A stretch of 64,000 bases of DNA from Desulfosporosinus nitroreducens (GTDB lineage: Bacteria > Bacillota > Desulfitobacteriia > Desulfitobacteriales > Desulfitobacteriaceae). The translations under genes and the position numbers were made by a program. The stretch spans positions 186,001 to 250,000 of the forward strand of contig NZ_JAMHFY010000004.1 of the NCBI RefSeq assembly GCF_023897015.1, written 5' to 3'. The notes beneath the pieces were generated by a model, which saw only the letters and a list, made by a program, of their open reading frames with translations, had not been told where the DNA came from and did no database searches. Of the stretch, positions 1 to 64,000 are shown piece after piece; positions within the stretch are counted from its first letter, which is position 1; each line of letters begins with the position of its first letter.

Positions 1-710
1 GTAAATACTAAGTCTCCTACGTTAATACTGTCCTCTCTGCGAAAAAGCATTTGTAAATTCCCTTCCGCTGTCAGACGGGAGCCGCGTTGATAGTTCCCTT
101 GCACAATGCCAAAGGTACTGTTAGCAGTGCTCCCACGCACCGACGCACTGACCTGCCCTTCCCCATCGAGGATTAACAGGACTTCAGACGTGGTTGGCGT
201 AACGGATACAATTTTCCCTATAAGCCCCAAGTCTCCGATAACTGGGGCATTCGCCACAATCCCGTCCTGGCTTCCACGATTTAACGTTAACGTTCGGTAC
301 CAAGTGGTCGGGTTGCGATTAACTACTGTAGCCCCAACTTTTTCAAACTTTTCGAGGGTTGGACTGCGAAACTGACCCTGATCAAGCTCATTATATCGCA
401 TCCCAGCCAAGATTTCTGTTTTCAGCTTAATATTGTCTCCTGTAAGCTGGTCAACTTTCTTGAGCAGTTCTTCGTTTTGACGTGATACCTCAGTGAAGCT
501 CCACAATGCCCGCGTATTATTCTTTATCCCATTCCCAATCTGAAGAATTGGTTGTTCTAAAGGGCTTAAAACACGTTGCATGACTCCACCAACAGGGTTA
601 GAGAAATTACTTTCCAGTCCCGTAAACCGAATCGCTATCAATACACCCAATAAGAGAAAGAAAACGAGAACCGCAATTCCCGTTACATTGACTCGCTTTT
701 TCCTCACCAC
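1..710 (-). CDS. mreC: MreC rod-shape protein, N-terminal part (cut by window start)
   Basis: Reading the minus strand gives an open frame with tandem GTG starts at 710 and 707 behind a GGGAGG ribosome site, running off the window edge after about 236 codons. The product begins with a basic stretch and one transmembrane helix (about residues 9-30), then a coiled-coil-like segment containing SRQNEELLKKVDQL, then the beta-rich MreC core (RNPTTWYRTLTLNRGSQDGI). MreC is the membrane-anchored scaffold linking MreB filaments to the wall-synthesis machinery. It lies 18 bases after mreB on the same strand, the usual mreB-mreC order. The C-terminus and any mreD are outside the window. Confidence 0.93.
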   Translation of the reverse strand, partial: MVRKKRVNVTGIAVLVFFLLLGVLIAIRFTGLESNFSNPVGGVMQRVLSPLEQPILQIGNGIKNNTRALWSFTEVSRQNEELLKKVDQLTGDNIKLKTEILAGMRYNELDQGQFRSPTLEKFEKVGATVVNRNPTTWYRTLTLNRGSQDGIVANAPVIGDLGLIGKIVSVTPTTSEVLLILDGEGQVSASVRGSTANSTFGIVQGNYQRGSRLTAEGNLQMLFRREDSINVGDLVF

Positions 711-728
711 AATTCCTCCCCGCTCTTT

Positions 729-1754
729 TTAGCTCTTTTGCGAGGCGGCAATTCTACGAAGGATTTCTGCATGTTCCAATACATTTCCTGTCCCTATAGC
801 GACACAGGACAATGGGTCCTCCGCTATGTGCACCGCAATACCCGTTTCCTCTGAAATCAGTCGATCCAGGTTGCGCAGTAACGAGCCGCCACCTGCCATC
901 ATAATGCCGCGATCCATAATGTCGGATGATAATTCCGGCGGAGTCTTTTCTAAACAAGATTTAACCGCATCCACAATTGCCATTACCGGTTCTTGTAAGG
1001 CTTCTTGAATTTCTTCCGAGGTTACTTCAATCGTCTTAGGAAGCCCCGTCAATAGGTCCCGTCCGCGTACAGTGTACATTCCTTTTTCGGCTTTGTAGGC
1101 ATATCCAATTTCAAATTTGAGGGTCTCAGCCGTGCGATAACCAATCATTAAATTATAGCGTCGTTTAATATGAGCGATGATGGCATCGTCCATTTCATCT
1201 CCCGCTACACGAATTGACCGGCTTGTCACGATTCCGCCTAAGGAAATCACAGCAACTTCTGTTGTCCCTCCGCCAATATCGACGATCATGTTTCCTGTCG
1301 GCTCACTGACTGGGAGTCCTGCCCCAATCGCAGCCGCCATGGGCTCTTCTAAAATTATCGGATCTTTTGCACCAGCCGCCATAGCTGCCTCTTTCACTGC
1401 CCGTTCTTCAACGGGGGTAACTCCGGAAGGTACACAGATAACAACGCGCGGACGAATATATGGGTGCTCTGTCCCTAACGCTCGGCTGATAAAATATTTG
1501 AGCATTTTCTGTGTGACGTTGAAATCAGAGATGACTCCATCTTTCAAGGGACGAATTGCTACAATATTACTTGGAGTCCGACCGATCATTTCCTTAGCTT
1601 TATCACCCACAGCCATAGGAGTTTTTGTAGTGATATCCATAGCCACTACAGAGGGTTCCCGTACAACGATCCCTTTACCCTTCACATGAACCACAGTATT
1701 TGCGGTTCCCAAATCTATTCCTAAATCCCTGCTAAAAAAGTTAAAAAACGCCAT
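729..1754 (-). CDS. mreB: MreB, actin-like rod-shape determining protein
   Basis: This 341-residue actin-fold ATPase forms membrane-associated filaments that position the elongasome. The phosphate-1 motif [11 protein letters not shown] is at residues 13-23, the phosphate-2 motif [13 protein letters not shown] lies near the middle, and [10 protein letters not shown] near residue 290 matches the adenosine loop. The N-terminal [10 protein letters not shown] resembles the short amphipathic or hydrophobic membrane-binding end seen in many MreBs. Length is normal for the family. It sits between radC and mreC in the standard Clostridia cell-shape cluster. An imperfect palindromic spacer separates it from radC, so a separate promoter there is possible but not evident. 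Confidence 0.97.
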
Positions 1755-1773
1755 GGTTTTGTTAAGCTCCTTC

Positions 1774-1930
1774 CGTTATTCGAGGTTCGAGGCGACGCGA
1801 GGCGCGAGGTCCGAATCGAAGCGAACAGAGTTCGCAACTAATGATTAAAGCCAGAAAGTCTAGTTAGTTCTTCGATTCGTAGAATCGAATTCAAAGTTCG
1901 TGCCTCGCGCATCGAACTTCGAGCCTCGCG
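1774..1930. repeat. Imperfect palindromic intergenic repeat between radC and mreB
   Basis: The spacer carries clustered motifs of the form CGAGGYTCGA and GCGCGAGG on its left side (1780-1825) and their reverse complements on its right side (1872-1930), around an AT-richer centre. The pairing is imperfect. The composition is CG-rich and unlike the flanking genes. It reads as a decayed palindromic repeat reaching the radC stop codon. No coding potential is seen. Confidence 0.45.
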
Positions 1931-2614
1931 TCATATGATTCCGCGTTCCTTCAAGCTGATAAAACGATTATCCCCGATAATCACGTGATCTAAAACTTCA
2001 ATCCCGAGAATCTTCCCTCCATCTGACAGGCGACGGGTTACTTCAATGTCTTCCTGACTAGGAGTTGGATCCCCACTGGGATGGTTGTGCAATAAAATAA
2101 TGGCGTTAGAATTTCGCCGTATTGCTTCTTTAAAACATTCCCGCGGGTGTACCAAAGATGAATTGAGCGAGCCTACTGAGACTGGGCTGATCCCTAAAAC
2201 ATGATTCTTTGTCGATAGTGAGACAACTCGGAAATGCTCTCGATCAAGGAACCGCATTTCTTCCATAACGATATGGGCCACATCCTGAGGAGAGTTGACT
2301 ACCGGTCTAGACATGGGATCCACGGAAACTGAACGACGCCCTAATTCCAAGGCAGCCTTCACTTCTGCGGATTTGGCCTTGCCTAAGCCATGTATTTGGG
2401 CTAACTCATGAACAGTCAGCTTTCCTAAACCCGAAAGTCCACCCACACATACCAAGATGCGTTCCGCAAAGGTCAAGACATTTTCGCCCTTGATACCAGT
2501 CCTTAAAAGAATAGCCAGAACTTCGTGATTCGATAATGCTTCAGGACCTAATTGATAAAGTCGCTCACGGGGCAGAAGTTCCTCCGGTAAATCCTTCAAA
2601 CGCCGATAATCCAT
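1931..2614 (-). CDS. radC: RadC-family JAB1/MPN domain protein
   Basis: The family is UPF0758/RadC. An N-terminal helix-hairpin-helix region (IHGLGKAKSAEVKAALELG) is followed by an MPN/JAMM metalloprotease-like domain with the HNHPSGDPTPSQED motif that carries the metal-binding His and Asp residues. The biological role of RadC is unsettled; the early claim of a repair function in E. coli was withdrawn. I start it at the ATG at 2614 because GAGGTGG lies just upstream and the protein then begins MDYRRLKDLPEELLPRERL, as in relatives. A longer frame to 2698 exists but would run deep into maf. The start lies within the 3' end of maf (50-base overlap). Confidence 0.93.
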   Translation of the reverse strand: MDYRRLKDLPEELLPRERLYQLGPEALSNHEVLAILLRTGIKGENVLTFAERILVCVGGLSGLGKLTVHELAQIHGLGKAKSAEVKAALELGRRSVSVDPMSRPVVNSPQDVAHIVMEEMRFLDREHFRVVSLSTKNHVLGISPVSVGSLNSSLVHPRECFKEAIRRNSNAIILLHNHPSGDPTPSQEDIEVTRRLSDGGKILGIEVLDHVIIGDNRFISLKERGII

Positions 2615-3221
2615 TATCCACCTCACGTGAAGTGATGTTTGTCTGCTCAATCCCCCACGCCCTAAGCTGTTCTGAGAGATATTCCATGGGTAAGCCAATG
2701 ACGTTTGTCAAGGACCCTTGAATGGCCGTGACAAATTTTTTAGCTTCCCCCTGAATCCCATAAGCTCCTGCTTTATCCATCGGTTCTCCAGTAGCAACAT
2801 ATTCCTTTATTTCATCCGCTCCAAGTCGGCGAAAGTTTACAATGGTTTCCACCACATCTGCAACAATTTTACCCGATCCGGAGATTAATGCTACGCCAGT
2901 TAGAACAGCGTGAGTACGGCCGCTTAGCCTTTGAAGAATTTCCTCTGCTTCCAAGGGTGAAGCTGGTTTCCCTAAAATGATGGAGTCAAGGACTACCATC
3001 GTATCCGCTCCCAAAATAACGTCCAGTTTGTCTCCGCCAAGCTCCAACCATTGCATTAAACCCGCTTCGGCCTTGCGTACTGCTAACTGTCTGACCCCGA
3101 TCTTGGGAGGAATCCCTTCCTCCAATTCTTCTGAAACAGAAGCCTTAACCGTTTCAAAAACGTACCCTCTCTCACGAAGCAATAACGCCCTGCGTGGAGA
3201 TGAAGAAGCAAGTACGAGCAT
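2565..3221 (-). CDS. maf: Maf-family nucleotide pyrophosphatase
   Basis: Maf proteins hydrolyse non-canonical or modified nucleoside triphosphates to monophosphates and affect septum formation. The start MLVLASSSPRRALLLRERG contains the SSSPRR phosphate-binding signature, and GADTMVVLDSIILGKP carries the conserved catalytic Asp. I start at the ATG at 3221 (AAGGAAGGTG ribosome site) rather than the upstream frame start at 3275. The start codon is one base after the DUF4321 stop, showing translational coupling. The C-terminus, after about residue 195, extends some 20 residues past the usual family end and overlaps radC. Confidence 0.94.
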   Translation of the reverse strand: MLVLASSSPRRALLLRERGYVFETVKASVSEELEEGIPPKIGVRQLAVRKAEAGLMQWLELGGDKLDVILGADTMVVLDSIILGKPASPLEAEEILQRLSGRTHAVLTGVALISGSGKIVADVVETIVNFRRLGADEIKEYVATGEPMDKAGAYGIQGEAKKFVTAIQGSLTNVIGLPMEYLSEQLRAWGIEQTNITSREVDNGLSAFEGFTGGTSAP

Positions 3222-3222
3222 G

Positions 3223-3486
3223 TTACACCTTCCTTGACAGTAAATAACCACCCATAGCTCCCAAAAGCGTTGCAATTGTAATACTTATACGACAACCAAA
3301 AGAGAGTGAGAGAAAAAAGAAATCCACGTATGTATGAGAGGGTATATCTATGACAGCCGGCCGTAAAAACGGAGCAAAAATACCGTATTTTTCTAAGCCA
3401 AAACCAACTAAAGTCCCCAGGGCCGCTCCAATCATAATAAGCAAGACGGCTCTTCCTGCCCCTGAGGAATTTCGTCCAACCGCCAT
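3223..3486 (-). CDS. DUF4321-like small membrane protein
   Basis: The predicted product has 87 residues with two hydrophobic helices, near residues 14-32 (VLLIMIGAALGTLVGFGL) and near the C-terminus (ITIATLLGAMGGYLLSRKV), separated by a short loop. Small proteins of this type (DUF4321) sit just upstream of maf in many Clostridia; their function is unknown. I start at the ATG at 3486 because GGAAGGGGAAAG stands upstream. An extended frame to 3528 exists without a better signal. It appears to be the first gene of the DUF4321-maf-radC-mreB-mreC series. Confidence 0.75.
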   Translation of the reverse strand: MAVGRNSSGAGRAVLLIMIGAALGTLVGFGLEKYGIFAPFLRPAVIDIPSHTYVDFFFLSLSFGCRISITIATLLGAMGGYLLSRKV

Positions 3487-3554
3487 AATTCTTTCCCCTT
3501 CCGTACACAGCAAGTCTGTAAAAACCAAGATTGACTCCTAAAAGCCTTCATATA

Positions 3555-3583
3555 AGTGTAGCATCTTCACCATGACTAAGCAA
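3555..3583 (-). promoter_or_regulatory. Putative sigma-A promoter for the DUF4321-maf-radC-mreBC series
   Basis: On the minus strand TTGCTT (3578-3583) and TACACT (3555-3560) are separated by exactly 17 bases. They lie about 70 bases upstream of the first start codon. The match to consensus is moderate. Confidence 0.45.
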
Positions 3584-3851
3584 GTTCGACACGGTTCTTC
3601 TTCACTATATAAAACATGAAAGAAACAGCCCTAATTCAATAAATAACGGGTTTAATTTTGAAATGCAAATCCGACATTGTCAGTGAAATCGCTGTATATT
3701 TACTTAGTTAATCCATCTGAAAATTTAGGATGTTTTTCGCATCTAGAAACTCAATTCAATAACGAATATTTGGAAGTAAAATTCCAATACCACTATGTAA
3801 TTTTATTTAAACGGTTAGGATGAATAAATAGGTTGCAATTGAAACTCATGT

Positions 3852-3900
3852 TATAATTACGGTATGAGTTAATTTATGATTAAATTATGATTTAATCATA
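3852..3900 (+). promoter_or_regulatory. -10 box and palindromic operator upstream of nitroreductase
   Basis: A consensus TATAAT lies at 3852-3857. Eighteen bases further, at 3875-3900, is a perfect inverted repeat with 11-bp arms (TATGATTAAAT and its complement) around TATG. Its position at about +11 to +36 relative to the expected transcript start fits a repressor operator. The arms are AT-only apart from one G:C pair and no T-run follows, so it does not look like a terminator. No convincing -35 element is seen. Confidence 0.5.
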
Positions 3901-3956
3901 TTTATTGGATATCGAGTAATTTATTTAAGCAATTCTCAACGAAAGGAATTAATAAT

Positions 3957-4496
3957 ATGATTAAAGAAATTAAAATGCGCAGAAGTATAAGGAAATATAC
4001 TGATGAACCGGTTGAAGATGAAAAAATAATTGAGTTACTGGAGAGTGCAAGGCTGGCTCCTTCCGGTGACAATACACAACCTTGGCATTTTATTGTTGTT
4101 AAATCAGAATTGATTAGACATCAGTTAGCTCAAGTATCTAATAACCAAAAATGGATGCTCACAGCACCGGTTTTTATCGTGTGTGTTGCAGATATTCGTT
4201 CTAGAATAGCAGACGATGTGGATCTATCGTTAAATGAAAATAGTCCCCTGGCAGAACTTAAGCAGATAATCAGGGATACATCAATTTCCATAGAACATAT
4301 ACTGCTTGAAGCCGAAAATATAGGACTAGGTACTTGTTGGGTTGCATGGTTCATCCAAGAAGAAATCAGACCTGTTCTAAATATACCCGTTGATAAATAT
4401 GTAGTTGGCATTATCACTCTTGGCCATGCCGATGAAACACCGAAAGCACGTCCCCGAAAAAAACTCGAAGACCTGATACATTATGAAAAATGGTAA
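3957..4496 (+). CDS. Nitroreductase-family FMN protein
   Basis: At 179 residues this matches the size of short nitroreductase-family flavoproteins, which bind FMN as dimers and use NAD(P)H. The N-terminal MRRSIRKYTDEPV is the FMN-phosphate contact motif, LAPSGDNTQPWHFIVV the following conserved loop, and ENIGLGTCWVAWF the C-terminal core. The start has an AAAGGA ribosome site. It is monocistronic in an AT-rich accessory region. The substrate cannot be told from sequence. Confidence 0.88.
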   Translation: MIKEIKMRRSIRKYTDEPVEDEKIIELLESARLAPSGDNTQPWHFIVVKSELIRHQLAQVSNNQKWMLTAPVFIVCVADIRSRIADDVDLSLNENSPLAELKQIIRDTSISIEHILLEAENIGLGTCWVAWFIQEEIRPVLNIPVDKYVVGIITLGHADETPKARPRKKLEDLIHYEKW

Positions 4497-4539
4497 GAGG
4501 TTGGAGCGAGGTGCATAATACGTCTGTTGTGAAGCTTAT

Positions 4540-4719
4540 CTAACCACCCAAATATTGTTTCCCATAAAAATAACCGCCACGTTGACGGTTTATACATTGA
4601 TTGATTAAGACTAGACGTTCAACTAGTTGCTCAATTTGCTTTCCTTTAGAAGTTTCGAGCAAGGAATTTAGATTCGAATTTAGTTGTTGTATTAGTTTAA
4701 TGTAAGCACCATCATTCTC
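4540..4719 (-). pseudogene. Possible decayed gene fragment, no start codon
   Basis: The 298-base gap between the nitroreductase and the hydrolase holds a 59-codon minus-strand frame that is open after a stop at its 5' end but has no ATG or GTG and no ribosome site. The translation is protein-like (KGKQIEQLVERLVLINQ, then CINRQRGGYFYGKQYLGG). This could be the 3' remnant of a lost gene or chance. I do not recognise the family. Confidence 0.22.
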
Positions 4720-4794
4720 TTAATAAGGACGCTGGTGCTAGGTTACGGCAAACCCTAAAACAGAAACCGACCAATTTCTATATTATTAATCAAA

Positions 4795-5601
4795 TTAATC
4801 CTTTAAAAAATCAAGTACAATCTGATTGAATTCTTTCGGCTTTTCCACAAAAGGAAAATGACCACAATCTTTCATCATCATTTCCTTGGAGTGCTTGGTC
4901 TTCTCGTGAATATACTCTCCTATCTTGAGGATAATTTTGCTATCCTTATCAGCAGAAATGATTAAAACAGGGAGCTGAATCTCTCCCAAGCGTTCGTAAG
5001 AAGAAGGCTTCAACTCGATCTCCCACATAGGATTCCAGCGAATAAAATTGGTCGACTCTTTGACTATTTCAATCACCTTAGCTCTGGCGTCTGCCCTGTT
5101 AGGAGATGGAAAACAGTATTCATAAAAAGGATTGGAAATGTAATTTTGTATCGCAGCTTCAGGCCCTTCGGATTGCCCCGTAATATATATATTAACCATT
5201 TCAGAAATAAAATTGGGCGGATAGGGATACCCATTCAAGGCAGGACAAACCAAGACTAAGTCTTTTACCATTTCCGGATATTGTAGAGCAAAATCTATCG
5301 CAAGAGCTCCTCCAGCAGATGAGCCTATTATAGTAATTTTTCTTAGTTCTAAAGCATTCATCAATGATTTAAAATCTTCCAGATGTGAAAAAGCATCTAT
5401 GGGGATATCCGATTTTCCATGCCCTCTTTTATCAAAACAGATCACTTTATACTTGCTCGATAAGGAATCAATTTGGTAGTCCCAAATACGATGATCACAC
5501 AAGGGGCCCCCGTGAATAAGAACTAATGGATCGCCTTCTCCTTTTATAGAATAAAACAAACGGGTGTTATTAATTTTCAGATAACCCTTAACATCTGACA
5601 T
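4795..5601 (-). CDS. Alpha/beta-fold hydrolase
   Basis: This 268-residue alpha/beta hydrolase has the oxyanion segment LIHGGPLCDHR (about residues 28-38), the nucleophile elbow GSSAGG, the acidic residue in ISADKDSKI, and the catalytic His in DCGHFPFVEKP near the end, so the Ser-Asp-His triad is complete. There is no signal peptide, so it is cytoplasmic. The substrate is unknown; relatives hydrolyse esters, haloalkanes or C-C bonds. It starts 16 bases after the PadR-type regulator on the same strand, so the two are almost certainly co-transcribed and the hydrolase is the likely regulated output. Confidence 0.88.
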   Translation of the reverse strand: MSDVKGYLKINNTRLFYSIKGEGDPLVLIHGGPLCDHRIWDYQIDSLSSKYKVICFDKRGHGKSDIPIDAFSHLEDFKSLMNALELRKITIIGSSAGGALAIDFALQYPEMVKDLVLVCPALNGYPYPPNFISEMVNIYITGQSEGPEAAIQNYISNPFYEYCFPSPNRADARAKVIEIVKESTNFIRWNPMWEIELKPSSYERLGEIQLPVLIISADKDSKIILKIGEYIHEKTKHSKEMMMKDCGHFPFVEKPKEFNQIVLDFLKD

Positions 5602-5617
5602 AATAATTACCTCCTTG

Positions 5618-6178
5618 TTATTTACTCTCTTCCTGAAGATTTTTATGAATGTTCAAGGCCTCATCACACCACTCGACAGTCATTTTTGCCATGCGTATTG
5701 CAAAGTCTGCAGTTAATTTCCAGTATTCAGACTCACGAAAGGAACGGCTGTCCTCACTTGCCTTTCTAATGATTTCGGCTTGGTCTGTTTCGTAAAAATT
5801 CAGCAGGTTTTCGTAATGACTACGGAATTCCTCCAGGTGAGCGGTAAACTTTTCTGGGTCTGCCTTATTGGCAAAAAAGACTTTGACTAATGCGGAGTAT
5901 TTTTGTTCAATTGTTTCCAGAGGCTCATTTAACCATCGTTGAAGTTCTTCTAGCCCCTCTTCGGTTAAACTATAAACTTTACGGTTTGGTTTTCCTATTT
6001 GAATTTCGATTTCTGCCTTCAGCCAGCATTGGGATTCCATTTGATTTAAAGTACGATAGATTTGAGGCAAAGTGGCATCCCAGAATATATTAATAGAATG
6101 TTCAAAGTCATCTTTAAGTTGATAGCCAGTTGTTGGATGGTAACGTATTAAACCTAGCAATGCATGGGCTAAAGACAA
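5618..6178 (-). CDS. PadR-family transcriptional regulator
   Basis: An N-terminal winged helix (SLAHALLGLIRYHPTTGYQL, then TLPQIYRTLNQMESQ and GKPNRKVYSLTEEG) is followed by a helical C-terminal dimerisation region of the Vir/PadR type. PadR proteins usually repress a neighbouring gene and release DNA on binding a phenolic or drug-like ligand. I place the start at the TTG at 6178: GGAGGGGG lies seven bases upstream and the product then begins like other PadRs, while the ATG at 6199 has no ribosome site. The candidate operator lies just upstream, which suggests autoregulation of the regulator-hydrolase pair. Confidence 0.87.
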   Translation of the reverse strand: MSLAHALLGLIRYHPTTGYQLKDDFEHSINIFWDATLPQIYRTLNQMESQCWLKAEIEIQIGKPNRKVYSLTEEGLEELQRWLNEPLETIEQKYSALVKVFFANKADPEKFTAHLEEFRSHYENLLNFYETDQAEIIRKASEDSRSFRESEYWKLTADFAIRMAKMTVEWCDEALNIHKNLQEESK

Positions 6179-6202
6179 TTCTAATCCCCCTCCGATCATA
6201 TA

Positions 6203-6221
6203 GTATCATGTATATGTATAC
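6203..6221 (-). promoter_or_regulatory. Candidate PadR operator with nearby -10 box
   Basis: The imperfect palindrome GTATCATGTATATGTATAC lies 25 bases ahead of the PadR start. PadR-family operators commonly contain ATGTATAT-type half-sites. A minus-strand TATAAT is at 6227-6232, so the site would cover the transcript start. Confidence 0.5.
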
Positions 6222-6489
6222 CTGTAATTATATAATACTACGCACATATGATTAAGTAAATATTATTAATTACAATTTCAAATACAAGTTAATCTCTTGG
6301 GTTCGAAAATGGTCAGTATGACAAGTTGACTAAAGTTCGTTTCCTCAAATTCGGTCAAATTTAGAGCTTAAGCGTCGATTTATCTGTTTCAGTTCACTAC
6401 TTTATGGGTTGATTCTAATTAAAGAACTCTTATTTTCTTCTACTTGCTCCGTTTTACTAAGTATTCATTTTAGAATTTATCTCTAAATC

Positions 6490-6666
6490 TTACGGCAGTC
6501 GAACTTTCTTTATTTCACCCTGCCGTAGTTGGTTCGCTAAACTCCCATTTATGTTGACATCGACCGCACCGTTAGCTCCTTTTATGGGTTCATAACCTGA
6601 TCCATCTCTTAATGTAACGTGGAATCTTATTCCTAATTTTATCGGCAAAAGTTTTAGTACTCGCAA
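6490..6666 (-). CDS. Small protein of unknown function
   Basis: A 58-residue product would start at the TTG at 6666, eight bases after a perfect AGGAGG; a GTG at 6675 overlaps that ribosome site and is less likely. The sequence includes RVLKLLPIKLGIRF, then GSGYEPIKGANGAVDVNING. It has no transmembrane helix or family I recognise. It overlaps the next upstream small ORF in another frame. The strong ribosome site is the main reason to call it. Confidence 0.5.
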   Translation of the reverse strand: MRVLKLLPIKLGIRFHVTLRDGSGYEPIKGANGAVDVNINGSLANQLRQGEIKKVRLP

Positions 6667-6757
6667 AGCACACACCTCCTATATAAATAGCAAGCGCTTT
6701 GTTGCTTTTTTCGTCTTTAGCGAAGTTTAGATGCAAAATATTTGTTAATTTGTTCAT
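6590..6757 (-). CDS. Small basic protein of unknown function
   Basis: The frame starts at the ATG at 6757, or at an upstream TTG at 6778 that overlaps the preceding ORF. The product is about 55 residues and basic, with MNKLTNILHLNFAKDEKSN at the start and PRYIKRWIRL at the end. No clear ribosome site precedes the ATG, and the frame contains the ribosome site and start of the next ORF. It may be translationally coupled or simply not a gene. Confidence 0.3.
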   Translation of the reverse strand: MNKLTNILHLNFAKDEKSNKALAIYIGGVCFASTKTFADKIRNKIPRYIKRWIRL

Positions 6758-6764
6758 GAAGGCA

Positions 6765-6950
6765 TCACTTAAAACCAAAGCCCATTAGCCATTTTGTTAA
6801 TTTCGCAATTACTACTCTCTGATCACTTGGTAAATCTTCATATTTTGCTCCTATATTTTTTAAGAGTATTATTGCTGCTCCAGCAGATATATCACCCTTC
6901 GTGATAACCTCATCTTTCAATTTTTCAATATCCTTATCTAGTAGAGACAT
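6765..6950 (-). CDS. Small helical protein of unknown function
   Basis: This 61-residue product has an ATG at 6950, eight bases after GAGGGGG. It is predicted mostly helical (MSLLDKDIEKLKDEVITKG, then AAIILLKNIGAKYEDL and IAKLTKWLMGFGF), with a polar N-terminal half and a hydrophobic end. Its stop overlaps the next small frame, so the three tiny ORFs at 6490-6950 form a tight minus-strand cluster. I recognise no family. A peptide-antimicrobial or phage-remnant origin is conceivable but unsupported. Confidence 0.55.
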   Translation of the reverse strand: MSLLDKDIEKLKDEVITKGDISAGAAIILLKNIGAKYEDLPSDQRVVIAKLTKWLMGFGFK

Positions 6951-7042
6951 TAGATATACCCCCTCTTCTAATCATCACATATGCGTTCACTGCAAAATAA
7001 GGGGGAAACTGTATTACAACTTAAAATACCTTACTCATAGGA

Positions 7043-7082
7043 GGGCAAAGAAAAAAGACTATATCTAGTCCCTGCTTTGCCC
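7043..7082. terminator. Hairpin upstream of small-ORF cluster
   Basis: Arms GGGCAAAG (7043-7050) and CTTTGCCC (7075-7082) enclose a second stem, GACTA-TATC-TAGTC. An A-run on the inner left flank makes a terminator role on either strand uncertain. Confidence 0.4.
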
Positions 7083-7116
7083 CTTTATGTTGTTTAGTAT
7101 AGGTGTACTATGCAAT

Positions 7117-7156
7117 AAAAGACCTGCTTGATTTTTATATCAAGAACAGGTCTTTT
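7117..7156 (-). terminator. Intrinsic terminator of the two-gene membrane-protein operon
   Basis: A stem with arms AAAAGACCTG and CAGGTCTTTT, extended by TTGA/TCAA with a two-base bulge, ends in TTTTATT on the minus strand. It lies 33 bases after the stop at 7189. Confidence 0.8.
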
Positions 7157-7188
7157 ACTGAATATAATAAGAATGATGTGAATCACTT

Positions 7189-7551
7189 TTATGGCAAAAG
7201 GTAGCTAAACTTAAAATATTGAGTGAAAATATATAAGCTTACAAAGCCAACCAAAATAATAGCAAGTACAATGCCTATGATTATATTCCACCCTAAATCC
7301 TCATTAGCAGTCTTAGACTTCTTCATTGTTAAAATGGAAATATAATTTGTTAGCAAAATTACGACCATAATTATAATCACAAATGAAAAATATTCCCTAA
7401 AATTAAATAAAGGTCTTGCATCTATCTTAGTCATTAACCTTATTTGTGTAAATGCATTAAATCCTGTGATGGCCGAAAAGAGGTAATAACTTATTATATT
7501 CATCCTTCTCTTTTTCCTAATGAAGTCACTTACCCTTTTCACTGTATGCAC
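7189..7551 (-). CDS. Small multi-pass membrane protein, unknown
   Basis: The product is up to 120 residues, with hydrophobic helices around residues 54-72 (FVIIIMVVILLTNYISIL) and 90-112 (IIIGIVLAIILVGFVSLYIF) and a possible earlier one. It starts at the GTG at 7551 or at an in-frame ATG at 7503; neither has a perfect ribosome site. It overlaps the 3' end of the preceding small membrane gene by 26 bases, indicating coupling. No family is recognised. Confidence 0.55.
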   Translation of the reverse strand: MHTVKRVSDFIRKKRRMNIISYYLFSAITGFNAFTQIRLMTKIDARPLFNFREYFSFVIIIMVVILLTNYISILTMKKSKTANEDLGWNIIIGIVLAIILVGFVSLYIFTQYFKFSYLLP

Positions 7552-7738
7552 TGTATAATCCTGGATTCGTAAAACTTAGAAATTTATCGTAGTATTCTGT
7601 TTTAACGCTAAATAAGATAGCCTGTACCAAAAAAATAATTGCAAATATAAGTAGAGTTATACCAGTTCCTAAAGTGTTAGACATTGAAAAAACTATTAAT
7701 AGTAGTAATGCCAACATACCAACTGATTTTAGATTCAT
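7526..7738 (-). CDS. Small two-helix membrane protein, unknown
   Basis: This 70-residue product has a GGAGAGGG ribosome site before the ATG at 7738. Two adjacent hydrophobic stretches (VGMLALLLLIVFSM and GITLLIFAIIFLVQAILF) are followed by a polar tail ending YSAYSEKGK. It is the first gene of a pair with the overlapping 7189-7551 gene. I recognise no family. AT-rich composition and lack of housekeeping neighbours suggest accessory DNA. Confidence 0.65.
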   Translation of the reverse strand: MNLKSVGMLALLLLIVFSMSNTLGTGITLLIFAIIFLVQAILFSVKTEYYDKFLSFTNPGLYSAYSEKGK

Positions 7739-7888
7739 TTAAAATCCCTCTCCAAATGCTTTTGAATTTTGTTTTTATACCTTACTACTGATACGCAATA
7801 TCCTACAAGTGTGCATCAACATAAAGATTAAGCATATTCCATATTATAGCATCTGCTTAAAGGAAATGTCTTTAGAATTTAATCCTTA

Positions 7889-7944
7889 TATAAAACAATA
7901 GAGGTTACTGCGTTAAAATCCGCAATAACCTCTATTGTTTTATA
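7889..7944. terminator. Strong bidirectional terminator after aspA
   Basis: Arms of about 23 bases (TATAAAACAATAGAGGTTAC and its complement, 7889-7911 and 7921-7944) pair with one mismatch and are flanked by A- and T-runs. It lies 59 bases after the aspA stop. Confidence 0.88.
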
Positions 7945-8003
7945 TAGCTATGATACTAGCTCTATCGGAAATATATGATATCCCTATAGGTACGCCACTC
8001 TAC

Positions 8004-9407
8004 CTATCTTAGCAGCTCTACCCCCGCTATTCCTGGTCTAGTCATCTCATATGGGTTTAAAATCAAATCAAGTTCCTCTTTCGATAGAATCCCTTTTTCT
8101 AAGACGATTTCCGAGACTGGCCGCCCATAAAGAATGGCCTCTTTGGCTATGATTGAAGCCACTTCATATCCCACATGGGGATTAATTGCAGTAACTAGTC
8201 CGACACTGTTTTCCACCATTGCCTTGCAACGTTCAACATTTGCGGTAATACCTGCGACACAGCGGTCTCGGAAGACACGGGTCACATTGCGCAAAATGTC
8301 CAGGGATTGGAGTAAATTAAAAACGACGACGGGTTCCATAACATTGAGCTCAAGTTGGCCGGCTCCACAGGCTAAGCCGATGGTAAAGTCATTCCCTTGA
8401 ACCTGAAAAGCTACCTGATTGACCACTTCAGCGATTACTGGATTAACCTTTCCTGGCATGATGGAAGAGCCCGGTTGCATCGGTGGCAAATTTAATTCAT
8501 TTAACCCGGTTCGTGGACCAGAGGCCATCAAGCGCAGGTCATTGGCTATTTTTGAAAGGTTGACCGCCAAGGTCCTTAAAGATCCGGAAACTTCCATGAA
8601 TGCATCTGTGTTCTGAGTAGCATCCACCAGATCCTCGGCAAGACGCAAAGGCAAACTCGTCCATTCTTGCATCAGCTCTGTCACTTTTTCAATATAGCGA
8701 GGATCAGCATTTAACCCAGTGCCAACTGCCGTTGCTCCCATATTTATAACTTCAAGAGATCGAATGGCTTCTTTAATTCTCTTAATATCCCGCCCTAACA
8801 TGTGCGCATAGGCTGCAAATTCCTGTCCTAAGCGAATGGGAACAGCGTCTTGAAGATGAGTTCTCCCCATTTTAATGACGCCATCAAACTCTTGGGCTTT
8901 ATCTTCAAAGGATTGGCGCAAGATATCTAAGACTTGGAGCAAATCATGGGCCACATTTAAACAAGCAATACGAATTGCCGTGGGAAAAACATCATTGGTG
9001 CTTTGAGCCATATTTACATGAGTGTTGGGGTGAACTTTGGAATACTCACCCTTTTCCCCGCCTAGAATCTCAATCGCCCGATTAGCAATGACTTCATTAG
9101 CGTTCATATTCATAGACGTCCCAGCCCCGCCCTGAATCACATCCACCACAAATTGCTCGTGAAACTTTCCTTCGATCAATTCCTTAGAAGCTTCAACAAT
9201 AGCCTTACCAATCCCAGGACTCAAAGCCCCAATATGCATATTCGCTTCAGCCGCAGCACCTTTAACCATACCAATAGCACGGATCAATTCTCGATGAGGA
9301 GGATATCCGGTAATAGGGAAATTCTCCGTCGCACGGAGTGTTTGAATACCATAATACACGTCATCCGGGACTTCATGAACTCCAATCAAATCCTTTTCTT
9401 GCCGCAT
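8004..9407 (-). CDS. aspA: Aspartate ammonia-lyase
   Basis: This enzyme of the fumarase/aspartase superfamily deaminates L-aspartate to fumarate and ammonia. At 467 residues it has the usual length. The superfamily signature GSSIMPGKVNPVIAEVVNQV lies near residue 317, and TNDVFPTAIRIA and MGRTHLQDAVPI contribute to the active site at subunit interfaces. The whole pattern favours aspartase over class II fumarase, but sequence alone does not exclude fumarase activity. The start has GGGGAG upstream. It would feed fumarate to the fumarate reductase encoded at 25-28 kb. A repeat array directly upstream leaves no obvious native promoter. Confidence 0.9.
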   Translation of the reverse strand: MRQEKDLIGVHEVPDDVYYGIQTLRATENFPITGYPPHRELIRAIGMVKGAAAEANMHIGALSPGIGKAIVEASKELIEGKFHEQFVVDVIQGGAGTSMNMNANEVIANRAIEILGGEKGEYSKVHPNTHVNMAQSTNDVFPTAIRIACLNVAHDLLQVLDILRQSFEDKAQEFDGVIKMGRTHLQDAVPIRLGQEFAAYAHMLGRDIKRIKEAIRSLEVINMGATAVGTGLNADPRYIEKVTELMQEWTSLPLRLAEDLVDATQNTDAFMEVSGSLRTLAVNLSKIANDLRLMASGPRTGLNELNLPPMQPGSSIMPGKVNPVIAEVVNQVAFQVQGNDFTIGLACGAGQLELNVMEPVVVFNLLQSLDILRNVTRVFRDRCVAGITANVERCKAMVENSVGLVTAINPHVGYEVASIIAKEAILYGRPVSEIVLEKGILSKEELDLILNPYEMTRPGIAGVELLR

Positions 9408-9446
9408 ATCTCATATCTCCCCTACATTTTTTGTCTTTAAAAACCA

Positions 9447-10385
9447 AGAGGGTCGCACTCACACGTAGCGACTCCTCTGCGTGAGTCGTATCCAAACTCG
9501 GCTTTAATCCGCTTTCATCCAGCAGGGCGGAAAACAGGGACGTTTCCCGCCGGCCATGCGACACGGTCCCTTCTCGCCATCCTTGGCTACAGGGACACTT
9601 GGCCATCCATGGCCTGCGGACGTCGCACTGGCCGAAACACGTGTGTTTCGCCCTGCCCGCTTGCATCCGGATTAAAGCCCTAGTTTGACACGACGACCGC
9701 ACGGCCAAGCAAGTGTTGACGCGACCCTCCCACGACAAACGAGGAACGCAACAACCGTGCTCCCACGTTCCTATTGACCCAAGAAGATCGCGTCCACACG
9801 ATCCCAACAACCGTCCACCCCGCATTCCCCTGACCCAAGAGGGTCGCGTTCACACGCAGCGACGCCTCTGCGTGAGTCGTAGCCAAACTCGGCTTTAATC
9901 CGCTTTCATCCAGCAGGGCGGAAAACAGGGACGTTTTCCGCCGGCCATGCGACACGGACGTCGCACTGGCCGGGAACCCTGCTCTCATGCATCCGGATTA
10001 AAGCCCTAGTTTGGCACGACGACCGCACGGCCAAGCAAGTGTTGACGCGACCCTCCCACGACAAACGAGGAACGCAACAACCGTGCTCCCACGTTCCTCT
10101 TGACCCAAGAAGATCGCGTCCACACAATCCCAACAACCGTCCACCCCACATTCCCCCTGACCCAAGAGGGTCGCGTTCACACGCAGCGACGCCTTTGCGT
10201 GAGTCGTAGCCAAACTCGGCTTTAATCCGCTTTCATCCAGCAGGGCGGGAAACAAGGACGTTTCCCGCCGGCCATGCGACACGGACGTCGCACTGGCCGG
10301 GAACCCTGCTCTCTTGCATCCGGATTAAAGCCCTAGTTTGGCACGACGAGCGCACGGCCGAGTAAGTGTTGACGCGACCCTCCCC
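9447..10385. repeat. Three-copy tandem array of a 220-bp palindromic element
   Basis: Three units begin GAGGGTCGC and end GCGACCCTCCC: 9447-9731, 9838-10057 and 10165-10385. They are separated by two nearly identical linkers of about 107 bases, giving a period near 327. Each unit is an imperfect palindrome: the left half (GTAGCCAAACTCGGCTTTAA) is mirrored by the right half (CCCTAGTTTGGCACGACG). The first unit is about 65 bases longer because it contains a module (about 9565-9619) shared with another repeat family. The array fills the space between cimA and aspA. No credible gene is seen; open frames here are repeats of each other. Confidence 0.85.
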
Positions 10386-10433
10386 CGACAAGAAAGAAGA
10401 TCGCAAGGTCCGTACCCCGTCCCCCGTCGCAAC

Positions 10434-12017
10434 CTACCTCCCACTCCATATCGTCCAATTAATCGCATCCAGCAACGCCTGAGCACTCGCCCTCAAAATA
10501 TTCTTAGAAACCCCGATGGTCCCCCACACTTCATTCTCCAGGCGAGTATCTATTATTACACGCACGATAGCTTCTGTTCCGTGCGAGCCGTCCAGTACTC
10601 TTACCTTATAGTTCACTAACTCGCTTTTGCCTAAGATTGGGAAGAACTTGGCCAAGGCCTGTCGCAAAGCTGTGTCTAAGGCATTGACCGGGCCGTTTCC
10701 TTCTGAGGCAATTTGTACGGTTTCCTCACCCACTTTAACCTTGACTACGGCGACGGAATCAAGTTCTCCTCGCAGAGGATCACTCCAAACATGATAATCT
10801 AAGACTTCAAACATGGGAGTACTTAACTTCCCAAGTGTACGTAAAAGTAATAGATCCAGACTCCCTTCCGCAGCTTCAAATTGGTATCCATTATGCTCTA
10901 ACTCCTTGATCTCATTCATGGCAATCTCAACTCGCGGATCGTCCTTGCGCATTTCAGGCTCGAAGCGACGCAGGCGTTCCAGGATATTAGCTTTCCCAGC
11001 TTGGTCAGAAATTAAAATACGTCGTTCGTTTCCGACTTCAGCTGGATTCATGTGTTCAAAGGTTCGTTGGTTTTTCAGTATCGCATCCACGTGCATTCCC
11101 GCCTTATGAGCAAAGGCACTTCGCCCCACAAAGGGCTGTTTCTCATCAAAAGGTGCATTCGTAAGCTCCGCAACATAACGTGAGAAGGCAGTGATCTTTA
11201 ATAAAGCAGCATCTGAAACGACATCATAGTCTCCTTTGAGCTGTAATAAGGGAATAAGGGTGCTTAAATTAGCATTGCCACACCGTTCTCCAAATCCATT
11301 CCAAGTTCCTTGAATTTGAGTTACCCCAGCTTCCACTGCAATCAGTGAATTGGCAACAGCAAGGCCTCGATCATTGTGGACATGAATGCCCAGCTCTTGG
11401 GGCGAAAAATCCTTCTTGACTGCTCGAACCCCAAGACTAATTTCCCCCGGCAGGCTTCCTCCGTTTGTATCACATAAAACAATGGTCTTCGCCCCACCGT
11501 CAAGTGCGGCAGAAATACACTTTAATGCATAATCAGGGTTTTCCTTAAAACCGTCAAAGAAGTGCTCTGCGTCAAAAAAGACGTCTCGTCCTTGCTGAAG
11601 CAAAAAGGAAACCGACTCTCGAATGATGCGGAGGTTTTCCTCTAGTGTTGTCCGTAAAACGTCCCGAACATGTAAATCCCAGGTTTTCCCGAAGATCGCG
11701 ATGGTCTTTGCCCCTGAAGCCAGAAGTTTAAGCAGGATTTCACTCTTTTCCGGAGACTCCATAACCTTGCATGTACTGCCAAAGGCCACAATACTTGTCA
11801 GAGGGGATTGCAAGTTCCGGCATTGCTGGAAAAACTCATCATCCCGCGGGTTAGCACCAGGCCATCCTGCTTCGACATAAAGATTTCCCATATCCTCGAT
11901 TCGTTTTATATAACTAAGTTTATCTTGGGTGGAAAAATGAATTCCCTCCCCCTGAGCACCATCTCTCAATGTTGTATCATAAATTGTAATTTTTCTCTTC
12001 TTCTGATTTTGATTCAT
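10434..12017 (-). CDS. cimA: (R)-citramalate synthase
   Basis: This DRE-TIM metallolyase condenses acetyl-CoA with pyruvate to citramalate, the first step of the threonine-independent isoleucine route. The catalytic loop YDTTLRDGAQGEG is at residues 13-25, the metal-binding HVHND lies in the barrel, and ERCGNANLSTLIPLL is the conserved glycine-rich segment. A C-terminal LeuA-like allosteric domain follows (about 390-527). Length and N-terminus match CimA (TIGR00977) better than 2-isopropylmalate synthase, although I cannot exclude overlapping activity. The GGGGGAG ribosome site precedes the ATG. A riboswitch and its own promoter lie upstream. Confidence 0.88.
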   Translation of the reverse strand: MNQNQKKRKITIYDTTLRDGAQGEGIHFSTQDKLSYIKRIEDMGNLYVEAGWPGANPRDDEFFQQCRNLQSPLTSIVAFGSTCKVMESPEKSEILLKLLASGAKTIAIFGKTWDLHVRDVLRTTLEENLRIIRESVSFLLQQGRDVFFDAEHFFDGFKENPDYALKCISAALDGGAKTIVLCDTNGGSLPGEISLGVRAVKKDFSPQELGIHVHNDRGLAVANSLIAVEAGVTQIQGTWNGFGERCGNANLSTLIPLLQLKGDYDVVSDAALLKITAFSRYVAELTNAPFDEKQPFVGRSAFAHKAGMHVDAILKNQRTFEHMNPAEVGNERRILISDQAGKANILERLRRFEPEMRKDDPRVEIAMNEIKELEHNGYQFEAAEGSLDLLLLRTLGKLSTPMFEVLDYHVWSDPLRGELDSVAVVKVKVGEETVQIASEGNGPVNALDTALRQALAKFFPILGKSELVNYKVRVLDGSHGTEAIVRVIIDTRLENEVWGTIGVSKNILRASAQALLDAINWTIWSGR

Positions 12018-12071
12018 AGTTCTCCCCCTCTATTTCTCCGGCACAACCGCGGCTATAAAGAATAATACTCA

Positions 12072-12190
12072 AAAGCCCCATAACGAGTTCCTAAGAACTT
12101 GCCACGGGGCTTTTTTCCCACACGGTGTAGCTGGTATCTTTCCAACCTGTATCGCTCGGTCCAGACCCTTTCAGCGGAACCCTAGATACA
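12072..12190 (-). promoter_or_regulatory. ykkC-family riboswitch, probably ppGpp (subtype 2a), with terminator
   Basis: The minus-strand leader of cimA contains CTAGGGTTCCGC, then TCTGGACCGAGCGA, then ACACCG and GGGAAAAAAGCCCCGTGG in the order and spacing of the ykkC aptamer. It ends in a terminator stem (AAAAGCCCC... paired with GGGGCTTTT) that shares its 5' strand with the last aptamer helix, as expected for a switch that prevents termination on ligand binding. The ykkC class senses guanidine, ppGpp or PRPP depending on subtype. The ppGpp assignment rests on the branched-chain amino acid gene downstream and is inference. Confidence 0.8.
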
Positions 12191-12204
12191 CTTCTTATTG
12201 TGCT

Positions 12205-12234
12205 ATTATACGACAGGTGCACGTTGATATACAA
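12205..12234 (-). promoter_or_regulatory. Putative promoter of the cimA riboswitch transcript
   Basis: On the minus strand TTGTAT (12229-12234) and a consensus TATAAT (12205-12210) are 18 bases apart. The aptamer starts about 15 bases after the -10 box. The site lies directly after the rex stop codon. Confidence 0.7.
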
Positions 12235-12246
12235 CAGTACAATGAA

Positions 12247-12882
12247 TTAATAACACCTTTGTCCGCAAACATTAAACGTCAATACTTCTAGGTTTACCGC
12301 TAGGTCAACATTACGCAGTTCAATCTCCGGAGGAACATTTAATACCACAGGGGCAAAATTAAGAATGGCAGACACTCCGGAGCAAATTAATTGGTCAACG
12401 ATTTCTTGCGCAAAATCTGAAGGTACAGCTACAATTCCGATTTGGGTACGATTTTGCCTTACAACGGTTTCTAACTGGTCGATAGGCAGAACTTTCACGC
12501 CTTCAACAACGGTTCCGACCTTTTTGGGATCTGCGTCAAAAATACTTGTGATGATAAAGCCACGGTCTCTGAACCCTTTATATGTACTCAACGCCAAGCC
12601 TAAGTTTCCGACCCCAACCAAGGTTACACTCCAATCAGCACTTAACCCGAGAATCCTCATAATATGTTGGCGGAGATCTTTAACATTATAACCGACGCCT
12701 CTTGTTCCAAACTCCCCAAAGTAGGCCAAGTCTTTCCGCACTTGTGCAGGACTAACGCCGACTCCATCAGCAATTTCCCCCGAGGATGTGGTTATAATTC
12801 CTTTGCGATCGACGTCAGTCAAATGACGTGAGTAAACTGAAAGCCGAATAATCGTTGCCTCTGGAATTTTTAGCGTTTTCAA
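12247..12882 (-). CDS. rex: Rex, NADH/NAD+-responsive redox repressor
   Basis: Rex represses fermentation and respiration genes and leaves DNA when NADH rises. The 211-residue product has an N-terminal winged helix (GVSPAQVRKDLAYFGEFGTR) and a Rossmann domain with the dinucleotide motif VGVGNLGLAL at about residues 89-98, plus the conserved FDADPKKVG. The start is a TTG at 12882 behind GGGGGAA. A likely promoter has TATAAT (near 12925) preceded by TTGCGT at 16 bases. Rex targets could include the fumarate genes in this window, but I found no clear Rex operator. Confidence 0.95.
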   Translation of the reverse strand: MKTLKIPEATIIRLSVYSRHLTDVDRKGIITTSSGEIADGVGVSPAQVRKDLAYFGEFGTRGVGYNVKDLRQHIMRILGLSADWSVTLVGVGNLGLALSTYKGFRDRGFIITSIFDADPKKVGTVVEGVKVLPIDQLETVVRQNRTQIGIVAVPSDFAQEIVDQLICSGVSAILNFAPVVLNVPPEIELRNVDLAVNLEVLTFNVCGQRCY

Positions 12883-13014
12883 TAAGTTCCCCCATTTCTC
12901 ACTGGAATTTTGCCTTAATTGCGTATGTTAATTATAGCACTATCAAGGAAAAACGCAATTTGAATCTTTGATCTTTTTACCAATAAGTTAAATTTATGGA
13001 TGCCCCTTTACCTA

Positions 13015-13713
13015 TTATTTACCAGAAAACTTATTAATAACCCTCTGAGACTCAAAAAAAAGTGATAAACCGATGGCTTTTTGCTCTTCCTTTGTGGTTT
13101 TTGTCCGTATTTGGTTATAAAATTGATGAAGGCCTTCTAAGTCTTTGGGCGGATGTTCACCGGCTTGAGTCGTCCATAGTTGCTCTTCCTTAGACAGCAG
13201 TTGCTCATTAAACCCTTTTTCAAGGATTGAATTAACATTTTTTAATAGTTCTGCAGTCAATTGAGCACCATTTCCAGCGACACGAAACGACCGCTCAGGC
13301 AACTGAATTTGTTTGGGAATCGTCGAAAAACCCTTTTCCTCTAAGAGTTGCCGTAATTCCTTAAGCTCATTTGCAGAATGGCTTAAACCAATTCCTACCA
13401 TCCAAGGATTGGCGCTTATTATCTCAGCCTTAAATCCCATCACCGTTAGTTGGTCTTTGAGCAACTGAGCATTATGTTCTTGTTGAAAAAGCCCCGCTTG
13501 ACAGGTCCAAAACGTTACTGTTGGTAAGACTAATATTGTTTCTTGGCTGGTTTTGTCAAGAGTTTGGTTATGCTTTACGCTTACGGTATGTTCACGACTT
13601 GATTGGCCTATGAGCTCCAAATAAATTTTGCCGATTCCCCAAGTCAATAAAGCCAAGGCCATAATTCCTAAAATCAAAACTAGGACAACTCGCAACTGAT
13701 TCACAATCTTCAT
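13015..13713 (-). CDS. SPOR-domain membrane protein
   Basis: This 232-residue product has one N-terminal transmembrane helix (about residues 8-28, VVLVLILGIMALALLTWG) and an external part. The segment from about residue 68 (FWTCQAGLFQQEHNAQLLKD, then LTVMGFKAEI) matches the SPOR fold that binds denuded peptidoglycan glycans. The C-terminal half is helical and unassigned. It precedes rex on the same strand, with 130 bases between them. It may act in septation or spore wall processing; that is inference. Confidence 0.7.
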   Translation of the reverse strand: MKIVNQLRVVLVLILGIMALALLTWGIGKIYLELIGQSSREHTVSVKHNQTLDKTSQETILVLPTVTFWTCQAGLFQQEHNAQLLKDQLTVMGFKAEIISANPWMVGIGLSHSANELKELRQLLEEKGFSTIPKQIQLPERSFRVAGNGAQLTAELLKNVNSILEKGFNEQLLSKEEQLWTTQAGEHPPKDLEGLHQFYNQIRTKTTKEEQKAIGLSLFFESQRVINKFSGK

Positions 13714-13796
13714 TTCTATTCTCCTTCCATTGCTGCATAAAGGACAACTTCTCTACGGGAGGATATGTAGCAGATGGCGGAAATAGACCGTCTATA

Positions 13797-13832
13797 CAAA
13801 ACTTGCCTGGCGCTAAGCGACAGCCATAATGA
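13797..13832. repeat. Possible fragment of the 22.3/37.2-kb repeat family
   Basis: AAAACTTGCCTGGCGCTAAG resembles the left end of the repeat at 22305 (AAAACTTGGCTGGCGCCAAG), differing at three of 20 positions. The similarity fades within about 30 bases. Confidence 0.35.
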
Positions 13833-13867
13833 ACAAATTCGATAGAAATATACTAAAGATAAAACAA

Positions 13868-13896
13868 AGGCCTTGGTACAACACCAAAACCTTTGC
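13868..13896 (-). terminator. Terminator of the DUF47-pit operon
   Basis: The minus strand reads CAAAGGTTTTGGT, a short loop, then ACCAAGGCCTTTG followed by TTTTA. It lies 78 bases after the pit stop codon. Confidence 0.75.
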
Positions 13897-13973
13897 GTTA
13901 ATCTCACGTTTTTAATTATTAGAAAGGCATATAGTTAGTAATCTATAAATAATATCTTATAAAGCTTAATCTT

Positions 13974-14981
13974 TTAAAGGACCTTGGAAAGTATATAGTA
14001 ACAAAGAGCTGCAAGGAGTGAGGTTGTCGGAATTGTCACAACCCAAGCTACAAGCATTTGTTGAGCCACGCCCCAGCGGACTGCAGAAACTCGTTTGGCA
14101 CTTCCAACCCCCATGATAGAACCTGAAACAACGTGAGTGGTAGAAACCGGGAGGTGAAGACCCGGGAGTACAGTTGCTGTCCAAATAACGATTGAGGAAG
14201 TTAAATCTGCAGCAAATCCATTGATGGGCTCCAGCTTAAAGATCTTTCCGCCCATGGTACGGATAATTTTCCATCCACCGGCAGCAGTTCCGGCGGCCAT
14301 TGCTAAAGCACAAGCAAATTTTACCCAAAGTGGGGGGGCAAGAACTGATTGTGACTGCAACCCTGCCGCGATAAGAGCCATGGTGATAATCCCCATGGAT
14401 TTCTGAGCGTCATTAGACCCGTGGTTAAAAGCTAGCAAGCCTGCAGAGACAATCTGCATCTTTTTAAAGCCGTGATTTAGTTTGGACGGTGAAAAATTGC
14501 CAAAAAAATAAGCCAGTAACTTCATTATAATGAAACCCAAACCCATCCCAATCAATGGAGAAATAATTAGAGCCGCTAAAATCTTGCCTAAGCCTTGCCA
14601 CTGCAAAACGCTAAATCCTACCTTGGCAACAGCTGCTCCGGCCATTCCACCAATCAGAGCATGTGACGAGCTGCTTGGAATCCCAAAATACCAGGTAAGC
14701 AGATTCCAAGCAATTGCACTTAACAAAGCTGCAATAACTACTTCTTGTGTCACATACTTCGGAGACACAATATCTTTGGCGATGGTTTGGGCGACTCCAG
14801 TGCTATAGAGAGCTCCGACAAGATTTAAGGTGGCTGCGAGCATTACCGCTCGCTTTGGAGAAAGGGCCCTTGTCGAAACACTCGTAGCAATAGCATTGGC
14901 TGTATCGTGAAATCCATTAATATAGTCAAAAGCCAAGGCTAAAAATACTACGATGACTAACATCACACCAAGACTAGTCAT
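13974..14981 (-). CDS. pit: PiT-family inorganic phosphate transporter
   Basis: This 335-residue integral membrane protein has about ten hydrophobic segments. Both copies of the PiT signature are visible: GFHDTANAIATSVSTRAL near residue 23 and AFNHGSNDAQKSMG near residue 190, together with GIPSSSSHALIGG and LPVSTTHVVSGS, which form the inverted-repeat core. PiT proteins take up metal-phosphate complexes by H+ or Na+ symport. The start overlaps the end of the DUF47 gene by eight bases, the common phoU-like/pit pairing. Confidence 0.95.
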   Translation of the reverse strand: MTSLGVMLVIVVFLALAFDYINGFHDTANAIATSVSTRALSPKRAVMLAATLNLVGALYSTGVAQTIAKDIVSPKYVTQEVVIAALLSAIAWNLLTWYFGIPSSSSHALIGGMAGAAVAKVGFSVLQWQGLGKILAALIISPLIGMGLGFIIMKLLAYFFGNFSPSKLNHGFKKMQIVSAGLLAFNHGSNDAQKSMGIITMALIAAGLQSQSVLAPPLWVKFACALAMAAGTAAGGWKIIRTMGGKIFKLEPINGFAADLTSSIVIWTATVLPGLHLPVSTTHVVSGSIMGVGSAKRVSAVRWGVAQQMLVAWVVTIPTTSLLAALCYYILSKVL

Positions 14982-15600
14982 ATTTCAAGACCACACTTTT
15001 GAGAAGATCTGCGATGGACTCACAGTGATCCAAGGTTGATTCAATGTGTTCCAGGATTTCCTTCCATTTAATGATCTCGATAGGGTCTTTTTCATATTCG
15101 AATAAACGGGCTACTTCTTCGCGATAGAGTTTATCCCCCGCACTTTCTAAGTGATAAATCTCTTCGGCCGCAGCTAAAATATTGGATTTCTTAGAATGCA
15201 GGTTCCCTAAGAAAGAGAAGGCTGACTGAATTTGCTCTGCTGCCAATTCTACTAAGTGAACAAGTTCCAGGGCACCCAATGAAGGTTTGCCTGTACGATA
15301 GAGAAGCATTCTTTCCACTGTACCTTCAGCATAGTCGACAATATCATCAAGAACTTGAGCCAGCTTATAGATATCTTCGCGATCCAACGGGGTAATAAAG
15401 GTACAATTCAGACGTTCTAAGATTTGAGTAGTGACGTTGTCGGCTTCGTTTTCGAACCGATGCATTTGAGCAGCATCTTCGGTAGAGACGCAATCTTGTT
15501 GCATAATACCATAAAGTCTTTTAAGTGATTTAGTGATAATTTCAGTACTTTCAGAAAAAAGCGCAAAAAATTTATCCTCTTTAGGAGACAATTTAAACAT
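14974..15600 (-). CDS. DUF47 PhoU-like partner of Pit
   Basis: DUF47 proteins are all-helical PhoU relatives that regulate or couple to Pit transporters. The sequence shows the expected repeated acidic helices, including FENEADNVTTQILERL and LAQVLDDIVDYAEG with E/D-rich metal-binding motifs. I place the start at the ATG at 15600 (MFKLSPKEDKFFALFSEST) behind GGGGG rather than 11 codons upstream, giving 208 residues. It is the first gene of the operon, behind a Pho-box-like promoter. Confidence 0.92.
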   Translation of the reverse strand: MFKLSPKEDKFFALFSESTEIITKSLKRLYGIMQQDCVSTEDAAQMHRFENEADNVTTQILERLNCTFITPLDREDIYKLAQVLDDIVDYAEGTVERMLLYRTGKPSLGALELVHLVELAAEQIQSAFSFLGNLHSKKSNILAAAEEIYHLESAGDKLYREEVARLFEYEKDPIEIIKWKEILEHIESTLDHCESIADLLKSVVLKYD

Positions 15601-15726
15601 AAAATACCCCCAGCCTAAAATTCTCAAATTCACCGGAAACCCAAGCTATTTCAGAAGTCGGGATTTCCATTGTTTTTCAACAAACACTGTGAATATCTTT
15701 CGACAGTATGGTTTATCCCACGGAGT

Positions 15727-15788
15727 ATTATATCAAATACTAAAAGTTTTGTGTTAAGTTTATGTTAAGTTTTTAACAAAGTATTAAC
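15727..15788 (-). promoter_or_regulatory. Pho-box-like repeats and -10 box for DUF47-pit
   Basis: On the minus strand, four TTAAYA-like hexamers (TTAATA, TTAAAA, TTAACA, TTAACA) occur between 15788 and 15752 at offsets of 11, 8 and 11 bases, like the TTAACA repeats bound by Bacillus PhoP. The last occupies the -35 position, 19 bases before a TATAAT at 15727-15732. The arrangement predicts induction in phosphate starvation. Confidence 0.65.
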
Positions 15789-15872
15789 CTAGAGTATATT
15801 TCCCATGACGAGGCCGCTCATCCTCTAATAACCAAGCATAAGCGGCTCTAAGACTCCTGCCTGAATTTAGCC

Positions 15873-15902
15873 CTTCAGGTGGAGTTGAAACTCCACCTGA
15901 AG
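15873..15902. terminator. Perfect 14-bp hairpin after folC
   Basis: CTTCAGGTGGAGTT is followed by two bases and its exact complement. It lies five bases after the folC stop on the minus strand. No T-run follows, so it may protect the mRNA end rather than terminate. Confidence 0.6.
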
Positions 15903-15907
15903 TAAGT

Positions 15908-17233
15908 TTACCCTAATTTAACTTTGTCGATTAAAGCTTGACGAGCGTCTGCCAACATGTAGATTGAGCCCGTTACGCAAAGCATGTCGTTTTCGCCCAG
16001 ACATGTGAGTGCAAAAATAACCGCTTCCTTAGGGTCTTCGATGCAGGTTACCGGTCGACCAAATTGTTCTGCTAAACTCCCCAAGGCTTTCCAGTCCCCT
16101 GCGCGAGGAGAATTTGGCCGGGTGACGATGATTTCATCCGCCAAAGGCACGAGCATTTTGACGACCTTTTCTCGTTCCTTGTCCGCTAACATCCCCAAGC
16201 AAAGGACAAGTCGATCCCGTGTATAAAGCGGTATTGCTTGCGCTAAAGCTTGTGCTCCATCAAGATTATGCGCCCCATCGAGGAGGATCTTTGGCTTTAA
16301 GGAAAGCAACTCTAAGCGGCCGATCCATTCAACTTCACGTAACCCGGCATAGATAGCCTCTCTAGGAATATTTACTCCGTAGTCGCTTTGCAATACTTCG
16401 CAGACTGTTACCGCTGTTGCAGCATTGCTAAGTTGATGTAAACCCATGAGCCGCAGACGCAACTTAGAGTAATTGGCGTGCAATCCCACGAGGTCGAATT
16501 CCTGTTCTACCTCTCCGCTCCACTTACTTTCCCAACGAACATCTTCCCCGACCAACCAAAGAGGTACCTCCATAGCCTTGGCCTGGTCCCGCAAAACTTT
16601 AATCACCTCTGGATCTTGGGAAGCTGTAACGACAATGGAGTTGGGTTTAATAATGCCTGCTTTTACTTTAGCAATTGAAACAACATCTGAGCCTAAATAA
16701 TCCATGTGATCCATACTTACGTTCGTAATGACGGAAATAAGAGGGTTAACCACATTTGTTGAATCGATCGCTCCGCCTAAGCCCACCTCTATCAAGGCAT
16801 AGTCGACGTTTTTCTCAGCGAAATAGAGCAACGCCAAGGCGGTACTCACTTCAAACTCGGTGGGATGCTCGAACCCTTCAGAAACCATGTCTTCCAGATG
16901 GGGACGCACACGGCTGATCATTTGAATAACATCTTCCTTGGAAATCATATGGCCATTGATTACCATACGCTCTCGGTAATCATGCATATGGGGGGAGGTA
17001 AAGACTCCCACCTGATACCCTGCTTCCCGCAAGATTCTGGCGATCATTACTGTCGTCGAACCTTTGCCGTTTGTACCGCCTATATGCACTACTCGCAGGG
17101 CCTTTTCCGGATTTCCCATTCGCTTAAGCAGTTCTTTAATCCGCCCCAGTCCAAAATTAATACCGAAAGTTGTCAGTGTTGTGAGGTATTGTAAGCTCCC
17201 TTGATATTCCTGATCAAGATTTTTATCAGACAT
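15908..17233 (-). CDS. folC: Folylpolyglutamate synthase/dihydrofolate synthase
   Basis: FolC adds glutamate to dihydropteroate or folates using ATP. The P-loop HIGGTNGKGSTTVMIARIL lies near residue 50, followed by FTSPHMHDYRERM and, in the C-terminal ligase domain, LLDGAHNLDGA, all Mur-ligase-type motifs. I start at the ATG at 17233 (MSDKNLDQEYQG) because GGAGGG is eight bases upstream, which gives 441 residues. It follows valS on the same strand, a common Firmicute order. Confidence 0.94.
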   Translation of the reverse strand: MSDKNLDQEYQGSLQYLTTLTTFGINFGLGRIKELLKRMGNPEKALRVVHIGGTNGKGSTTVMIARILREAGYQVGVFTSPHMHDYRERMVINGHMISKEDVIQMISRVRPHLEDMVSEGFEHPTEFEVSTALALLYFAEKNVDYALIEVGLGGAIDSTNVVNPLISVITNVSMDHMDYLGSDVVSIAKVKAGIIKPNSIVVTASQDPEVIKVLRDQAKAMEVPLWLVGEDVRWESKWSGEVEQEFDLVGLHANYSKLRLRLMGLHQLSNAATAVTVCEVLQSDYGVNIPREAIYAGLREVEWIGRLELLSLKPKILLDGAHNLDGAQALAQAIPLYTRDRLVLCLGMLADKEREKVVKMLVPLADEIIVTRPNSPRAGDWKALGSLAEQFGRPVTCIEDPKEAVIFALTCLGENDMLCVTGSIYMLADARQALIDKVKLG

Positions 17234-17280
17234 AGCATTAACCCTCCTGCGCATCGATAAATAAACAACTCACAGTTACG

Positions 17281-17331
17281 CTATTCCCAATTCAAATTCA
17301 ATTTCAATTTTAATTTCAACTGAGTTGCCAT
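17281..17331 (-). CDS. Tiny amphipathic ORF between valS and folC (uncertain)
   Basis: A 16-codon frame, MATQLKLKLKLNLNWE, starts at an ATG ten bases after AAGGAAG. The alternating Leu/Lys pattern comes from a degenerate hexanucleotide run (TTCAAT-like on the plus strand, 17290-17320). It could be a leader peptide or only low-complexity DNA. Confidence 0.2.
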   Translation of the reverse strand: MATQLKLKLKLNLNWE

Positions 17332-17373
17332 TACGTCGTAGCTTCCTTCGATTTCTTCGGACATTAAATCACT

Positions 17374-20037
17374 CTAGCCTTGCTTCAACTCGTTTAAGCG
17401 TTCTTCTAAAGCGACTCGGCGAGCTGAGAGTCCTTCCAGTCTTTCTCGTTCTTTAGCTACGACTGCCGCCGGTGCTTTGCTAGTAAAGCCCGGATTATTT
17501 AGCTTAGTCTCCAATACTTGTTGGTCCTGTAAGGCTAAAGAAATCTCCTTTTCGATACGGGCAACTTCCTTATCCAGATCCATCAGTCCCTTTAAGGGGA
17601 GATATATTTCTACCCCTCCCAGAACGGCACTTGCAGATTGAGAGGGTTTCTCTGGCAGAGTCTCAAACAATTCTACACTGGCCCCTCCAGCTAGTTTCAA
17701 GATATCTGCCTTCCCGTTTTCCAGCACGGCGCGTTGGTTCTGATCCGGGGCAAGGATTATGATCTCCACTTTCTGCCCAGGTGATACCTTCATTTCCGCC
17801 CGAATATTACGGATCGCTTTGATAGCTTCCATAAGCAGTGTCATATTTCCTTCGGCCACTGCATCTCTGTAGGCAGGTACTTCAGGCCAAGGCTGCATCA
17901 TGATGCTTTTTCCTTGGACGGGGAAGTTCTGCCAAATCTCTTCCGTCAAAAACGGCATAAACGGATGCAATAGTCGCAGAGTTCCTTCGAGGACTTCAAG
18001 CAACACGGATTGGGCAGTGTGCCGGGCCAACACATCTTCTTTATTATAGAGACGCGGCTTTGTGAGCTCAATATACCAATCACAGAACTCATTCCAAATA
18101 AACTCGTATAACAAGCGTCCAGCTTCTCCAAGATCAAACTTTTCCAGAGCCCCGGTAACATTCTCAACAGTGGATGCATAACGGGTTAAAATCCAGCGAT
18201 CTGCCAGGGCGAGTTCTCCGCGAGGTCCCTCTTCATAGTCTTCTAAATTTAAGAGTACATAACGTGAAGCATTCCAAATCTTGTTGGAGAAATTTCTGGT
18301 CGCTTCAAGCCGTTCAGGGTGAAAACGCAGGTCGTTACCCGGTGTATTGCCTGTAATTAGCATGAAGCGCAGGGTATCTGCTCCGTACTGATCAATCACT
18401 TCAATAGGGTCTACACCATTGCCTAAGGATTTACTCATTTTACGACCTTGAGCATCCAGCACCAGTCCATGAATCATGACTTTTGGGAAGGGAACTTCTT
18501 TCTTGAATTCCATAGCCATAAAAATCATACGGGCAACCCAGAAGAAAATGATATCCCTTCCCGTTACTAACACAGAGGTGGGATAAAACTGTTCCAGTTC
18601 CGGCGTTTTCTCCGGCCAGCCCAAGGTGGAAAAAGGCCACAGTCCGGAGGAGAACCACGTATCTAAGACGTCAGGATCTTGCTTTAAGTGATCTGCTCCA
18701 CAGGTGGGACAGCTAGATGGATCTTCCTTTGAACAGATTTCAGCACCGCACTTGTCGCAATACCAAACAGGAATGCGATGTCCCCACCATAACTGTCGGG
18801 AAATACACCAATCCCTGATGTTTTCCATCCAACCCAGGTAAATTTTATCAAAGCGGTCCGGAACAAATTCCAATCGCCCATCACGCACCACATCAATGGC
18901 AGGCTCAGCCAGGGGCCCCATTTTGACAAACCATTGTTTACTTACTAAAGGTTCGATGATGGTAGAACAACGATAGCATTCCCCTACTGCATGGGCATGG
19001 GCATCAATCTTAACCAATACTCCGGCGGTTTTTAGATCTTCAACAACCGCTTTACGTGCCTCAAAACGGTCCATTCCTTGGTACTGTCCCGCATTTTCAT
19101 TCATCTTCGCTTCTTTATCCAAAACGATTATCTGAGGCAACTTATGACGGAGTCCGATTTCAAAGTCATTAGGGTCATGGGCAGGAGTGATCTTCACTGC
19201 ACCTGTCCCAAATTCACGATCAACGTACTCATCTGCGATAATTGGAATTTCCCGATTCATAAGGGGCAGAATCAAGGTTTTGCCGATTAAATGTTGATAC
19301 CGCTCATCCTGTGGATGAACAGCCACCGCTGTGTCCCCCAGCATGGTTTCTGGTCGGGTAGTAGCTACCACCAGGGACTCCTGGCTGCCTTTTACCGGGT
19401 AACGCAGATGATACAGGTTGCCATCCCGATCAGTATGTTCCACTTCAATATCTGAAATTGTAGTATGACATTTGGGACACCAATTGACTATGTAATTCCC
19501 ACGATAAATTAGCCCTTTACTATAGAGATCAACAAAAGCCTCGCGAACTGATCGTGAACATCCTTCATCCATGGTAAACCGTTCACGTTCCCAATCACAA
19601 GAAGCACCTAATCGGCGCAACTGTTGCGTAATTCGTCCACCATACTGCTTTTTCCAATCCCAGACCCGTTCTAAGAATTTCTCTCTTCCCAGTTCATTAC
19701 GACTTGTACCTTCCTTCGCCAACTGCTCCTCTACCTTGGCTTGAGTTGCAATTCCAGCGTGATCCGTCCCCGGAACCCAGAGAGTATTAAACCCTTGCAT
19801 CCGCTTAAAGCGCGTCAAAATATCCTGAATCGTACTGTCCATGGCATGACCCAGGTGCAGAGCACCCGTAACATTCGGCGGAGGCATAACAATACTAAAC
19901 GCAGGCTTATCCTTATTCACCTCTTCATGGAAGAAGCCACTATCCTCCCAATACTGATACCATTTTCCTTCAACTAAGCTGGAATCATATGTTTTTGCCA
20001 TTTCCACCGTGTCTGTTTTTGCTATATTCTCTTCCAT
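17374..20037 (-). CDS. valS: Valyl-tRNA synthetase
   Basis: This 887-residue class I synthetase charges tRNA-Val. The HIGH-type motif PPPNVTGALHLGHAMD is at about residues 52-67 and the KMSKS motif GRKMSKSLGNG near 530. A Cys-rich zinc-binding segment with two CxxC pairs lies between them. The long insert after about residue 190 is the editing domain (TTRPETMLGDTAV), and the C-terminus after about 820 is a coiled coil (KEVARIEKEISLALQ) that binds tRNA. The ATG at 20037 has GGAG upstream. A T-box leader controls it, but about 400 bases lie between the T-box terminator and the start. Confidence 0.97.
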   Translation of the reverse strand: MEENIAKTDTVEMAKTYDSSLVEGKWYQYWEDSGFFHEEVNKDKPAFSIVMPPPNVTGALHLGHAMDSTIQDILTRFKRMQGFNTLWVPGTDHAGIATQAKVEEQLAKEGTSRNELGREKFLERVWDWKKQYGGRITQQLRRLGASCDWERERFTMDEGCSRSVREAFVDLYSKGLIYRGNYIVNWCPKCHTTISDIEVEHTDRDGNLYHLRYPVKGSQESLVVATTRPETMLGDTAVAVHPQDERYQHLIGKTLILPLMNREIPIIADEYVDREFGTGAVKITPAHDPNDFEIGLRHKLPQIIVLDKEAKMNENAGQYQGMDRFEARKAVVEDLKTAGVLVKIDAHAHAVGECYRCSTIIEPLVSKQWFVKMGPLAEPAIDVVRDGRLEFVPDRFDKIYLGWMENIRDWCISRQLWWGHRIPVWYCDKCGAEICSKEDPSSCPTCGADHLKQDPDVLDTWFSSGLWPFSTLGWPEKTPELEQFYPTSVLVTGRDIIFFWVARMIFMAMEFKKEVPFPKVMIHGLVLDAQGRKMSKSLGNGVDPIEVIDQYGADTLRFMLITGNTPGNDLRFHPERLEATRNFSNKIWNASRYVLLNLEDYEEGPRGELALADRWILTRYASTVENVTGALEKFDLGEAGRLLYEFIWNEFCDWYIELTKPRLYNKEDVLARHTAQSVLLEVLEGTLRLLHPFMPFLTEEIWQNFPVQGKSIMMQPWPEVPAYRDAVAEGNMTLLMEAIKAIRNIRAEMKVSPGQKVEIIILAPDQNQRAVLENGKADILKLAGGASVELFETLPEKPSQSASAVLGGVEIYLPLKGLMDLDKEVARIEKEISLALQDQQVLETKLNNPGFTSKAPAAVVAKERERLEGLSARRVALEERLNELKQG

Positions 20038-20252
20038 TATTAACGAACTCCTTTCATCTATTTAATCTGCCGTTTTTAGCTCTGTGGCAGGATCTGTCTA
20101 CTTTTAGTGTACCCTGTGGTTTTACTGCTAGGGGCGGTTCCCGTGCTTCCAAAGATTCTTCTGTCGCATGCTCTCATGCCAACGCTTTTGCAAGACGCAA
20201 ACAGCCTCCAGCCACTCTCCGTCGTTCCAAACCCCCGTCGACCCCCAAGCCA

Positions 20253-20428
20253 GAGGAAGTTTCTTAGCAAAGTGAGACGATTAGTGGAATTGCGTCAATG
20301 AGCGCAGTCGATCAGGCGTGAAGAACCGCAACTGTTCACATGCAGAAAGCCCAGAAGTTTTGCGGTTTAGCCTGAGCGACAAGCGAATAGCAAATGGAAC
20401 GTTGTCGAATGTGCTAAGAAACTTCCTC
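20253..20428. mobile_element. Palindromic element with 17-bp perfect terminal inverted repeats in the valS leader
   Basis: GAGGAAGTTTCTTAGCA at 20253-20269 is exactly mirrored at 20412-20428. The 142-base interior contains no gene and further weak symmetry. Size, terminal repeats and lack of coding capacity fit a MITE-like or palindromic element. It sits immediately downstream of the T-box terminator. The adjacent 20100-20252 is GC-richer and also non-coding. Confidence 0.65.
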
Positions 20429-20434
20429 CCCACA

Positions 20435-20688
20435 TAAAAAAGCCTCTCCTCCTAGCAAAGGACGAAAAGCTTCCGTGGTACCACCTTTATTCTGAGAAAC
20501 AAACGTTTCCTCAGCTCTTGGCATTACTAACGGGTTTTTCCGTCAGAGAGTACTTCATTCCCCTCCGCCCCTCCTGTGCGACCTTAGTGTTTTCCCGAAA
20601 AGACCTTCCAGCTATGGCCCTTCTCTCTGAACGGTAATTGTCACTATTCCTCACATTCTCTGGGTTTATCTCGATTAACTTACAGTTG
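20435..20688 (-). promoter_or_regulatory. T-box leader of valS
   Basis: The minus strand contains the T-box core AAAGGTGGTACCACGGAAGC (complement around 20470-20490), followed by a terminator stem ending GGCTTTTTT at about 20436. About 200 bases of structured leader precede it. T-box RNAs bind uncharged tRNA through a specifier codon; two GTC valine codons occur in the leader (20602-20604 and 20580-20582) but I cannot decide which is the specifier. Confidence 0.93.
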
Positions 20689-20693
20689 AATAC

Positions 20694-20722
20694 ATTATAC
20701 TCGGCACAATAAATCTTGTCAA
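20694..20722 (-). promoter_or_regulatory. Consensus sigma-A promoter of the valS T-box transcript
   Basis: TTGACA (20717-20722) and TATAAT (20694-20699) on the minus strand are exactly 17 bases apart: a perfect match to consensus, a few bases upstream of the leader. Confidence 0.93.
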
Positions 20723-20757
20723 AATGTCTGAGCTGATTGATCACCCTATCAATCCTT

Positions 20758-22176
20758 TTAATCTTGCCAAGTATAAGCACGTTTTACTCCCGTTACTTTG
20801 GACGTCCATTCATCCAGCGCCACGAGATCATTGGGACCAAGCTCTGACAAACTTGTCTTTCCGAGAGCCCTAACCCCCTCTTCCATTTCCAGAGCCATCG
20901 ATTTGAGGATATTGGCCACACTTTTACTCGCCAAAGGGATATCCAAACGTTGCTTATAGGGAGAATTGTACCAAATTAACTGAGTTAACGGTTCCCAGGG
21001 GAGAATTTTCTTAATTTGGTTGTGAACTAATCCAAATAGAGGAACGGTTCCCAAATAGATTGCATCCGCCCCCAGTGCAATCGCTTTTAGGCATTCCCCA
21101 GGTGTTGCATATCCTCCTGAAACCACCAGGCTAACTTCTCTTCGAGCACCCTGCTCCCGCAAAAAGCGTTCCGCCCGAACTAAGGCCAATAAACTTGGAA
21201 TTCCCATATCATCACAAATCAACGGGGATGCTCCAGACGCTGCACCTTGGGCTCCATCGATCACAATTACGTCAAAATCTGCTTCTAAACAGACTGCCAA
21301 GTCTCTTTCTAACCCCCCCGTCGCCATAATCTTAATGGCAATCGGTTTCCCCGCCGCTTCTGCACGCAAATCCGAAACATACTTCGGCCAGTCCCAAGGG
21401 GTGTTAATTCCCGGGGTTACCGCTGAAGTAACAACAGATTCCACCGGAGATATGCCCATTAGTTTTTGTGCTTTTCCCTTTACTACACTTGGTTCTTTAC
21501 TGAAATACCCCATCCTGGCCCCCTGACCCATCTGTACTTCTATCATATCTGCAGAGGCTATACCTTGTGAACTGTGACCCCATGAACTCCGGCTGATTTG
21601 CCAAATAAACTTTCCGGCTTCGTCTCGTTCCTCTTGTAAAAAAGGTCCTTCTCCGGAATTTGTAGCAGTCCCCATTTGTTTCGCTGCTCTTGCTAACGCT
21701 CGTTTAGCTTCTTCGCTGAGGCCTAACCCAAAACTCATGCCAGAGATCATTAGCGGGATATCGATCTGAAGGGGTTTTTCGGCTTTGGCTCCTAAAGTTA
21801 CCTTCATATCTACAGGAATCGTTCCTTCTTTAGGCAAGCGTGCCATTTGGGCCGCAACAAACATAAGGGTATCGTAATGGGGCAGTGTTTTTGGGGATCC
21901 TAATGGCCGCTGAATGAGTTTTCCATCTTCCGCTCGCAAACTGATTTCCAGGATGTTTTGTACGGAGGTACGACGTACTGCACTCCAAAGTTCCATCAAA
22001 TTTTCCGAGTACTTATCTCTCAACAACCTTTCTAAAACCAACCCAAAAAACCGTTGGGCGATGGTTCGAAAAGAACGTTTACCAACGAAATAAAAAAGAA
22101 TAAGAAGAATTCCTATAGCAATTAGTGTTCCCACGACTGAAAGTGCAACAATGAGCAGGGCCGTCTGTAACAACAA
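20758..22176 (-). CDS. FMN-binding glutamate synthase-domain protein, membrane-anchored
   Basis: This 472-residue protein has one N-terminal transmembrane helix (about residues 7-31) and then a single GltB-type synthase barrel. The segments LMISGMSFGLGLSEEAKRAL, ATNSGEGPFLQEE and FDVIVIDGAQGAASGA match the FMN and 2-oxoglutarate regions of glutamate synthase. The N-terminal amidotransferase and the C-terminal glucan domain are absent. Such stand-alone proteins are common in anaerobes and their substrate is unproven. It lies upstream of the valS promoter and is probably transcribed alone. Confidence 0.82.
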   Translation of the reverse strand: MLLQTALLIVALSVVGTLIAIGILLILFYFVGKRSFRTIAQRFFGLVLERLLRDKYSENLMELWSAVRRTSVQNILEISLRAEDGKLIQRPLGSPKTLPHYDTLMFVAAQMARLPKEGTIPVDMKVTLGAKAEKPLQIDIPLMISGMSFGLGLSEEAKRALARAAKQMGTATNSGEGPFLQEERDEAGKFIWQISRSSWGHSSQGIASADMIEVQMGQGARMGYFSKEPSVVKGKAQKLMGISPVESVVTSAVTPGINTPWDWPKYVSDLRAEAAGKPIAIKIMATGGLERDLAVCLEADFDVIVIDGAQGAASGASPLICDDMGIPSLLALVRAERFLREQGARREVSLVVSGGYATPGECLKAIALGADAIYLGTVPLFGLVHNQIKKILPWEPLTQLIWYNSPYKQRLDIPLASKSVANILKSMALEMEEGVRALGKTSLSELGPNDLVALDEWTSKVTGVKRAYTWQD

Positions 22177-22304
22177 AGGTCAATCCTCCACCTTCAAATT
22201 CCGGCAATTTCTAACCTACAATCCTAATAGGCGTAGTCTATGCAACTTGGCCAATAATATACAAAGGAAACTCGGCACAAGTGGGGAAGAACTTTAGAAA
22301 ACTT

Positions 22305-22500
22305 GGCTGGCGCCAAGCCAAAGGCGATGGCCATGGATGGCCGAGTGTCCCTGTAGCCATGGACGGCGAGAAGGGACCGCAGGCGGCCGCCATAGTTGCA
22401 CTTATGCGCTGGCCATGGATGGCCGAGTGCCCCTGTAGCCATGGATGGCGAGAAGGGGCCTTGGAAAGTATATAACGAAAAGTTTATACTTTCTGACTGT
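22305..22500. repeat. Repeat family 2, copy 1 (GCCATGGATGGC modules and end hairpin)
   Basis: The region starts AAAACTTGGCTGGCGCCAAG and holds two direct copies of a module of about 50 bases built on GCCATGGATGGCCGAGTG, then CCTGTAGCCATGG and GGCGAGAAGGG. It ends in a hairpin formed by GAAAGTATAT and its mirror ATACTTTCTG. It shares most of this with 37233-37425. Non-coding; lies between the glutamate synthase-like gene and the sensor kinase. Confidence 0.75.
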
Positions 22501-22509
22501 AGTACAAAC

Positions 22510-22538
22510 TTGACAATAGGTTACACTTTACTTATTCT
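22510..22538 (+). promoter_or_regulatory. Promoter of the two-component operon
   Basis: TTGACA (22510-22515) and TATTCT (22533-22538) are separated by 17 bases, 39 bases ahead of the kinase start. It begins immediately after the family 2 repeat. Confidence 0.75.
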
Positions 22539-22576
22539 TGGCATGTACTTCAAATGATCATATTGGAGGGAGAACC

Positions 22577-24184
22577 ATGCGGATGGGTAAACCTTTTTTC
22601 AGTTTGCAGACCATCATGACTTTGCTTGTTTGCGGTGTTGTAGCTCTATCTTTAGCCGTAACCGACATCCTAATTAGTCAGGAAGTTGCCGATAATACGC
22701 AAAAGAATCTAGCTAATAAAGCGAAGAACATTGCCCGAATTGTTGCCCACTCGCCTCTTGTGATTGAAGCTCTCAATGGGCAAAGAGCCGATACGGAAAT
22801 ACAACCCTTTGCGAATGAAATACGACAGATCACCTCCGTCGAGTTTGTTGTTGTCATGGATATGAAAGGGACAAGAAAGTCTCATCCGGATATTAACAAA
22901 GTTGGACAACCCTTTGTGGGAGGAGACGAAGGGGAGGCCCTAAAGGGTCAGGAATACTTTTCCTATGCAAAAGGAACTCTAGGCATGTCCTTACGTGCGT
23001 TTACCCCCATCGTCACTTCCACTGGTAAACAGGTTGGGGCTGTTGCCGTAGGGATCTTGCTTAACGATGTGAACCAGGCTGTCGCTCAGAGTCGGCAAAT
23101 TATTTATATTAGTATTGGCTTCGGATTATTGGTTGGAGTTATTGGTGCCTTATTCTTAGCCCGAAAAATTAAAAAAGTAATGTTTGGTTTAGAACCGAGG
23201 GAAATTGCCAAAATGCTCGAAGAACGCAGCGCCATGTTAGAATCCGTAAGGGAGGGTATTTTGGCTATCGACAATGATTCCCGTATTACACTCTCGAATG
23301 CTGCCGCCTTGCGGCTATTTAATCGAGCAGGGATTTTAGGTGACCTGGTTGGGAAAAAAATAACGGACTGTGTACCCAACACACGTATGCTCCATGTGCT
23401 GGAAACAGGAAATGCGGAATTAGATCAGGAACTCGATCTGTTTGGAATAACGCTCGTAACAAACGTTATTCCACTCTGTGTAAACGGCAAAAGTGTCGGG
23501 GCAATTGCTACTTTCCGAGATAAAACTGAAATAAAACAAATGGCTGAAGAATTAACAAGTGTGCTCCTCTACGCTGAGGCCTTGCGCTCACAGGCCCATG
23601 AATTTATGAATAAATTGCATGTTATTCTAGGCATGGTCCATATGAAGTACTATGACCAGCTTTCCACGTACATCAGTCGGATCGCTCACCAACATCAAAG
23701 TGAAATAGGTTTTATTACAAGACATATTAAAGATCCGGTATTGGCAGGCTTTATTTTGGGGAAAATGAGTTATGCCCGAGAGGTTGGGGCAGAGTTAGTA
23801 CTGTTCGAAGAATGCTTTTTACCTGAACCGGCAGACCCAGAAGTGATTCACGAAATCGTTACCGTGTTTGGGAATTTAGTCGATAATGCTCTGGAAGCCG
23901 TGGTTGATTGCCCATTTAAACGGATTGAGGTAAACTTTTCCTATGATGAAGGTGTTTTAAGCATAGAAGTGAGGGACACTGGGCCAGGTATTAACGATGA
24001 GCTAAAAAGCCAAATCTTTACTAAAGGCTATTCTACAAAGGGACCTAACAGGGGCTTGGGACTGTACTTAGTGAAGCATAGTCTAGAAAAACTTAATGGA
24101 AAAATCGAGATACTTTCAGAGGAAGGTCAAGGAACTCAATTCAAAGTATCTTTACCTTATAAAAGCAAGGATGAAATGGAATGA
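22577..24184 (+). CDS. DcuS/CitA-family sensor histidine kinase
   Basis: The family senses C4-dicarboxylates or citrate outside the cell. The protein (535 residues from the ATG at 22577, GGAGGG site) has a transmembrane helix near the start, an extracellular PAS/Cache domain whose ligand motif RKSHPDINKVGQPFVGGDE matches DcuS/CitA, a second helix near residue 172, a cytoplasmic PAS domain, the H-box SQAHEFMNKLHVILGM and an HATPase domain with NLVDNALEAV and DTGPGI. Adjacent dicarboxylate genes fit malate or fumarate as signal. It overlaps the regulator gene by four bases. Confidence 0.92.
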   Translation: MRMGKPFFSLQTIMTLLVCGVVALSLAVTDILISQEVADNTQKNLANKAKNIARIVAHSPLVIEALNGQRADTEIQPFANEIRQITSVEFVVVMDMKGTRKSHPDINKVGQPFVGGDEGEALKGQEYFSYAKGTLGMSLRAFTPIVTSTGKQVGAVAVGILLNDVNQAVAQSRQIIYISIGFGLLVGVIGALFLARKIKKVMFGLEPREIAKMLEERSAMLESVREGILAIDNDSRITLSNAAALRLFNRAGILGDLVGKKITDCVPNTRMLHVLETGNAELDQELDLFGITLVTNVIPLCVNGKSVGAIATFRDKTEIKQMAEELTSVLLYAEALRSQAHEFMNKLHVILGMVHMKYYDQLSTYISRIAHQHQSEIGFITRHIKDPVLAGFILGKMSYAREVGAELVLFEECFLPEPADPEVIHEIVTVFGNLVDNALEAVVDCPFKRIEVNFSYDEGVLSIEVRDTGPGINDELKSQIFTKGYSTKGPNRGLGLYLVKHSLEKLNGKIEILSEEGQGTQFKVSLPYKSKDEME

Positions 24185-24888
24185 TTAAGGTCCTAATCGT
24201 AGAAGATGACCCTATGGTCTCTGAATTTAATAGACGTTACCTTGAGCAAGTCGGTGGCTTTGAGTTAATAGCAATCGCTCCTTCAGTTGCTGACGCCTTG
24301 CACATTTTGGATCATCAAGAAATCGACTTGATCTTACTTGATATCTTCATGCCAGGAATGAACGGATTTGATTTATTGGCACAGATTCGAAAGCTGGGTC
24401 AAGGGGTCGATGTTATTGTCGTATCCGCTGCTTGTGATAGTCAAAGCATCAAGAAGGCTTTGCGGTATGGAGCGGTTGATTATTTAATTAAACCTTTTGA
24501 ATTTGAACGTTTCAAAACGGCTTTATCCGCTTACCGGGAATGGGTAAGTATGACGAAGGATCAAGAGAAACTAAGCCAAGCAGAATTGGATATTCGGATG
24601 CTTCACCCAAACCCGCTAACCGTACCCAGTGAATTGCCCAAAGGGCTTACCCGTAACACCTTAAAGACCGTATGGGAAAACATACAAGAAACGAAGACAA
24701 GCTCATTTTCGACAGAAGAAATGGCTAAACGTGTTGGGATTTCACGGGTTTCGATGCGCAAATATCTAAGCTTTCTCACGGATATTGGAGTAATCGAGAT
24801 GGAGGTTATCTATGGTTCAATCGGCCGACCGATCTATCAACATCGATGCCTAAAGCCTGAAAGTGATTTAATAAAAAGGTATTTCTAA
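24181..24888 (+). CDS. DcuR/CitB-family response regulator
   Basis: A receiver domain (residues 1-120) with the acidic pocket VEDD, the phosphoacceptor Asp in LILLDIFMPGMNGFD and the conserved Lys in DYLIKPFEF is followed by a linker and a C-terminal helix-turn-helix (FSTEEMAKRVGISRVSMRKY), the CitB/DcuR layout. The ATGA overlap with the kinase indicates a cognate pair. Likely targets are the divergent dicarboxylate operons at 25-35 kb; I could not define its binding sites. Confidence 0.93.
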   Translation: MIKVLIVEDDPMVSEFNRRYLEQVGGFELIAIAPSVADALHILDHQEIDLILLDIFMPGMNGFDLLAQIRKLGQGVDVIVVSAACDSQSIKKALRYGAVDYLIKPFEFERFKTALSAYREWVSMTKDQEKLSQAELDIRMLHPNPLTVPSELPKGLTRNTLKTVWENIQETKTSSFSTEEMAKRVGISRVSMRKYLSFLTDIGVIEMEVIYGSIGRPIYQHRCLKPESDLIKRYF

Positions 24889-24902
24889 TCCTGGTGAACT
24901 AT

Positions 24903-24933
24903 AAAAAGGTTGGGCGATATGCCCAACCTTTTT
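24903..24933. terminator. Bidirectional terminator between the regulator and the CCG subunit gene
   Basis: AAAAAGGTTGGGC, a five-base loop, then its exact complement. A- and T-runs on both sides let it serve both convergent transcripts. Confidence 0.93.
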
Positions 24934-24942
24934 GTAGTTCAC

Positions 24943-25809
24943 CTATCTGCCTGCAAGCAAGATCCCGGTGTTAACAATATGACGTTTCATCCCCAGTTCC
25001 TCGGCTGTATAGCCGAGCGCTAATCCTATCAACTGAGTCAGGTGAAGGGCCGGGATATCATCATTTGCATTTACGGCCCGCTTGCCTTCAGGTTGATACA
25101 TATCCAGTTGCATTTGACAGAGCGGGCATGGGGTTACCGTACAGTCGGCACCACCCTCAAGTGCACTCAAGTTAATAGTTCCCGTTGCTTTCATTGTATC
25201 TTCTTTGCTAGTAAAGACAGAATGGAAACCACAGCATTTCAAACGAGCATCAAACAGTACTGGCTCAGCACCTAAAGCCCGGATCAAATCTTCAAGAGAG
25301 TGCGGATTGGCATGGTCCTCAAAGCCCATAATGTGGGGCGGACGGAGAATGTGACAACCATAGTACCCTGCCACTTTCATTCCCTTGAGTGGCCTTTTGA
25401 CCTTTTTCTTCAGTTTATCCAGCCCGTAGTCTTTAATCAACATCCACAGAAAGTGGGTTACTGGGCTTGTCCCTGTATACTCGAGACCGGCTTGTTGCAA
25501 GGCCGGATTGACAAGCTCTTTTGCTCCATTATCCAATTCATGTTTAGCTTCCCGAAGCATCAAGGTGCACGTATTACATACGGTAAGAACGGGCAACCCC
25601 ATTTTTTCTGCTAAAGCGATGTTTCTAGCATTAACTGCAAGAGCTGCAGTTTTATCATAATCCTGAAGGTGGGATCCTCCGCAACAGGTCCAGCCTGGGA
25701 TCTCGACAAGCTCGATTCCTAAGGCCTGGGCTACTTTCGTTGTCGCGGTATAAGCTTCCTGGCTGGCGCCTTCTAAGACGCAGCCCGGGAAAAATGCATA
25801 TTTCATCAT
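24943..25809 (-). CDS. CCG-domain subunit of fumarate reductase/succinate dehydrogenase (SdhE/HdrB-like)
   Basis: This 288-residue protein has two CCG domains: [11 protein letters not shown] with VCNTCTLML, then [11 protein letters not shown] with [10 protein letters not shown]. In HdrB such motifs bind non-cubane [4Fe-4S] clusters, and in the archaeal/epsilonproteobacterial SdhE type this subunit stands in for the cytochrome b anchor. It has no clear transmembrane helix. The gene overlaps frdB by four bases, so it is the last gene of the operon. Its electron partner (quinone, thiol or another donor) is not evident from sequence. Confidence 0.87.
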
Positions 25810-26837
25810 TTCGCTGCCTCCTTAGGTCTTTGGATGTCTGGATTAGTATGAGCCTCAGAACGTTTCGCGTTAGCTATATTTCTTGCCTTTTCAGACTCCT
25901 TAACGGCCAGAATAATGGCACGCACTTCAGCCACTTCCTTAATCGGTTTCGGGAACATATGCGCTGGATTCAATTTCCCTTTGCTCATGAGGCGAAGCGC
26001 AAACGGTATATTGCCAATCGATTTGACGAGTCCGTCCGTCTTGACTGCCATCATGCCTTCATTTAAGCGACCTGTCTTCTGGATGTCATCTAGGAAGGCT
26101 TTTGCGTGGCGAACCCCTGAATGCTCCACAAGTCCTTTAGCAATCGCCTCTTGCCGAAGGTTAGAGATATCCTCAGCCGGAGATAGGCCTTTTGGACATT
26201 TAGTAACGCATTCTTGACAATGCTGGCATTTCCAAGCCCCATGGTTAATGGCTGCACTTAGCCGTTCAACCGGGTTCTTGTCTCGCGAATCAGCCACAAA
26301 TCGTTGGGCCTTGGTGAAAACAAAGGGCTCCAAGAAATCGCTGTTATTCCCACTCAGTTTATTACACTCTGAAGCACAGCAACCACAGAGAATACAATCC
26401 GAGTTCTTGTTAATTTTCTTAAAGTCCTCAGGACTTTGACGGCAGCCTGATTCTTTGTTAAATTCATCCTTTGGCATGAGCCAAGGTTTCAGTTCAGCCA
26501 GTCGCTCTGCCTTCGGTTCCCAGTCCACGACCAAGTCACGAATCAGTTTAAAGTTTTGGAGAGGTTCAAGAATTAAGGTGTCGCTCTCCCAACGTTTAAG
26601 CATTTTATCCAACGGTGTCTCACAGGCGAGCGTGGCCTGGCCGTTCACCCGTACTGCGCAGGCACCACAAATGGCATGACGGCAAGAGGCCGTGAAATTT
26701 AAACTGGGGTCAAGAGTCTCTTTAATCTGGATGAGGGCCCAAAGAATCGTTTTTCCGGGTTGATGGTCGAGTGTATATTCCTGGATCCAGCTTTCTTGAC
26801 CATCAAAACGTTGGATTTTAAACGTTATCTTGCGCAT
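25806..26837 (-). CDS. frdB: Iron-sulfur subunit of fumarate reductase/succinate dehydrogenase
   Basis: The N-terminal plant-type ferredoxin domain carries CRHAICGAC and a distal Cys for [2Fe-2S]. The C-terminal part has [11 protein letters not shown] for [4Fe-4S] and [15 protein letters not shown] for the third cluster. In classical SdhB/FrdB the third motif has a hydrophobic residue where this protein has its second Cys, and holds [3Fe-4S]; four Cys in CxxCxxCxxxCP spacing suggest [4Fe-4S] instead, as proposed for SdhE-type enzymes. At 343 residues it is about 100 longer than classical SdhB, with an unassigned C-terminal extension ending in a charged tail. Confidence 0.92.
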
Positions 26838-28546
26838 TAGTACTTCCTTTCTACCGGTTGGTACTTTGTAACAACCACCGGTCGATATGAGAGTTTATAC
26901 TGCGATCCTTGTTTCGAAATGATCGTGTGTTTTAAGAAGTTCTCGTCATCCCGATTCATATAGTCTTCCCGCTTATGAGAACCTCGGCTTTCTTTACGGT
27001 TCAAAGCTCCCATCACGACGGCTTTTGCTACTAAGAGCAAGTTCCCCAGTTCGGTGTATTGGACAAATGCGGTGTTATAAATCTTAGAAGGATCTCCGAC
27101 CACACATTTCTTATACTCGGCAATGAGTTCGTCAATGATTTGAGTCGCTTTTTTCATCTCACTTTCTTTGCGGAAAACCCCGACATTGTACCACATAGTT
27201 TCCGAGAGACGATCCCGGATCGAAGCAACAGATGGTCCATCTGTACGGGCTACTGTACTACTAAAGCTGTTCTCCCACTGACGGACAAGTTCATTTACTT
27301 TTTGTTCACTGCCAAAGTCCAATGTTTTGGCCGCTTCAGCCGCCGCTTTTCCAGCGACCTTACCGAACAGAACCACATCAGCCGTTGAGTTTCCACCGAG
27401 ACGGTTGGCCCCATGGATCGATAGGCACGCACATTCACCCGTTGCATATAACCCTTTAAGATCGGTTCCACAGGTTCTGTAATCCGTGACATCGATACCG
27501 CCCATGGAGTAGTGGCAACTTGGGCGGATTGGAATCGGTTGGTCAATCGGGTCAATCCCTTCAAAGGTGATAGCGAGGTCTCTGATTTGCGGTAGACGTT
27601 CTAAGATCTTTTCCCGTCCTAAGTGCCTCAAGTCGAGCTGCACATAGGCCTGCATTCCTTCCCCAAAACCGCGACCCTCTTTAATTTCTATTTCAATGGC
27701 TTGTGAAACGAGGTCGCGGGTTGCAAGTTCCAACTTCTCCGGGGCATACCGTTTCATGAAACGTTCCCCTTGATTGTTGAGGAGATAGCCTCCTTCTCCG
27801 CGGCACGCTTCCGACATCAAAATTCCTGTGCCCGCCAGACCCGTCGGGTGAAACTGAACAAACTCGGGGTCTTTCAAGGCCACTCCAGCTCTTAACGCTG
27901 CAGCCATTCCGTCACCGGTCGAGGCGAAGGGGTTGGTGGTCCGCAGCCAGTACATCCGCCCAGCTCCACCGGTTGCTAGTACTACGGTTTTAGCCATGAT
28001 CGGCTGAATTTCTCCTGTTTTCATATCCATTGCAACCACACCCGTCACCCGATCGTTTTCAACCACAAGATCTAACAGGAGCCATTCGACCAGGACATTG
28101 ACACCGTTTTTGAGACATTGCTCGTATAGGGTATGGAGAATGACCGACCCGACCTTGTCCGAAGAGTAACATGTCCGAGGAGCAGATTGTCCTCCGAAGG
28201 GACGTTGGGCAATGGTACCACTTTCAAGTCGTGAGAAGGGAACGCCGTAATAGTCTAATTCACGAATCGTTTCAGGCATATGCTCACAAAAAAACTCAAT
28301 GGCATCCTGGTCTCCGAGGAAATCGCTTCCTTTGACCGTATCAAACGTGTGTTTTTCAATGGTGTCGGTTGGGTCTGCGTTTTTCAAAACAGCATTGGTT
28401 CCACCCTGTGCACAACAGGTTGCAGAACGTGTTGGGAAAACCTTAGACATCAGAGCAACGTTAAGGCCCTGCTGCGAGGAGGCGACCAGAGCCGCCTGCA
28501 TACCAGACCCACCGCTTCCGATGACGAGAATATCGAACTTAAGCAT
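26837..28546 (-). CDS. frdA: Flavoprotein subunit of fumarate reductase/succinate dehydrogenase, lacking the FAD-linking His
   Basis: This 569-residue subunit has the FAD-binding GSGGSGMQAALVA at the N-terminus, substrate residues in VQFHPTGL, RGEGGYLLNNQGERF and PSCHYSMGG, and HGANRLGGNSTAD near residue 380. Classical SdhA/FrdA attach FAD covalently through the His in RSHTVxAxGG; here the aligned sequence is RSATCCAQGG, so Ala42 replaces His. No Tat signal is present, so it is cytoplasmic. In E. coli FrdA, loss of this His is known to spare fumarate reduction but impair succinate oxidation, so I infer a fumarate reductase. It overlaps frdB by one base. Confidence 0.92.
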   Translation of the reverse strand: MLKFDILVIGSGGSGMQAALVASSQQGLNVALMSKVFPTRSATCCAQGGTNAVLKNADPTDTIEKHTFDTVKGSDFLGDQDAIEFFCEHMPETIRELDYYGVPFSRLESGTIAQRPFGGQSAPRTCYSSDKVGSVILHTLYEQCLKNGVNVLVEWLLLDLVVENDRVTGVVAMDMKTGEIQPIMAKTVVLATGGAGRMYWLRTTNPFASTGDGMAAALRAGVALKDPEFVQFHPTGLAGTGILMSEACRGEGGYLLNNQGERFMKRYAPEKLELATRDLVSQAIEIEIKEGRGFGEGMQAYVQLDLRHLGREKILERLPQIRDLAITFEGIDPIDQPIPIRPSCHYSMGGIDVTDYRTCGTDLKGLYATGECACLSIHGANRLGGNSTADVVLFGKVAGKAAAEAAKTLDFGSEQKVNELVRQWENSFSSTVARTDGPSVASIRDRLSETMWYNVGVFRKESEMKKATQIIDELIAEYKKCVVGDPSKIYNTAFVQYTELGNLLLVAKAVVMGALNRKESRGSHKREDYMNRDDENFLKHTIISKQGSQYKLSYRPVVVTKYQPVERKY

Positions 28547-28550
28547 GATG

Positions 28551-29105
28551 TCACCTCTTATATTGTTGTTGTCCGACTTCGTAGAAATTTCGTCCTTCGC
28601 TGTCTATAGCGACGATTGCCGGGAAATCTTCGACAATAAGCCTTGCATGAGCTTCCGAGCCCAGATCTTCATAAGCCAGGACTTCGTAACTCTTAATGCT
28701 CTTGGCAATGAGAGCTGCAGCACCACCGATCGCTACAAAGTAAACCGCGCCATGCTTTTTCATCGCTTCAACGACCTCTGCGGAACGATACCCTTTGCCG
28801 ATCATGCCACGAAGTCCTTGTTCAATTATTTTAGGGGCATAAGCATCCATACGACCACTGGTTGTGGGGCCGGCAGAGCCGATAGGCTGTCCTGGTTTTG
28901 CCGGTGCGGGCCCAACGTAGTAGATAATTTGATCCGTGAGATCCGTAGGCAGTGTTTCCCCGCGGTCAAGCCCTTCAACCATGCGTTTATGGGCCGCATC
29001 ACGGCCGGTATAAATCACTCCGGAGATTAAAACACTGTCACCTGCTTGGAGACTACGAGCCTTTTCCTCAGTTAAAGGAAGTGTTATGCGAATTGGTTCT
29101 GACAT
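28551..29105 (-). CDS. Class I fumarase, beta (C-terminal) subunit
   Basis: The 184-residue product matches the C-terminal domain of Fe-S hydro-lyases. YVGPAPAKPGQPIGSAGPTT and SGRMDAYAPKIIEQGLRGMIG are characteristic, and GAVYFVAIGGAAALIAKSI carries the catalytic region. It pairs with the alpha subunit to interconvert malate and fumarate. Tartrate dehydratase is a sister family, but operon context with fumarate reductase supports fumarase. It is 14 bases after the alpha gene and four bases before frdA. Confidence 0.9.
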   Translation of the reverse strand: MSEPIRITLPLTEEKARSLQAGDSVLISGVIYTGRDAAHKRMVEGLDRGETLPTDLTDQIIYYVGPAPAKPGQPIGSAGPTTSGRMDAYAPKIIEQGLRGMIGKGYRSAEVVEAMKKHGAVYFVAIGGAAALIAKSIKSYEVLAYEDLGSEAHARLIVEDFPAIVAIDSEGRNFYEVGQQQYKR

Positions 29106-29119
29106 TTTATAGCTACCCC

Positions 29120-29965
29120 CTACAGTTCAATTTCTGCATGCCGTGTGGCATGACAGTTGATGTTAATCGCAACGGGCATACAGGCAATATGGGTGGGATA
29201 ATACTCGATATTCACAGCTAGAGCCGTAACCCGTCCACCCAAACCTTGAGGACCGATGCCACTGTTATTGACAAGTACCAGAAGCTCTTGTTCCAAGGCG
29301 GCATAGTCTGGATGAGAGTTGCGCACCGTAAGTGGACGGGCGAGCGCTTTCTTGGAAAGGAATGCAGCTTTTTCCATGGTGCCGCCTACGCCAATGCCGA
29401 TGACGATCGGAGGGCAAGGATTAGAACCAGCAGCGGTAATGGTATCAAGCACGAACTTTTTCACAGCTTCAACACCGTCTGAGGGCTTGAACATTTTCAA
29501 GGTGCTCATGTTTTCACTGCCGCCGCCTTTCGGAGCGAAAACTATTTTAATCTTGTCTCCCGGAACAATAGAAACGTGCAGCATTGCCGGGGTATTATTT
29601 TTGGTGTTCACACGATCAAACATTGGCTCTCCAACGATCGATTTACGCAAGTACCCTTCCGTATATCCTTTCGCAACCCCAGCATTAACGGCATCCTCCA
29701 AATTACCGCCGATGATGTGGACATCCTGCCCAATTTCCATAAAGATGACGGACATTCCAGTATCTTGGCAGATCGGACGCTCCTCGTCTCTCGCAATGCA
29801 AGCATTTTTAATAATTTGGCCTAAGATGTCTTTACCAAGCGGCGATTCTTCTTTTTCCTGACCTGAGACCAAGGCATCAAACACATCGCTCGTTAGATAG
29901 TAGTTAGCATCAACCGCAAGTTTGGCGATAGCCTCTGTAATTTGTACGGCTTCAATTGTACGCAT
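29120..29965 (-). CDS. Class I fumarase, alpha (N-terminal) subunit
   Basis: From the ATG at 29965 (AAAGGGG ribosome site) the product is 281 residues. It matches the N-terminal domain of Fe-S fumarase/tartrate dehydratase: IKNACIARDEERPICQDTG with the first cluster Cys, then APKGGGSENMSTLKMF and GSNPCPPIVIGIGVGGTMEK, and HIACMPVAININCHATRH near the end. The [4Fe-4S] cluster would be oxygen-sensitive, fitting an anaerobe. An upstream in-frame extension to 30037 overlaps the transporter gene and lacks a ribosome site. Confidence 0.91.
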   Translation of the reverse strand: MRTIEAVQITEAIAKLAVDANYYLTSDVFDALVSGQEKEESPLGKDILGQIIKNACIARDEERPICQDTGMSVIFMEIGQDVHIIGGNLEDAVNAGVAKGYTEGYLRKSIVGEPMFDRVNTKNNTPAMLHVSIVPGDKIKIVFAPKGGGSENMSTLKMFKPSDGVEAVKKFVLDTITAAGSNPCPPIVIGIGVGGTMEKAAFLSKKALARPLTVRNSHPDYAALEQELLVLVNNSGIGPQGLGGRVTALAVNIEYYPTHIACMPVAININCHATRHAEIEL

Positions 29966-29988
29966 CGTTTTATCCCCTTTCAATTTTC

Positions 29989-31392
29989 CTACCAAAGCCC
30001 GAGAACTTTCCACCACATGGAACCTAGACCGACCCAAATGATCAGGTTAACTATCGATGATATAAATCCGAGTTTCCACCATGTTCCTTGATCCACATAA
30101 CCCGCACCAAAGTAAATAGGAGAAGGACCCGCAGCATAGTGTGTCAAGGACATACAGAGATTTGACATAAAAGCGAAGGAAAGTGCCACCAGATAAGCAG
30201 GCGCGCCAGCGGTTACTGCCACCGAAGCGAAAGCAGCATACATTGCTGTAATGTGGGCAGTTAAACTTGCAAATCCATAGTGTGCATACATATAAACGAC
30301 GATGAGGATTAAGAATGCCCAAATCCAAGGAATTCCGGCAATGCTTGCACCGACGGTCTTGGCAAACCAAGGAATAAAACCAAGTTTGGAGAGATTATCC
30401 GCCAGTGCGACCAGTGCACCCATCCACACTAGAGTGTCCCATGTGCCTTTTTCAGCAAGGATTTCTTTCCACTCAATAGCCTTAAACATCAGCATTACGG
30501 CAACGCCGAGCATCGCTACGATTGTGGCATCAATCTTCGTGAACTGTGATGTTCCCCAGAGAATCAGTGCACTGATAAAGACAAAGGCCACAACTTTTTC
30601 TCCGTAACTCATCGAGCCCATCTTAGCCAGTTCTCTAACAGCCAATTCTTTAGCTTCGGGTGTTTTCTTAATTTCAGGCGGATAAATTTTGTAAAGAAGA
30701 TATGGGATAACGATTAAGGAAATAAGACCAGGGACAATTGCAGCAAGGGCCCAGAGACCCCAAGTTAGATTAACGTTAAGTGTTTTCGCAGCAAGTAAAG
30801 CAACCAACGCATTACCTGCCATAGACGTCAGGAACATCGCAGAAGTAATAGTGTTCCCTTGATAAGCTGTTTGCATGAGGTAAGCCCCAATTTTACGCGA
30901 AGAGGTTTCAGGTTCTGAACCGAACGCAGTAGCCAAACTTCTGACAATCGGGAAGATAACTCCACCAGCACGAGCAGTATTAGAAGGGGTTGCAGGGCTA
31001 AGAATCAAATCACTAAGCACAATGGTATATCCGAGTTTTAACGTGCTGTCACCGAACGCACGAATGAGGGTGTACGCAATACGGAGACCCAATCCTGTTT
31101 TTACAAAACCAATCGCAAATATGAACGCAGAAACGATGAGCCAAATTATGCTATTCGAGAAACCAGCTAAAGCATCTGCCGGTTTAAGCACACCGACAAG
31201 AGCGGTAAAGGTCACACTGATAAACGCAAGAGCACCGATCGGTAGGGGTTGGAGTATAAAGCCCAGAATTGTAGCAACAAAGATTGCAAAGAGATGCCAA
31301 GCTGGCGCTTTTAATCCCATCGGAACAGGCATAAACCAAATCAACATACCGACTAAAATTGGAATCAAACCACGAACCAGCTTATTATTCAA
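29989..31392 (-). CDS. DASS-family dicarboxylate transporter
   Basis: This 467-residue membrane protein of the divalent anion:Na+ symporter family (CitT/TtdT/SLC13-like) has about 12 hydrophobic segments. The two SNT-type motifs are visible: SPATPSNTARAGGVIFPI near residue 135 and SLTHYAAGPSPIYF near 420. CitT-type members exchange an incoming di- or tricarboxylate for succinate. As first gene of the fumarase-fumarate reductase operon it may import malate/fumarate and export succinate. The start is TTG at 31392, seven bases after AAGGGGAGAA. Confidence 0.9.
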   Translation of the reverse strand: MNNKLVRGLIPILVGMLIWFMPVPMGLKAPAWHLFAIFVATILGFILQPLPIGALAFISVTFTALVGVLKPADALAGFSNSIIWLIVSAFIFAIGFVKTGLGLRIAYTLIRAFGDSTLKLGYTIVLSDLILSPATPSNTARAGGVIFPIVRSLATAFGSEPETSSRKIGAYLMQTAYQGNTITSAMFLTSMAGNALVALLAAKTLNVNLTWGLWALAAIVPGLISLIVIPYLLYKIYPPEIKKTPEAKELAVRELAKMGSMSYGEKVVAFVFISALILWGTSQFTKIDATIVAMLGVAVMLMFKAIEWKEILAEKGTWDTLVWMGALVALADNLSKLGFIPWFAKTVGASIAGIPWIWAFLILIVVYMYAHYGFASLTAHITAMYAAFASVAVTAGAPAYLVALSFAFMSNLCMSLTHYAAGPSPIYFGAGYVDQGTWWKLGFISSIVNLIIWVGLGSMWWKVLGLW

Positions 31393-31793
31393 TTTATTTC
31401 TCCCCTTTAATTTTGTCTGTTCAAATGCTCATATCCGGTACCTGAATGTGAACATTTGCACTATCTTTGCATGGCTTTATATTAACATTTCGAAAGTGTA
31501 CATTCTATCTTTCTTTAATTACAAAATGATTAATAAAGTTAAACAACAATAACACTAGTCTTGTTCATATCTTTTATCATGAATTAGGCAATACTATAGG
31601 TTAATCTTACCATCTTACGGAGTTATTCAAGAATATATTTTAAATATTGCACTATTCAATAATATTTACTAACTAGACACACTCTTCATTCCCTAATAGT
31701 ACAATTATTTTCCAATCTCCTTCAATAGTTTAAAATTAGCTTCAATATCTTATAATTGTGCCTTGCTTTTACATTAAGCATGAAGGAATAGAA

Positions 31794-31843
31794 TAAAGTC
31801 GTAGTTTCAACCGGCTGCCTGGTCGGTTGAAACTACGACTTTA
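31794..31843. promoter_or_regulatory. Perfect 20-bp inverted repeat in the divergent promoter region
   Basis: TAAAGTCGTAGTTTCAACCG (31794-31813) is exactly mirrored at 31824-31843 around a ten-base loop. It lies 122 bases upstream of the 2HCT transporter start. The flanking genes diverge, so no transcript needs to end here. An attenuator in the leader or a large operator are the simplest readings. The rest of the 31393-31965 gap is AT-rich with no gene seen. Confidence 0.7.
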
Positions 31844-31965
31844 CTCTTACTTTAGTTATATTTTGCTTTCTTTAGTTATAAAACAGTTAACATAATTAAT
31901 TAAACTGTTTAAATTGTTTGAAAAAACTTAATATGTGGAAGAAAAGAAATTCAGGAGGTGCTTCT

Positions 31966-33321
31966 ATGAGTTTGGCTATGAAAAAGGAAGTCCCAAATTC
32001 CAATTTATCTGGGAACAAGGAAATCTCATCTTCCAGTATTTTCTCCAAATTGTCAAGCGTAAAAGTCGGTGTTCTTCCCTTACCTCTCTATCTGATCTTG
32101 GCAGGGATCATTTTTGCTGCGTCTATGTACGGTCAACTTCCTGCAGATATGATCGGCGGCTTTGCGGTCATCATGGTTATGGGTATCCTTCTCGGAGATA
32201 TTGGGCTTAGAGTCCCCATTTTAAAAGAAATTGGCGGCCCTGCCATTTTGGCTATTCTTGTTCCATCTACTATGGTCTTTTACAATTTAATTAATCCTTC
32301 AGCCTTAAAAGCTATTACAGCTATCATGAAAACATCCAATTTCCTCTATTTTTATATTTCGGTTTTAGTCGTCGGCAGTATCCTTGGTATGAATCGGAAA
32401 GTTCTTGTTCAAGGGTTTGCGCGCATGTTTGTTCCTCTCATTGTTGGAACAGCTGCCGCTATTTCAGCCGGGTTACTCGTCGGTACTCTGTTTGGTTACT
32501 CCATTCACCGCACATTCTTTTATATTATTATCCCTATTGTCGGGGGAGGTATTGGGGAAGGTATACTTCCACTTTCTCTGGGTTATTCGGCTATTTTAAA
32601 TATACCCCAAGAAGCTCTTATCGGCCAACTTATTCCGGCGGCCGTTATTGGTAATATCGTCGCAATTGTATGCGCCGGATTATTAAAACGTTTAGGGGAA
32701 AAGAAACCTGAGCTTACCGGGAACGGTGTATTGGTAAAAACCGGTGATGACTCAGAAATCTTAAACGCCAAGGGCATGGCGGATAAACCGATCGACTTTC
32801 CGCTTATGGGAGCAGGTATTCTCATGGCTTGTGCCTTTTTCATCTTCGGTAAAGTAGCGAGCCCGTTTATCGGAATTCCAGGCGCAATTATTATGATTTT
32901 CGCCGCAGCCATCGTGAAGTATTTAAATATAATGCCCGCTAAAATGGAGCAAGGTTCGTTTCATCTGTACAAATTTGTATCTTCAAGTCTCACCTGGCCT
33001 TTGATGGTCGGTTTGGGTGTACTGTACACCCCATTGAAAGATGTCATCGCTACCGTAACTATTGGATACCTTGTGGTCTGTGCTTCTGTAGTTATAGCCA
33101 TGATCTCTTCCGGATATTTCATTGGTCGCTTTATGAACATGTATCCCATTGAGTCCGCTATTGTCACTGGGTGCCATAGTGGTCTGGGGGGAACAGGAGA
33201 CGTCGCTATTCTTTCTGCTTCCAATCGGATGGAATTAATGCCTTTTGCCCAGATCTCCACCCGAATTGGCGGCGCCTCGATGATTGTTCTTGCGACTATA
33301 TTAATAAAGCTCTGGCATTAA
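31966..33321 (+). CDS. 2-hydroxycarboxylate transporter (2HCT family; malate/citrate)
   Basis: From the ATG at 31966 (AGGAGGTG site) the product is 451 residues with about 11 transmembrane segments and two glycine-rich GGxG re-entrant loops: IPIVGGGIGEGILPLSLGYS and TGCHSGLGGTGDVAILSA. These match CitS/MaeN/CimH, Na+- or H+-coupled transporters of citrate and malate. The neighbouring malic enzyme points to malate. The first 16 codons of the longer open frame are excluded because the ribosome site lies within them. Confidence 0.92.
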   Translation: MSLAMKKEVPNSNLSGNKEISSSSIFSKLSSVKVGVLPLPLYLILAGIIFAASMYGQLPADMIGGFAVIMVMGILLGDIGLRVPILKEIGGPAILAILVPSTMVFYNLINPSALKAITAIMKTSNFLYFYISVLVVGSILGMNRKVLVQGFARMFVPLIVGTAAAISAGLLVGTLFGYSIHRTFFYIIIPIVGGGIGEGILPLSLGYSAILNIPQEALIGQLIPAAVIGNIVAIVCAGLLKRLGEKKPELTGNGVLVKTGDDSEILNAKGMADKPIDFPLMGAGILMACAFFIFGKVASPFIGIPGAIIMIFAAAIVKYLNIMPAKMEQGSFHLYKFVSSSLTWPLMVGLGVLYTPLKDVIATVTIGYLVVCASVVIAMISSGYFIGRFMNMYPIESAIVTGCHSGLGGTGDVAILSASNRMELMPFAQISTRIGGASMIVLATILIKLWH

Positions 33322-33328
33322 GGGACTT

Positions 33329-33650
33329 GTGTGACACAGCGCTCGGTCTTACGACGCAGAGCAAACTAACCGTTCAAGCTCCCTGCTTTGGGGAGCGGGG
33401 TTCCCGCCAGATGAGCCATCCTTGGCTCACTGGCGGCAGTGTACATCCTTGTACACTGCCCCGTATCTGGGGTCGGTCGCTTTAACGGAAGTTTGCTATT
33501 CTGCTTACGTAAAGACGTCGCGCTCGTGTCACACTGCGTCCCGGGCTTGGGTCGGGGAACGGAAAGTTGGGGTGACGGCACATTCTATGTGCACCGTCTG
33601 GTACTGGTACTGGTAGGGGTGCACGCCACTATGGATGGCAAAGCCGCGAT
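33329..33650. mobile_element. Large palindromic element after the 2HCT gene
   Basis: GTGTGACAC at 33329 is mirrored by GTGTCACAC ending at 33534. The next 45 bases inward also mirror imperfectly (GCAAACTAACCGTT against AACGGAAGTTTGC). The centre has two nested hairpins (GCCAGATGAGCCA with TGGCTCACTGGC, and CAGTGTACA with TGTACACTG). The following 33535-33650 is GC-rich with GCACC/GGTGC symmetry and may be part of the same insertion. No gene is seen. It lies between the transporter and malic enzyme genes. Confidence 0.7.
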
Positions 33651-33741
33651 GCATTCTAAAATAAGAACTTCTAAAATGCGGATCAGTTGCTTACCAATGT
33701 AATTTAAGGCATACCAAATGAGAAATCAGGAGGGTCTAACA

Positions 33742-34929
33742 ATGGGCAGTATTCAGGAACGAGCCTTAAAACTCCATAAAGAACTGGTAGGGAAACTCGA
33801 AGTCATTAGTAAAGCAGAACTAGATTCTGCTGACGATTTAAGCCTGCTTTATACTCCAGGGGTGGCAGAGCCTTGTAAAGTAATCGCTGAAAATCCGGAC
33901 GCAGCCTTTGACTATACTGGTCGGGGTAATATGGTTGCTGTAGTATCTGATGGTACAGCAGTGTTAGGTTTGGGTGATATCGGCCCCCTAGCAGCATTGC
34001 CTGTAATGGAAGGAAAATGTGTCTTATTTAAGAAGTTTGGGGGAGTCAATGCGTTTCCCATCTGTTTAAATACGAAGGACGTAGATGAAATAGTTCGGGT
34101 CGTTAAGGCCTTGGAACCTAGTTTTGGCGGGATAAATCTGGAGGACATTTCTGCACCTCGCTGTTTTGAGATTGAAGCAAGACTGAAAAAGGAAACCAAC
34201 ATCCCCATCTTCCATGACGACCAGCATGGTACAGCCATTGTCGTATTAGCGGCACTCATCAACGCATTAAAGGTTGTTAATAAAAAAATCGATGAGATTA
34301 AATTGGTGCTTAACGGAGCAGGCTCCGCAGGAATAGCTATTACTAAATTATTGTTGCAAGCGGGTTTGAAAAATTCAATTATGGTCGATCGTGCAGGCAT
34401 GCTTTGCACGGGTGAACCTTGGATGAATCCGGCTCAGAAAGAGATGGCAGAACTAACAAACCATGCAAAACTAAAAGGCTCCTTAGCTGATGCTCTGGTG
34501 GGGGCTGATGTCTTTATTGGGGTTTCGGCTCCAGGTGTACTGAATGGCAAAATGGTAGCCACTATGAATTCCGGCTCAATCATTTTTGCTATGGCAAATC
34601 CTACCCCGGAAATATTCCCAGAAGAAGCCTTAGGTGCTGGAGCGGCGGTTGTTGGTACAGGCCGTTCTGACTATCCTAATCAGGTAAACAATGTCTTGGT
34701 TTTTCCAGGTATCTTTAGAGGCGCGTTAGATGTCCGAGCTAAAGATATTACGGAAGAAATGAAGCTCGTCGCCGCCCATGCGATCGCAGGAATCATATCT
34801 GCTGAAGAGTTAAATGCTGAATATATCATTCCAAAGGTTCTTGATCCCCGAGTAGCAGCTATAGTTGCTGCCGCAGTTGCTGAAGCCGCTATTAAGTCAG
34901 GAAATTCGCGTCTATATAGAGATCTTTGA
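33742..34929 (+). CDS. NAD(P)-dependent malic enzyme
   Basis: This 395-residue short malic enzyme decarboxylates malate to pyruvate and CO2. The catalytic Tyr is in LYTPGVAEPCK, the metal site in NLEDISAPRCFEIE and FHDDQHGTA, and the Rossmann motif in LNGAGSAGIA. The fold has no C-terminal phosphotransacetylase domain. The start at 33742 follows AGGAGGG; an ATG at 33718 is less well placed. Downstream of a malate-type transporter it completes a malate-to-pyruvate branch. Confidence 0.93.
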   Translation: MGSIQERALKLHKELVGKLEVISKAELDSADDLSLLYTPGVAEPCKVIAENPDAAFDYTGRGNMVAVVSDGTAVLGLGDIGPLAALPVMEGKCVLFKKFGGVNAFPICLNTKDVDEIVRVVKALEPSFGGINLEDISAPRCFEIEARLKKETNIPIFHDDQHGTAIVVLAALINALKVVNKKIDEIKLVLNGAGSAGIAITKLLLQAGLKNSIMVDRAGMLCTGEPWMNPAQKEMAELTNHAKLKGSLADALVGADVFIGVSAPGVLNGKMVATMNSGSIIFAMANPTPEIFPEEALGAGAAVVGTGRSDYPNQVNNVLVFPGIFRGALDVRAKDITEEMKLVAAHAIAGIISAEELNAEYIIPKVLDPRVAAIVAAAVAEAAIKSGNSRLYRDL

Positions 34930-34986
34930 TAAGCCAAGTATGTTAGCTAGCCGTTAATTACAAGTTTAATTATCCTTATAACAACA

Positions 34987-35025
34987 AAAAGAGCATTATA
35001 GCCCAATAGGTTATAATGCTCTTTT
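34987..35025 (+). terminator. Terminator of malic enzyme gene
   Basis: AAAAGAGCATTATA, an 11-base loop and the exact complement TATAATGCTCTTTT, followed by ATTG. Confidence 0.92.
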
Positions 35026-35259
35026 ATTGAGTTCCTTATGCTTGACCCCATTTTCCTTTGCAAGCAACCCTTGACCTTCCATTTATGGGAAAAGAATACC
35101 ATTTGTAAGAAAAAGGATTTTTTGTTTTTTAGCGAAGTATTATCAGGTAATCATACTTCCTTTTAAATTTTCTCGTCGTCGACAAATTCGAGGAGAAATT
35201 TCAAATCGCTTTGTTTCAAAGAAAAAATATTTTCAAAAAACGAGGAGGAACAAAACTTA

Positions 35260-37206
35260 ATGAATAAGACTAAAAAAACCTTAGCTACCTTAGCCATCGC
35301 AGGTATGACCCTCAGCATGCTTCCTTTCAATGTATTTGCAGCAGGAACAGTCCCGCAACGCTTATCAGGAATAACTGCGGCAGAAACTGCTGTAGCAATT
35401 GCTGAACAAACTGGTTGGACAGGCTCTGCTATTTTGGCCTCATCTACTTCTTATGGCATGGTTGATGCACTGACTGCAGGACCGCTTGCCTCCTTCCTTG
35501 AAGCTCCTATCCTTCTGCAAGAGGCTGGTTCAGTTCTGAATGAAGCCACTAAAGCAGAACTTATTAAACTCGAAGTTAAAAAGGTTTATGTTACCAGTGG
35601 TACTGCGGTAATTAGTCAAGCAGTTTTAAACGAGCTTGCTGAAATGGATATTACGGTTGTTTCCCTTGGCGGAAAAGATCGATTCGAAACCTCTGTCAAT
35701 ATCGCTAATAAAATGGTGGAACTCGGTGCTTCAATAAGCAAAGTCGCAGTTGCTTACGGTTGGTTAAATCAAGATGCACTATCTATCGCCTCGATAGCTT
35801 CCGCTCAAACTCAACCAATTCTCTTAACAGAGGCTAATTCTCTTCCTGAAAGTGTTGAAGAGTTTCTGGCTGAAAATGAAAGTGTTATTGCAACGGATGT
35901 TATTGGTGGAACAGCTGTAATCAGTGAAACTGTCAAAGCTGAACTTCCTGGCTCTAACCGCTACTTCGGCAACACAGCCTATGATACGAACGTAGCAGTG
36001 CTTAAAGCCTTTGACGATGTTTTAGAGTATGATAATGTTTTCTTAGCAAATGGCGAAACTGCCATCGATGCTTTAGCTGGAGCTCCTCTGGCTGCTCAAT
36101 TCAATGCTGGTATTGTTCTCACTAAAGGCAATGCTAATGAAGGCACGGAATATGTGGGCAGTAAACTGTCTGCTACCAGTGTCATAACTGCTTTAGGCGG
36201 TACAGCCGTCATTCCTGACAGCGTACTTGCAGATCTGGTTGCAGCTCAAGCTGCAGCGGTTGCAAAAGCGGCAGCGATTGAGAAAACTGAGGGTATTGTT
36301 CAAGGTGAAGATGCTTCAGCCGTAACTGCTCAGGATCTCATTGATGCTGGTGTCACTGCAACTGATATTATCGCAGCCAACCTGGAAGCTTATCAAGATG
36401 CTATTTCCGCTGCAGATGAGTCAGCCCTTGACAGTACAGAAAAAATTCAACAACTGGTTACCGATGTCAACGCTGCTATAGAGGCTGCTGAGGCTAAAGC
36501 GGCTGCACTTGTAAAAATTGACGGTATTGTTCAAGATGAAGATGCTTCAACCATAACAGCTCAGGATCTCATTGATGCTGGCGTCACTGCAACCGATGTT
36601 ATCGCAGCCAACTTGGAAGCTTATCAAGATGCTATCTCCGCTGCAGACGACTCGGCTCTTGACTCCACCGAGAAGATTCAAGCAATGGTTACAGCTGTTA
36701 ATGCAACTCAAGCGGCTGTGGCTAAAGCCGCTGCCATCGAGAAGATTGACGGTATTGTTCAGGACGAAGATGCTTCAGACGTAACTGCCCAAGATCTTAT
36801 TGATGCCGGCGTCACTGCAACCGATGTTATCGCAGCCAACTTGGAAGCTTATCAAGATGCTATCTCCGCTGCAGACGACTCGGCTCTTGACTCCACCGAG
36901 AAGATTCAAGCAATGGTTACAACTGTTAACGAAACTGTAGCCGCTGAAGAGGCGGCGGTCATCAAAGCAGCTGCGATCCTAAAAATTGATGGGATTGTTC
37001 TAGATGCAGATGCTTCAAGCGTGACTGCTCAGGATCTCATTGACGCGGGTGTAGTTGCAGACGATGTTATCCCAGCGAACTTAGAGGCTTATCAAGATGC
37101 TGTTTCCGCAGCAGCAGACTCAACCCTTGACTCCACTGAGAAGATTCAGGATATGGTTACAGCTGTAAACGCAGCAGTAACCGCTGAAGCTGAGGTCCAA
37201 GAGTAA
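35260..37206 (+). CDS. Secreted CWB2-domain surface protein with C-terminal tandem repeats
   Basis: This 648-residue acidic protein begins with a signal peptide (MNKTKKTLATLAIAGMTLSM, cleavage near AFAAG). Residues 32-330 hold three CWB2 repeats (PF04122), recognisable by VTSGTAVISQAVL, VIGGTAVISETV and ALGGTAVIPDSVL, which bind anionic wall polymers. Residues 335-645 are four helical repeats of about 76 residues (ITAQDLIDAGVTATD, ANLEAYQDAISAADDSALDS). The composition is very low in aromatics and rich in Ala, Asp and Glu. The ribosome site GAGGAGG is strong. An S-layer or adhesive role is inferred. A 230-base AT-rich leader precedes it with no other gene. Confidence 0.88.
   Translation: MNKTKKTLATLAIAGMTLSMLPFNVFAAGTVPQRLSGITAAETAVAIAEQTGWTGSAILASSTSYGMVDALTAGPLASFLEAPILLQEAGSVLNEATKAELIKLEVKKVYVTSGTAVISQAVLNELAEMDITVVSLGGKDRFETSVNIANKMVELGASISKVAVAYGWLNQDALSIASIASAQTQPILLTEANSLPESVEEFLAENESVIATDVIGGTAVISETVKAELPGSNRYFGNTAYDTNVAVLKAFDDVLEYDNVFLANGETAIDALAGAPLAAQFNAGIVLTKGNANEGTEYVGSKLSATSVITALGGTAVIPDSVLADLVAAQAAAVAKAAAIEKTEGIVQGEDASAVTAQDLIDAGVTATDIIAANLEAYQDAISAADESALDSTEKIQQLVTDVNAAIEAAEAKAAALVKIDGIVQDEDASTITAQDLIDAGVTATDVIAANLEAYQDAISAADDSALDSTEKIQAMVTAVNATQAAVAKAAAIEKIDGIVQDEDASDVTAQDLIDAGVTATDVIAANLEAYQDAISAADDSALDSTEKIQAMVTTVNETVAAEEAAVIKAAAILKIDGIVLDADASSVTAQDLIDAGVVADDVIPANLEAYQDAVSAAADSTLDSTEKIQDMVTAVNAAVTAEAEVQE
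36270..37195 (+). repeat. Intragenic tandem repeat, four units of about 228 bp
   Basis: Units start near 36270, 36500, 36730 and 36960. Units 2 and 3 share an identical stretch of about 115 bases (from GGCGTCACTGCAACCGATGT). Identity at nucleotide level shows recent duplication or gene conversion. Confidence 0.9.
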
Positions 37207-37232
37207 AATAAGAATCTAGCAATTAAATATGC

Positions 37233-37425
37233 AAAAGGAAAACTCGGCTGGCGCCCGAAGACACTGTCTTCGCACGAGTTAACCTTCTTGCAGCCGCAGG
37301 CGATGGCCATGGATGGCTGAGTGTCCCTGTAGCCACGGATGGCGGGAAGGGACCGAAGGCGACCGCCTTAGTTGCCCTTATGCTTCAGAAAGTATTAACG
37401 AAAAGTTATACTTTCTGGTTAGTAC
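37233..37425. repeat. Repeat family 2, copy 2
   Basis: The left end GGAAAACTCGGCTGGCGCC, the module GCGATGGCCATGGATGGC, GTGTCCCTGTAGCCACGG and the right-end hairpin GAAAGTAT...ATACTTTC with TAGTACAA are shared with 22305-22515. This copy has one module instead of two and a different stem (GAAGACACTGTCTTCG) in its left part. Confidence 0.75.
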
Positions 37426-37430
37426 AATTT

Positions 37431-37469
37431 AAGGCGGTTCTTGATTTGAAATCAAGAACCGCCTTTTTT
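37431..37469. terminator. Bidirectional terminator between surface protein and nitroreductase
   Basis: AAGGCGGTTCTTGATTT is followed directly by its complement and a run of six T. It serves both convergent genes. Confidence 0.92.
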
Positions 37470-37488
37470 CTATCCGAAAACAGTGAAC

Positions 37489-38022
37489 TTATTTAACTGC
37501 TCCCCATTTTCCTTGGAAAACCATTTCAGACATAGTCCTTCGAGGGCGCGGACGTCGTTCCTCCGCTGCATACCCCAAAGGAGTCATAGCCACAACTCGA
37601 ACATCCTCCGGAACATTTAAGGCAGCACGTACTTTTTCTTCACTAAACAGGCCCTGCCAGCACGTCCCCAACCCTTGTTCCGTTGCCGCTAGAATTAAAT
37701 GCTCCATCGCAAGCCCGGCATCAAGCATCATATTGTCTTTGCCTTCCCACACTTCCGATTCCTTGATCACTGCGCAGAGCACAATGACGATGGGAGCTAA
37801 CATCAGAGCTTTACGCCCGGGATTATTTTCCTCCATGCTTTCAGCAATAGATTGCCGCCCTGCTACGTCATCAATCACAATAAAGCGCCAGCACTGCATA
37901 TTCTTCCAAGACGGCGCTAACCGCGCGCATTCCAAAGCATACTCCAGTTTCTCCTTCTCAACCGGCTTGTCCAAATAAGTACGTAAACTTCGACGGGTCT
38001 GAGCCAATTCTAAAAAATTCAA
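37489..38022 (-). CDS. Nitroreductase-family FMN protein
   Basis: A second nitroreductase-fold protein, with the FMN motif QTRRSLRTYLDKPV, then LAPSWKNMQCWRFIVI and EQGLGTCWQGLF. It is about 177 residues from the TTG at 38022, which stands seven bases after GGGAGG; the in-frame TTG at 38037 overlaps that ribosome site. It resembles the 3957-4496 protein in fold but differs in the ligand loop (Trp/Cys in place of Gly/Asp). Substrate unknown. Confidence 0.86.
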   Translation of the reverse strand: MNFLELAQTRRSLRTYLDKPVEKEKLEYALECARLAPSWKNMQCWRFIVIDDVAGRQSIAESMEENNPGRKALMLAPIVIVLCAVIKESEVWEGKDNMMLDAGLAMEHLILAATEQGLGTCWQGLFSEEKVRAALNVPEDVRVVAMTPLGYAAEERRPRPRRTMSEMVFQGKWGAVK

Positions 38023-38169
38023 TTTTAATCCTCCCAATATTTACAATTCCCCCGAAAAACTCATTCAGCTAAGCAGAACATCGAAGGGATTCAGCTACAA
38101 AGCCTCCAGAGATCAGTGAACTCGTTCAGCTAAATCTTAACATCGAGACTTCGGTGACGCAAGTCTCCA

Positions 38170-38317
38170 GTACGATAGTCTCCGGTACGATAGTCTCCGG
38201 TACGATAGTCTCCGGTGGAGACTATCGCCGAAAGCGCACGTCCCGTAACAAATACTATTGCGCTGAGGATAGACTTATCGCCGAAAGCGCACACAAATAC
38301 TATTGCGCTGAGGAACA
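38170..38317. repeat. Short tandem and inverted repeats upstream of a nitroreductase gene
   Basis: Three exact copies of GTACGATAGTCTCCG run from 38170 to 38214 and are followed by the inverted form, making a perfect stem CGATAGTCTCC-GGT-GGAGACTATCG (38203-38227). Then GCCGAAAGCGCAC with ACAAATACTATTGCGCTGAG occurs twice (about 38226-38270 and 38279-38314). TTCAGCTAA also recurs at about 38075 and 38125. Non-coding; fills the 450-base gap before the next gene. Confidence 0.85.
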
Positions 38318-38403
38318 CACTTACAAGAGGAGGGAGTCTCTTTGAAGTGATAATAGACTCTCAGCAGATCCGTAGATCTTTTCAATCTGGTTTTACTTAT
38401 TTT

Positions 38404-38453
38404 ATTCTAAACAATCACATCAAATCTTATTCTAAACAATTACATCAAATTCC
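38404..38453. repeat. Two-copy 25-bp direct repeat
   Basis: ATTCTAAACAATCACATCAA recurs 25 bases later with one change. It lies just after the stop of the convergent 38488-39168 gene. Confidence 0.7.
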
Positions 38454-38487
38454 TGCGTGAATTATTGTGATTTTCCAATTTCTTTTG

Positions 38488-39168
38488 TTATTGCTCCCAC
38501 CAAGGCTTTGCTTTTTCCCCAACTCTATCCCACACTGCCAAATCATTTCGCACTTGATTAGACCCTCTTGTCGCAATCTCATTCTTAGTAACATTTTCAG
38601 TCTCATTCTTAGTCTCAGGTTCCCTGTCCCAAGGCCATTCTACAACAGGTTCACACCTTGTTTCTGAAATCTCCGCGAACTCCTCCTCATAGCTGTCAAT
38701 CCACTTTAGCTTAGAAGGGTTTGCCCTTGGTGTAATGTCTTCCTCAGTATCCCATTCAAAATTGTTGCTGCCACGATCTTCCCTGCCAAATCCCGCATAG
38801 GACGGGGTAAAATGAGTTGAAACCGTTGCCTTTTTTCCTGCTCCAAAAGCTCCTGCCACTAGGCCGATGAGCGCCCCTTCTGCAAGGATTTGGATAAAAC
38901 CTAATCCACGGATTGGTAAAAACAGTGCCAACAATAGCGTTCCCACTGTGACATACCCAGCCCCAGCAACTCCGCCCATAAACCACAGTTTACTTTCTTT
39001 GGCCGTGCGGTACCCACCTACCAGACAACTTGCTAAAAGCCCGATATCTAACAATTTAGAAATACTTAACCCTCCAAGGCCCATGGAACTCCATACAATA
39101 CCGGCGAAAAGAGTAAGTACCGTGACAAGTAAGGCCGTGGTGATTCCTCGTAAGACGTATGAACCCAC
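38488..39168 (-). CDS. TIGR04086/YrzE-like membrane protein with acidic C-terminal extension
   Basis: Residues 1-115 form four hydrophobic helices with glycine-rich segments (VGGYRTAKESKLWFMGGVAG) typical of the TIGR04086 family of small Firmicute membrane proteins. The remaining 110 residues are hydrophilic and charged (EETRCEPVVEWPWDREPE-like), an extension not usual for the family. The GTG at 39168 follows AGGAGG at nine bases. Function unknown. Confidence 0.65.
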   Translation of the reverse strand: MGSYVLRGITTALLVTVLTLFAGIVWSSMGLGGLSISKLLDIGLLASCLVGGYRTAKESKLWFMGGVAGAGYVTVGTLLLALFLPIRGLGFIQILAEGALIGLVAGAFGAGKKATVSTHFTPSYAGFGREDRGSNNFEWDTEEDITPRANPSKLKWIDSYEEEFAEISETRCEPVVEWPWDREPETKNETENVTKNEIATRGSNQVRNDLAVWDRVGEKAKPWWEQ

Positions 39169-39318
39169 TCCCGCACTCCTCCTTTTTCAAGATAGTTATA
39201 TACATAACTACGTCGAACTCGTCCAATTCATTCCACTTCTGATCCATTATTATCCATTATCATGTCTCTTTCTTCTCGAATATAGTGTGCTATGACATAC
39301 AAAAGGGAGGATTTCCTA

Positions 39319-40083
39319 ATGGATTACGCACGCTATATCGTTAATGCCGGGGATACCATCTATAAAATAGCTAATGCCTACAACATTGAAATGGCTGAAA
39401 TCATCCATCTTAATAATTTGAAACATCCTGACCGAATTTATGCTGGTCAAGTCTTGCTTCTTCCATTCCAAGGAACCTGTGAACCGCCGTCGGGGCCTGC
39501 ACCTATACAAATTCCCGAACCTACCTATACATATGCCATGTGGCTGTATGAGGCCTATGCAGGGAAAGATTCGGAATTAACGGCGATAACAACTTACCTT
39601 TATCAGGCAGTGCTTTTAGACCGTCCGGAATTCGATGCCTTGTTAAGGCCTATTGCCTATGATGAAATGCAACACCTCGAAAAATTGGCCCTCGCCTTGC
39701 GTCATCTGGGTGTCGACCCCAAATACGGCTCATTAAGCAGTGGTCATTGGGTCGATTGGCGATCTCGTTTTGTTAATTATACGACCGACCTATGTATGCT
39801 CCTAGACTCTAACATTGAGGATGAGGCCAGAGACCATCGCGAGTATCTTGAGCTCGCAGAAAAAATACCTATTCCAGAAATTCAATGCATCCTAACTGAA
39901 ATGGCAGCTGATGAAGAACGTCACTACCATTTATTCTGTCAAGCGAAGCAACAATACTGCAGTGAATTTTCTCCGCCTCCGCCACCGCCATGTTCTCCCC
40001 CCCCAATCTATACCCCGATTGATGAGCCTGAGCCTGTACCAATCATTGATTTACCGGGACCTCATGACGGAGGAAGAGGTTAA
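39319..40083 (+). CDS. LysM domain fused to a ferritin-like domain
   Basis: From the ATG at 39319 (GGGAGGA site) the product is 254 residues. Residues 4-50 are a LysM domain (YIVNAGDTIYKIANAYNIEM, then IYAGQVLLLPF), which binds glycans. Residues 75-215 are a ferritin-like/rubrerythrin-type four-helix bundle with the Glu and His pattern LTAITTYLYQ, YDEMQHLEKL, EDEARDHREYLEL and AADEERHYHLF that could hold a di-metal site. The C-terminus is proline-rich (PPPPPPCSPPPIYTP). No signal peptide. Spore-coat LysM proteins also lack signals, so a spore location is plausible but inferred. Confidence 0.8.
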   Translation: MDYARYIVNAGDTIYKIANAYNIEMAEIIHLNNLKHPDRIYAGQVLLLPFQGTCEPPSGPAPIQIPEPTYTYAMWLYEAYAGKDSELTAITTYLYQAVLLDRPEFDALLRPIAYDEMQHLEKLALALRHLGVDPKYGSLSSGHWVDWRSRFVNYTTDLCMLLDSNIEDEARDHREYLELAEKIPIPEIQCILTEMAADEERHYHLFCQAKQQYCSEFSPPPPPPCSPPPIYTPIDEPEPVPIIDLPGPHDGGRG

Positions 40084-40168
40084 TTACCTCTTTTCAGCGG
40101 GCATTAGATCCGTTATACTAGGAATATCGTAATCCAGTGCCACAACCATAATTTCTGTCCTTGATCAG

Positions 40169-40204
40169 AAAAGGTCGTTGCGTATCTTACGCAACGACCT
40201 TTTT
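40169..40204 (+). terminator. Terminator after the LysM-ferritin gene
   Basis: AAAAGGTCGTTGCGTA and its complement TACGCAACGACCTTTT surround a four-base loop and are followed by further T residues. Confidence 0.92.
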
Positions 40205-40227
40205 ATATTAGAAAGGAAGTAATCGGA

Positions 40228-41103
40228 TTGAAGCTAAGCAAAACCCACGGGGCTGATCTTTCTTTGCTTTTAGTTACCTTTGTTTGGGGGTCAACCTTCG
40301 TCATTGTCAAATGGGCCATCGAGGATCTCCCACCATTCCCCTTTCTAGCGGTTCGCTTTGCCCTTGCATTTGTGAGTTTATTACCATTTCTCTGGTTCCA
40401 AAGAAATCATATTAATAAAGCCTCCTTACTCTGTGGTGCAACTGCGGGAGTCTTCCTTTTCTCCGGCTATGCTTGGCAAACAGTCGGTTTGCAATATACG
40501 ACCTCCTCAAATGCAGGTTTTATTACCGGACTCTCTGTCGTCTTTGTTCCGGCCTTAGTCACTTTTACGACCCGGAAGCTTCCTAGCCGAAACCTAATCC
40601 TCGGAATCCTATGTGCTTTGACAGGTCTTGCTTTCCTTTCCTTAGGCAACAGTTTTCAACTTAATCGGGGCGACCTGATGATTCTTGTTTGTGCCTTAAG
40701 CTTTGCCTTACATATTTTCTTTGTTGGACGTTATGCGCCTCAAACAAATGCTACAGTTTTAGCCAGTTTTCAAATTCTTACTGTGAGCATTCTAAGTGGT
40801 CTTGCTACCCTTCTTTTCCCACAGCCCTCAATTCACTTTAGCTCAACGGCTTGGTTTGCCTTGCTGGTTACCGCAATTCCTGCAACTTCACTGGCTTTCT
40901 TTGTTCAAAGCAAAATGCAGCAATTCACCACTTCCACCCATACCGCGCTCATTTTTTCTATGGAACCTGTTTTTGCCGCCGTCTCTGCCTATTTTCTGGC
41001 TGGCGAGCTTCTAACCCCTAAGGGATTTTTCGGTGCGGGATTAGTCTTAACGGGTATGCTGATCGCAGAGTTTAGTGGATCGCAAAGCGAATCACCGTCA
41101 TAA
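40228..41103 (+). CDS. EamA/DMT-family transporter
   Basis: This 291-residue protein has ten predicted transmembrane helices in two EamA halves; the first begins LLLVTFVWGSTFVIVKWAIE and the second LMILVCALSFALHIFFVGRY. The family exports metabolites or drugs; the substrate is unknown. The TTG start follows AAAGGAAG. Its 3' end overlaps the convergent Ca2+/Na+ exchanger-like gene by 32 bases. Confidence 0.87.
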   Translation: MKLSKTHGADLSLLLVTFVWGSTFVIVKWAIEDLPPFPFLAVRFALAFVSLLPFLWFQRNHINKASLLCGATAGVFLFSGYAWQTVGLQYTTSSNAGFITGLSVVFVPALVTFTTRKLPSRNLILGILCALTGLAFLSLGNSFQLNRGDLMILVCALSFALHIFFVGRYAPQTNATVLASFQILTVSILSGLATLLFPQPSIHFSSTAWFALLVTAIPATSLAFFVQSKMQQFTTSTHTALIFSMEPVFAAVSAYFLAGELLTPKGFFGAGLVLTGMLIAEFSGSQSESPS

Positions 41104-42070
41104 TAAACAGCAGGTAAAAAGCTCCTCCAATCAGGAGGGTGGTCGGATAAATTGCCCCTTTTCGACTCAGGGAAATGTACGGAATAATCGCAGCTCCTAA
41201 TGCAAGCAGTGCACTCCACAATGCCAAGGCATCCAGTTTCCATGGCGTAAGGGCAATTCCGATGGCAGGGATTACGGAGCTTTGGAACACCATTGCTCCG
41301 GTTAGGTTTCCCATGGCTAGCGTGTCTTTGCCCTTCCGAATCCAAAGAACACTATTAAACTTTTCCGGTAACTCTGTCGCAATCGGCGTAATAATTAATG
41401 CAAGCACAAATACCGGAATTCCAACGGCTACAGCAATGGGTTGCACTGCGTTGACAAAGCGATCTGCCCCAAAGACAATTGCGATCAAAGCCAAGGTGAT
41501 TTGTAAGAGTATCATGGTCATGCTCGGGTTTCCGGAGCTCCTATCCATATAAAGCGGTGCTAATTCTTCATGTTTGCAATCATCCTTACAATCACGTATT
41601 GTCTGGTATACATAGAGCACATAGGCTGTAACCAAAGTCATCGCTGCTCCATTTTTAAGCGTTTGAGTGGGTAAAAAGGATGCCAATATAGCCATAGAAT
41701 AAACAATGAGGAAAAACTTCAGATCGTGTTTCACGACTTTAGCATCCAGCCGTAAAGGAACATTCCGTCGACGAAAAAACAATGCTGCAACTCCCGTAAT
41801 AAAAAAAGCTACAGTCGCTAACATAAATGGGGCACCTAAAATAGCTCCTATACCTATCTCCGCGCCTTCCGGTCCTACGCCTCCGCCTAAAATGGCCATA
41901 ATAGGAACCATGGTCTCGGGTAAGGCTGTGCCAACGGCCGCGAAAATACTCCCAACGGCACCCGCTCCAAGTTTGAGTCGTCTTCCCAGCCACTCAATCC
42001 CATTGGTAAACGCTTCCGCTCCGATCAAAATGATTCCTAAACTTATAATGAGCAGCCCTATATCTCTCAA
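41072..42070 (-). CDS. CaCA-family sodium/calcium exchanger-like protein
   Basis: The two alpha repeats of the Ca2+:cation antiporter family are visible: GSIFAAVGTALPETMVPI near residue 42 and ALIITPIATELPEKFNSV near residue 230, each with the acidic residue needed for cation binding. About ten helices are predicted, with a Cys-containing hydrophilic central loop (RDCKDDCKHEE). I start at TTG 42070 behind GGGAGGGG, giving 332 residues. It may move Ca2+ or another divalent cation. Confidence 0.86.
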   Translation of the reverse strand: MRDIGLLIISLGIILIGAEAFTNGIEWLGRRLKLGAGAVGSIFAAVGTALPETMVPIMAILGGGVGPEGAEIGIGAILGAPFMLATVAFFITGVAALFFRRRNVPLRLDAKVVKHDLKFFLIVYSMAILASFLPTQTLKNGAAMTLVTAYVLYVYQTIRDCKDDCKHEELAPLYMDRSSGNPSMTMILLQITLALIAIVFGADRFVNAVQPIAVAVGIPVFVLALIITPIATELPEKFNSVLWIRKGKDTLAMGNLTGAMVFQSSVIPAIGIALTPWKLDALALWSALLALGAAIIPYISLSRKGAIYPTTLLIGGAFYLLFIMTVIRFAIH

Positions 42071-42139
42071 ATGTTCCCCTCCCTTCTTTATGCTTATCTC
42101 CCGAGGGTCTCCCACCATACAGGCTAATTGCTGATAGTT

Positions 42140-42175
42140 CTCACTCTATAACTATACTAGAGTGAGATTTTTTTT
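42140..42175 (+). terminator. Orphan terminator-like hairpin
   Basis: CTCACTCTA, a nine-base loop and TAGAGTGAG, then A and eight T on the plus strand. No plus-strand gene ends here. The rest of 42176-42571 shows a TATAAT near 42287 with AAGGAGATGAG and a six-codon frame, but no clear gene. Confidence 0.5.
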
Positions 42176-42571
42176 ATGATAAAACAACCCTCTTCAAAAG
42201 CAGAAAAGCCAAGATCCTCCTTTTGGACATGAAAATACTCCCCTTTGAAAGCGAGCAGTTTACCATCTCCTAACAAACTTTCGTACTATAATAGACCCAA
42301 AGGAGATGAGATGATGAAAATGCCACATTAACTGCAATAGTAATAAAAAAGGAGCTATCTTAACGATAACTCTCTAACCGTTCATGGTGTCCGTACCTTT
42401 GAAACAAGCATATCTAAGAGGAACATATCAGAATTCCTGGCTTTTCTCGTTCTTATATGCTTAAATGAGTATAAAGTTGGTCTCATTAATGGAATGCTAA
42501 ATTAAGATTTCGGTCAAGCGCTTCCGTTGACCTGAGAACTCCAACTCCAGACTTGAAAGGGGGACTATGGT

Positions 42572-43096
42572 TTGAATGCTCGGTGGAAAAATCTATTCGA
42601 ATTGGTTCAGATATTAGCCGTTGCTCTTATTCTGTCATTCATTGTTAGAACTTTCCTTTTAGATAATAGGATTGTGCCTTCAAGCTCCATGTTACCCACA
42701 ATCCAACTGCAAGATAGATTGATCGTAGATAAACTGCTGTTTAAGTTTAGGGAAATAGAGCGTGGGGACATAGTCGTATTCCATCCTACTGCAAAATCCG
42801 GCGAAAAAGACGATCTCGTAAAGAGAGTCATCGGACTGCCCGGAGAGGAAATTCAGGTTAAGGATGGAAATGTTCTGGTTAATGGAACAGCGCTTGAGGA
42901 GAGTTATATTCTTGAAAAGCCAGATTACCAATACGATCCTATTACAATTCCGGCGGATTCATACTTTGTCTTGGGAGATAATCGCCGAGGCAGTAATGAC
43001 AGCCACATGTGGGGTTTTTTGCCCAAGCAAAACATAACAGGGAAAGTTTGGATTCGTTATTGGCCTTTTAATACATTCGGAAAGTTAGACAGCTAA
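42572..43096 (+). CDS. lepB: Signal peptidase I
   Basis: This 174-residue type I signal peptidase has an N-terminal transmembrane helix (LVQILAVALILSFIVRTFLL), the catalytic Ser in VPSSSMLPTIQ and the catalytic Lys in DLVKRVIGLPGEE. GDNRRGSNDSHMWGF is the conserved C-terminal box. It cleaves secreted proteins such as the CWB2 protein upstream. The start is TTG behind AAAGGGGG. Confidence 0.94.
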   Translation: MNARWKNLFELVQILAVALILSFIVRTFLLDNRIVPSSSMLPTIQLQDRLIVDKLLFKFREIERGDIVVFHPTAKSGEKDDLVKRVIGLPGEEIQVKDGNVLVNGTALEESYILEKPDYQYDPITIPADSYFVLGDNRRGSNDSHMWGFLPKQNITGKVWIRYWPFNTFGKLDS

Positions 43097-43173
43097 AGCA
43101 CTACCAATCCTATATCCACGAAAATCTAGTAAATGCAAGGTATATTGCAATAAATGCATAGAATATTTCAGTA

Positions 43174-43380
43174 GTAACTCGTTTCAAAATCTACTCTAGC
43201 TGTAAAGGAAATAGGTTATTGTCATTTTGATACGGATGATTATTTTTGGACCTCCACTGATGTACCATTACGCAAAAGAGAAAAATAGAAGAGCGTCAAG
43301 AACTTGTGAAAAGAGATTTGAAAAGTACATCTAAATGGATTTTGTCAGGTTCGCTATGTGGTTGGGGGATATTTTCATAA
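43174..43380 (+). pseudogene. Decayed P-loop kinase (adenylate-kinase-like) fragment
   Basis: Translation across frameshifts gives SKSTLAVKEIGYCHFDTDDY, then in another frame EERQELVKRDLKSTSKWILS followed by GSLCGW, and the coding phase is lost after that. The order Walker-A remnant, DTDDYFW and KWILSGS matches small P-loop NTPases that phosphorylate metabolites. Both ends are missing. The rest of the 43097-43556 gap holds only an inverted repeat near 43400-43440. Confidence 0.6.
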
Positions 43381-43556
43381 AGCCACCAACAGCGAAAGAC
43401 ACACTACGTAAACCACCGCGCCAGCGGTTTAGTGCTTTCTTAAAACCCTACAGTATAAAACGCCTCGCTTTAGAGTTGACGGTATTTGTAGGAAACTATG
43501 TGATGGACTAAAATAAGGCTCTGCCACATCAAACCAACTCCTAGCCTAGTCACAAC

Positions 43557-43895
43557 TTACTTTATGATCGCTTCTAATCTAAGAATAACCTCTTCAATCG
43601 TTTCTTCCGGCACTTTGCATATAAAACTCGTGTTTCTAACTCTCCAGTCTAGAGATTTAATTTGATCTGCTAACACAACGCCTCTGATTTCTAATTCCTC
43701 TGGAAGTTTAACTTCGAATGGAAATCCTTTTACCCGGCTGGTAATCGGGCAAAAAATACCCATCCCGGTCTTGCTATTATATTCCTTTGCGGATATAACC
43801 AAAGCAGGTCTGGTCCCTTGCTGTTCATGCCCGGCCTGTGGATTCAACTGAATCCATACTATATCACCACGTTCTGGCGCATACTTATTCACCAT
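43557..43895 (-). CDS. mazF: MazF/PemK-family toxin (endoribonuclease)
   Basis: From the ATG at 43895 the product is 112 residues. The family fold starts RGDIVWIQLNPQAGHEQQGT, with the conserved RPALVIS strand and PITSRVKGFPFEV following. MazF cleaves mRNA at short sequences when not bound by the antitoxin. The start overlaps the antitoxin stop by seven bases, behind GGAGGGG. Confidence 0.92.
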   Translation of the reverse strand: MVNKYAPERGDIVWIQLNPQAGHEQQGTRPALVISAKEYNSKTGMGIFCPITSRVKGFPFEVKLPEELEIRGVVLADQIKSLDWRVRNTSFICKVPEETIEEVILRLEAIIK

Positions 43896-44122
43896 TTTTC
43901 CCCTCCAACCGGCTCTCCCCAATCTATTTCTTCCGGTTCATATTTATCAGGGATTTGGGCAAGTAATTCTTTTAAATCGTATTTTTTTCGAGTGACGATG
44001 ATCTTATCTCCATCAAGTTCGATATCAATTGGGGTCCCGTCATTAATTTTTATTGAATTAGCCATTGAAGCCGGTATTCTTATACCAATGCTATTTCCCC
44101 ATTTCCGGGCCATTGCCTCCAT
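43889..44122 (-). CDS. mazE: MazE-type AbrB-fold antitoxin
   Basis: This 77-residue antitoxin has an N-terminal SpoVT-AbrB swapped-hairpin DNA-binding domain (ARKWGNSIGIRIPASMANSI) and an acidic C-terminal tail (KYEPEEIDWGEPVGGE) that would block the toxin. A GAGGTG site precedes the ATG. It is first in the operon, as usual, and probably autorepresses it. Confidence 0.93.
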   Translation of the reverse strand: MEAMARKWGNSIGIRIPASMANSIKINDGTPIDIELDGDKIIVTRKKYDLKELLAQIPDKYEPEEIDWGEPVGGEKW

Positions 44123-44281
44123 AGTGTGTCACCTCATTCTTTTTATTTAGTTTATACAAAGTATATACATTGTAATGAAATTTATCCACTTGAAAAAACC
44201 TACAAATTTCAACTAACAATTACAATCTACCGCAGGGTAGAGGAATGGACTCTAGTTCGAATAACAAAACCTTTCAATATG

Positions 44282-44475
44282 AACGCTTCAGCCGGGAAAC
44301 TAAGATTTCACCTGGCTGAAGCGTTTTGTAAAAAGACAACAACCATTTGGCCTCTTACTGTCAGAGACCAATGGTTGTTGTCTTCTACGCACAGAGAAAT
44401 CTGGTGGGTCCGCGCCGGACCGGAGTGATGGTCTCCACGTAGAAACGATCCCTGAAAAGAGCCCGGTTGCCCGGG
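44282..44475 (-). terminator. Stack of three hairpins downstream of the WtpA-like gene
   Basis: On the minus strand the order is GCCCGG-GCAA-CCGGGC with TCTTTT (44455-44475), a folded segment with GGTCC-GGCGC-GGACC and closing CTACG/CGTAG (about 44386-44445), AAGACAACAACCATT with its complement and five T (44333-44384), and AACGCTTCAGCC with its complement (44282-44325). At least two are good terminators. The gap to mazE (44123-44281) holds its AT-rich promoter region. Confidence 0.75.
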
Positions 44476-44483
44476 CCAAAGAT

Positions 44484-45305
44484 TTAGTATGGGATCAGTC
44501 CACAGTCCTCTAGGATTTGCTGACCTTTTTTGCTTAACATCAAATCCAGGAAATCCTTTGCCAATGCCGGATTTTCGGCATTTTTTGGAATAGCAATGGC
44601 AAACTCAATGGGTGCTCCAGGAATGGTAATCATCTCTCCGGAATTTCTGCCCTGCAGACTCACCGTGGACTGCTTGTAATAATCCGCATGGGCGGGGTTG
44701 GAGAGGTTTATCTTTTCCGGCAGCATCAAGTTTCTTAGGCCAAACTGATTGGCCACACAGAGATATTCAAAAGCGTAGTCTAATTTACCTACAAGCACAT
44801 CAGAGGCCAAATCATACGATTTAGGATAAATCAAATCACCCCTGCACCTCTGATCTAGCTGTCCAAACAAACCAGGTCGTCCGTAATACTGCTCCGCCAA
44901 CTGCCAAACCATCAGAGTACGATAGCCGCAGGGGTCTAAATGTTGGTTAGACCGTCCAAAGGTCACTTCTTCACGAAGCAATATATCAAACCAATTCTTA
45001 GCGTCGATCTCCCCACTGCCCCTAGAAAATTCGTTATAGGCCAGTACAATTTGGTCATTGGCAAAAATGTAGTATTTGTCAACATACTCAGGACCAAGCA
45101 GCTCATCAAAGAGCATGGGGTCTGCCAGAGCCAAGATATCCACCACCTTGCCCTCACGCACCTGTCTTGCACAGGCCCGTGAACCACAGGAGTCTAGTTG
45201 AATGTCTAGTCCTGGACGAGCCTCATCTAGTAACTTGGCACATTCCACCACCGGTTTGCGCAATGCCCCTGCATGTAATATTTTTAAGGTTTGCTGATTA
45301 CTCAA
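44484..45305 (-). CDS. WtpA-like oxyanion-binding protein without signal peptide
   Basis: This 273-residue protein has the fold and motifs of tungstate/molybdate-binding proteins (WtpA/ModA): KILHAGALRKPVVE, GSRACARQVREGKVVDILAL, ANDQIVLAYNEFSRGSGEI, LDPCGYRTLMVWQLAEQYYG and GAPIEFAIAIPKNA. Relatives are secreted or lipid-anchored, but here there is no signal peptide: a TAA lies three codons upstream of the TTG start. No ABC permease or ATPase gene is adjacent. It overlaps the PadR gene by eight bases. A cytoplasmic sensor or carrier role is inferred. Confidence 0.8.
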   Translation of the reverse strand: MSNQQTLKILHAGALRKPVVECAKLLDEARPGLDIQLDSCGSRACARQVREGKVVDILALADPMLFDELLGPEYVDKYYIFANDQIVLAYNEFSRGSGEIDAKNWFDILLREEVTFGRSNQHLDPCGYRTLMVWQLAEQYYGRPGLFGQLDQRCRGDLIYPKSYDLASDVLVGKLDYAFEYLCVANQFGLRNLMLPEKINLSNPAHADYYKQSTVSLQGRNSGEMITIPGAPIEFAIAIPKNAENPALAKDFLDLMLSKKGQQILEDCGLIPY

Positions 45306-45678
45306 TCTTTTTTACCTCCCGTTGGTACTGCTCTAAAAACGCTTGCATTCTGATTACCTTGTCGTTAATTAACTGCACACAGTAGTCTAACGCTTGGTGA
45401 CCTTCGCGGCTTAACTGGTAGGCTCGTCGCGCGGGACCGTTGTTCTCAGTTTCCCATTGAGAAATAACTAACCCGTCTTCTTCCATGCGACGCAAGTTGC
45501 GGTAAATGGTGGCAGGGTCCGCCTCGATTTCCGAGAAGCCCGATTCGTTAACCATTTGAATTAACCCGTACCCATGAGCGGGCTCATTAGCCAGAATGTA
45601 AAGCAGAGTGGGTACCAGCATTTTATCAATTCGACCAGCAATATAAGCAAAGGCAGGGTTTTGCACTTCTTCTTTCAC
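45298..45678 (-). CDS. PadR-family transcriptional regulator
   Basis: This 126-residue PadR protein has the winged helix VPTLLYILANEPAHGYGLIQ with IEADPATIYRNLRRMEEDGL and GPARRAYQLSREG, and a short C-terminal dimerisation helix (about residues 95-122). It lacks the long C-terminal domain of the 5618-6178 PadR. The overlap with the WtpA-like gene suggests that the pair works together, perhaps in oxyanion-responsive control of the TauE/SafE permease upstream. Confidence 0.9.
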   Translation of the reverse strand: MKEEVQNPAFAYIAGRIDKMLVPTLLYILANEPAHGYGLIQMVNESGFSEIEADPATIYRNLRRMEEDGLVISQWETENNGPARRAYQLSREGHQALDYCVQLINDKVIRMQAFLEQYQREVKKIE

Positions 45679-45706
45679 AGTTTACACCTCGAATTTCCTT
45701 CTACAT

Positions 45707-45928
45707 CTAACATTTTTCCTCAGTCACATAAAACATGCTGATATGGTAACTGGCCTGCAGGACCGTTTCTAAAATCTGATCATAGGATATCGTTTGGGAA
45801 TCATACAGAATAGTGGCTTCCCTGTGCCGTAGCTGGCATTGTAATATCCCCGCTAACTGTCTTAGGATTTGTTGCAGAACTTTTTTATCTTCTTCAACAA
45901 TAACCAAAGTTATTTCACCGGTAACCAT
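45707..45928 (-). CDS. Small protein with possible ferredoxin-like (HMA/ACT-type) fold
   Basis: This 73-residue product alternates strands and helices: GEITLVIVEED, KVLQQILRQLAGILQCQL, REATILYDSQTISYDQILET, then YHISMFYV. The pattern looks like a beta-alpha-beta-beta-alpha-beta ferredoxin fold, but the CxxC of heavy-metal domains is absent. The assignment is from pattern only. It lies 28 bases before the PadR gene and 92 bases after the TauE/SafE gene, on the same strand. Confidence 0.55.
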   Translation of the reverse strand: MVTGEITLVIVEEDKKVLQQILRQLAGILQCQLRHREATILYDSQTISYDQILETVLQASYHISMFYVTEEKC

Positions 45929-46020
45929 TCTATCACACCCTGTTTATTTAGTAATACCCTAAAGTCAAGGAAATCCCACCCGCCAGGTTACCCAAGCGAG
46001 TGGAATAAGCAAACACTTTA

Positions 46021-46989
46021 TTAAAAGAAATATTGTCCAATGTAGCTAATGGACAGGAAAAGGATTAGGGACGTAAGGATCACTTTAATCAGTTTATCCG
46101 GCATGAATTTTTGGAGGCGAGCACCTACATAGGTACCCAATAGGCCACCTACGCCAAAGAGAATACCTAACATCCAATCCGGAGAAACGTTGACACCAGT
46201 AGCAATACTAGAGGTAGCAAGGATGTGATAGTAAGTAACTCCGGCAATAGAGGTAATAAAAGTGCCTGCCATAGCTGCACCAGCTACGGTATAAATGGGT
46301 AATCCCAGTACAGCCACACAAAACGGTGCAATAATGGCACCTCCACCGATACCGTAAATACCCCCAATTAAACCTACCACCAGAGAAAGTAATAGAATTG
46401 GCAAGGTGCCGAAAGAATAGGTTTCACCCCAAAAGTCATATTCAACCTTATTCCAAGAAATCGATTTGGTCTTTACGACGGCCTCAGCGGGCAGGCCTGC
46501 AGCGATCCGGCCCGAGTTTACTTCTTTTAACTTTGCCACCTGACCGGCAAACTTATCCTGCATGTTTTTGTTTCGTGCTTTAACTTTTTTGTTCCAGCCC
46601 ATCACTTCCGAAAGCAGTCGGTAGCCTAAATAGAGAAGTACAAAACCCACAAAGAGTTTGAATGTCTTGGGATTCGGAAGGTACAGGATACGTACCCAGG
46701 CTCCGAAAAATACCCCTGGCAGGGTGCCAATAATTATTGCCCAAGTTAGGGGCCAGGCCATGCGCCCTTCTTTGATATAGCGATACAGAGCACCGGGAAT
46801 GGCAACGATGTTGAAAATCATATTGGTTGGACTTACGGCGGGACTAGTGAAATTCAATACACTCATTTGGAAGGGCATAAGTAAGAATGCCCCAGAAACC
46901 CCCGCTGAAGACGTCAATGAGGATACTAGAAAGGCCACAAGTGGAGGTATAAACGGCAGAACATCGACACCGGAAACGGGAAAGTGCAT
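46021..46989 (-). CDS. TauE/SafE-family anion permease
   Basis: This 322-residue membrane protein has about eight helices in two homologous halves; the first starts SSLTSSAGVSGAFLLMPF and the second VVGLIGGIYGIGGGAIIAPF, the family's glycine-rich repeat. A hydrophilic loop of about 60 residues lies between. Members export or import sulfite, sulfoacetate or other organosulfur and oxyanions. It appears to be first in the minus-strand series with the small protein, PadR and WtpA-like genes. Confidence 0.88.
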   Translation of the reverse strand: MHFPVSGVDVLPFIPPLVAFLVSSLTSSAGVSGAFLLMPFQMSVLNFTSPAVSPTNMIFNIVAIPGALYRYIKEGRMAWPLTWAIIIGTLPGVFFGAWVRILYLPNPKTFKLFVGFVLLYLGYRLLSEVMGWNKKVKARNKNMQDKFAGQVAKLKEVNSGRIAAGLPAEAVVKTKSISWNKVEYDFWGETYSFGTLPILLLSLVVGLIGGIYGIGGGAIIAPFCVAVLGLPIYTVAGAAMAGTFITSIAGVTYYHILATSSIATGVNVSPDWMLGILFGVGGLLGTYVGARLQKFMPDKLIKVILTSLILFLSISYIGQYFF

Positions 46990-47292
46990 AATGATTCCTC
47001 CTCACAATAATTCCTCAAATAAATTACCGCCTAATTACCTAGCCTAATGTCTTAACTTACTATCTCTTCGTCCATAGGTTCATACTTCAAGTACTCTCAC
47101 TGTGCATATAGATTTAATACATATGTATTCTACAGGTTTTAAATTTATCCTTCTTAATTTTTGATTTCCCCTAAAAAAACTTCTTACTTACAGTGTCAGA
47201 AATTGTTCATAATGCAAAAATCCCCCACTAATTGTAAATGAGTATCCCCCCCATCGAACTGGCGTATTTATGCTATAATTATTATAGAATAA

Positions 47293-47445
47293 TTCCGAAG
47301 AGGTACTAAATCGAACGAAAACGATGCATTATTTCTAAGCAGCTTTTATCCTAAAGAAGTTAAAATTAATCAAGTTATAGAAAACAACAGTGGTATTACT
47401 ATTTTAGAACAATTAGCTTTAAATGCTGAAATCAAAGGTATATAA
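47293..47445 (+). pseudogene. Possible gene remnant upstream of psd
   Basis: A 50-codon plus-strand frame follows a stop codon and has no usable start. Its translation is protein-like (SNENDALFLSSFYPKEVKI, then SGITILEQLALNAEIKGI). An exact AT palindrome CTATAATTATTATAG lies just ahead (47273-47287). It may be the tail of a lost gene. The remaining 46990-47292 shows nothing else. Confidence 0.3.
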
Positions 47446-47480
47446 ATTATTGTTATTATTTACACAAAAGGGGTTAAGTG

Positions 47481-48365
47481 ATGATTATTGTTTATAATAG
47501 AGAAACTAAGACATATGAGACTGAGCAAGTAGTAGGAAATACGTATCTAAAGTGGACTTATTCTTCACCTGTTGGAATGAAGCTATTAGAATTAATTGTA
47601 AAGAAAAAACTTTTTTCTAAGCTATATGGCTTCTTTTGTGATAGAAAAATAAGCAAAAAAAAGATTCCGTCTTTTATTAGTGAATTTGGTATTGATATGT
47701 CTCTCTGTGAAAAAAAACTAGAACAATTTGAATCATTTAATGATTTTTTTGCTAGAAAGCTTACTAGACCCATAGATAGCGCATTAGGTTCAATAATATC
47801 GCCTGGTGATGGCAAACTTGTAGCCTATGACAATATTGACTTGAATAAATTAGTTCAAATTAAAGGTTATACGTATAGCTTTAGTAAGCTTATCGATGAT
47901 CCCAGTATAGCGTCAAAGTTTTCAGAAGGTACCTGCCTAATTCTTCGACTTAGTCCAACAGATTATCATAGGTTTAACTTTATAGATAACGGTATCTGCG
48001 AAGAAACAAAAAAAATAAAAGGTGATTATTACTCTGTAAATCCAATTGCACTAAAGGCGGTAACTGAGCTTTTCTGTAAGAATAAAAGAGAATGGAGTAT
48101 TTTTCATTCAGATAACTTTGGTGATGTATTATGTGTAGAAGTAGGTGCAACCTTTGTTGGTTCAATAATACAAACCTATTTTCCAAGAAAAAGAGTAAAA
48201 AAAGGGGATGAAAAAGGGTACTTTAAATTTGGCGGCTCTACTACCCTATTATTTTTTGAAAAAGGTAAAGTAAGAATTGATGAAGATATAATTGCTCAGA
48301 CAAATAAAGGATATGAAATAAGTGTAGTTATGGGTGAAAAAATAGGAGAAAAAGCTATTAGATAA
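47481..48365 (+). CDS. psd: Phosphatidylserine decarboxylase proenzyme
   Basis: Psd converts phosphatidylserine to phosphatidylethanolamine. The 294-residue product shows [12 protein letters not shown], the conserved [11 protein letters not shown], and the self-cleavage motif as [10 protein letters not shown], where cleavage before Ser would create the pyruvoyl group; Clostridia-type enzymes commonly have GGST rather than LGST. The ATG at 47481 is preceded by AAGGGG at seven bases; a GTG one codon earlier is less likely. Composition is more AT-rich than its neighbours, and no pssA gene is adjacent. Confidence 0.93.
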
Positions 48366-48370
48366 TTAAG

Positions 48371-48393
48371 AAGCCGTCCTTTTCGGACGGCTT
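48371..48393. terminator. Terminator after psd
   Basis: AAGCCGTCC, a five-base loop, then GGACGGCTT and T. Confidence 0.85.
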
Positions 48394-48399
48394 TGATAC

Positions 48400-48531
48400 T
48401 TAACAATCTTCCTCGCATTCCCTTGTTTTACTTATCCAAATTGCAGCTCCTGTAGCTAGGGCAAGGATGAATAACGAGGGAGGACTAAATAAACTATTTG
48501 TCTTTCTAGTTCTCATTTTTATACCAAGCAT
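48400..48531 (-). CDS. Small single-helix membrane protein
   Basis: A 43-residue frame starts at the ATG at 48531 with AAGGAGGT upstream. The product has a basic N-terminus (MLGIKMRTRKTN), one hydrophobic helix (SLFILALATGAAIWI) and a Cys-ending acidic tail (TRECEEDC). It is convergent with psd. The strong ribosome site and membrane topology support a real gene. Family unknown. Confidence 0.6.
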   Translation of the reverse strand: MLGIKMRTRKTNSLFSPPSLFILALATGAAIWISKTRECEEDC

Positions 48532-48850
48532 TCCCAAGACCTCCTTGCAATATTATATTGACGATTTAGGTTTTGCATTTACGTCCACGTTATACCAGTT
48601 AAAAAATATATCTAACATGAGGTATTGAGTAATTAAAGGCTTGAACGGCAGAAAATCGGCAGAAAATCCATAGCATTAAATAGTTAGTAAAGTCTTTACT
48701 ATTACCGTAGTTAGAGGCTTTTTATAATTATGAAACAGATTCCCCTTATTTTGCATAAAAATTAATGAGATAATAAGTCGTCTTAAGCTGATAGTGATGT
48801 TTCTTAGCAGAGTCAGAAGGAAAGCAATTTATAATGGGTTGTGTTCAAAT

Positions 48851-49048
48851 GTGAATAAAAATATAGTTTTTATTGTCCTTGTAATCCTCTTCCTTACAGG
48901 TGGACTCGTGGGTTACAAGGTAGGAGAAGTAGCATGCCAGGAAATAATTAATGCACAAGACGTCGTTCATAAATTTAAAATTGGAGGAATAAAAAATGCA
49001 ATATCAAAAGTTAATAGAGGAAAAAGTACACAAGTATTATTGGGATGA
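48851..49048 (+). CDS. Small membrane protein preceding the C_GCAxxG_C_C gene
   Basis: One hydrophobic helix (IVFIVLVILFLTGGLVGYKVG) is followed by a helical tail with a Cys (EVACQEIINAQDVVHK). I take the GTG at 48851 (65 residues); TTG or ATG codons further upstream are alternatives and no start has a strong ribosome site. Its 3' end overlaps the next gene by 53 bases in another frame. The tail contains the next gene's ribosome site, suggesting coupled translation. Confidence 0.5.
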   Translation: MNKNIVFIVLVILFLTGGLVGYKVGEVACQEIINAQDVVHKFKIGGIKNAISKVNRGKSTQVLLG

Positions 49049-49403
49049 TGATTTGAATTGTACAACTGCCTCTTTACTCACTCTTTCTGAAGTATTTCGG
49101 ACAAAATTAAGTTCCCAAATTCTTGACGCTGTAACAGGAATACCAGGTGCAGGTAGGTATGGTGCACAATGTGGATTGGTAGCAAGTGCTTTGATGTTTA
49201 TCGGAATTAAAGGGAAAGAAAAAGGATTGCAACAAGAGGAAATAGTAACTATATGTAATAATTTTGCCAGAGAATTTGAGAAAGAGTTCGGGAGTTTAAA
49301 CTGTAGAGACCTTCGCCCGCAAGGATTTAAACCTGAAAACCCACCACACTTATGTGAAGAGATAACGCAAAAGGCAGTTAAATTTACTCTTAATTTTTTA
49401 TAA
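48996..49403 (+). CDS. C_GCAxxG_C_C family redox-type protein
   Basis: At 135 residues this fits the family of putative redox-active or metal-binding proteins named for its Cys pattern. Visible are Cys in DLNCTTASLLTL, QCGLVASALMFIG in place of GCAxxG, Cys in LNCRDLRPQG and a final Cys in PPHLCEEITQKAVKF. The central motif is GAQCGLVASAL, slightly off the consensus. A TGGAGGA site precedes the ATG. Function is unknown in the family; links to electron transfer have been proposed. Confidence 0.8.
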   Translation: MQYQKLIEEKVHKYYWDDDLNCTTASLLTLSEVFRTKLSSQILDAVTGIPGAGRYGAQCGLVASALMFIGIKGKEKGLQQEEIVTICNNFAREFEKEFGSLNCRDLRPQGFKPENPPHLCEEITQKAVKFTLNFL

Positions 49404-49405
49404 TC

Positions 49406-49438
49406 GCGTAAAGTATAGAATTATTTATTACGCATTTT
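49406..49438 (+). terminator. Terminator after the C_GCAxxG_C_C gene
   Basis: GCGTAA and TTACGC close a 16-base loop and are followed by ATTTTTC. The stem is short. Confidence 0.55.
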
Positions 49439-49560
49439 TCTAATGTTGTGACACATTCGTCGGATTATGGCAATAACCTTTTGCTAATTTCCGAGAGATA
49501 AGACATTACCCACCAGTAAGTCAGTTTATTGAAAGTATGCTCAAAGAGGAGGAATACCCG

Positions 49561-49731
49561 ATGGCTTTTTTAGTGTATCTACTACCAGTTTCTTGTTTCT
49601 TTTTTGTAAATAATCTAGTTTCTATTATTGAGAAGGTGCATAAGGACGACAAAAATACTGGTTTCAACACAATCGGTGCAACACTGGGACTTCTTTTGAT
49701 TACAGGAGCTATAATTGCCACTCAATCTTGA
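49561..49731 (+). CDS. Small two-helix membrane protein
   Basis: A 56-residue product starts at the ATG at 49561 behind AGAGGAGGAA. Two hydrophobic helices (FLVYLLPVSCFFFVNNLV and IGATLGLLLITGAIIA) flank a charged loop (EKVHKDDKNTGF). No family recognised. Confidence 0.6.
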   Translation: MAFLVYLLPVSCFFFVNNLVSIIEKVHKDDKNTGFNTIGATLGLLLITGAIIATQS

Positions 49732-49806
49732 ATTGTTGTGTAACCATTCTTGTACTGCGTAATAGGATTTCATATTTCTCAAACATTCAAACATTCGCGA
49801 ACTAAA

Positions 49807-49838
49807 AAGACACGCTTAGCGATATCTAAGCGTGTCTT
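49807..49838 (+). terminator. Terminator after the small membrane gene
   Basis: AAGACACGCTTAG, six bases, then CTAAGCGTGTCTT and CTTTA. The 49850-50046 stretch contains another imperfect inverted repeat (about 49916-49952) and no gene. Confidence 0.85.
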
Positions 49839-50046
49839 CTTTATAACATTTTTTAGTACATATACTAAAACTCAAACGTTGTCTACCATACATTATCTTG
49901 GTTTTAGTACACTACTAACTATAGATAGGCATAGCTAAAACCGTCTATAGTTAATTTCACTATAAATTTAATCAAGGAACCGACGATTCCCAATGATATT
50001 TTAGTTTTCCCTCTAACTCTTTAATTGGTATGGATAAGTAGGGTTC

Positions 50047-50676
50047 CTAAGAATCGCCCCTCGCGGCTTCCTCAACGCTTTCCAAGTTTAAGCCCAAAAT
50101 CTCTTCAATTGCCTCATTCAGCTCAGTTTTACCAACCCCTGACTGTGCCGAAAAGGGAAGAATCAGCGACACATCTTGGATATCTAACGCTTTGGCGATA
50201 ACCTTCAAGTGCTTAGCCCACTGACCACGTGCAATTTTATCGACTTTGGTTGCCACGATCATGGTTGGAACCTGCATAGTTCGTAACCATTGCTGCATTT
50301 CGATATCTTCAACGCTTGGTGCATGGCGAATATCGACAATTTGAATAACCGCACGCAAAGGCTCACGCTTTTTGAGATAATGCTCCATCATAGGACCCCA
50401 TTGCGCATTTACCGTCTTGGCGACCTTGGCATAGCCATAGCCGGGCAAGTCAACTAAAAACCAAGCATCATTGACTCTATAGAAATTCAAGGTTTGAGTT
50501 TTCCCCGGTGTATTCCCCGTTCGCGCAAGGTTACGCCGTCCCAAAAAACTGTTAATCAGAGATGACTTACCAACATTTGACCGCCCAGCCATCGCTATCT
50601 CCGGCAATCCATCAACTGGATATTGCTCATATTTTACAGCAGATGCTACATACTCTGCCTTCTTAATGACTATCAA
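50047..50676 (-). CDS. engB: EngB/YsxC ribosome-assembly GTPase
   Basis: This 209-residue GTPase is needed for 50S subunit assembly. G1 is GRSNVGKSSLINSF, G2 lies in the NTPGKTQTLNFY region, G3 is VDLPGYGYAKV, and G4 is TKVDKIARG. The TTG start is preceded by GGAAGAGG. Order after lon matches the lon-ysxC pairing of Firmicutes, although a repeat cluster of about 475 bases now separates them. Confidence 0.95.
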   Translation of the reverse strand: MIVIKKAEYVASAVKYEQYPVDGLPEIAMAGRSNVGKSSLINSFLGRRNLARTGNTPGKTQTLNFYRVNDAWFLVDLPGYGYAKVAKTVNAQWGPMMEHYLKKREPLRAVIQIVDIRHAPSVEDIEMQQWLRTMQVPTMIVATKVDKIARGQWAKHLKVIAKALDIQDVSLILPFSAQSGVGKTELNEAIEEILGLNLESVEEAARGDS

Positions 50677-50749
50677 GATACCTCTTCCTTTCGTGCAAGT
50701 TTTCTTACTTGCACTCTAACTTACATTCGTTTTCTCCAGGCTTCATTTT

Positions 50750-51152
50750 ATGGCACGACGAGCGCACGGCTGAACAAGTGTGACGCGAACCTCTCCCCAG
50801 AAAGGACCCTAAACCGTCCCCGGTACCTTAAAAGCCCAAGAGGGTCGTGATCACACGGCGTGAATGCCTTTTGCGTGAGTCGTAGCCAAACTCGGCTTTA
50901 ATCCGCTTTCATCCAGCAGGGCGGAAAACAGGGACGTTTTCCGCCGGCCTTGCGACAGGGACGTCGCATTGGCCGGGAACCCTGCCCTCTTTCATTCGGA
51001 TTAAAGCCCTAGTTTGGCACGACGACCGCACGGCTGAACAAGTGTGACGCGACCCTCTCCCCAGAACCGTCTCCCGTGCCTTCGTCCTCAACCCAAGAGG
51101 GTCGCGATCACACGACGAGCGCATGGCCGAGGACGTGTCTCGCGACCCTCCC
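50750..51152. repeat. Second cluster of the 220-bp palindromic element (family 1)
   Basis: A right-end fragment (about 50750-50800), a full unit (50839-51060) and a short deletion form (about 51095-51152) share ends GAGGGTCG and GCGACCCTC, plus CTCGGCTTTAATCCGCTTTC and CCCTAGTTTGGCACGACG, with the array at 9.4-10.4 kb. The short form keeps both ends but has lost the middle. It abuts the lon stop codon. Confidence 0.85.
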
Positions 51153-53572
51153 TAGCAGGTCGTCGGCCTCTCCTCTGATCTCGGCACCGTATCCGGTATC
51201 CCGCCCTGTCCATACACAGAATGAACCGGCATATCCTTCTGAAGTTTATCCGAATGAGCCAGCGGCAAAAGCGCAAGCTTCAACACTTCTTCAATTCGGC
51301 TGACAAAGTGAAATTCCATGACTTTGCGAACATTCTCCGGAACATCTTCCAGGTCCTTGCGATTTTCCTCAGGAAGAAGTACCACTTTAATACCTGCCCT
51401 GTGGGCTGCCAAAACCTTTTCTTTTACGCCACCAATAGGCAACACGTTGCCACGCAAGGTTATTTCACCAGTCATAGCGAGATCCGATCGAACTGATCGC
51501 TTTGCTATGGCAGATGCCATTGCAGTGGCCATGGTAATTCCCGCAGAAGGACCGTCCTTAGGTGTTGCACCTTCCGGAACGTGGATATGTAGATCGGTTC
51601 GGTCATAAAAGTCTTCTTCAATATCCAGTTGAAGGGCATATGCCCGAATAAAGGTCCAGGCTGCCTGAGCCGATTCCTTCATAACATCCCCTAGTTGGCC
51701 GGTTAAGGTTAACCTTCCTTTGCCCGGCAGAGGGGTTACTTCTACCGTGAGAACGACCCCGCCTACTTCCGTATAGGCAAGTCCCGTTACTGCCCCGATT
51801 TCAGGAGCCTTAGCCGCTACTTGGAAATGATAACGCGGAACTCCCAGCGTGGATTGTAAATCTTCAACCGTTAAAGTATGAGGTTCCCATTCCTTCTTCA
51901 CCCAGCGGACAGCTATTTTCCGACAAAGGTTGGCGACTTGTCGCTCAAGACCCCGTACTCCTGATTCTCTGGTATACCCTTGAACTAGTTTGAGCAGGAC
52001 ATCCTCCTCCAAAGTAAAGACTTCTTTGGTAAGTCCATGGGCTTCTAATTGTTTAGGAACGAGATAACGGCTAGCGATATTGACCTTCTCATCTTCTGTA
52101 TACCCACTTAGGGTAATTACCTCCATCCGATCAAGGAGCGGGCGAGGAATCGTGTGTAAAGTATTAGCCGTCAACACAAACAGAGTTTGGGAGAGGTCAA
52201 AGGGCACTTCTAAATAGTGATCTGTGAAAGTACTGTTTTGTTCTGGATCTAACACTTCTAACAGAGCAGAAGCAGGGTCACCACGGAAGTCCGATGACAT
52301 TTTGTCGATTTCATCTAGAAGAAAGACAGAATTACGAGTTCCGGCGGTACGCAACCCTTGAATGATTCGTCCTGGCAACGCCCCAATATAAGTGCGTCGA
52401 TGCCCCCTAATCTCAGCCTCATCACGCAATCCGCCCAATGACATGCGCACAAACTTTCGATTTAGGGATCTGGAAATCGATTTGGCCAAGGAGGTCTTCC
52501 CAACTCCAGGAGGTCCGACTAGGCATAGAATTGGACTTTTCATTTTCGGTGTTAGTTTACGGATTGCCAAGAACTCTAAAATTCGCTCTTTGATTTTCTC
52601 TAAACCATAATGATCTTCGTTCAGAATTTCCTCTGCCCGACTCAAATCAATTTTGTCTCTGGAAGACTTGTTCCAGGGCAGGACTAAAAGCCAATCTAAA
52701 TAAGTACGAACCACCGTACCCTCTGCAGAAGAAGGAGGCATTTTCTCTAAACGGTCAATTTCCTTAAGTGCTTTTTCCTCAACTTCTTTGGGGCATTTGG
52801 CCTTGGCTACTTTCTCTCGGTATTCTTCCGCCTCAGCTTGACGCTCATCTTTATCTCCAAGCTCTTTCTGGATCGCTTTCATTTGTTCCCGCAAATAGTA
52901 TTCTTTTTGCGCTTTATCCATTTGCTTACGAACTCTTTGCCCGATGCGCCGTTCCAATTCCAAAAGTTCAATCTCGCGCATTATAAGTTCCGTTAAACGT
53001 TCCACGCGCAGCTCGACTGACATAGCCTCTAAAATTGTTTGTTTATCCGGTACCTTCAGGTTAAGATGGGATGCCACAATATCTGCTAATCGTCCGGGTT
53101 CCTCAACGGCTAACACTGTTCCAATGGTTTCTAGGGGAACCCTTTTGCCCAGTTTGGCATATTCTTCAAACTGATGGGTCATTCCTCGCACCAGTGTCTC
53201 TAACTCCGGCGTCAGAGATTTCGTTTCCTCTTCTAATTCCTCAACGCGCACTCTAAAATACTCGTCTTCCTCAAGGAATTCAAGAATTCGGCCTCGCGAA
53301 ATCCCTTCGACTAAGACCCGCATAGTGCCTCCAGGAAGTTTTAGGAGTTGCTTTATTTCAGCAATTGTGCCCATCTCATACAAATCATCCGGATTTGGAG
53401 AATCAATCTCTGTCTCTTTTTGTGACGTTAAAAGTATAATTCGATCATCGAGCATGGCTTTTTCAATCGCGGCCATAGACCGTTCTCTGCCTACGTCCAA
53501 ATGAATGACCATATAAGGGAAAACAAGAATCCCACGTAACGGGAGTAATGGTAATTCACGTTCTTTTATCAA
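51152..53572 (-). CDS. lon: ATP-dependent protease La (Lon)
   Basis: Lon degrades misfolded and regulatory proteins. From the TTG at 53572 (GGGGGG seven bases upstream) it is 806 residues. The N-terminal substrate domain (about 5-200) leads to a coiled coil, the Walker [17 protein letters not shown], Walker [12 protein letters not shown], and the C-terminal Ser-Lys protease domain with the catalytic Ser in [14 protein letters not shown] and a Lys in [14 protein letters not shown]. The last 25 residues are poorly conserved and run into the repeat cluster, whose end coincides with the stop codon. Confidence 0.96.
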
Positions 53573-53601
53573 CGAATATCCCCCCATTTTGAAAAAATCT
53601 T

Positions 53602-53632
53602 GTGAAAAAAAGACACACTACAGCTTAGTGTG
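53602..53632 (-). terminator. Terminator between lonB and lon
   Basis: CACACTA, five bases and TAGTGTG, followed on the minus strand by TC and seven T. It suggests that lon has separate transcription. Confidence 0.85.
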
Positions 53633-53653
53633 CCAAACTTATCTTGAACTATT

Positions 53654-55402
53654 CTAACATGTTTTGCCTTGATCAGGCAAATTGGCGACTATGTTTGTAA
53701 CCGCCTTATTAACCACTCCAAAATCCAATCTGCTTAAAACCTCTTCAATCGGAGGCCGTGTCTCGACTTTCTCCAGCTTAATTTTTGGGGTCAGCGCAAG
53801 ATCCAGAACTTCTGAGAGTTCTTCCACTGAAATAATTTCTATCTCGTTCTTAAACTCTGAAAAACGTTCTTGATAATTCTCTTTAGGAATCAAAACTCGT
53901 TTGCACCCGGCCTGTTTGGCAGCCTCAATCTTAGCCGCAACGCCCCCTATAGGGTTAACTCGCCCACGAATGGAGAGTTCCCCAGTCATAGCCAAATAAT
54001 TGTCAACTTTTTGTTGGCGTATAGCTGACACTGTAGCGGTTGCAATCGCAATTCCCGCAGAGGGACCGTCTACAGGACCTCCGCCCGGAAAGTTGACGTG
54101 GATATCAAAATTTTTAGGTTCCACTCCCATTTGCCGTCTCAAAACAGTCAAGACATTTTCCACTGAACTTCGAGCCATACTTTTACGTCGAAACTTCTTC
54201 CCTGAATCCCCTTGTTCTTCTTCCTCCACAATCCCCGTCACCAAGAGTTCGCCGGTGCCCGGAGTTACAGGAAGAGCCGTGACTTCTAACTCTAGAAGTC
54301 TTCCCATATTTGGACCATAGACGGCAAGACCGTTCACAACCCCAACACATGGCTCTGTTGGCACTTTTTTATCCGGCCGGGGAGCGTATTGGCCAGTTGC
54401 TACAACCCATTCTACAATTTCCACATTAATCTCCGGCAATTGATCGGTGAGGGCCACTCCTGCGGCAAGTTGAACCATATTTACGGTTTCCCGGCCATTA
54501 CTCGCAAACTGTTTGATTACTTCAACAGCCGCCGGGGTAATGGGCATTTCCATCTTGGCTGCAGCTACATGAGCGATTTCTGCTATTTCATCCGGAAGCA
54601 ATCCCCGGAAGTAAACCTCCATACACCGTGAGCGGATGGCAGGCGGAATTTGATCCGGGCTCCGAGTGGTTGCCCCCACAAGTCTAAAGTCCGCCGGCAG
54701 ACCGTTTTGAAATATATCATGAATATGTTGTGGAATATTAAGGTCTTCCGAGCTGTAATAGGCGCTTTCTAGGGTTACTTTACGATCTTCTAAAACCTTT
54801 AAAAGCTTGTTGATTTGAATTGGATGAAGCTCACCAATTTCGTCGATAAATAAAATCCCGCCGTGTGCTTTGGTGACGGCTCCCTGTTTAGGCTGTGGAA
54901 TTCCCGCTAAACCCATGGCACCCGCCCCCTGATAAATGGGGTCATGAACTGAGCCTATCAAAGGGTCTGCAATTCCCCTCTCATCAAAACGTGCAGTTGC
55001 ACCATCAATTTCAGTAAAATGGGCACTTCCTTTAAATGGAGACAGAGTATTTTTCTTAGCCTCTTCTAAGATTAATCGAGCGGCAGCCGTTTTGCCGACA
55101 CCGGGAGGCCCATAGATGAGTACATGCTGTGGATTTGGGCCGCATAAGGCAGCTCGCAAGGCTTTAATTCCTTCTTTTTGCCCAATGATTTCCTCAAAAT
55201 GTACGGGTCGTGTCTTCTCTGATAAAGGGGTAGTTAAAGCAATCTTTCGCATAGTTTGCAGTTTTTCTAGTTCTTTGCGTGATTCTCGTTCTACGGAGAC
55301 TTTATTTCCCTGTTGAGACTTGAGCATTCCCCAAAAGTAAAGCCCAATCACAACGGCAAATATTAACTGAACCATCATGACTATTCCGCTGAGTCCATTC
55401 AT
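53654..55402 (-). CDS. lonB: LonB-type ATP-dependent protease
   Basis: LonB of spore-formers is a shorter Lon relative, active in the forespore in Bacillus. The 582-residue product has an N-terminal transmembrane helix (MVQLIFAVVIGLYFWGML) instead of the Lon substrate domain, Walker [29 protein letters not shown], and the Lon protease domain with catalytic Ser in VDGPSAGIAIATA and Lys in GGVAAKIEAAKQAG. The ATG at 55402 follows AGGAGGG; a TTG two codons earlier is an alternative. It lies between clpX and lon as in B. subtilis. Confidence 0.94.
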   Translation of the reverse strand: MNGLSGIVMMVQLIFAVVIGLYFWGMLKSQQGNKVSVERESRKELEKLQTMRKIALTTPLSEKTRPVHFEEIIGQKEGIKALRAALCGPNPQHVLIYGPPGVGKTAAARLILEEAKKNTLSPFKGSAHFTEIDGATARFDERGIADPLIGSVHDPIYQGAGAMGLAGIPQPKQGAVTKAHGGILFIDEIGELHPIQINKLLKVLEDRKVTLESAYYSSEDLNIPQHIHDIFQNGLPADFRLVGATTRSPDQIPPAIRSRCMEVYFRGLLPDEIAEIAHVAAAKMEMPITPAAVEVIKQFASNGRETVNMVQLAAGVALTDQLPEINVEIVEWVVATGQYAPRPDKKVPTEPCVGVVNGLAVYGPNMGRLLELEVTALPVTPGTGELLVTGIVEEEEQGDSGKKFRRKSMARSSVENVLTVLRRQMGVEPKNFDIHVNFPGGGPVDGPSAGIAIATATVSAIRQQKVDNYLAMTGELSIRGRVNPIGGVAAKIEAAKQAGCKRVLIPKENYQERFSEFKNEIEIISVEELSEVLDLALTPKIKLEKVETRPPIEEVLSRLDFGVVNKAVTNIVANLPDQGKTC

Positions 55403-55488
55403 GCACAAATTTCCCTCCTAGCAATCTCTCTTAGTTAGTATTGCCATAAAGTGGGGAAAAAACCCTTAGAAAGGAGGACAAGAAAAAA

Positions 55489-55573
55489 AACACCGGGGAT
55501 GCTTATATAAAGCAACCCGGTGTTTAGTATTTTTCAACTGAACTTTATTAGATGCCCAGTAAACTTACTGGGC
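55489..55573 (-). terminator. Two hairpins after clpX
   Basis: GCCCAGTAA/TTACTGGGC (55554-55573) is followed on the minus strand by AACACCGGG/CCCGGTGTT (55489-55524) and a run of eight T. The second is the clear terminator of tig-clpX. The rest of the 55403-55668 gap holds the lonB upstream region. Confidence 0.85.
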
Positions 55574-55668
55574 AAAATATTCCATGTGTAATGTCGATAT
55601 ACAACTTCGACACACCTTACCAAACTTCAGTAAATGTAAAGCCTTAAAAACTGTATATCACACTTTAC

Positions 55669-56934
55669 TTAAGCGGATTCTTCTTTTTTACCCTTTTTAA
55701 CTTTATCCGTCATAACTAAAAGGGGCTCTTCTTTCTTCATGATCACTTCCGGTGTAACGACGCATTTTGAAACGTCATTACGCGAAGGCAAATCATACAT
55801 GACGTTGAGCATGAGATCCTCAAGAATCGACCTAAGTCCTCGCGCTCCGGTGTTCCTGCGAATCGCTTCGGAAGCTATCGCGGTGAGGGTTGCATCTTTG
55901 AACTCTAGGGTTACACCATCAAGCTCCATTAACTTTTGGTACTGCTTAATGAGTGCATTCTTGGGTTCTGTCAGTATTCGAACCAAGGCTGCTTCATCCA
56001 GTGCCTCCAGGGTTACAATGACGGGTAAACGCCCAACAAATTCCGGAATCAACCCAAATTTCTGAAGGTCAATGGGCAGTATATCTTTCAAAGTTTCACC
56101 GACATTCAAATTGACCTTGTTGGGAATAGTGGCGCCAAAACCCATGGTTTTTTGTCCGGCTCGGTTTTGAATGATTTTTTCAATCCCGTCAAAAGCTCCA
56201 CCGACAATAAATAAAATATTCGTGGTGTCTAACTGAATAAATTCTTGGTGGGGATGTTTGCGACCGCCTTGCGGAGGTACACTGGCAACCGTCCCTTCAA
56301 GAATCTTCAGCAAGGCTTGCTGAACTCCTTCGCCAGAGACATCTCGGGTAATGGAGGGATTTTCAGATTTGCGGGCAATCTTATCAATCTCGTCGATATA
56401 CACAATACCCTTTTCTGCTTTTTCCACATCGTAGTCAGCAGCTTGAATTAATTTCAAGAGGATATTCTCAACATCCTCACCTACATAGCCTGCCTCGGTT
56501 AGTGACGTAGCATCTGCAATTGCAAAGGGAACATTAAGAACCTTAGCCAGCGTGGAGGCCAACAAAGTTTTTCCTGAACCTGTGGGTCCCAACATGATAA
56601 TATTTGATTTTTGTAATTCTACGTCATCAATTTTCATGCCCAAGTTAATTCGCTTGTAGTGATTGTAGACTGCGACTGAAAGTGCCTTTTTCGCTTGTTC
56701 TTGGCCAATAACATATTGGTCAATGATCGCCCGAATTTCTTTGGGTTTTAGAATGTCTCCGATCTCAACGCCCAAATCATCCGTAAGCTCTTCCTCGATA
56801 ATCTCATTACAAAGTTCTATGCATTCATCACAAATATAAACGCCCGGACCAGCAACTAATTTTTTGACTTGTTCCTGGGTCTTGCCGCAAAATGAACACT
56901 TGAGTTGATTTTTGTCTTCGGTGTACTTTGCCAT
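55669..56934 (-). CDS. clpX: ClpX, ATPase subunit of the Clp protease
   Basis: ClpX unfolds substrates for ClpP. From the ATG at 56934 (GAGGTGAGAGG site) it is 421 residues. An N-terminal zinc domain ([14 protein letters not shown] and [11 protein letters not shown]) is followed by Walker [13 protein letters not shown], Walker [15 protein letters not shown], the pore loop [10 protein letters not shown] and the sensor region [13 protein letters not shown]. The IGF-type loop for ClpP docking should be in the KTMGFGATI region. It follows tig by 43 bases with no clpP gene between them. Confidence 0.96.
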
Positions 56935-56977
56935 CCTCTCACCTCTATACCTCAGAATTCCCCCCAAGGCGTCGGGT

Positions 56978-58261
56978 TTAGGTGTTCTGTTCTACTAAGA
57001 AGCTGACGGTCTTCTGACTAGTCATGCTTTGTTTATAGAACGGGAGCTCCCCACGCGCTATAAGGGTCTGTTTGAGTAATGCAGCGTCTTGTCCGTGACG
57101 CTCACTTACTTTCTTGATCTCTTCGTCTACTTCGTCTTCCGTGACCTCAATTCCTTCTGCTTTAGCAATAGTTTCTAAAACCAAATCCATTTTGACGCTT
57201 TCAGCAGCTTGAGGGCGCACTTGCTCCTGCATAACCTCCTCGGTTGAGTTCGTATACTGATAATACTGCTCGAGGGTCATGCCTTGCTGGGCAAGATTGC
57301 GGCTTAAATCATCCAACATTACTCTGATTCTTTCAGTAATCATAACTTCAGGAATTTCGACGCTGGCATTGTCTACCACTTTAGCAACGATCGCTTTTGC
57401 ATGTTCGTCTTTAACTCTTACTTCGGTGGTCTTCATTAATTTATTCCGCAAATCGGTTTTCAATTCATCCAGAGTCTCAAATTCACTAACATCTTTTGCA
57501 AATTCATCATCTAGTGCTGAAAGTTCTTTGCGCTGAATTTTTTTGATGAGTGTTTTAAAGACAGCTTCTTTTCCTGCAAGCTCTGCACTATGATATTCAT
57601 CTGGGAAGTTAACGTTGACATCAACAGGTTGCCCTATTTCAGTACCAATTAAACCCTCTTCAAAACCTGGAATAAACGTTCCAGATCCGATGACAAGTTC
57701 ATAGTTCTCAGCTTTACCGCCAATGAAGGCAACTCCGTCAGTAAACCCTTCAAAGTCTAACGTGACAGTGTCATCATTTTCCACTTTGCCCTCTTCGAGG
57801 GTGATAAGGCGAGCGTGCTGTTCCTGTTTGCTTTTCAGCGCTTCCATTACTTCTTCTTCAGTGACAACAGCTGCCCCTTGTTCGACCTTAAGTCCTTTAT
57901 AGTCTCCAAGTTCAACTTCCGGCTTGACCATGACTTTTGCTTTAAAAATCAAGTCTTTACCTTCTTCGATTTGAACTAAATCGACGTTCGGACGATCTAC
58001 GGGATCGATACCGCTTTCGATAACTGCTTCAGCATATGCTGGTCCAATTAAATGATCTAACGCTTCATCATAAAGGGCTTCTTTTCCAACGTGTAGTTCA
58101 ACCATGCGACGTGGAGCTTTACCTTTGCGAAACCCTGGAACATTCACTTTTTTAGCTAATACTTTGGCTGCTTGATTCACCGCACTGACAAATTTTTCGG
58201 CTTCAACGGTAACTTCCAAAGCTACAACATTTTTTTCTAGCTTTTCTACTGAGACTGACAT
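56978..58261 (-). CDS. tig: Trigger factor
   Basis: This 427-residue ribosome-associated chaperone has the ribosome-docking loop [13 protein letters not shown] near residue 40, a central FKBP-type peptidyl-prolyl isomerase domain ([14 protein letters not shown] and [15 protein letters not shown]) and a helical C-terminal chaperone domain (about 250-427). The ATG follows GGGGGAG. It heads the tig-clpX unit and is divergent from the YetF-like gene. Confidence 0.96.
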
Positions 58262-58519
58262 ATGTTCTCCCCCTTAAACACTGTTTAGTATATGTGCAAG
58301 GCAGCTGTGGATACTTCGTTAGTCTTGCCGTTTTTTAAAGACTACAAACCCCCGCTTAAGCCAAATACATCTATAAAATTTACTAATCAATTATACCAGA
58401 CTTACTTCTCGTAATCAAATGATCAATCCTTGAGCAGTGCGTCACGGATAACTCTAACTATTCAGGGTAAAATAATCTTTATAAAAATATCTCCGCAGCA
58501 TGAAAGAAAGGAGACCAAC

Positions 58520-59227
58520 ATGCTTATTGTTGTTGTCAGAACCCTTATTCTATACATAGTAGTCATCATTGCCCTGCGCCTAATGGGAAAAAGGGAAATC
58601 GGCCAATTACAGCCTTTTGAGTTAGTTGTTATTCTCATGATATCCGAGCTGGCTGCTGTACCAAGTGAAAACGTCGGGGTTCCACTCCTCAGTGGCATTA
58701 TACCCATTCTGGTTCTCCTCTCTGCAAGCCAAACCTTAGCCTACATTTCCTTGAAGAGTGAAAGGGCTAGAGATATTATTTGTGGCAGACCAAGTATTCT
58801 CATCGATCACGGAAAGATTTCGGAGAAGGAACTAAATAAAAACTGTTATAACATCAGCGATCTGCTAGAAGAACTTCGCTTAAATAACGTCCCGAACATC
58901 GCCGACGTAGAATTTGCTATTTTAGAAAATAACGGACAAGTAAGCGTTTTTCCTAAGGCACAAAAAAGGCCGTCTATCCCAGAGGATTTCGGTATAAAAC
59001 CGCCATACGAAGGACTGCCGCTCACGATTATCATGGATGGCAAACTAAAAAAGAATTACTTAGAGCAAAGCAAGAAAGATCTGGACTGGTTAAAAAGCGA
59101 ACTCGAAAAACAAAAGATTTCTCAGATCGAAGATGTCCTCATTGCCAGCCTTGATTCCTCAGGAAAACTCTACGTGCAAGCTAAGGCAACGAAAAAATCA
59201 AACCCATCAAACCATAGTGTGAGGTGA
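58520..59227 (+). CDS. DUF421/YetF-family membrane protein
   Basis: From the ATG at 58520 (AAGGAG site) the product is 235 residues. Three N-terminal helices include LILYIVVIIALRLMGKREIG with the family's GKRE motif and QPFELVVILMISELAA. A soluble domain follows with GRPSILIDHGKISEKELN, then LLEELRLNNV and NNGQVSVFPK. The family is widespread in spore-formers; the role is unclear. It pairs with the DUF4363 gene seven bases downstream, a conserved neighbourhood in Firmicutes. Confidence 0.88.
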   Translation: MLIVVVRTLILYIVVIIALRLMGKREIGQLQPFELVVILMISELAAVPSENVGVPLLSGIIPILVLLSASQTLAYISLKSERARDIICGRPSILIDHGKISEKELNKNCYNISDLLEELRLNNVPNIADVEFAILENNGQVSVFPKAQKRPSIPEDFGIKPPYEGLPLTIIMDGKLKKNYLEQSKKDLDWLKSELEKQKISQIEDVLIASLDSSGKLYVQAKATKKSNPSNHSVR

Positions 59228-59233
59228 AACCCG

Positions 59234-59614
59234 TTGCGCACCCTTTTAACCATCGTTGTCATTGTCATGCTATTATTAGGAGGTTCTTTTACTTCCTATC
59301 GGTATATTCAAACCACGACTCAGACAGCAGGGGAGCATCTTGAGCTTCTCGAACAATCCATCTCAATTCAAAAATGGGAGGGGGCCCAAAAGGAATTGAG
59401 CACTGTTCAACAAAGTTGGGAGAAAAACAACACCTGGTGGAGCATTCTCCTCGATCATGAAGAAATCGATACGATTGATATCAGCCTGAGTCGCTTAGAA
59501 AGCCTCCTTGCCAGGCAAGATGTCACACTTTCCCTCGCTGAAGTGTCAACCTTGAAACTTTTATTTGAGAACCTTCATGACAAGGAAAAGTTTACTTTAA
59601 AGAACGTTCTTTGA
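59234..59614 (+). CDS. DUF4363 family protein
   Basis: This 126-residue product has an N-terminal membrane anchor or signal helix (TIVVIVMLLLGGSFTSYRYI) and a helical external domain with the typical WSILLDHEEIDTIDISLSRL segment. The TTG start follows GAGGTGA at six bases. DUF4363 genes usually follow a YetF-like gene. Function unknown. Confidence 0.85.
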   Translation: MRTLLTIVVIVMLLLGGSFTSYRYIQTTTQTAGEHLELLEQSISIQKWEGAQKELSTVQQSWEKNNTWWSILLDHEEIDTIDISLSRLESLLARQDVTLSLAEVSTLKLLFENLHDKEKFTLKNVL

Positions 59615-59655
59615 TCTAAATATTAATAAAATTTAAAACTGTAAAAACCTAACAC

Positions 59656-59684
59656 TTGTCATACCCTAAAAATTATGGTAGAAT
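59656..59684 (+). promoter_or_regulatory. Promoter of tRNA-Leu
   Basis: TTGTCA (59656-59661) and TAGAAT (59679-59684) are 17 bases apart, about 25 bases before the mature tRNA. Confidence 0.85.
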
Positions 59685-59708
59685 TCTCTCTGTTGCAACA
59701 ATTATTTT

Positions 59709-59792
59709 GCGAGAGTGGCGGAACTGGCAGACGCACTGGATTTAGGTTCCAGCGGGTAAACCGTGCAGGTTCAAGTCCTGTCTCTCGCACCA
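59709..59792 (+). tRNA. tRNA-Leu (anticodon UAG)
   Basis: The acceptor stem GCGAGAG pairs with CTCTCGC, and CCA is encoded at 59790-59792. The anticodon arm CTGGA-TTTAGGT-TCCAG gives anticodon TAG. The long variable arm (CGGGTAAACCGT) marks a class II tRNA, and GGTTCAAGTCC is the T arm. It is a single tRNA gene with its own promoter and terminator. Confidence 0.98.
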
Positions 59793-59804
59793 ATTAGCTA
59801 GTTT

Positions 59805-59843
59805 AAAGCAGTTGACCTATAAAAGGGTAAACTGCTTTTTTTG
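59805..59843 (+). terminator. Terminator of tRNA-Leu
   Basis: AAAGCAGTT with ACC pairs with GGGTAAACTGCTTT and is followed by T residues. Confidence 0.88.
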
Positions 59844-59912
59844 TGTTTGTGCATTGGATTTATGGACGTCCTACGCGCTAGAGTCTTTAAGCAGTACATT
59901 TTCCATTTAATC

Positions 59913-59939
59913 AAAAAGGAGAGCCTTGACAGCTCTCCT
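59913..59939 (-). terminator. Terminator of the 59955-60197 ORF
   Basis: On the minus strand AGGAGAGC, seven bases and GCTCTCCT, then TTTT. It lies 16 bases after the stop codon. Confidence 0.85.
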
Positions 59940-59954
59940 AAATAATCAAATGAA

Positions 59955-60197
59955 CTAATTAAAGATATCTTCAGAACCATCTGGTACAACAGCTGTTCCG
60001 CCTATGTAATAAACAGCTTGTATATTTTTTTGTATATTTTTAAAAGAATTTAGATAATATCCATATTTATTATAACTATTATCATTTGGCAATCTGAAAA
60101 CTATTGGGTACTCGGTGATTACCGCTAACGGACCAGCACTTACTCCTTCTGAACCTCTGCTTAAGGACGAATTCCGCTGGGTTTTAACTACGATCAT
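59955..60197 (-). CDS. Small protein with a CWB2-like C-terminal motif
   Basis: This 80-residue product starts at the ATG at 60197 with AAGGAT upstream and has its own terminator. The end NIQAVYYIGGTAVVPDGSED closely resembles the GGTAV strand of CWB2 repeats seen in the 35-kb surface protein. There is no signal peptide and only part of one repeat. It could be a relic of a larger wall protein or an independent small protein. Confidence 0.5.
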   Translation of the reverse strand: MIVVKTQRNSSLSRGSEGVSAGPLAVITEYPIVFRLPNDNSYNKYGYYLNSFKNIQKNIQAVYYIGGTAVVPDGSEDIFN

Positions 60198-60322
60198 TTT
60201 TACAAATCCTTCAACCTACTTATTCGATAAGCTTGTTACGGGTTTACTCCTAATACTTTAGTTGCTTTCTTAGTGTAACATATCACTTAGGCAAAACAAA
60301 ACCTAATATTCTTACAAAAAGC

Positions 60323-60351
60323 ATGGAAACACTTATTTAAAGCGTTTCCAT
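60323..60351 (-). terminator. Terminator of glcD-glcF
   Basis: ATGGAAAC and GTTTCCAT close a 13-base loop and are followed on the minus strand by GCTTTTTG. It is 18 bases after the glcF stop. Confidence 0.8.
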
Positions 60352-60368
60352 CATTCCAACTATTCCAA

Positions 60369-61673
60369 CTATTTAGAACGTTTTAGTTCTCCCTTACCGA
60401 CTCGATAAGACTCAGCCAAGATTTGAACAGTATGCAATACTTCTTCGTCAAATCCAGCATTTTCGACCCCACTTTGCAGCTGCAACCGACAAGCCGGACA
60501 ACCCGTTGCTACTGTATCCGTATTGGTCGTCTGGATATCTGCTGTTTTGCGATCAGAAATTTGTCCGGAGAGATCCGGGTGTACAAGGCTGAATGATCCA
60601 GCCATACCACAACAACGACCCGGCTCTTTCATTTCAATCAATTCCACACCGGGAATGCTTTTTAAAATTTCCCGCGGTTCTTTACTAATCCCCTGTCCAC
60701 GATTTAAGTGACAAGGTTCATGATACGTCACTTTACGCGCTACTCGACCCAAGCCTTCTTTCTTAAAGGGAACTTGATGAATCAGGAACTCAGAAATATC
60801 ATAGGATTTTTTAGCCCATTTATCCGCCAAGGCTTTAAGTTCGTGATCATTTTCAAGCAGCTCTCCAAAAACATGCTTCCAAGCAGTACCACCTGAAGAA
60901 CAGGCGACAACTAAGGCATCCGCCCCCATTCTCTCAAACGCCCGCAAATTGCGTTTGGCCAAAGTACGTGCTGAAGCCACATCCCCATTGACCGAGGCTG
61001 GGATACCACAACAAGCCTGGAACTTAGGAATGACAACTTCGATGTCATTTTCCGTAAGCACCTCGATCACCGCTCTGCCGATGTCCGTGTAAAAATAGTT
61101 GATCATGCAGCCCGTGAAGAACCCAACTCTCATCTTTGGGTTTTTAACCGTAATCACTTGAGGGAACTCGGAACGCAAGGTCTTCTTGGACAACATTGGG
61201 AACACTTTCTCCTTACCTATCCCAACATCCACGCGCATACGTGCTAATTTGCTGTGTCTATTTGGTATGTTTTTTAAGGCAACACCCTGGAAGATACTTC
61301 CCGCCTTCATCCCGAAATCAAACACCCGCTGCATTTTCAACGCAGTAAAGGCAATTTTTTTGACCGGCTGTAGCCCTTTTTTACGGACGGATTCCGCTCT
61401 TGCTGCAAGAATAATTTTATCAAACCGAACCCCACAGGGACAGTTGGTATTACAAGCCATACAGGTCGTACAAAGGGAAAAACGATTTCCCATTCCCTTA
61501 GTCATCTCTATTTCGCCCGAGAGAATGTATTCCGCTAAACTAATCTTTCCCCTTGCAACTCCGACTTCTTGGCGTGTTTCCTTGTAAATGGGGCATACCG
61601 CCATGCAATTTCCGCATTTCATACATTTATGGAGTTCTTCGGTAATCGAATCCAGTGAATCATATACGGACAC
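60369..61673 (-). CDS. glcF: Glycolate/lactate oxidase iron-sulfur subunit
   Basis: This 434-residue protein has two N-terminal [4Fe-4S] motifs (CMKCGNCMAVCPIY and CTTCMACNTNCPCG) and two C-terminal CCG domains (CCGIPASVNGDV and CCGMAGSFSLVHPD, with CHLNRG and ATGCPACRLQL). This is the GlcF layout, passing electrons from the FAD subunit to an acceptor. The start is GTG behind AAGGAGGG, two bases after the glcD stop. The oxidised substrate may be lactate or glycolate. Confidence 0.92.
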   Translation of the reverse strand: MSVYDSLDSITEELHKCMKCGNCMAVCPIYKETRQEVGVARGKISLAEYILSGEIEMTKGMGNRFSLCTTCMACNTNCPCGVRFDKIILAARAESVRKKGLQPVKKIAFTALKMQRVFDFGMKAGSIFQGVALKNIPNRHSKLARMRVDVGIGKEKVFPMLSKKTLRSEFPQVITVKNPKMRVGFFTGCMINYFYTDIGRAVIEVLTENDIEVVIPKFQACCGIPASVNGDVASARTLAKRNLRAFERMGADALVVACSSGGTAWKHVFGELLENDHELKALADKWAKKSYDISEFLIHQVPFKKEGLGRVARKVTYHEPCHLNRGQGISKEPREILKSIPGVELIEMKEPGRCCGMAGSFSLVHPDLSGQISDRKTADIQTTNTDTVATGCPACRLQLQSGVENAGFDEEVLHTVQILAESYRVGKGELKRSK

Positions 61674-61675
61674 GA

Positions 61676-63064
61676 TCAGTCCCTCCTTACAATCTTCCCA
61701 GGGTTCAACAAATAGTTGGGATCCAGGGATTCTTTAATGCGCCGCAAGGCCGCCACACCTGCTTCTCCAAATTCCCTGTCAAGATATTTCATTTTGGCGA
61801 TACCAATCCCATGTTCACCGGAAAGGGTTCCTCCAAGTGCTAGCGCCGTTTCGAAAATCTCGTCCACTGCTAGGTGCACTCTTTTCATTTCTTCTAAATC
61901 GCGTTCATCTGTTAAAATTGTGGGATGTAGATTTCCGTCTCCTGCATGCCCGAATGTAGCAATTTGCAGATTGTGTTTTGTCGCAATACTACGGATTGCT
62001 TTAAGCATATCCGGAATTTTACTCCGGGGAACGGTCGCATCTTCAAGTACGGTCGTCGGTCGTTTTTGAGCGAGAGCAGGAAGCGCGCTACGACGAGCCA
62101 ACCACAAAAGGTCGCGCTCTTTATCATCTTTAGCTATTTTTACCTGAACGGCTCCTTCCTCTTTCAAAATTCGTTCCACCAAAACAGCTTCTCGTACGAC
62201 AACTTCCTTGTAGCCGTCCACTTCACATAAGAGGACCGCTTCCGCGTCCATCGGGAGTCCCGCATGCACAAAGTTTTCCACGGTCTGAATAGTCACATTA
62301 TCCAAGATCTCCAGTGTCGCCGGAATAACTTTATTGCGAATAATGGCTGCGATGGCCCTCCCAGCTTTATCAACGTCATCAAAGACCGCTAAAATGCTCT
62401 TACGTGCTTCCGGAGCCGGAATTAGTTTGACGATTATTTCAGTGATAATCCCCAACGTTCCTTCAGCCCCAGTAAAGAGAGCCACTAAATCATACCCTGT
62501 CACGTTCTTTACCGTTTTTCCGCCCCAACGAATGACTTCTCCATTCGCCAAGACCAATTGCAGGCCCATAATATAATGTTTGGTTACACCGTATTTCAGA
62601 CCACGCAATCCACCCGAACACTCCGAAACCGAGCCCCCCATAGTTGCTGTAGTGACTGTACCGGGATCCGGAGGATACAATAAGCCGTGTTTTGCCGCTT
62701 CATCATTGAGAGCCTGAATGATCACCCCAGGTTGAACTGTTGCCGTTAAATTATCCTGGTCTACTTCCAGAATTTTGTTGAGGTTGAGCATGGAGAGAAC
62801 GATACCCCCTTCAATGGGAATAGTTCCCCCACTAAGGTTCGTTCCGGAACCACGTGTATAAATAGGGACATGGTAACGCAGGGCGATTTTCACGACATCT
62901 GCCACCTGTTCTGTCGATAGAGGTGCAACCACAACATCCGGCTTATGATGTTTCATCGCCGCAGTTGCGTCATAAGCATAGGTCAATAAGTCTTCCTGCT
63001 CTGTGAGGACATTTTCACGACCGAGCACTCGAACAAGTTCTTCCAAGACTTCACGAGCTAACAT
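61676..63064 (-). CDS. glcD: FAD-linked glycolate/lactate dehydrogenase subunit
   Basis: From the ATG at 63064 (GGAGGT site) the product is 462 residues. It belongs to the VAO/PCMH FAD-oxidase fold: PIYTRGSGTNLSGGTIPIEG and PPDPGTVTTATMGGSVSECS bind FAD, and the C-terminal cap carries GHAGDGNLHPTIL and SGEHGIGIAKMKYL. It forms a two-gene unit with the Fe-S subunit. D-lactate dehydrogenase and glycolate oxidase subunits are hard to separate by sequence. No adjacent lactate permease is in the window. Confidence 0.93.
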   Translation of the reverse strand: MLAREVLEELVRVLGRENVLTEQEDLLTYAYDATAAMKHHKPDVVVAPLSTEQVADVVKIALRYHVPIYTRGSGTNLSGGTIPIEGGIVLSMLNLNKILEVDQDNLTATVQPGVIIQALNDEAAKHGLLYPPDPGTVTTATMGGSVSECSGGLRGLKYGVTKHYIMGLQLVLANGEVIRWGGKTVKNVTGYDLVALFTGAEGTLGIITEIIVKLIPAPEARKSILAVFDDVDKAGRAIAAIIRNKVIPATLEILDNVTIQTVENFVHAGLPMDAEAVLLCEVDGYKEVVVREAVLVERILKEEGAVQVKIAKDDKERDLLWLARRSALPALAQKRPTTVLEDATVPRSKIPDMLKAIRSIATKHNLQIATFGHAGDGNLHPTILTDERDLEEMKRVHLAVDEIFETALALGGTLSGEHGIGIAKMKYLDREFGEAGVAALRRIKESLDPNYLLNPGKIVRRD

Positions 63065-63184
63065 CCTTATACCTCCTTTATAACGCTTCGAATATGGCAC
63101 GCCTGTCAGACCACTTAATTATTTACTAATTCAATTTAAGCGAAACTTCAATAAGTAGATATAATTCTCTACTGAACAAACAAA

Positions 63185-63215
63185 GTGGGAAGGGTCAAAT
63201 ACTACCTCTTCCCAC
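63185..63215 (-). terminator. Hairpin after the dehydratase-type gene or before glcD
   Basis: GTGGGAAG and CTTCCCAC enclose 15 bases. It lies between glcD and the 63275 gene; the latter reads towards it on the minus strand, so it probably ends that transcript, although no strong T-run is present. Confidence 0.6.
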
Positions 63216-63274
63216 AAAATCATGCTACAAACAAGCAACAAGAGATATAACTTAAAGTTCTATTAACTTAGAAA

Positions 63275-64000
63275 TCACAGCATTTCACTAAAACTTTGAA
63301 CTCTGGTTTTAGTTTGTTCAAAGGATGTTGTTTCTAGGTCAATTTCTATAAATAAGCTCTTAATTCCAGCTTCTTCAAACTGTCTATAGTAGATTGGATA
63401 GTCAAATTCTTCAGGGTCACAGAACTTCATCATGCAAACCACAACTGCATCTGCCTTATATACTTTAACCATATCCATAAGCATGGGACCTCTTGATTTT
63501 TTCGTATCGACAGCAAGAGAACAACCATCGAATTCTTGCCACCATTTAGCCAATCGATATAGTGGGTCTGTACCTGACGGAACATCATTTCTAAACAATC
63601 TTGATTCCTGTGCCAGGTCATCTGCCACAACAGCAAAACCGTTATCTTTTAAAATGTCTAATACTTCATTTGGTTCAGCCATAATTCCTGTTAAAACAAC
63701 CTTTTTACCTGTAAAGGCTTCCACAGGTAAAGCTATAAGCTCTGAATTCAATTCTTTTACCATAGCGGTATGTTTAGATTTTTCCATAAAAAATCTTGCT
63801 TTTATAATAGCATGACGTTTTATTGGATCAATAATGTTAGGATAATTAGCAGCTATGTCTGTAAATTCACGCATTACTTTACGATTTTCGTTATAAATTT
63901 CAATGCTATTGTTTAGTGCCTCATCTGAAATCTGAACACTCAATATTTTTTCTAGTTTTTCACGAACAAGCCTATATTCCTCAGCAAGAAACTTATTTGC
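63275..64000 (-). CDS. 2-hydroxyacyl-CoA dehydratase (HgdB/BcrC-family) subunit, 3' part
   Basis: The open frame continues past the window edge, so only the last 241 residues are seen. The sequence KKVVLTGIMAEPNEVLDILK, then FAVVADDLAQESRL, YRLAKWW, and VCMMKFCDPEEFDYPIYYRQ matches the C-terminal half of the dehydratase D-component family, whose Cys residues hold a [4Fe-4S] cluster. Members dehydrate 2-hydroxyacyl-CoA or, as BcrC relatives, reduce benzoyl-CoA. Without the partner subunit and activator the substrate is open. Confidence 0.88.
   Translation of the reverse strand, partial: ANKFLAEEYRLVREKLEKILSVQISDEALNNSIEIYNENRKVMREFTDIAANYPNIIDPIKRHAIIKARFFMEKSKHTAMVKELNSELIALPVEAFTGKKVVLTGIMAEPNEVLDILKDNGFAVVADDLAQESRLFRNDVPSGTDPLYRLAKWWQEFDGCSLAVDTKKSRGPMLMDMVKVYKADAVVVCMMKFCDPEEFDYPIYYRQFEEAGIKSLFIEIDLETTSFEQTKTRVQSFSEML

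Follow-up and report, generated by a model that had tools for sequence, protein, structure and literature searches.

An operon on the minus strand of a 64,000-nucleotide stretch of the Desulfosporosinus nitroreducens genome (hereafter the window, meaning the whole of this stretch) encodes what is, judged by its sequence features, a class E (SdhABE-type) complex II, which probably works as a one-way menaquinol:fumarate reductase facing the cytoplasm. The class is a known one; the branch of it to which this enzyme belongs is poorly described, and no description of a cytoplasmic branch with alanine at the flavin site was found in the titles and abstract openings of the open-access literature on Firmicute enzymes resembling the 8-methylmenaquinol:fumarate reductase (MFR). 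The operon, as read from the list of open reading frames and their NCBIfam and Pfam matches, runs in the order DASS symporter, fumarase alpha, fumarase beta, FrdA, FrdB and CCG subunit, and the features of the locus are as follows.

22538–24184, plus strand: sensor kinase of the DcuS/MalK type (NF008298, 712.7 bits against a cut-off of 520)
24181–24888, plus strand: response regulator of the DcuR/DpiA type (PF00072; a weak PF20714 match under its cut-off)
24903–24933, no strand assigned: perfect hairpin flanked by A/T, lying where the CCG and response-regulator genes converge, seen in the printed sequence
24943–25809, minus strand: CCG (SdhE/HdrB-like) subunit, 288 residues (open reading frame; two PF02754 stretches; NCBIfam MFR_anch_SdhE)
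25806–26837, minus strand: FrdB, 343 residues, with a [2Fe-2S] domain, a dicluster domain and a C-terminal extension beyond classical SdhB (open reading frame, NCBIfam, Pfam, alignment)
26196–26228, minus strand: codons C204 to C214, the four-cysteine motif at the third Fe-S site of FrdB (SdhB alignment; position computed from the open reading frame)
26837–28546, minus strand: FrdA flavoprotein, 569 residues, with no Tat signal (open reading frame, NCBIfam, alignment)
28421–28423, minus strand: codon of FrdA Ala42, which replaces the FAD-linking histidine (PTRSATCCAQGG; alignment to solved SdhA/FrdA chains bearing RSHT, with a column check)
28551–29105, minus strand: Fe-S fumarase beta subunit (NCBIfam NF005310, 308.7 bits against a cut-off of 238)
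29120–29968, minus strand: alpha subunit of the Fe-S fumarase (with the start used in the searches, the longer open reading frame extending to 30037; NCBIfam NF004885, 406.7 bits against a cut-off of 276)
29989–31392, minus strand: DASS-family dicarboxylate symporter, probably the first gene of the operon (TIGR00785, 438.8 bits against a cut-off of 198.6)
31918–33321, plus strand: 2HCT-family citrate/malate symporter, the divergent neighbour (PF03390)
33718–34929, plus strand: malic enzyme (PF00390 and PF03949)

The FrdA and FrdB genes overlap by 1 base and the FrdB and CCG genes by 4 bases. The hairpin at 24903–24933, which is absent from the output of the terminator scan, is probably the terminator of both the CCG and the response-regulator genes. 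With symporters, fumarase, malic enzyme and a DcuS/DcuR-like pair all placed around FrdABE, the locus appears to be one for the use of C4-dicarboxylates. The G+C content gives no decisive signal of transfer, at 0.478 for the operon, 0.437 for the window and 0.468 for valS. Elsewhere in the window a T-box leader (112 bits; 20455–20669, minus strand) lies 5′ of the valyl-tRNA synthetase gene, named by eye, two adjacent matches to the TwoAYGGAY RNA (9869–10027 and 10195–10355, plus strand) score barely above the gathering score, and a 52-base repeat occurs three times at 50751–51159, immediately beyond the 3′ end of lon. A second CCG enzyme is present at 60369–63100 on the minus strand, where a GlcD-like flavoprotein is encoded with a GlcF-like protein containing two CCG stretches; this pair possibly feeds quinone.

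The third Fe-S motif of FrdB reads C204-QH-C207-QE-C210-VTK-C214-P. When FrdB is aligned by phmmer to SdhB chains of known structure, Cys207 faces the isoleucine of CHSIMNC in the E. coli protein (1nek_B) and of CHTIMNC in 3vr8_B, in agreement with the original prediction that a fourth cysteine stands where classical SdhB has a hydrophobic residue. Named genomes were scanned with the CCG alignment and the best 80 of 554 confirmed loci were used; all of the 77 FrdBs found in these loci, three of which have no usable FrdB, carry CxxCxxCxxxCP, a conservation that rules out a chance origin of the fourth cysteine. Inferred from this motif, the third cluster of FrdB is probably a [4Fe-4S] in place of the [3Fe-4S] cluster.

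The lack of an SdhC or SdhD gene in the operon, also claimed at the outset, extends to the whole genome, in which no cytochrome b partner for the complex was found. The search for sdhC elsewhere that had been proposed, now run, gave a single match to Sdh_cyt (PF01127), on contig G000:C6, and none to Fumarate_red_C (PF02300). The one Sdh_cyt gene lies directly upstream of another SdhA (587 residues) and an SdhB, and as the sole candidate it belongs to this separate SdhCAB operon, so that a cytochrome b subunit encoded elsewhere was rejected. The SdhB of that operon has the last motif CGNSQNCVRACP, with no fourth cysteine, and its SdhA keeps the flavin histidine.

Directly next to FrdB, as had been noticed, is the double-CCG gene, whose product has ten cysteines (Cys10, Cys42, Cys43, Cys78, Cys81, Cys152, Cys192, Cys193, Cys228 and Cys231), invariant in 11 of 11 and in 44 of 44 aligned proteins, the window's own included. 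The PDB relatives found by sequence are HdrB chains only, and the AlphaFold2 model built from 11 sequences (mean pLDDT 90.4, pTM 0.91) has HdrB (5odc_B) as its best fold match in the PDB, with a TM score of 0.92. Nine further residues (Asn60, Thr80, Asn101, Trp122, His153, Phe195, His196, Pro227 and His256) are invariant in the 44 SdhE-type proteins, and Trp122, His153, Phe195, His196 and His256 are seldom or never found in 28 HdrB-type proteins of the window's order. Several of the invariants adjoin CCG cysteines, which suggests that the substrate site has changed relative to HdrB, plausibly for quinol. Compared with HdrB by hydrophobicity, the subunit shows no clear membrane-binding helix, the highest windows being at residues 14–27.

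The fourth cysteine of FrdB, the ten-cysteine double-CCG subunit and the absence of a transmembrane cytochrome b anchor are the features that place the complex in class E. The earlier suggestion that it resembles either SdhE-type or thiol:fumarate reductases stands in its first half, the top NCBIfam model for both FrdB and the CCG subunit being that of the MFR, and falls in its second. The TfrAB of methanogens has an FrdA-like subunit together with FrdB and CCG modules that are fused in TfrB; here FrdB and CCG are separate open reading frames, and FrdB scores 164.8 bits against the TfrB cut-off of 385. Nor does the window operon contain an HdrA or HdrC gene, as would be expected of an HdrABC complex.

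The FrdA subunit retains the conserved FrdA/SdhA blocks QFHPTG, RGEGG, CHYSMGG and HGANRLGGNS, and at the flavin site it reads FPTRS-A42-TCCAQGG, where the solved SdhA chains in the alignment have RS-H-T. The histidine of RSHT is the residue that carries FAD covalently in SdhA and FrdA. With Ala42 in its place the FAD of the window's FrdA should be bound non-covalently, and with no covalent bond the oxidation of succinate would be expected to be absent or very poor. In the MFR of Wolinella succinogenes, Ala86 occupies the same position, the FAD is non-covalent and none of five acceptors gave detectable succinate oxidation (below 0.01 U/mg), according to a 2009 account (PMC2680327). The A86H variant described there gained the covalent bond and still did not oxidise succinate, so the alanine alone is insufficient to explain the directionality. 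FrdA also has no twin-arginine motif, with only 19 open codons upstream of its start, and would thus be expected in the cytoplasm; on this predicted location the enzyme is a cytoplasmic relative of the periplasmic MFR. The original prediction did not include the loss of the FAD-linking histidine, the lack of a Tat signal or the six-gene cassette.

Close relatives of FrdB were found in two of 82 genomes of the window's class, its own (G000) and G040. The contig in the latter, a genome placed in another genus, has the same gene order (G040:C133; L154, 1–6300) with FrdB 98% and CCG 99% identical, which reflects either a recent transfer or a misbinned contig. In an even draw across the phylum 17 of 398 genomes gave FrdB matches at 1e-45; three of these (G262, G416 and G456) are classical SdhBs lacking the fourth cysteine, leaving 14. 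The best 80 of the 554 loci from the named genomes include Sporomusa, Anaerospora, Veillonella, Selenomonas, Mitsuokella, Schwartzia and Propionispira, and also Bacilli, Coriobacteriia, Desulfovibrio types, Sulfurospirillum, Telmatospirillum and Aquificota. Leaving aside 11 of these 80 loci with no FrdA in reach and one (L074) with asparagine at the motif, 68 FrdAs could be counted, 50 with alanine and 18 with histidine. A twin-arginine signal is present in 29 of the 50 alanine-type and in none of the 18 histidine-type proteins, a count that includes one signal (NRRTFLK in L082) outside the search pattern and assigned by eye.

In a tree of FrdA with 46 rows (44 chosen loci, the window and one outgroup), the 27 alanine rows form one clade, with support of 97/89 when the motif columns are removed; the flavin site changes between alanine and histidine once and the Tat state three times. 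A tree of FrdB and CCG with 44 rows, independent of FrdA, likewise has its 26 alanine rows in one clade (98/98) with one change. All of the Tat-bearing enzymes fall within a 19-row group in both trees (99/95 for FrdA; 95/89 for FrdB and CCG), and the enzymes of the window, Sporomusa malonica, Anaerospora and Veillonella, none of which has a Tat signal, lie outside it in both. Within this group the Desulfovibrio-type rows and G236 have no signal. As histidine is present in the outgroups the direction of change would be from histidine to alanine, and the simplest history would be a cytoplasmic enzyme that first lost the flavin link, with export through Tat added later; the exact places of the long branches (L150, L157 and the outgroup) and the details of the root are unsure.

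The complete cassette of DASS symporter, FumA, FumB, FrdA, FrdB and CCG is present in 10 of the best 80 of 554 loci, those of Sporomusa malonica and Anaerospora, which are of the alanine type, and of eight Bacilli, which are of the histidine type; the gene set is therefore common to both types of flavin site. In four of the eight Bacilli loci DcuS-type and DcuR-type genes lie immediately downstream, and in two more a DcuR-type gene lies upstream. A conserved gene of approximately 115 codons is found directly 3′ of CCG in ten histidine-type Bacilli loci (for example L091:8916–9248).

The electron donor, which the original prediction left as unknown, can be narrowed on the gene content to menaquinol as the most likely candidate. 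The window's own genome has two PF02621 matches (MqnA/MqnD type), an MqnC above cut-off with a second match of the MqnC/MqnE type, UbiA and the NuoH of complex I, and so the organism should make and use menaquinone. Across the host genomes UbiA was found in 22 of 23, which rules out quinone-free hosts as a general rule, MqnC above cut-off in 15 of 23, PF02621 in 11 of 16, MenD above cut-off in three of 16 and NuoH in six of eight, the two without it being G236 and the Veillonella genome G464. In Schwartzia succinivorans (L152:7534–19838) genes for a polyprenyl synthase, tatC, ubiD and ubiA lie just 3′ of FrdABE, and Propionispira and Massilibacillus (L108 and L080) have the same cluster. This neighbourhood, which ties the Tat branch both to quinones and to export, was found in the Tat-bearing branch and not in the window's own. 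Schwartzia succinivorans gave no match to MqnA/D and none to MqnC or MenD above cut-off; keeping UbiA, UbiD and the polyprenyl synthase beside FrdABE, it may scavenge a quinone precursor.

The donor could instead be soluble, with the CCG subunit taking electrons from a thiol or disulphide partner, ferredoxin, NAD(P)H through a flavoprotein or a neighbouring dehydrogenase, and the enzyme working as a quinone-independent fumarate reductase. The HdrB fold of the subunit is consistent with this, as is G236, which has FrdABE of the same type with all of the CCG invariants and in which UbiA, PF02621 (MqnA/D), MqnC and NuoH gave no match and MenD none above cut-off (the genome is 96% complete, and scavenging is possible); at least one member of the family may thus not use quinol. 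Downstream of FrdABE in that genome (G236:C50; L150:7190–16059), and in the same orientation, lie a glycerol-kinase-like gene, one for an FAD-linked oxidase and a glycerol-3-phosphate-dehydrogenase-like gene, a possible direct route from glycerol-3-phosphate to fumarate. Among the best 80 of 554 loci, moreover, a thioredoxin-reductase-like gene follows FrdABE in four (L105, L109, L120 and L130, of Selenomonas) and a thioredoxin gene does so in three, these genes being named by eye. For the window's enzyme, however, we consider a soluble donor unlikely: menaquinone synthesis is encoded in its own genome, no such donor is encoded in the operon and the residues adjacent to the clusters of the CCG subunit differ from those of HdrB. 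That part of the alanine-type family, possibly including the window's enzyme, has its HdrB-like subunit docking with a soluble dehydrogenase or thiol carrier and needs no membrane quinone seems to us rather improbable; if quinone-free FrdABE enzymes of the alanine type exist, G236 would be the clearest case.

With menaquinol retained as the most likely donor, the enzyme might still be a class E succinate:quinone oxidoreductase that works in both directions and can also act as a succinate dehydrogenase; reversibility may likewise be a property of the histidine-type relatives (18 of 68 among the best 80 of 554 loci), some of which are encoded in the same cassette. Ala42, the separate SdhCAB with its flavin histidine in the same genome, and the import, fumarase and regulator genes, which point to the use of fumarate, make this quite doubtful. 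Membership of the MFR equivalog itself, that is, a periplasmic enzyme specific for 8-methylmenaquinol, is very improbable. The MFR models are the best NCBIfam matches for FrdB and CCG, and the alanine and the clade are shared, but all three cut-offs are missed (SdhA 732 against 1100 bits, SdhB 379 against 600 and SdhE 341 against 500) and the few open codons upstream of FrdA leave it with no Tat signal, for which two reasons the enzyme, although it would work in the manner of an MFR, is not filed as one. The SdhE of Sulfurospirillum, in contrast, clears with 565 bits the cut-off of 500 that the window's CCG subunit misses, and its SdhA reaches 1094 of 1100 bits with most of the signal left off.

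Building on the gene content, motifs, predicted fold, tree position and menaquinone genes described above, the one-way menaquinol:fumarate reductase would operate as follows. The DASS symporter would import malate or fumarate, and the Fe-S fumarase would convert one into the other. The CCG subunit, as a peripheral protein on the inner face of the membrane, would take electrons from menaquinol by way of its two cysteine-rich domains and pass them to FrdB, where they would travel through the predicted [4Fe-4S] cluster that replaces the [3Fe-4S], then the other [4Fe-4S] and the [2Fe-2S], to the FAD of FrdA, which would reduce fumarate to succinate. The separate SdhCAB could serve succinate oxidation, and the operon is probably under the positive control of the DcuS/DcuR-like pair.

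In PMC2680327 (2009) the flavin histidine is described as conserved in all SQORs except the SdhABE enzymes of Campylobacter jejuni and W. succinogenes. Beyond these two exceptions, the alanine state now appears as a single large clade that extends to Veillonella, Sporomusa and Selenomonas and contains cytoplasmic enzymes placed outside the group exported through Tat. Enzymes of the histidine and alanine types encoded in the same cassette offer matched natural pairs in which to ask whether covalent FAD and reversibility go together, and a class E structure, none of which had been reported according to a 2023 review (PMC10238741), could be sought in this family. Annotation would also be sharpened, as the name 'succinate dehydrogenase' suggests the wrong direction.

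Of the known systems, the MfrABE/SdhABE enzymes of W. succinogenes and C. jejuni, as described in PMC2680327, share with the window's enzyme the set of A, B and CCG subunits, the four-cysteine third motif in B, the ten-cysteine CCG subunit and a flavin histidine that is not conserved (Ala86 in W. succinogenes). The window's enzyme differs from MfrABE in having no Tat signal, in scoring below the MFR cut-offs and in being encoded with a DASS symporter and a fumarase. Class E SQRs such as that of Acidianus ambivalens are similar in that the cysteine pattern of their SdhB implies a second [4Fe-4S] cluster and SdhE replaces cytochrome b; they differ in the flavin histidine, reported as conserved in every SQOR but the SdhABE enzymes of C. 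jejuni and W. succinogenes (PMC2680327), and the window operon has no SdhF-like gene. The HdrB of HdrABC shares with the CCG subunit its fold and the CCG cysteines and differs in the residues beside them. Also close to the window's enzyme are the FrdABE enzymes of Sporomusa malonica and Anaerospora (L062 and L063) and of Veillonella, which have the alanine, have no Tat signal and are expected to be cytoplasmic; both L062 and L063 have the complete six-gene cassette, whereas the Veillonella FrdABE genes stand without the DASS and fumarase genes upstream.

Follow-up and report, generated by a model that had tools for sequence, protein, structure and literature searches.

Alanine at the position of the FAD-linking histidine in a predicted one-way, E-type fumarate reductase of Desulfosporosinus nitroreducens

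The SdhABE complex of Wolinella succinogenes, purified by Juhnke et al. (2009), is an 8-methylmenaquinol:fumarate reductase (MFR; SdhABE/MfrABE, from W. succinogenes and Campylobacter jejuni) in which Ala86 occupies the position of the histidine that links FAD (PMC2680327). The flavin of this enzyme was noncovalent, no covalent flavin being seen, and the complex reduced fumarate with benzyl viologen at 16.5 U/mg, while the transfer of electrons from succinate to methylene blue was below 0.01 U/mg (PMC2680327). One-way fumarate reduction with a noncovalently held FAD is thus already established in a relative of the enzyme described here. When Ala86 was changed to histidine (A86H), FAD became covalent and succinate oxidation was still absent (PMC2680327); hence, its one-way catalysis also depends on further features of the enzyme type. 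Covalent attachment raises the potential of FAD, which is lower in complex II engineered to hold the flavin noncovalently (PMC9557727). The missing histidine was reported in 2009 as peculiar, among SQORs, to the SdhABE of C. jejuni and W. succinogenes (PMC2680327). No report of noncovalent FAD in Negativicutes was found in the literature searched, and the papers on Quinella and Syntrophobacter discuss fumarate reductases but do not mention the residue at the flavin-histidine position.

The stretch of DNA analyzed here (the window; 64,000 nucleotides of contig NZ_JAMHFY010000004.1 of D. nitroreducens) carries frdA on its reverse strand (26837–28546). The gene encodes an FAD- and dicarboxylate-binding flavoprotein subunit of 569 amino acids, without any internal stop, which matched TIGR01812 with 782.7 bits (cut-off 567.3) as well as the Pfam families FAD_binding_2 and Succ_DH_flav_C. 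The N-terminus enters the FAD-binding sequence immediately (MLKFDILVIGSGG), and its inspection revealed neither a Tat signal nor an RR motif. Residue 42, within PTRSATCCAQGGTN, is alanine (codon GCA, 28421–28423, reverse strand), and not the flavin-linking histidine of canonical SdhA/FrdA proteins with covalent FAD. The segment PTRSATCCAQGG, which contains Ala42, was aligned by phmmer without gaps to the PTRSHT(G/V)xAQGG motif of solved SdhA chains ('fptrsatccaqgg' against 'yptrshtgaaqgg' in 6lum and 'fptrshtvsaqgg' in 1nek), and no alternative histidine was present around the flavin motif in the alignments inspected. The position, residue number and codon given for this replacement in a preliminary description of the locus were all correct. 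The codon GCA differs from both histidine codons in all three bases, so that a single-base error as the source of Ala42 is ruled out.

FrdA is approximately 45–50% identical to the solved chains, and its fold was therefore taken as fixed. The catalytic residues His233, Glu246, Arg277, His345 and Arg382, which we take to correspond to His232, Glu245, Arg287, His355 and Arg390 of E. coli FrdA, are present and were invariant in the 46 Ala-type proteins aligned. The residue taken as the equivalent of Thr244 of E. coli FrdA is a serine in this protein, and serine is also frequent at this position among His-type enzymes. Furthermore, two residues co-occurred with Ala42 in the alignment: Ser11 of the GxGxxG loop (28514–28516, reverse strand), found in 46 of 46 Ala-type and 1 of 30 His-type proteins, and Pro206, located before TGDG in the TTNP...TGDG segment (27929–27931, reverse strand), found in all 46 Ala-type proteins and in none of the 30 His-type ones. 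Both motifs are expected to touch FAD, and Ser11 and Pro206 may help to bind it noncovalently; they are, however, also plain markers of the clade.

Downstream of frdA lie the genes of two further subunits, both on the reverse strand. The iron-sulphur subunit, FrdB (25806–26837), was assigned by its match to NF042952, the model of the MFR iron-sulphur subunit, and by its cysteine positions: it has one [2Fe-2S] motif and two CxxCxxCxxxC motifs (residues 148–158 and 204–214), the second of which replaces the usual [3Fe-4S] site and corresponds to the second [4Fe-4S] cluster of E-type FrdABE complexes. The cysteine-rich HdrB/SdhE-like subunit, FrdE (24943–25809), matched NF042965 (MFR SdhE), TIGR03288 (HdrB) and, twice, the Pfam CCG family. 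The presence of a subunit with two CCG motifs, encoded beside the A and B subunits, is also that of an E-type complex, and FrdE is presumed to be its quinol-interacting membrane anchor.

FrdABE shares with the MFR the alanine at the FAD-histidine position, an iron-sulphur subunit with the second [4Fe-4S] motif, a CCG-type SdhE and, in the best tree, the same flavoprotein clade. In contrast, the MFR flavoprotein is periplasmic and bears an N-terminal Tat signal, a motif present in all 23 Campylobacterota Ala-type loci, and it is only about 46–51% identical to FrdA. The three subunits also scored under the MFR equivalog cut-offs (732 bits of 1100 for FrdA against NF042982, 379 of 600 for FrdB and 341 of 500 for FrdE). 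By sequence, the protein would therefore be a cytoplasmic, Tat-less relative of the MFR and not a strict member of it, either by cut-offs or by location. The canonical complex II and QFR enzymes (E. coli SdhA and FrdA) have the same fold family, substrate-binding residues and reaction chemistry, but they differ in the covalent His-FAD bond, the [3Fe-4S] cluster and the transmembrane anchors, in place of which FrdABE has the CCG subunit. Closest among the His-bearing relatives, at 61–64% identity to the FrdA of the window, are the FrdA proteins of Evansella, Anaerobacillus, Sporolactobacillus, a Clostridia MAG and two more Bacillota genomes. In the four named ones frdB and frdE follow downstream, and the motif RSHTGAAQGG is kept, so that covalent FAD is expected.

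Upstream of frdABE, on the same strand, are the genes for the beta (28551–29105; PRK06842, 308.7 bits, above cut-off; PF05683) and alpha (29120–30037; PRK06246, 406.3 bits, above cut-off) subunits of a class I, Fe-S fumarate hydratase, and for a DASS-family sodium/dicarboxylate transporter (29989–31392; TIGR00785, 438.8 bits, above cut-off). The alpha subunit probably starts further downstream than listed, since its match to PRK06246 begins at residue 25. The convergent neighbours on the forward strand encode a DcuS/MalK-type C4-dicarboxylate sensor kinase (22538–24184; PRK11086, 712.7 bits, cut-off 520) and a DcuR-like response regulator (24181–24888; PRK10430, 245.6 bits, just under the cut-off of 262). 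The whole locus thus reads as a putative module for C4-dicarboxylate uptake and fumarate reduction. The order transporter-fumarase-frdABE was kept in Sporomusa malonica (L014) and at three other loci (L239, L249 and L255), and the same order was found with a His-type FrdA in Evansella and Anaerobacillus. Besides this operon, the genome encodes a B-type, His-type SdhCAB with the motif RSHSVCAQGG; hence, this bacterium has a pair of enzymes that are expected to run in opposite directions. On the opposite strand to the fumarate operon, a CitS-type 2-hydroxycarboxylate transporter (31918–33321) and a malic enzyme (33718–34929) probably form a second, malate/citrate-using module adjoining it. Additionally, a predicted exported protein of 648 amino acids with a cell-wall-binding-like N-terminal part is encoded at 35260–37206, and contains four near-identical repeats of about 65 amino acids each (VTAQDLIDAGVTATDVIAANLEAYQDAISAAD...).

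The replacement of the histidine was neither unique to this genome nor new, being a conserved feature of Negativicutes and of the MFR; alanine was kept in homologues down to about 46% identity. The closest FrdA homologues (L181 and L182; 78%, both RSATCCAQGG) belong to one genus of another family in the same phylum, followed by those of a Negativicutes genome (L111, 74%) and of S. malonica (70%, also with alanine). An FrdA homologue was detected in 88 of 300 Negativicutes genomes, and 68 of the 70 genes inspected had alanine (RSATxxAQGG or RSASTMAQGG), the other two having threonine. The change from histidine to alanine is therefore widespread outside Campylobacterota and is the rule in the class Negativicutes, which are anaerobes; this distribution is new. 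Of 35 genomes tested, 14 (S. malonica and 12 other Negativicutes among them, plus one from outside the class) had the FrdA of this clade as the sole Succ_DH_flav_C protein found (E ≤ 1e-160 was used for close homologues within the own class, and E ≤ 1e-12 for this count). The plasmid collection contained only ordinary SdhA, below 60% identity.

Within its own class, no close FrdA homologue (E ≤ 1e-160) was found in 82 other genomes, among which were 29 from the same genus. Vertical inheritance in the class is thus unsupported, with a match in one of 83 genomes, its own. Since none of those 82 genomes had the operon, its horizontal acquisition is probable; its GC content (0.478, against 0.437 for the window) is a weak hint of foreign origin.

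In a tree of 129 rows, all Ala and Thr proteins formed one clade adjoining the six His-bearing FrdA proteins. In later trees, to which Campylobacterota were added and from which the motif columns were deleted, the Campylobacterota Ala-type proteins were placed inside the Ala clade, the Ala/Thr clade including the MFRs had a support of 97/94, and the branch joining the MFR to a Negativicutes group one of 96/95. The 42-row tree among these, which gave the support of 97/94, required a single change from histidine to alanine when the Thr row was left out. A single origin is therefore favoured by these trees but not proven, because the alternative of placing the MFR outside the clade of the Firmicutes was not rejected in an AU test (delta lnL 6.8, p = 0.36). 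This last result is what speaks for two independent losses of the histidine, one in the Firmicute FrdABE lineage and the other in the Campylobacterota MFR; such convergence is unlikely, given that the best motif-free trees nest the MFR inside the Ala clade and that Ser11 and Pro206 are common to all 46 aligned Ala-type proteins. We lean towards a history in which the covalent link would have been lost once in Firmicute FrdABE, become standard in Negativicutes, where the Ala-type protein is often the only one of the SdhA/FrdA type, and then been transferred to Campylobacterota, with the addition of a Tat signal and a periplasmic MFR as the outcome, and to the present genome, which has a His-type succinate dehydrogenase as well. 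In the tree, an FrdA with the motif RAATCMAEGG (L191/L248, genome G542) was the closest sister to the MFRs of Campylobacterota. Campylobacterota also contain Tat-less, His-type FrdA proteins (L208–L211, L213, L214 and L217; RSHTGAAQGG), which are 51–54% identical and lie outside the Ala clade.

The best explanation of the locus, to which we assign a probability of roughly 85%, is that FrdABE is a cytoplasmic, E-type (MFR-like), one-way fumarate reductase with noncovalent FAD, fed by the transporter and the fumarase. Malate or fumarate would be imported by the dicarboxylate transporter, malate would be dehydrated by the fumarase, and FrdABE would reduce the fumarate to succinate with electrons that enter at FrdE, probably from menaquinol or methylmenaquinol, and reach the FAD of FrdA by way of the three FrdB Fe-S clusters. 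As Ala42 replaces the histidine, FAD should be noncovalent and of low midpoint potential, and the enzyme would in practice work only as a fumarate reductase, leaving succinate oxidation to the separate His-type SdhCAB. An origin of the electrons in thiols or another soluble donor, delivered through FrdE as in the coenzyme M/coenzyme B thiol:fumarate reductase of methanogens (TfrAB), is distinctly improbable. FrdE does match HdrB (222.8 bits), and also TfrB in its C-terminal half, and genome G542 has frdABE and no detected UbiA-family prenyltransferase, which would be odd with a menaquinol donor. Nevertheless, FrdE scored higher with the MFR SdhE, the MFR is in the same clade as FrdA, and a UbiA-family gene was found in 33 of the 35 carriers tested, with three in the present genome, a result compatible with a quinol donor though no proof of menaquinone. 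TfrAB itself has an SdhA-like flavoprotein, an iron-sulphur subunit with an HdrB-like part and no transmembrane anchor, like FrdABE, but TfrB is a fusion and the window proteins scored lower with the models of TfrA (499.8 of 718) and TfrB (164.8 of 385); a coenzyme M/B system would not be expected in this bacterium.

Cysteine-linked flavins are known in other flavoproteins, and two cysteines, Cys44 and Cys45, follow closely after Ala42. A reversible enzyme with FAD attached covalently to another residue such as these is nevertheless very improbable, since the Ala-type homologues vary there (Thr, Gly, Ala, Ser or Cys, followed by Met or Cys) and the W. succinogenes MFR has no covalent flavin (PMC2680327); both cysteines were rejected as candidates for being unconserved. 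The chance of a decayed or mis-sequenced gene is negligible: the frame is full-length, the active site is conserved, alanine recurs in dozens of genomes and the codon is three changes away from histidine. The earlier view that the substrate-binding motifs are intact and the gene not decayed is thus confirmed. Its proposal of a one-way fumarate reductase is well supported through the purified W. succinogenes enzyme, but alanine alone is not sufficient to account for it, as the A86H variant illustrates. Ala42 accordingly marks the enzyme type without being the sole cause of one-way catalysis. Quinol and physiology may be the main determinants of flow direction, because His-bearing FrdABE sisters occupy the same transporter-fumarase operons.

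Should the Negativicutes enzymes prove to bind FAD noncovalently and to work one way, the direction of complex II homologues in fermenting bacteria could be largely predictable from the marker residue of the clade. The co-occurrence of a His-type and an Ala-type enzyme in the same genome provides a natural comparison for what sets direction besides the covalent bond, and the His and Ala sister enzymes of 61–64% identity provide a second one.

Among the Negativicutes, one Ala-type frdA (L146; G129:C1:9960–11333) had an in-frame TAA near residue 457, owing either to gene decay or to an assembly error. The two Thr-type genes (L250:4676–7059 and L251:4143–6567, from genomes G170 and G126; also L173 and L177) have the motif RSTTGCTGGG and belong to frdAB pairs lacking frdE. 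No UbiA-family gene was detected in G126, and in L250 the active-site motifs were altered too (RGAGAYL and VQGANRLGG). These Thr-type frdAB pairs may act on a different substrate or with a different electron donor.
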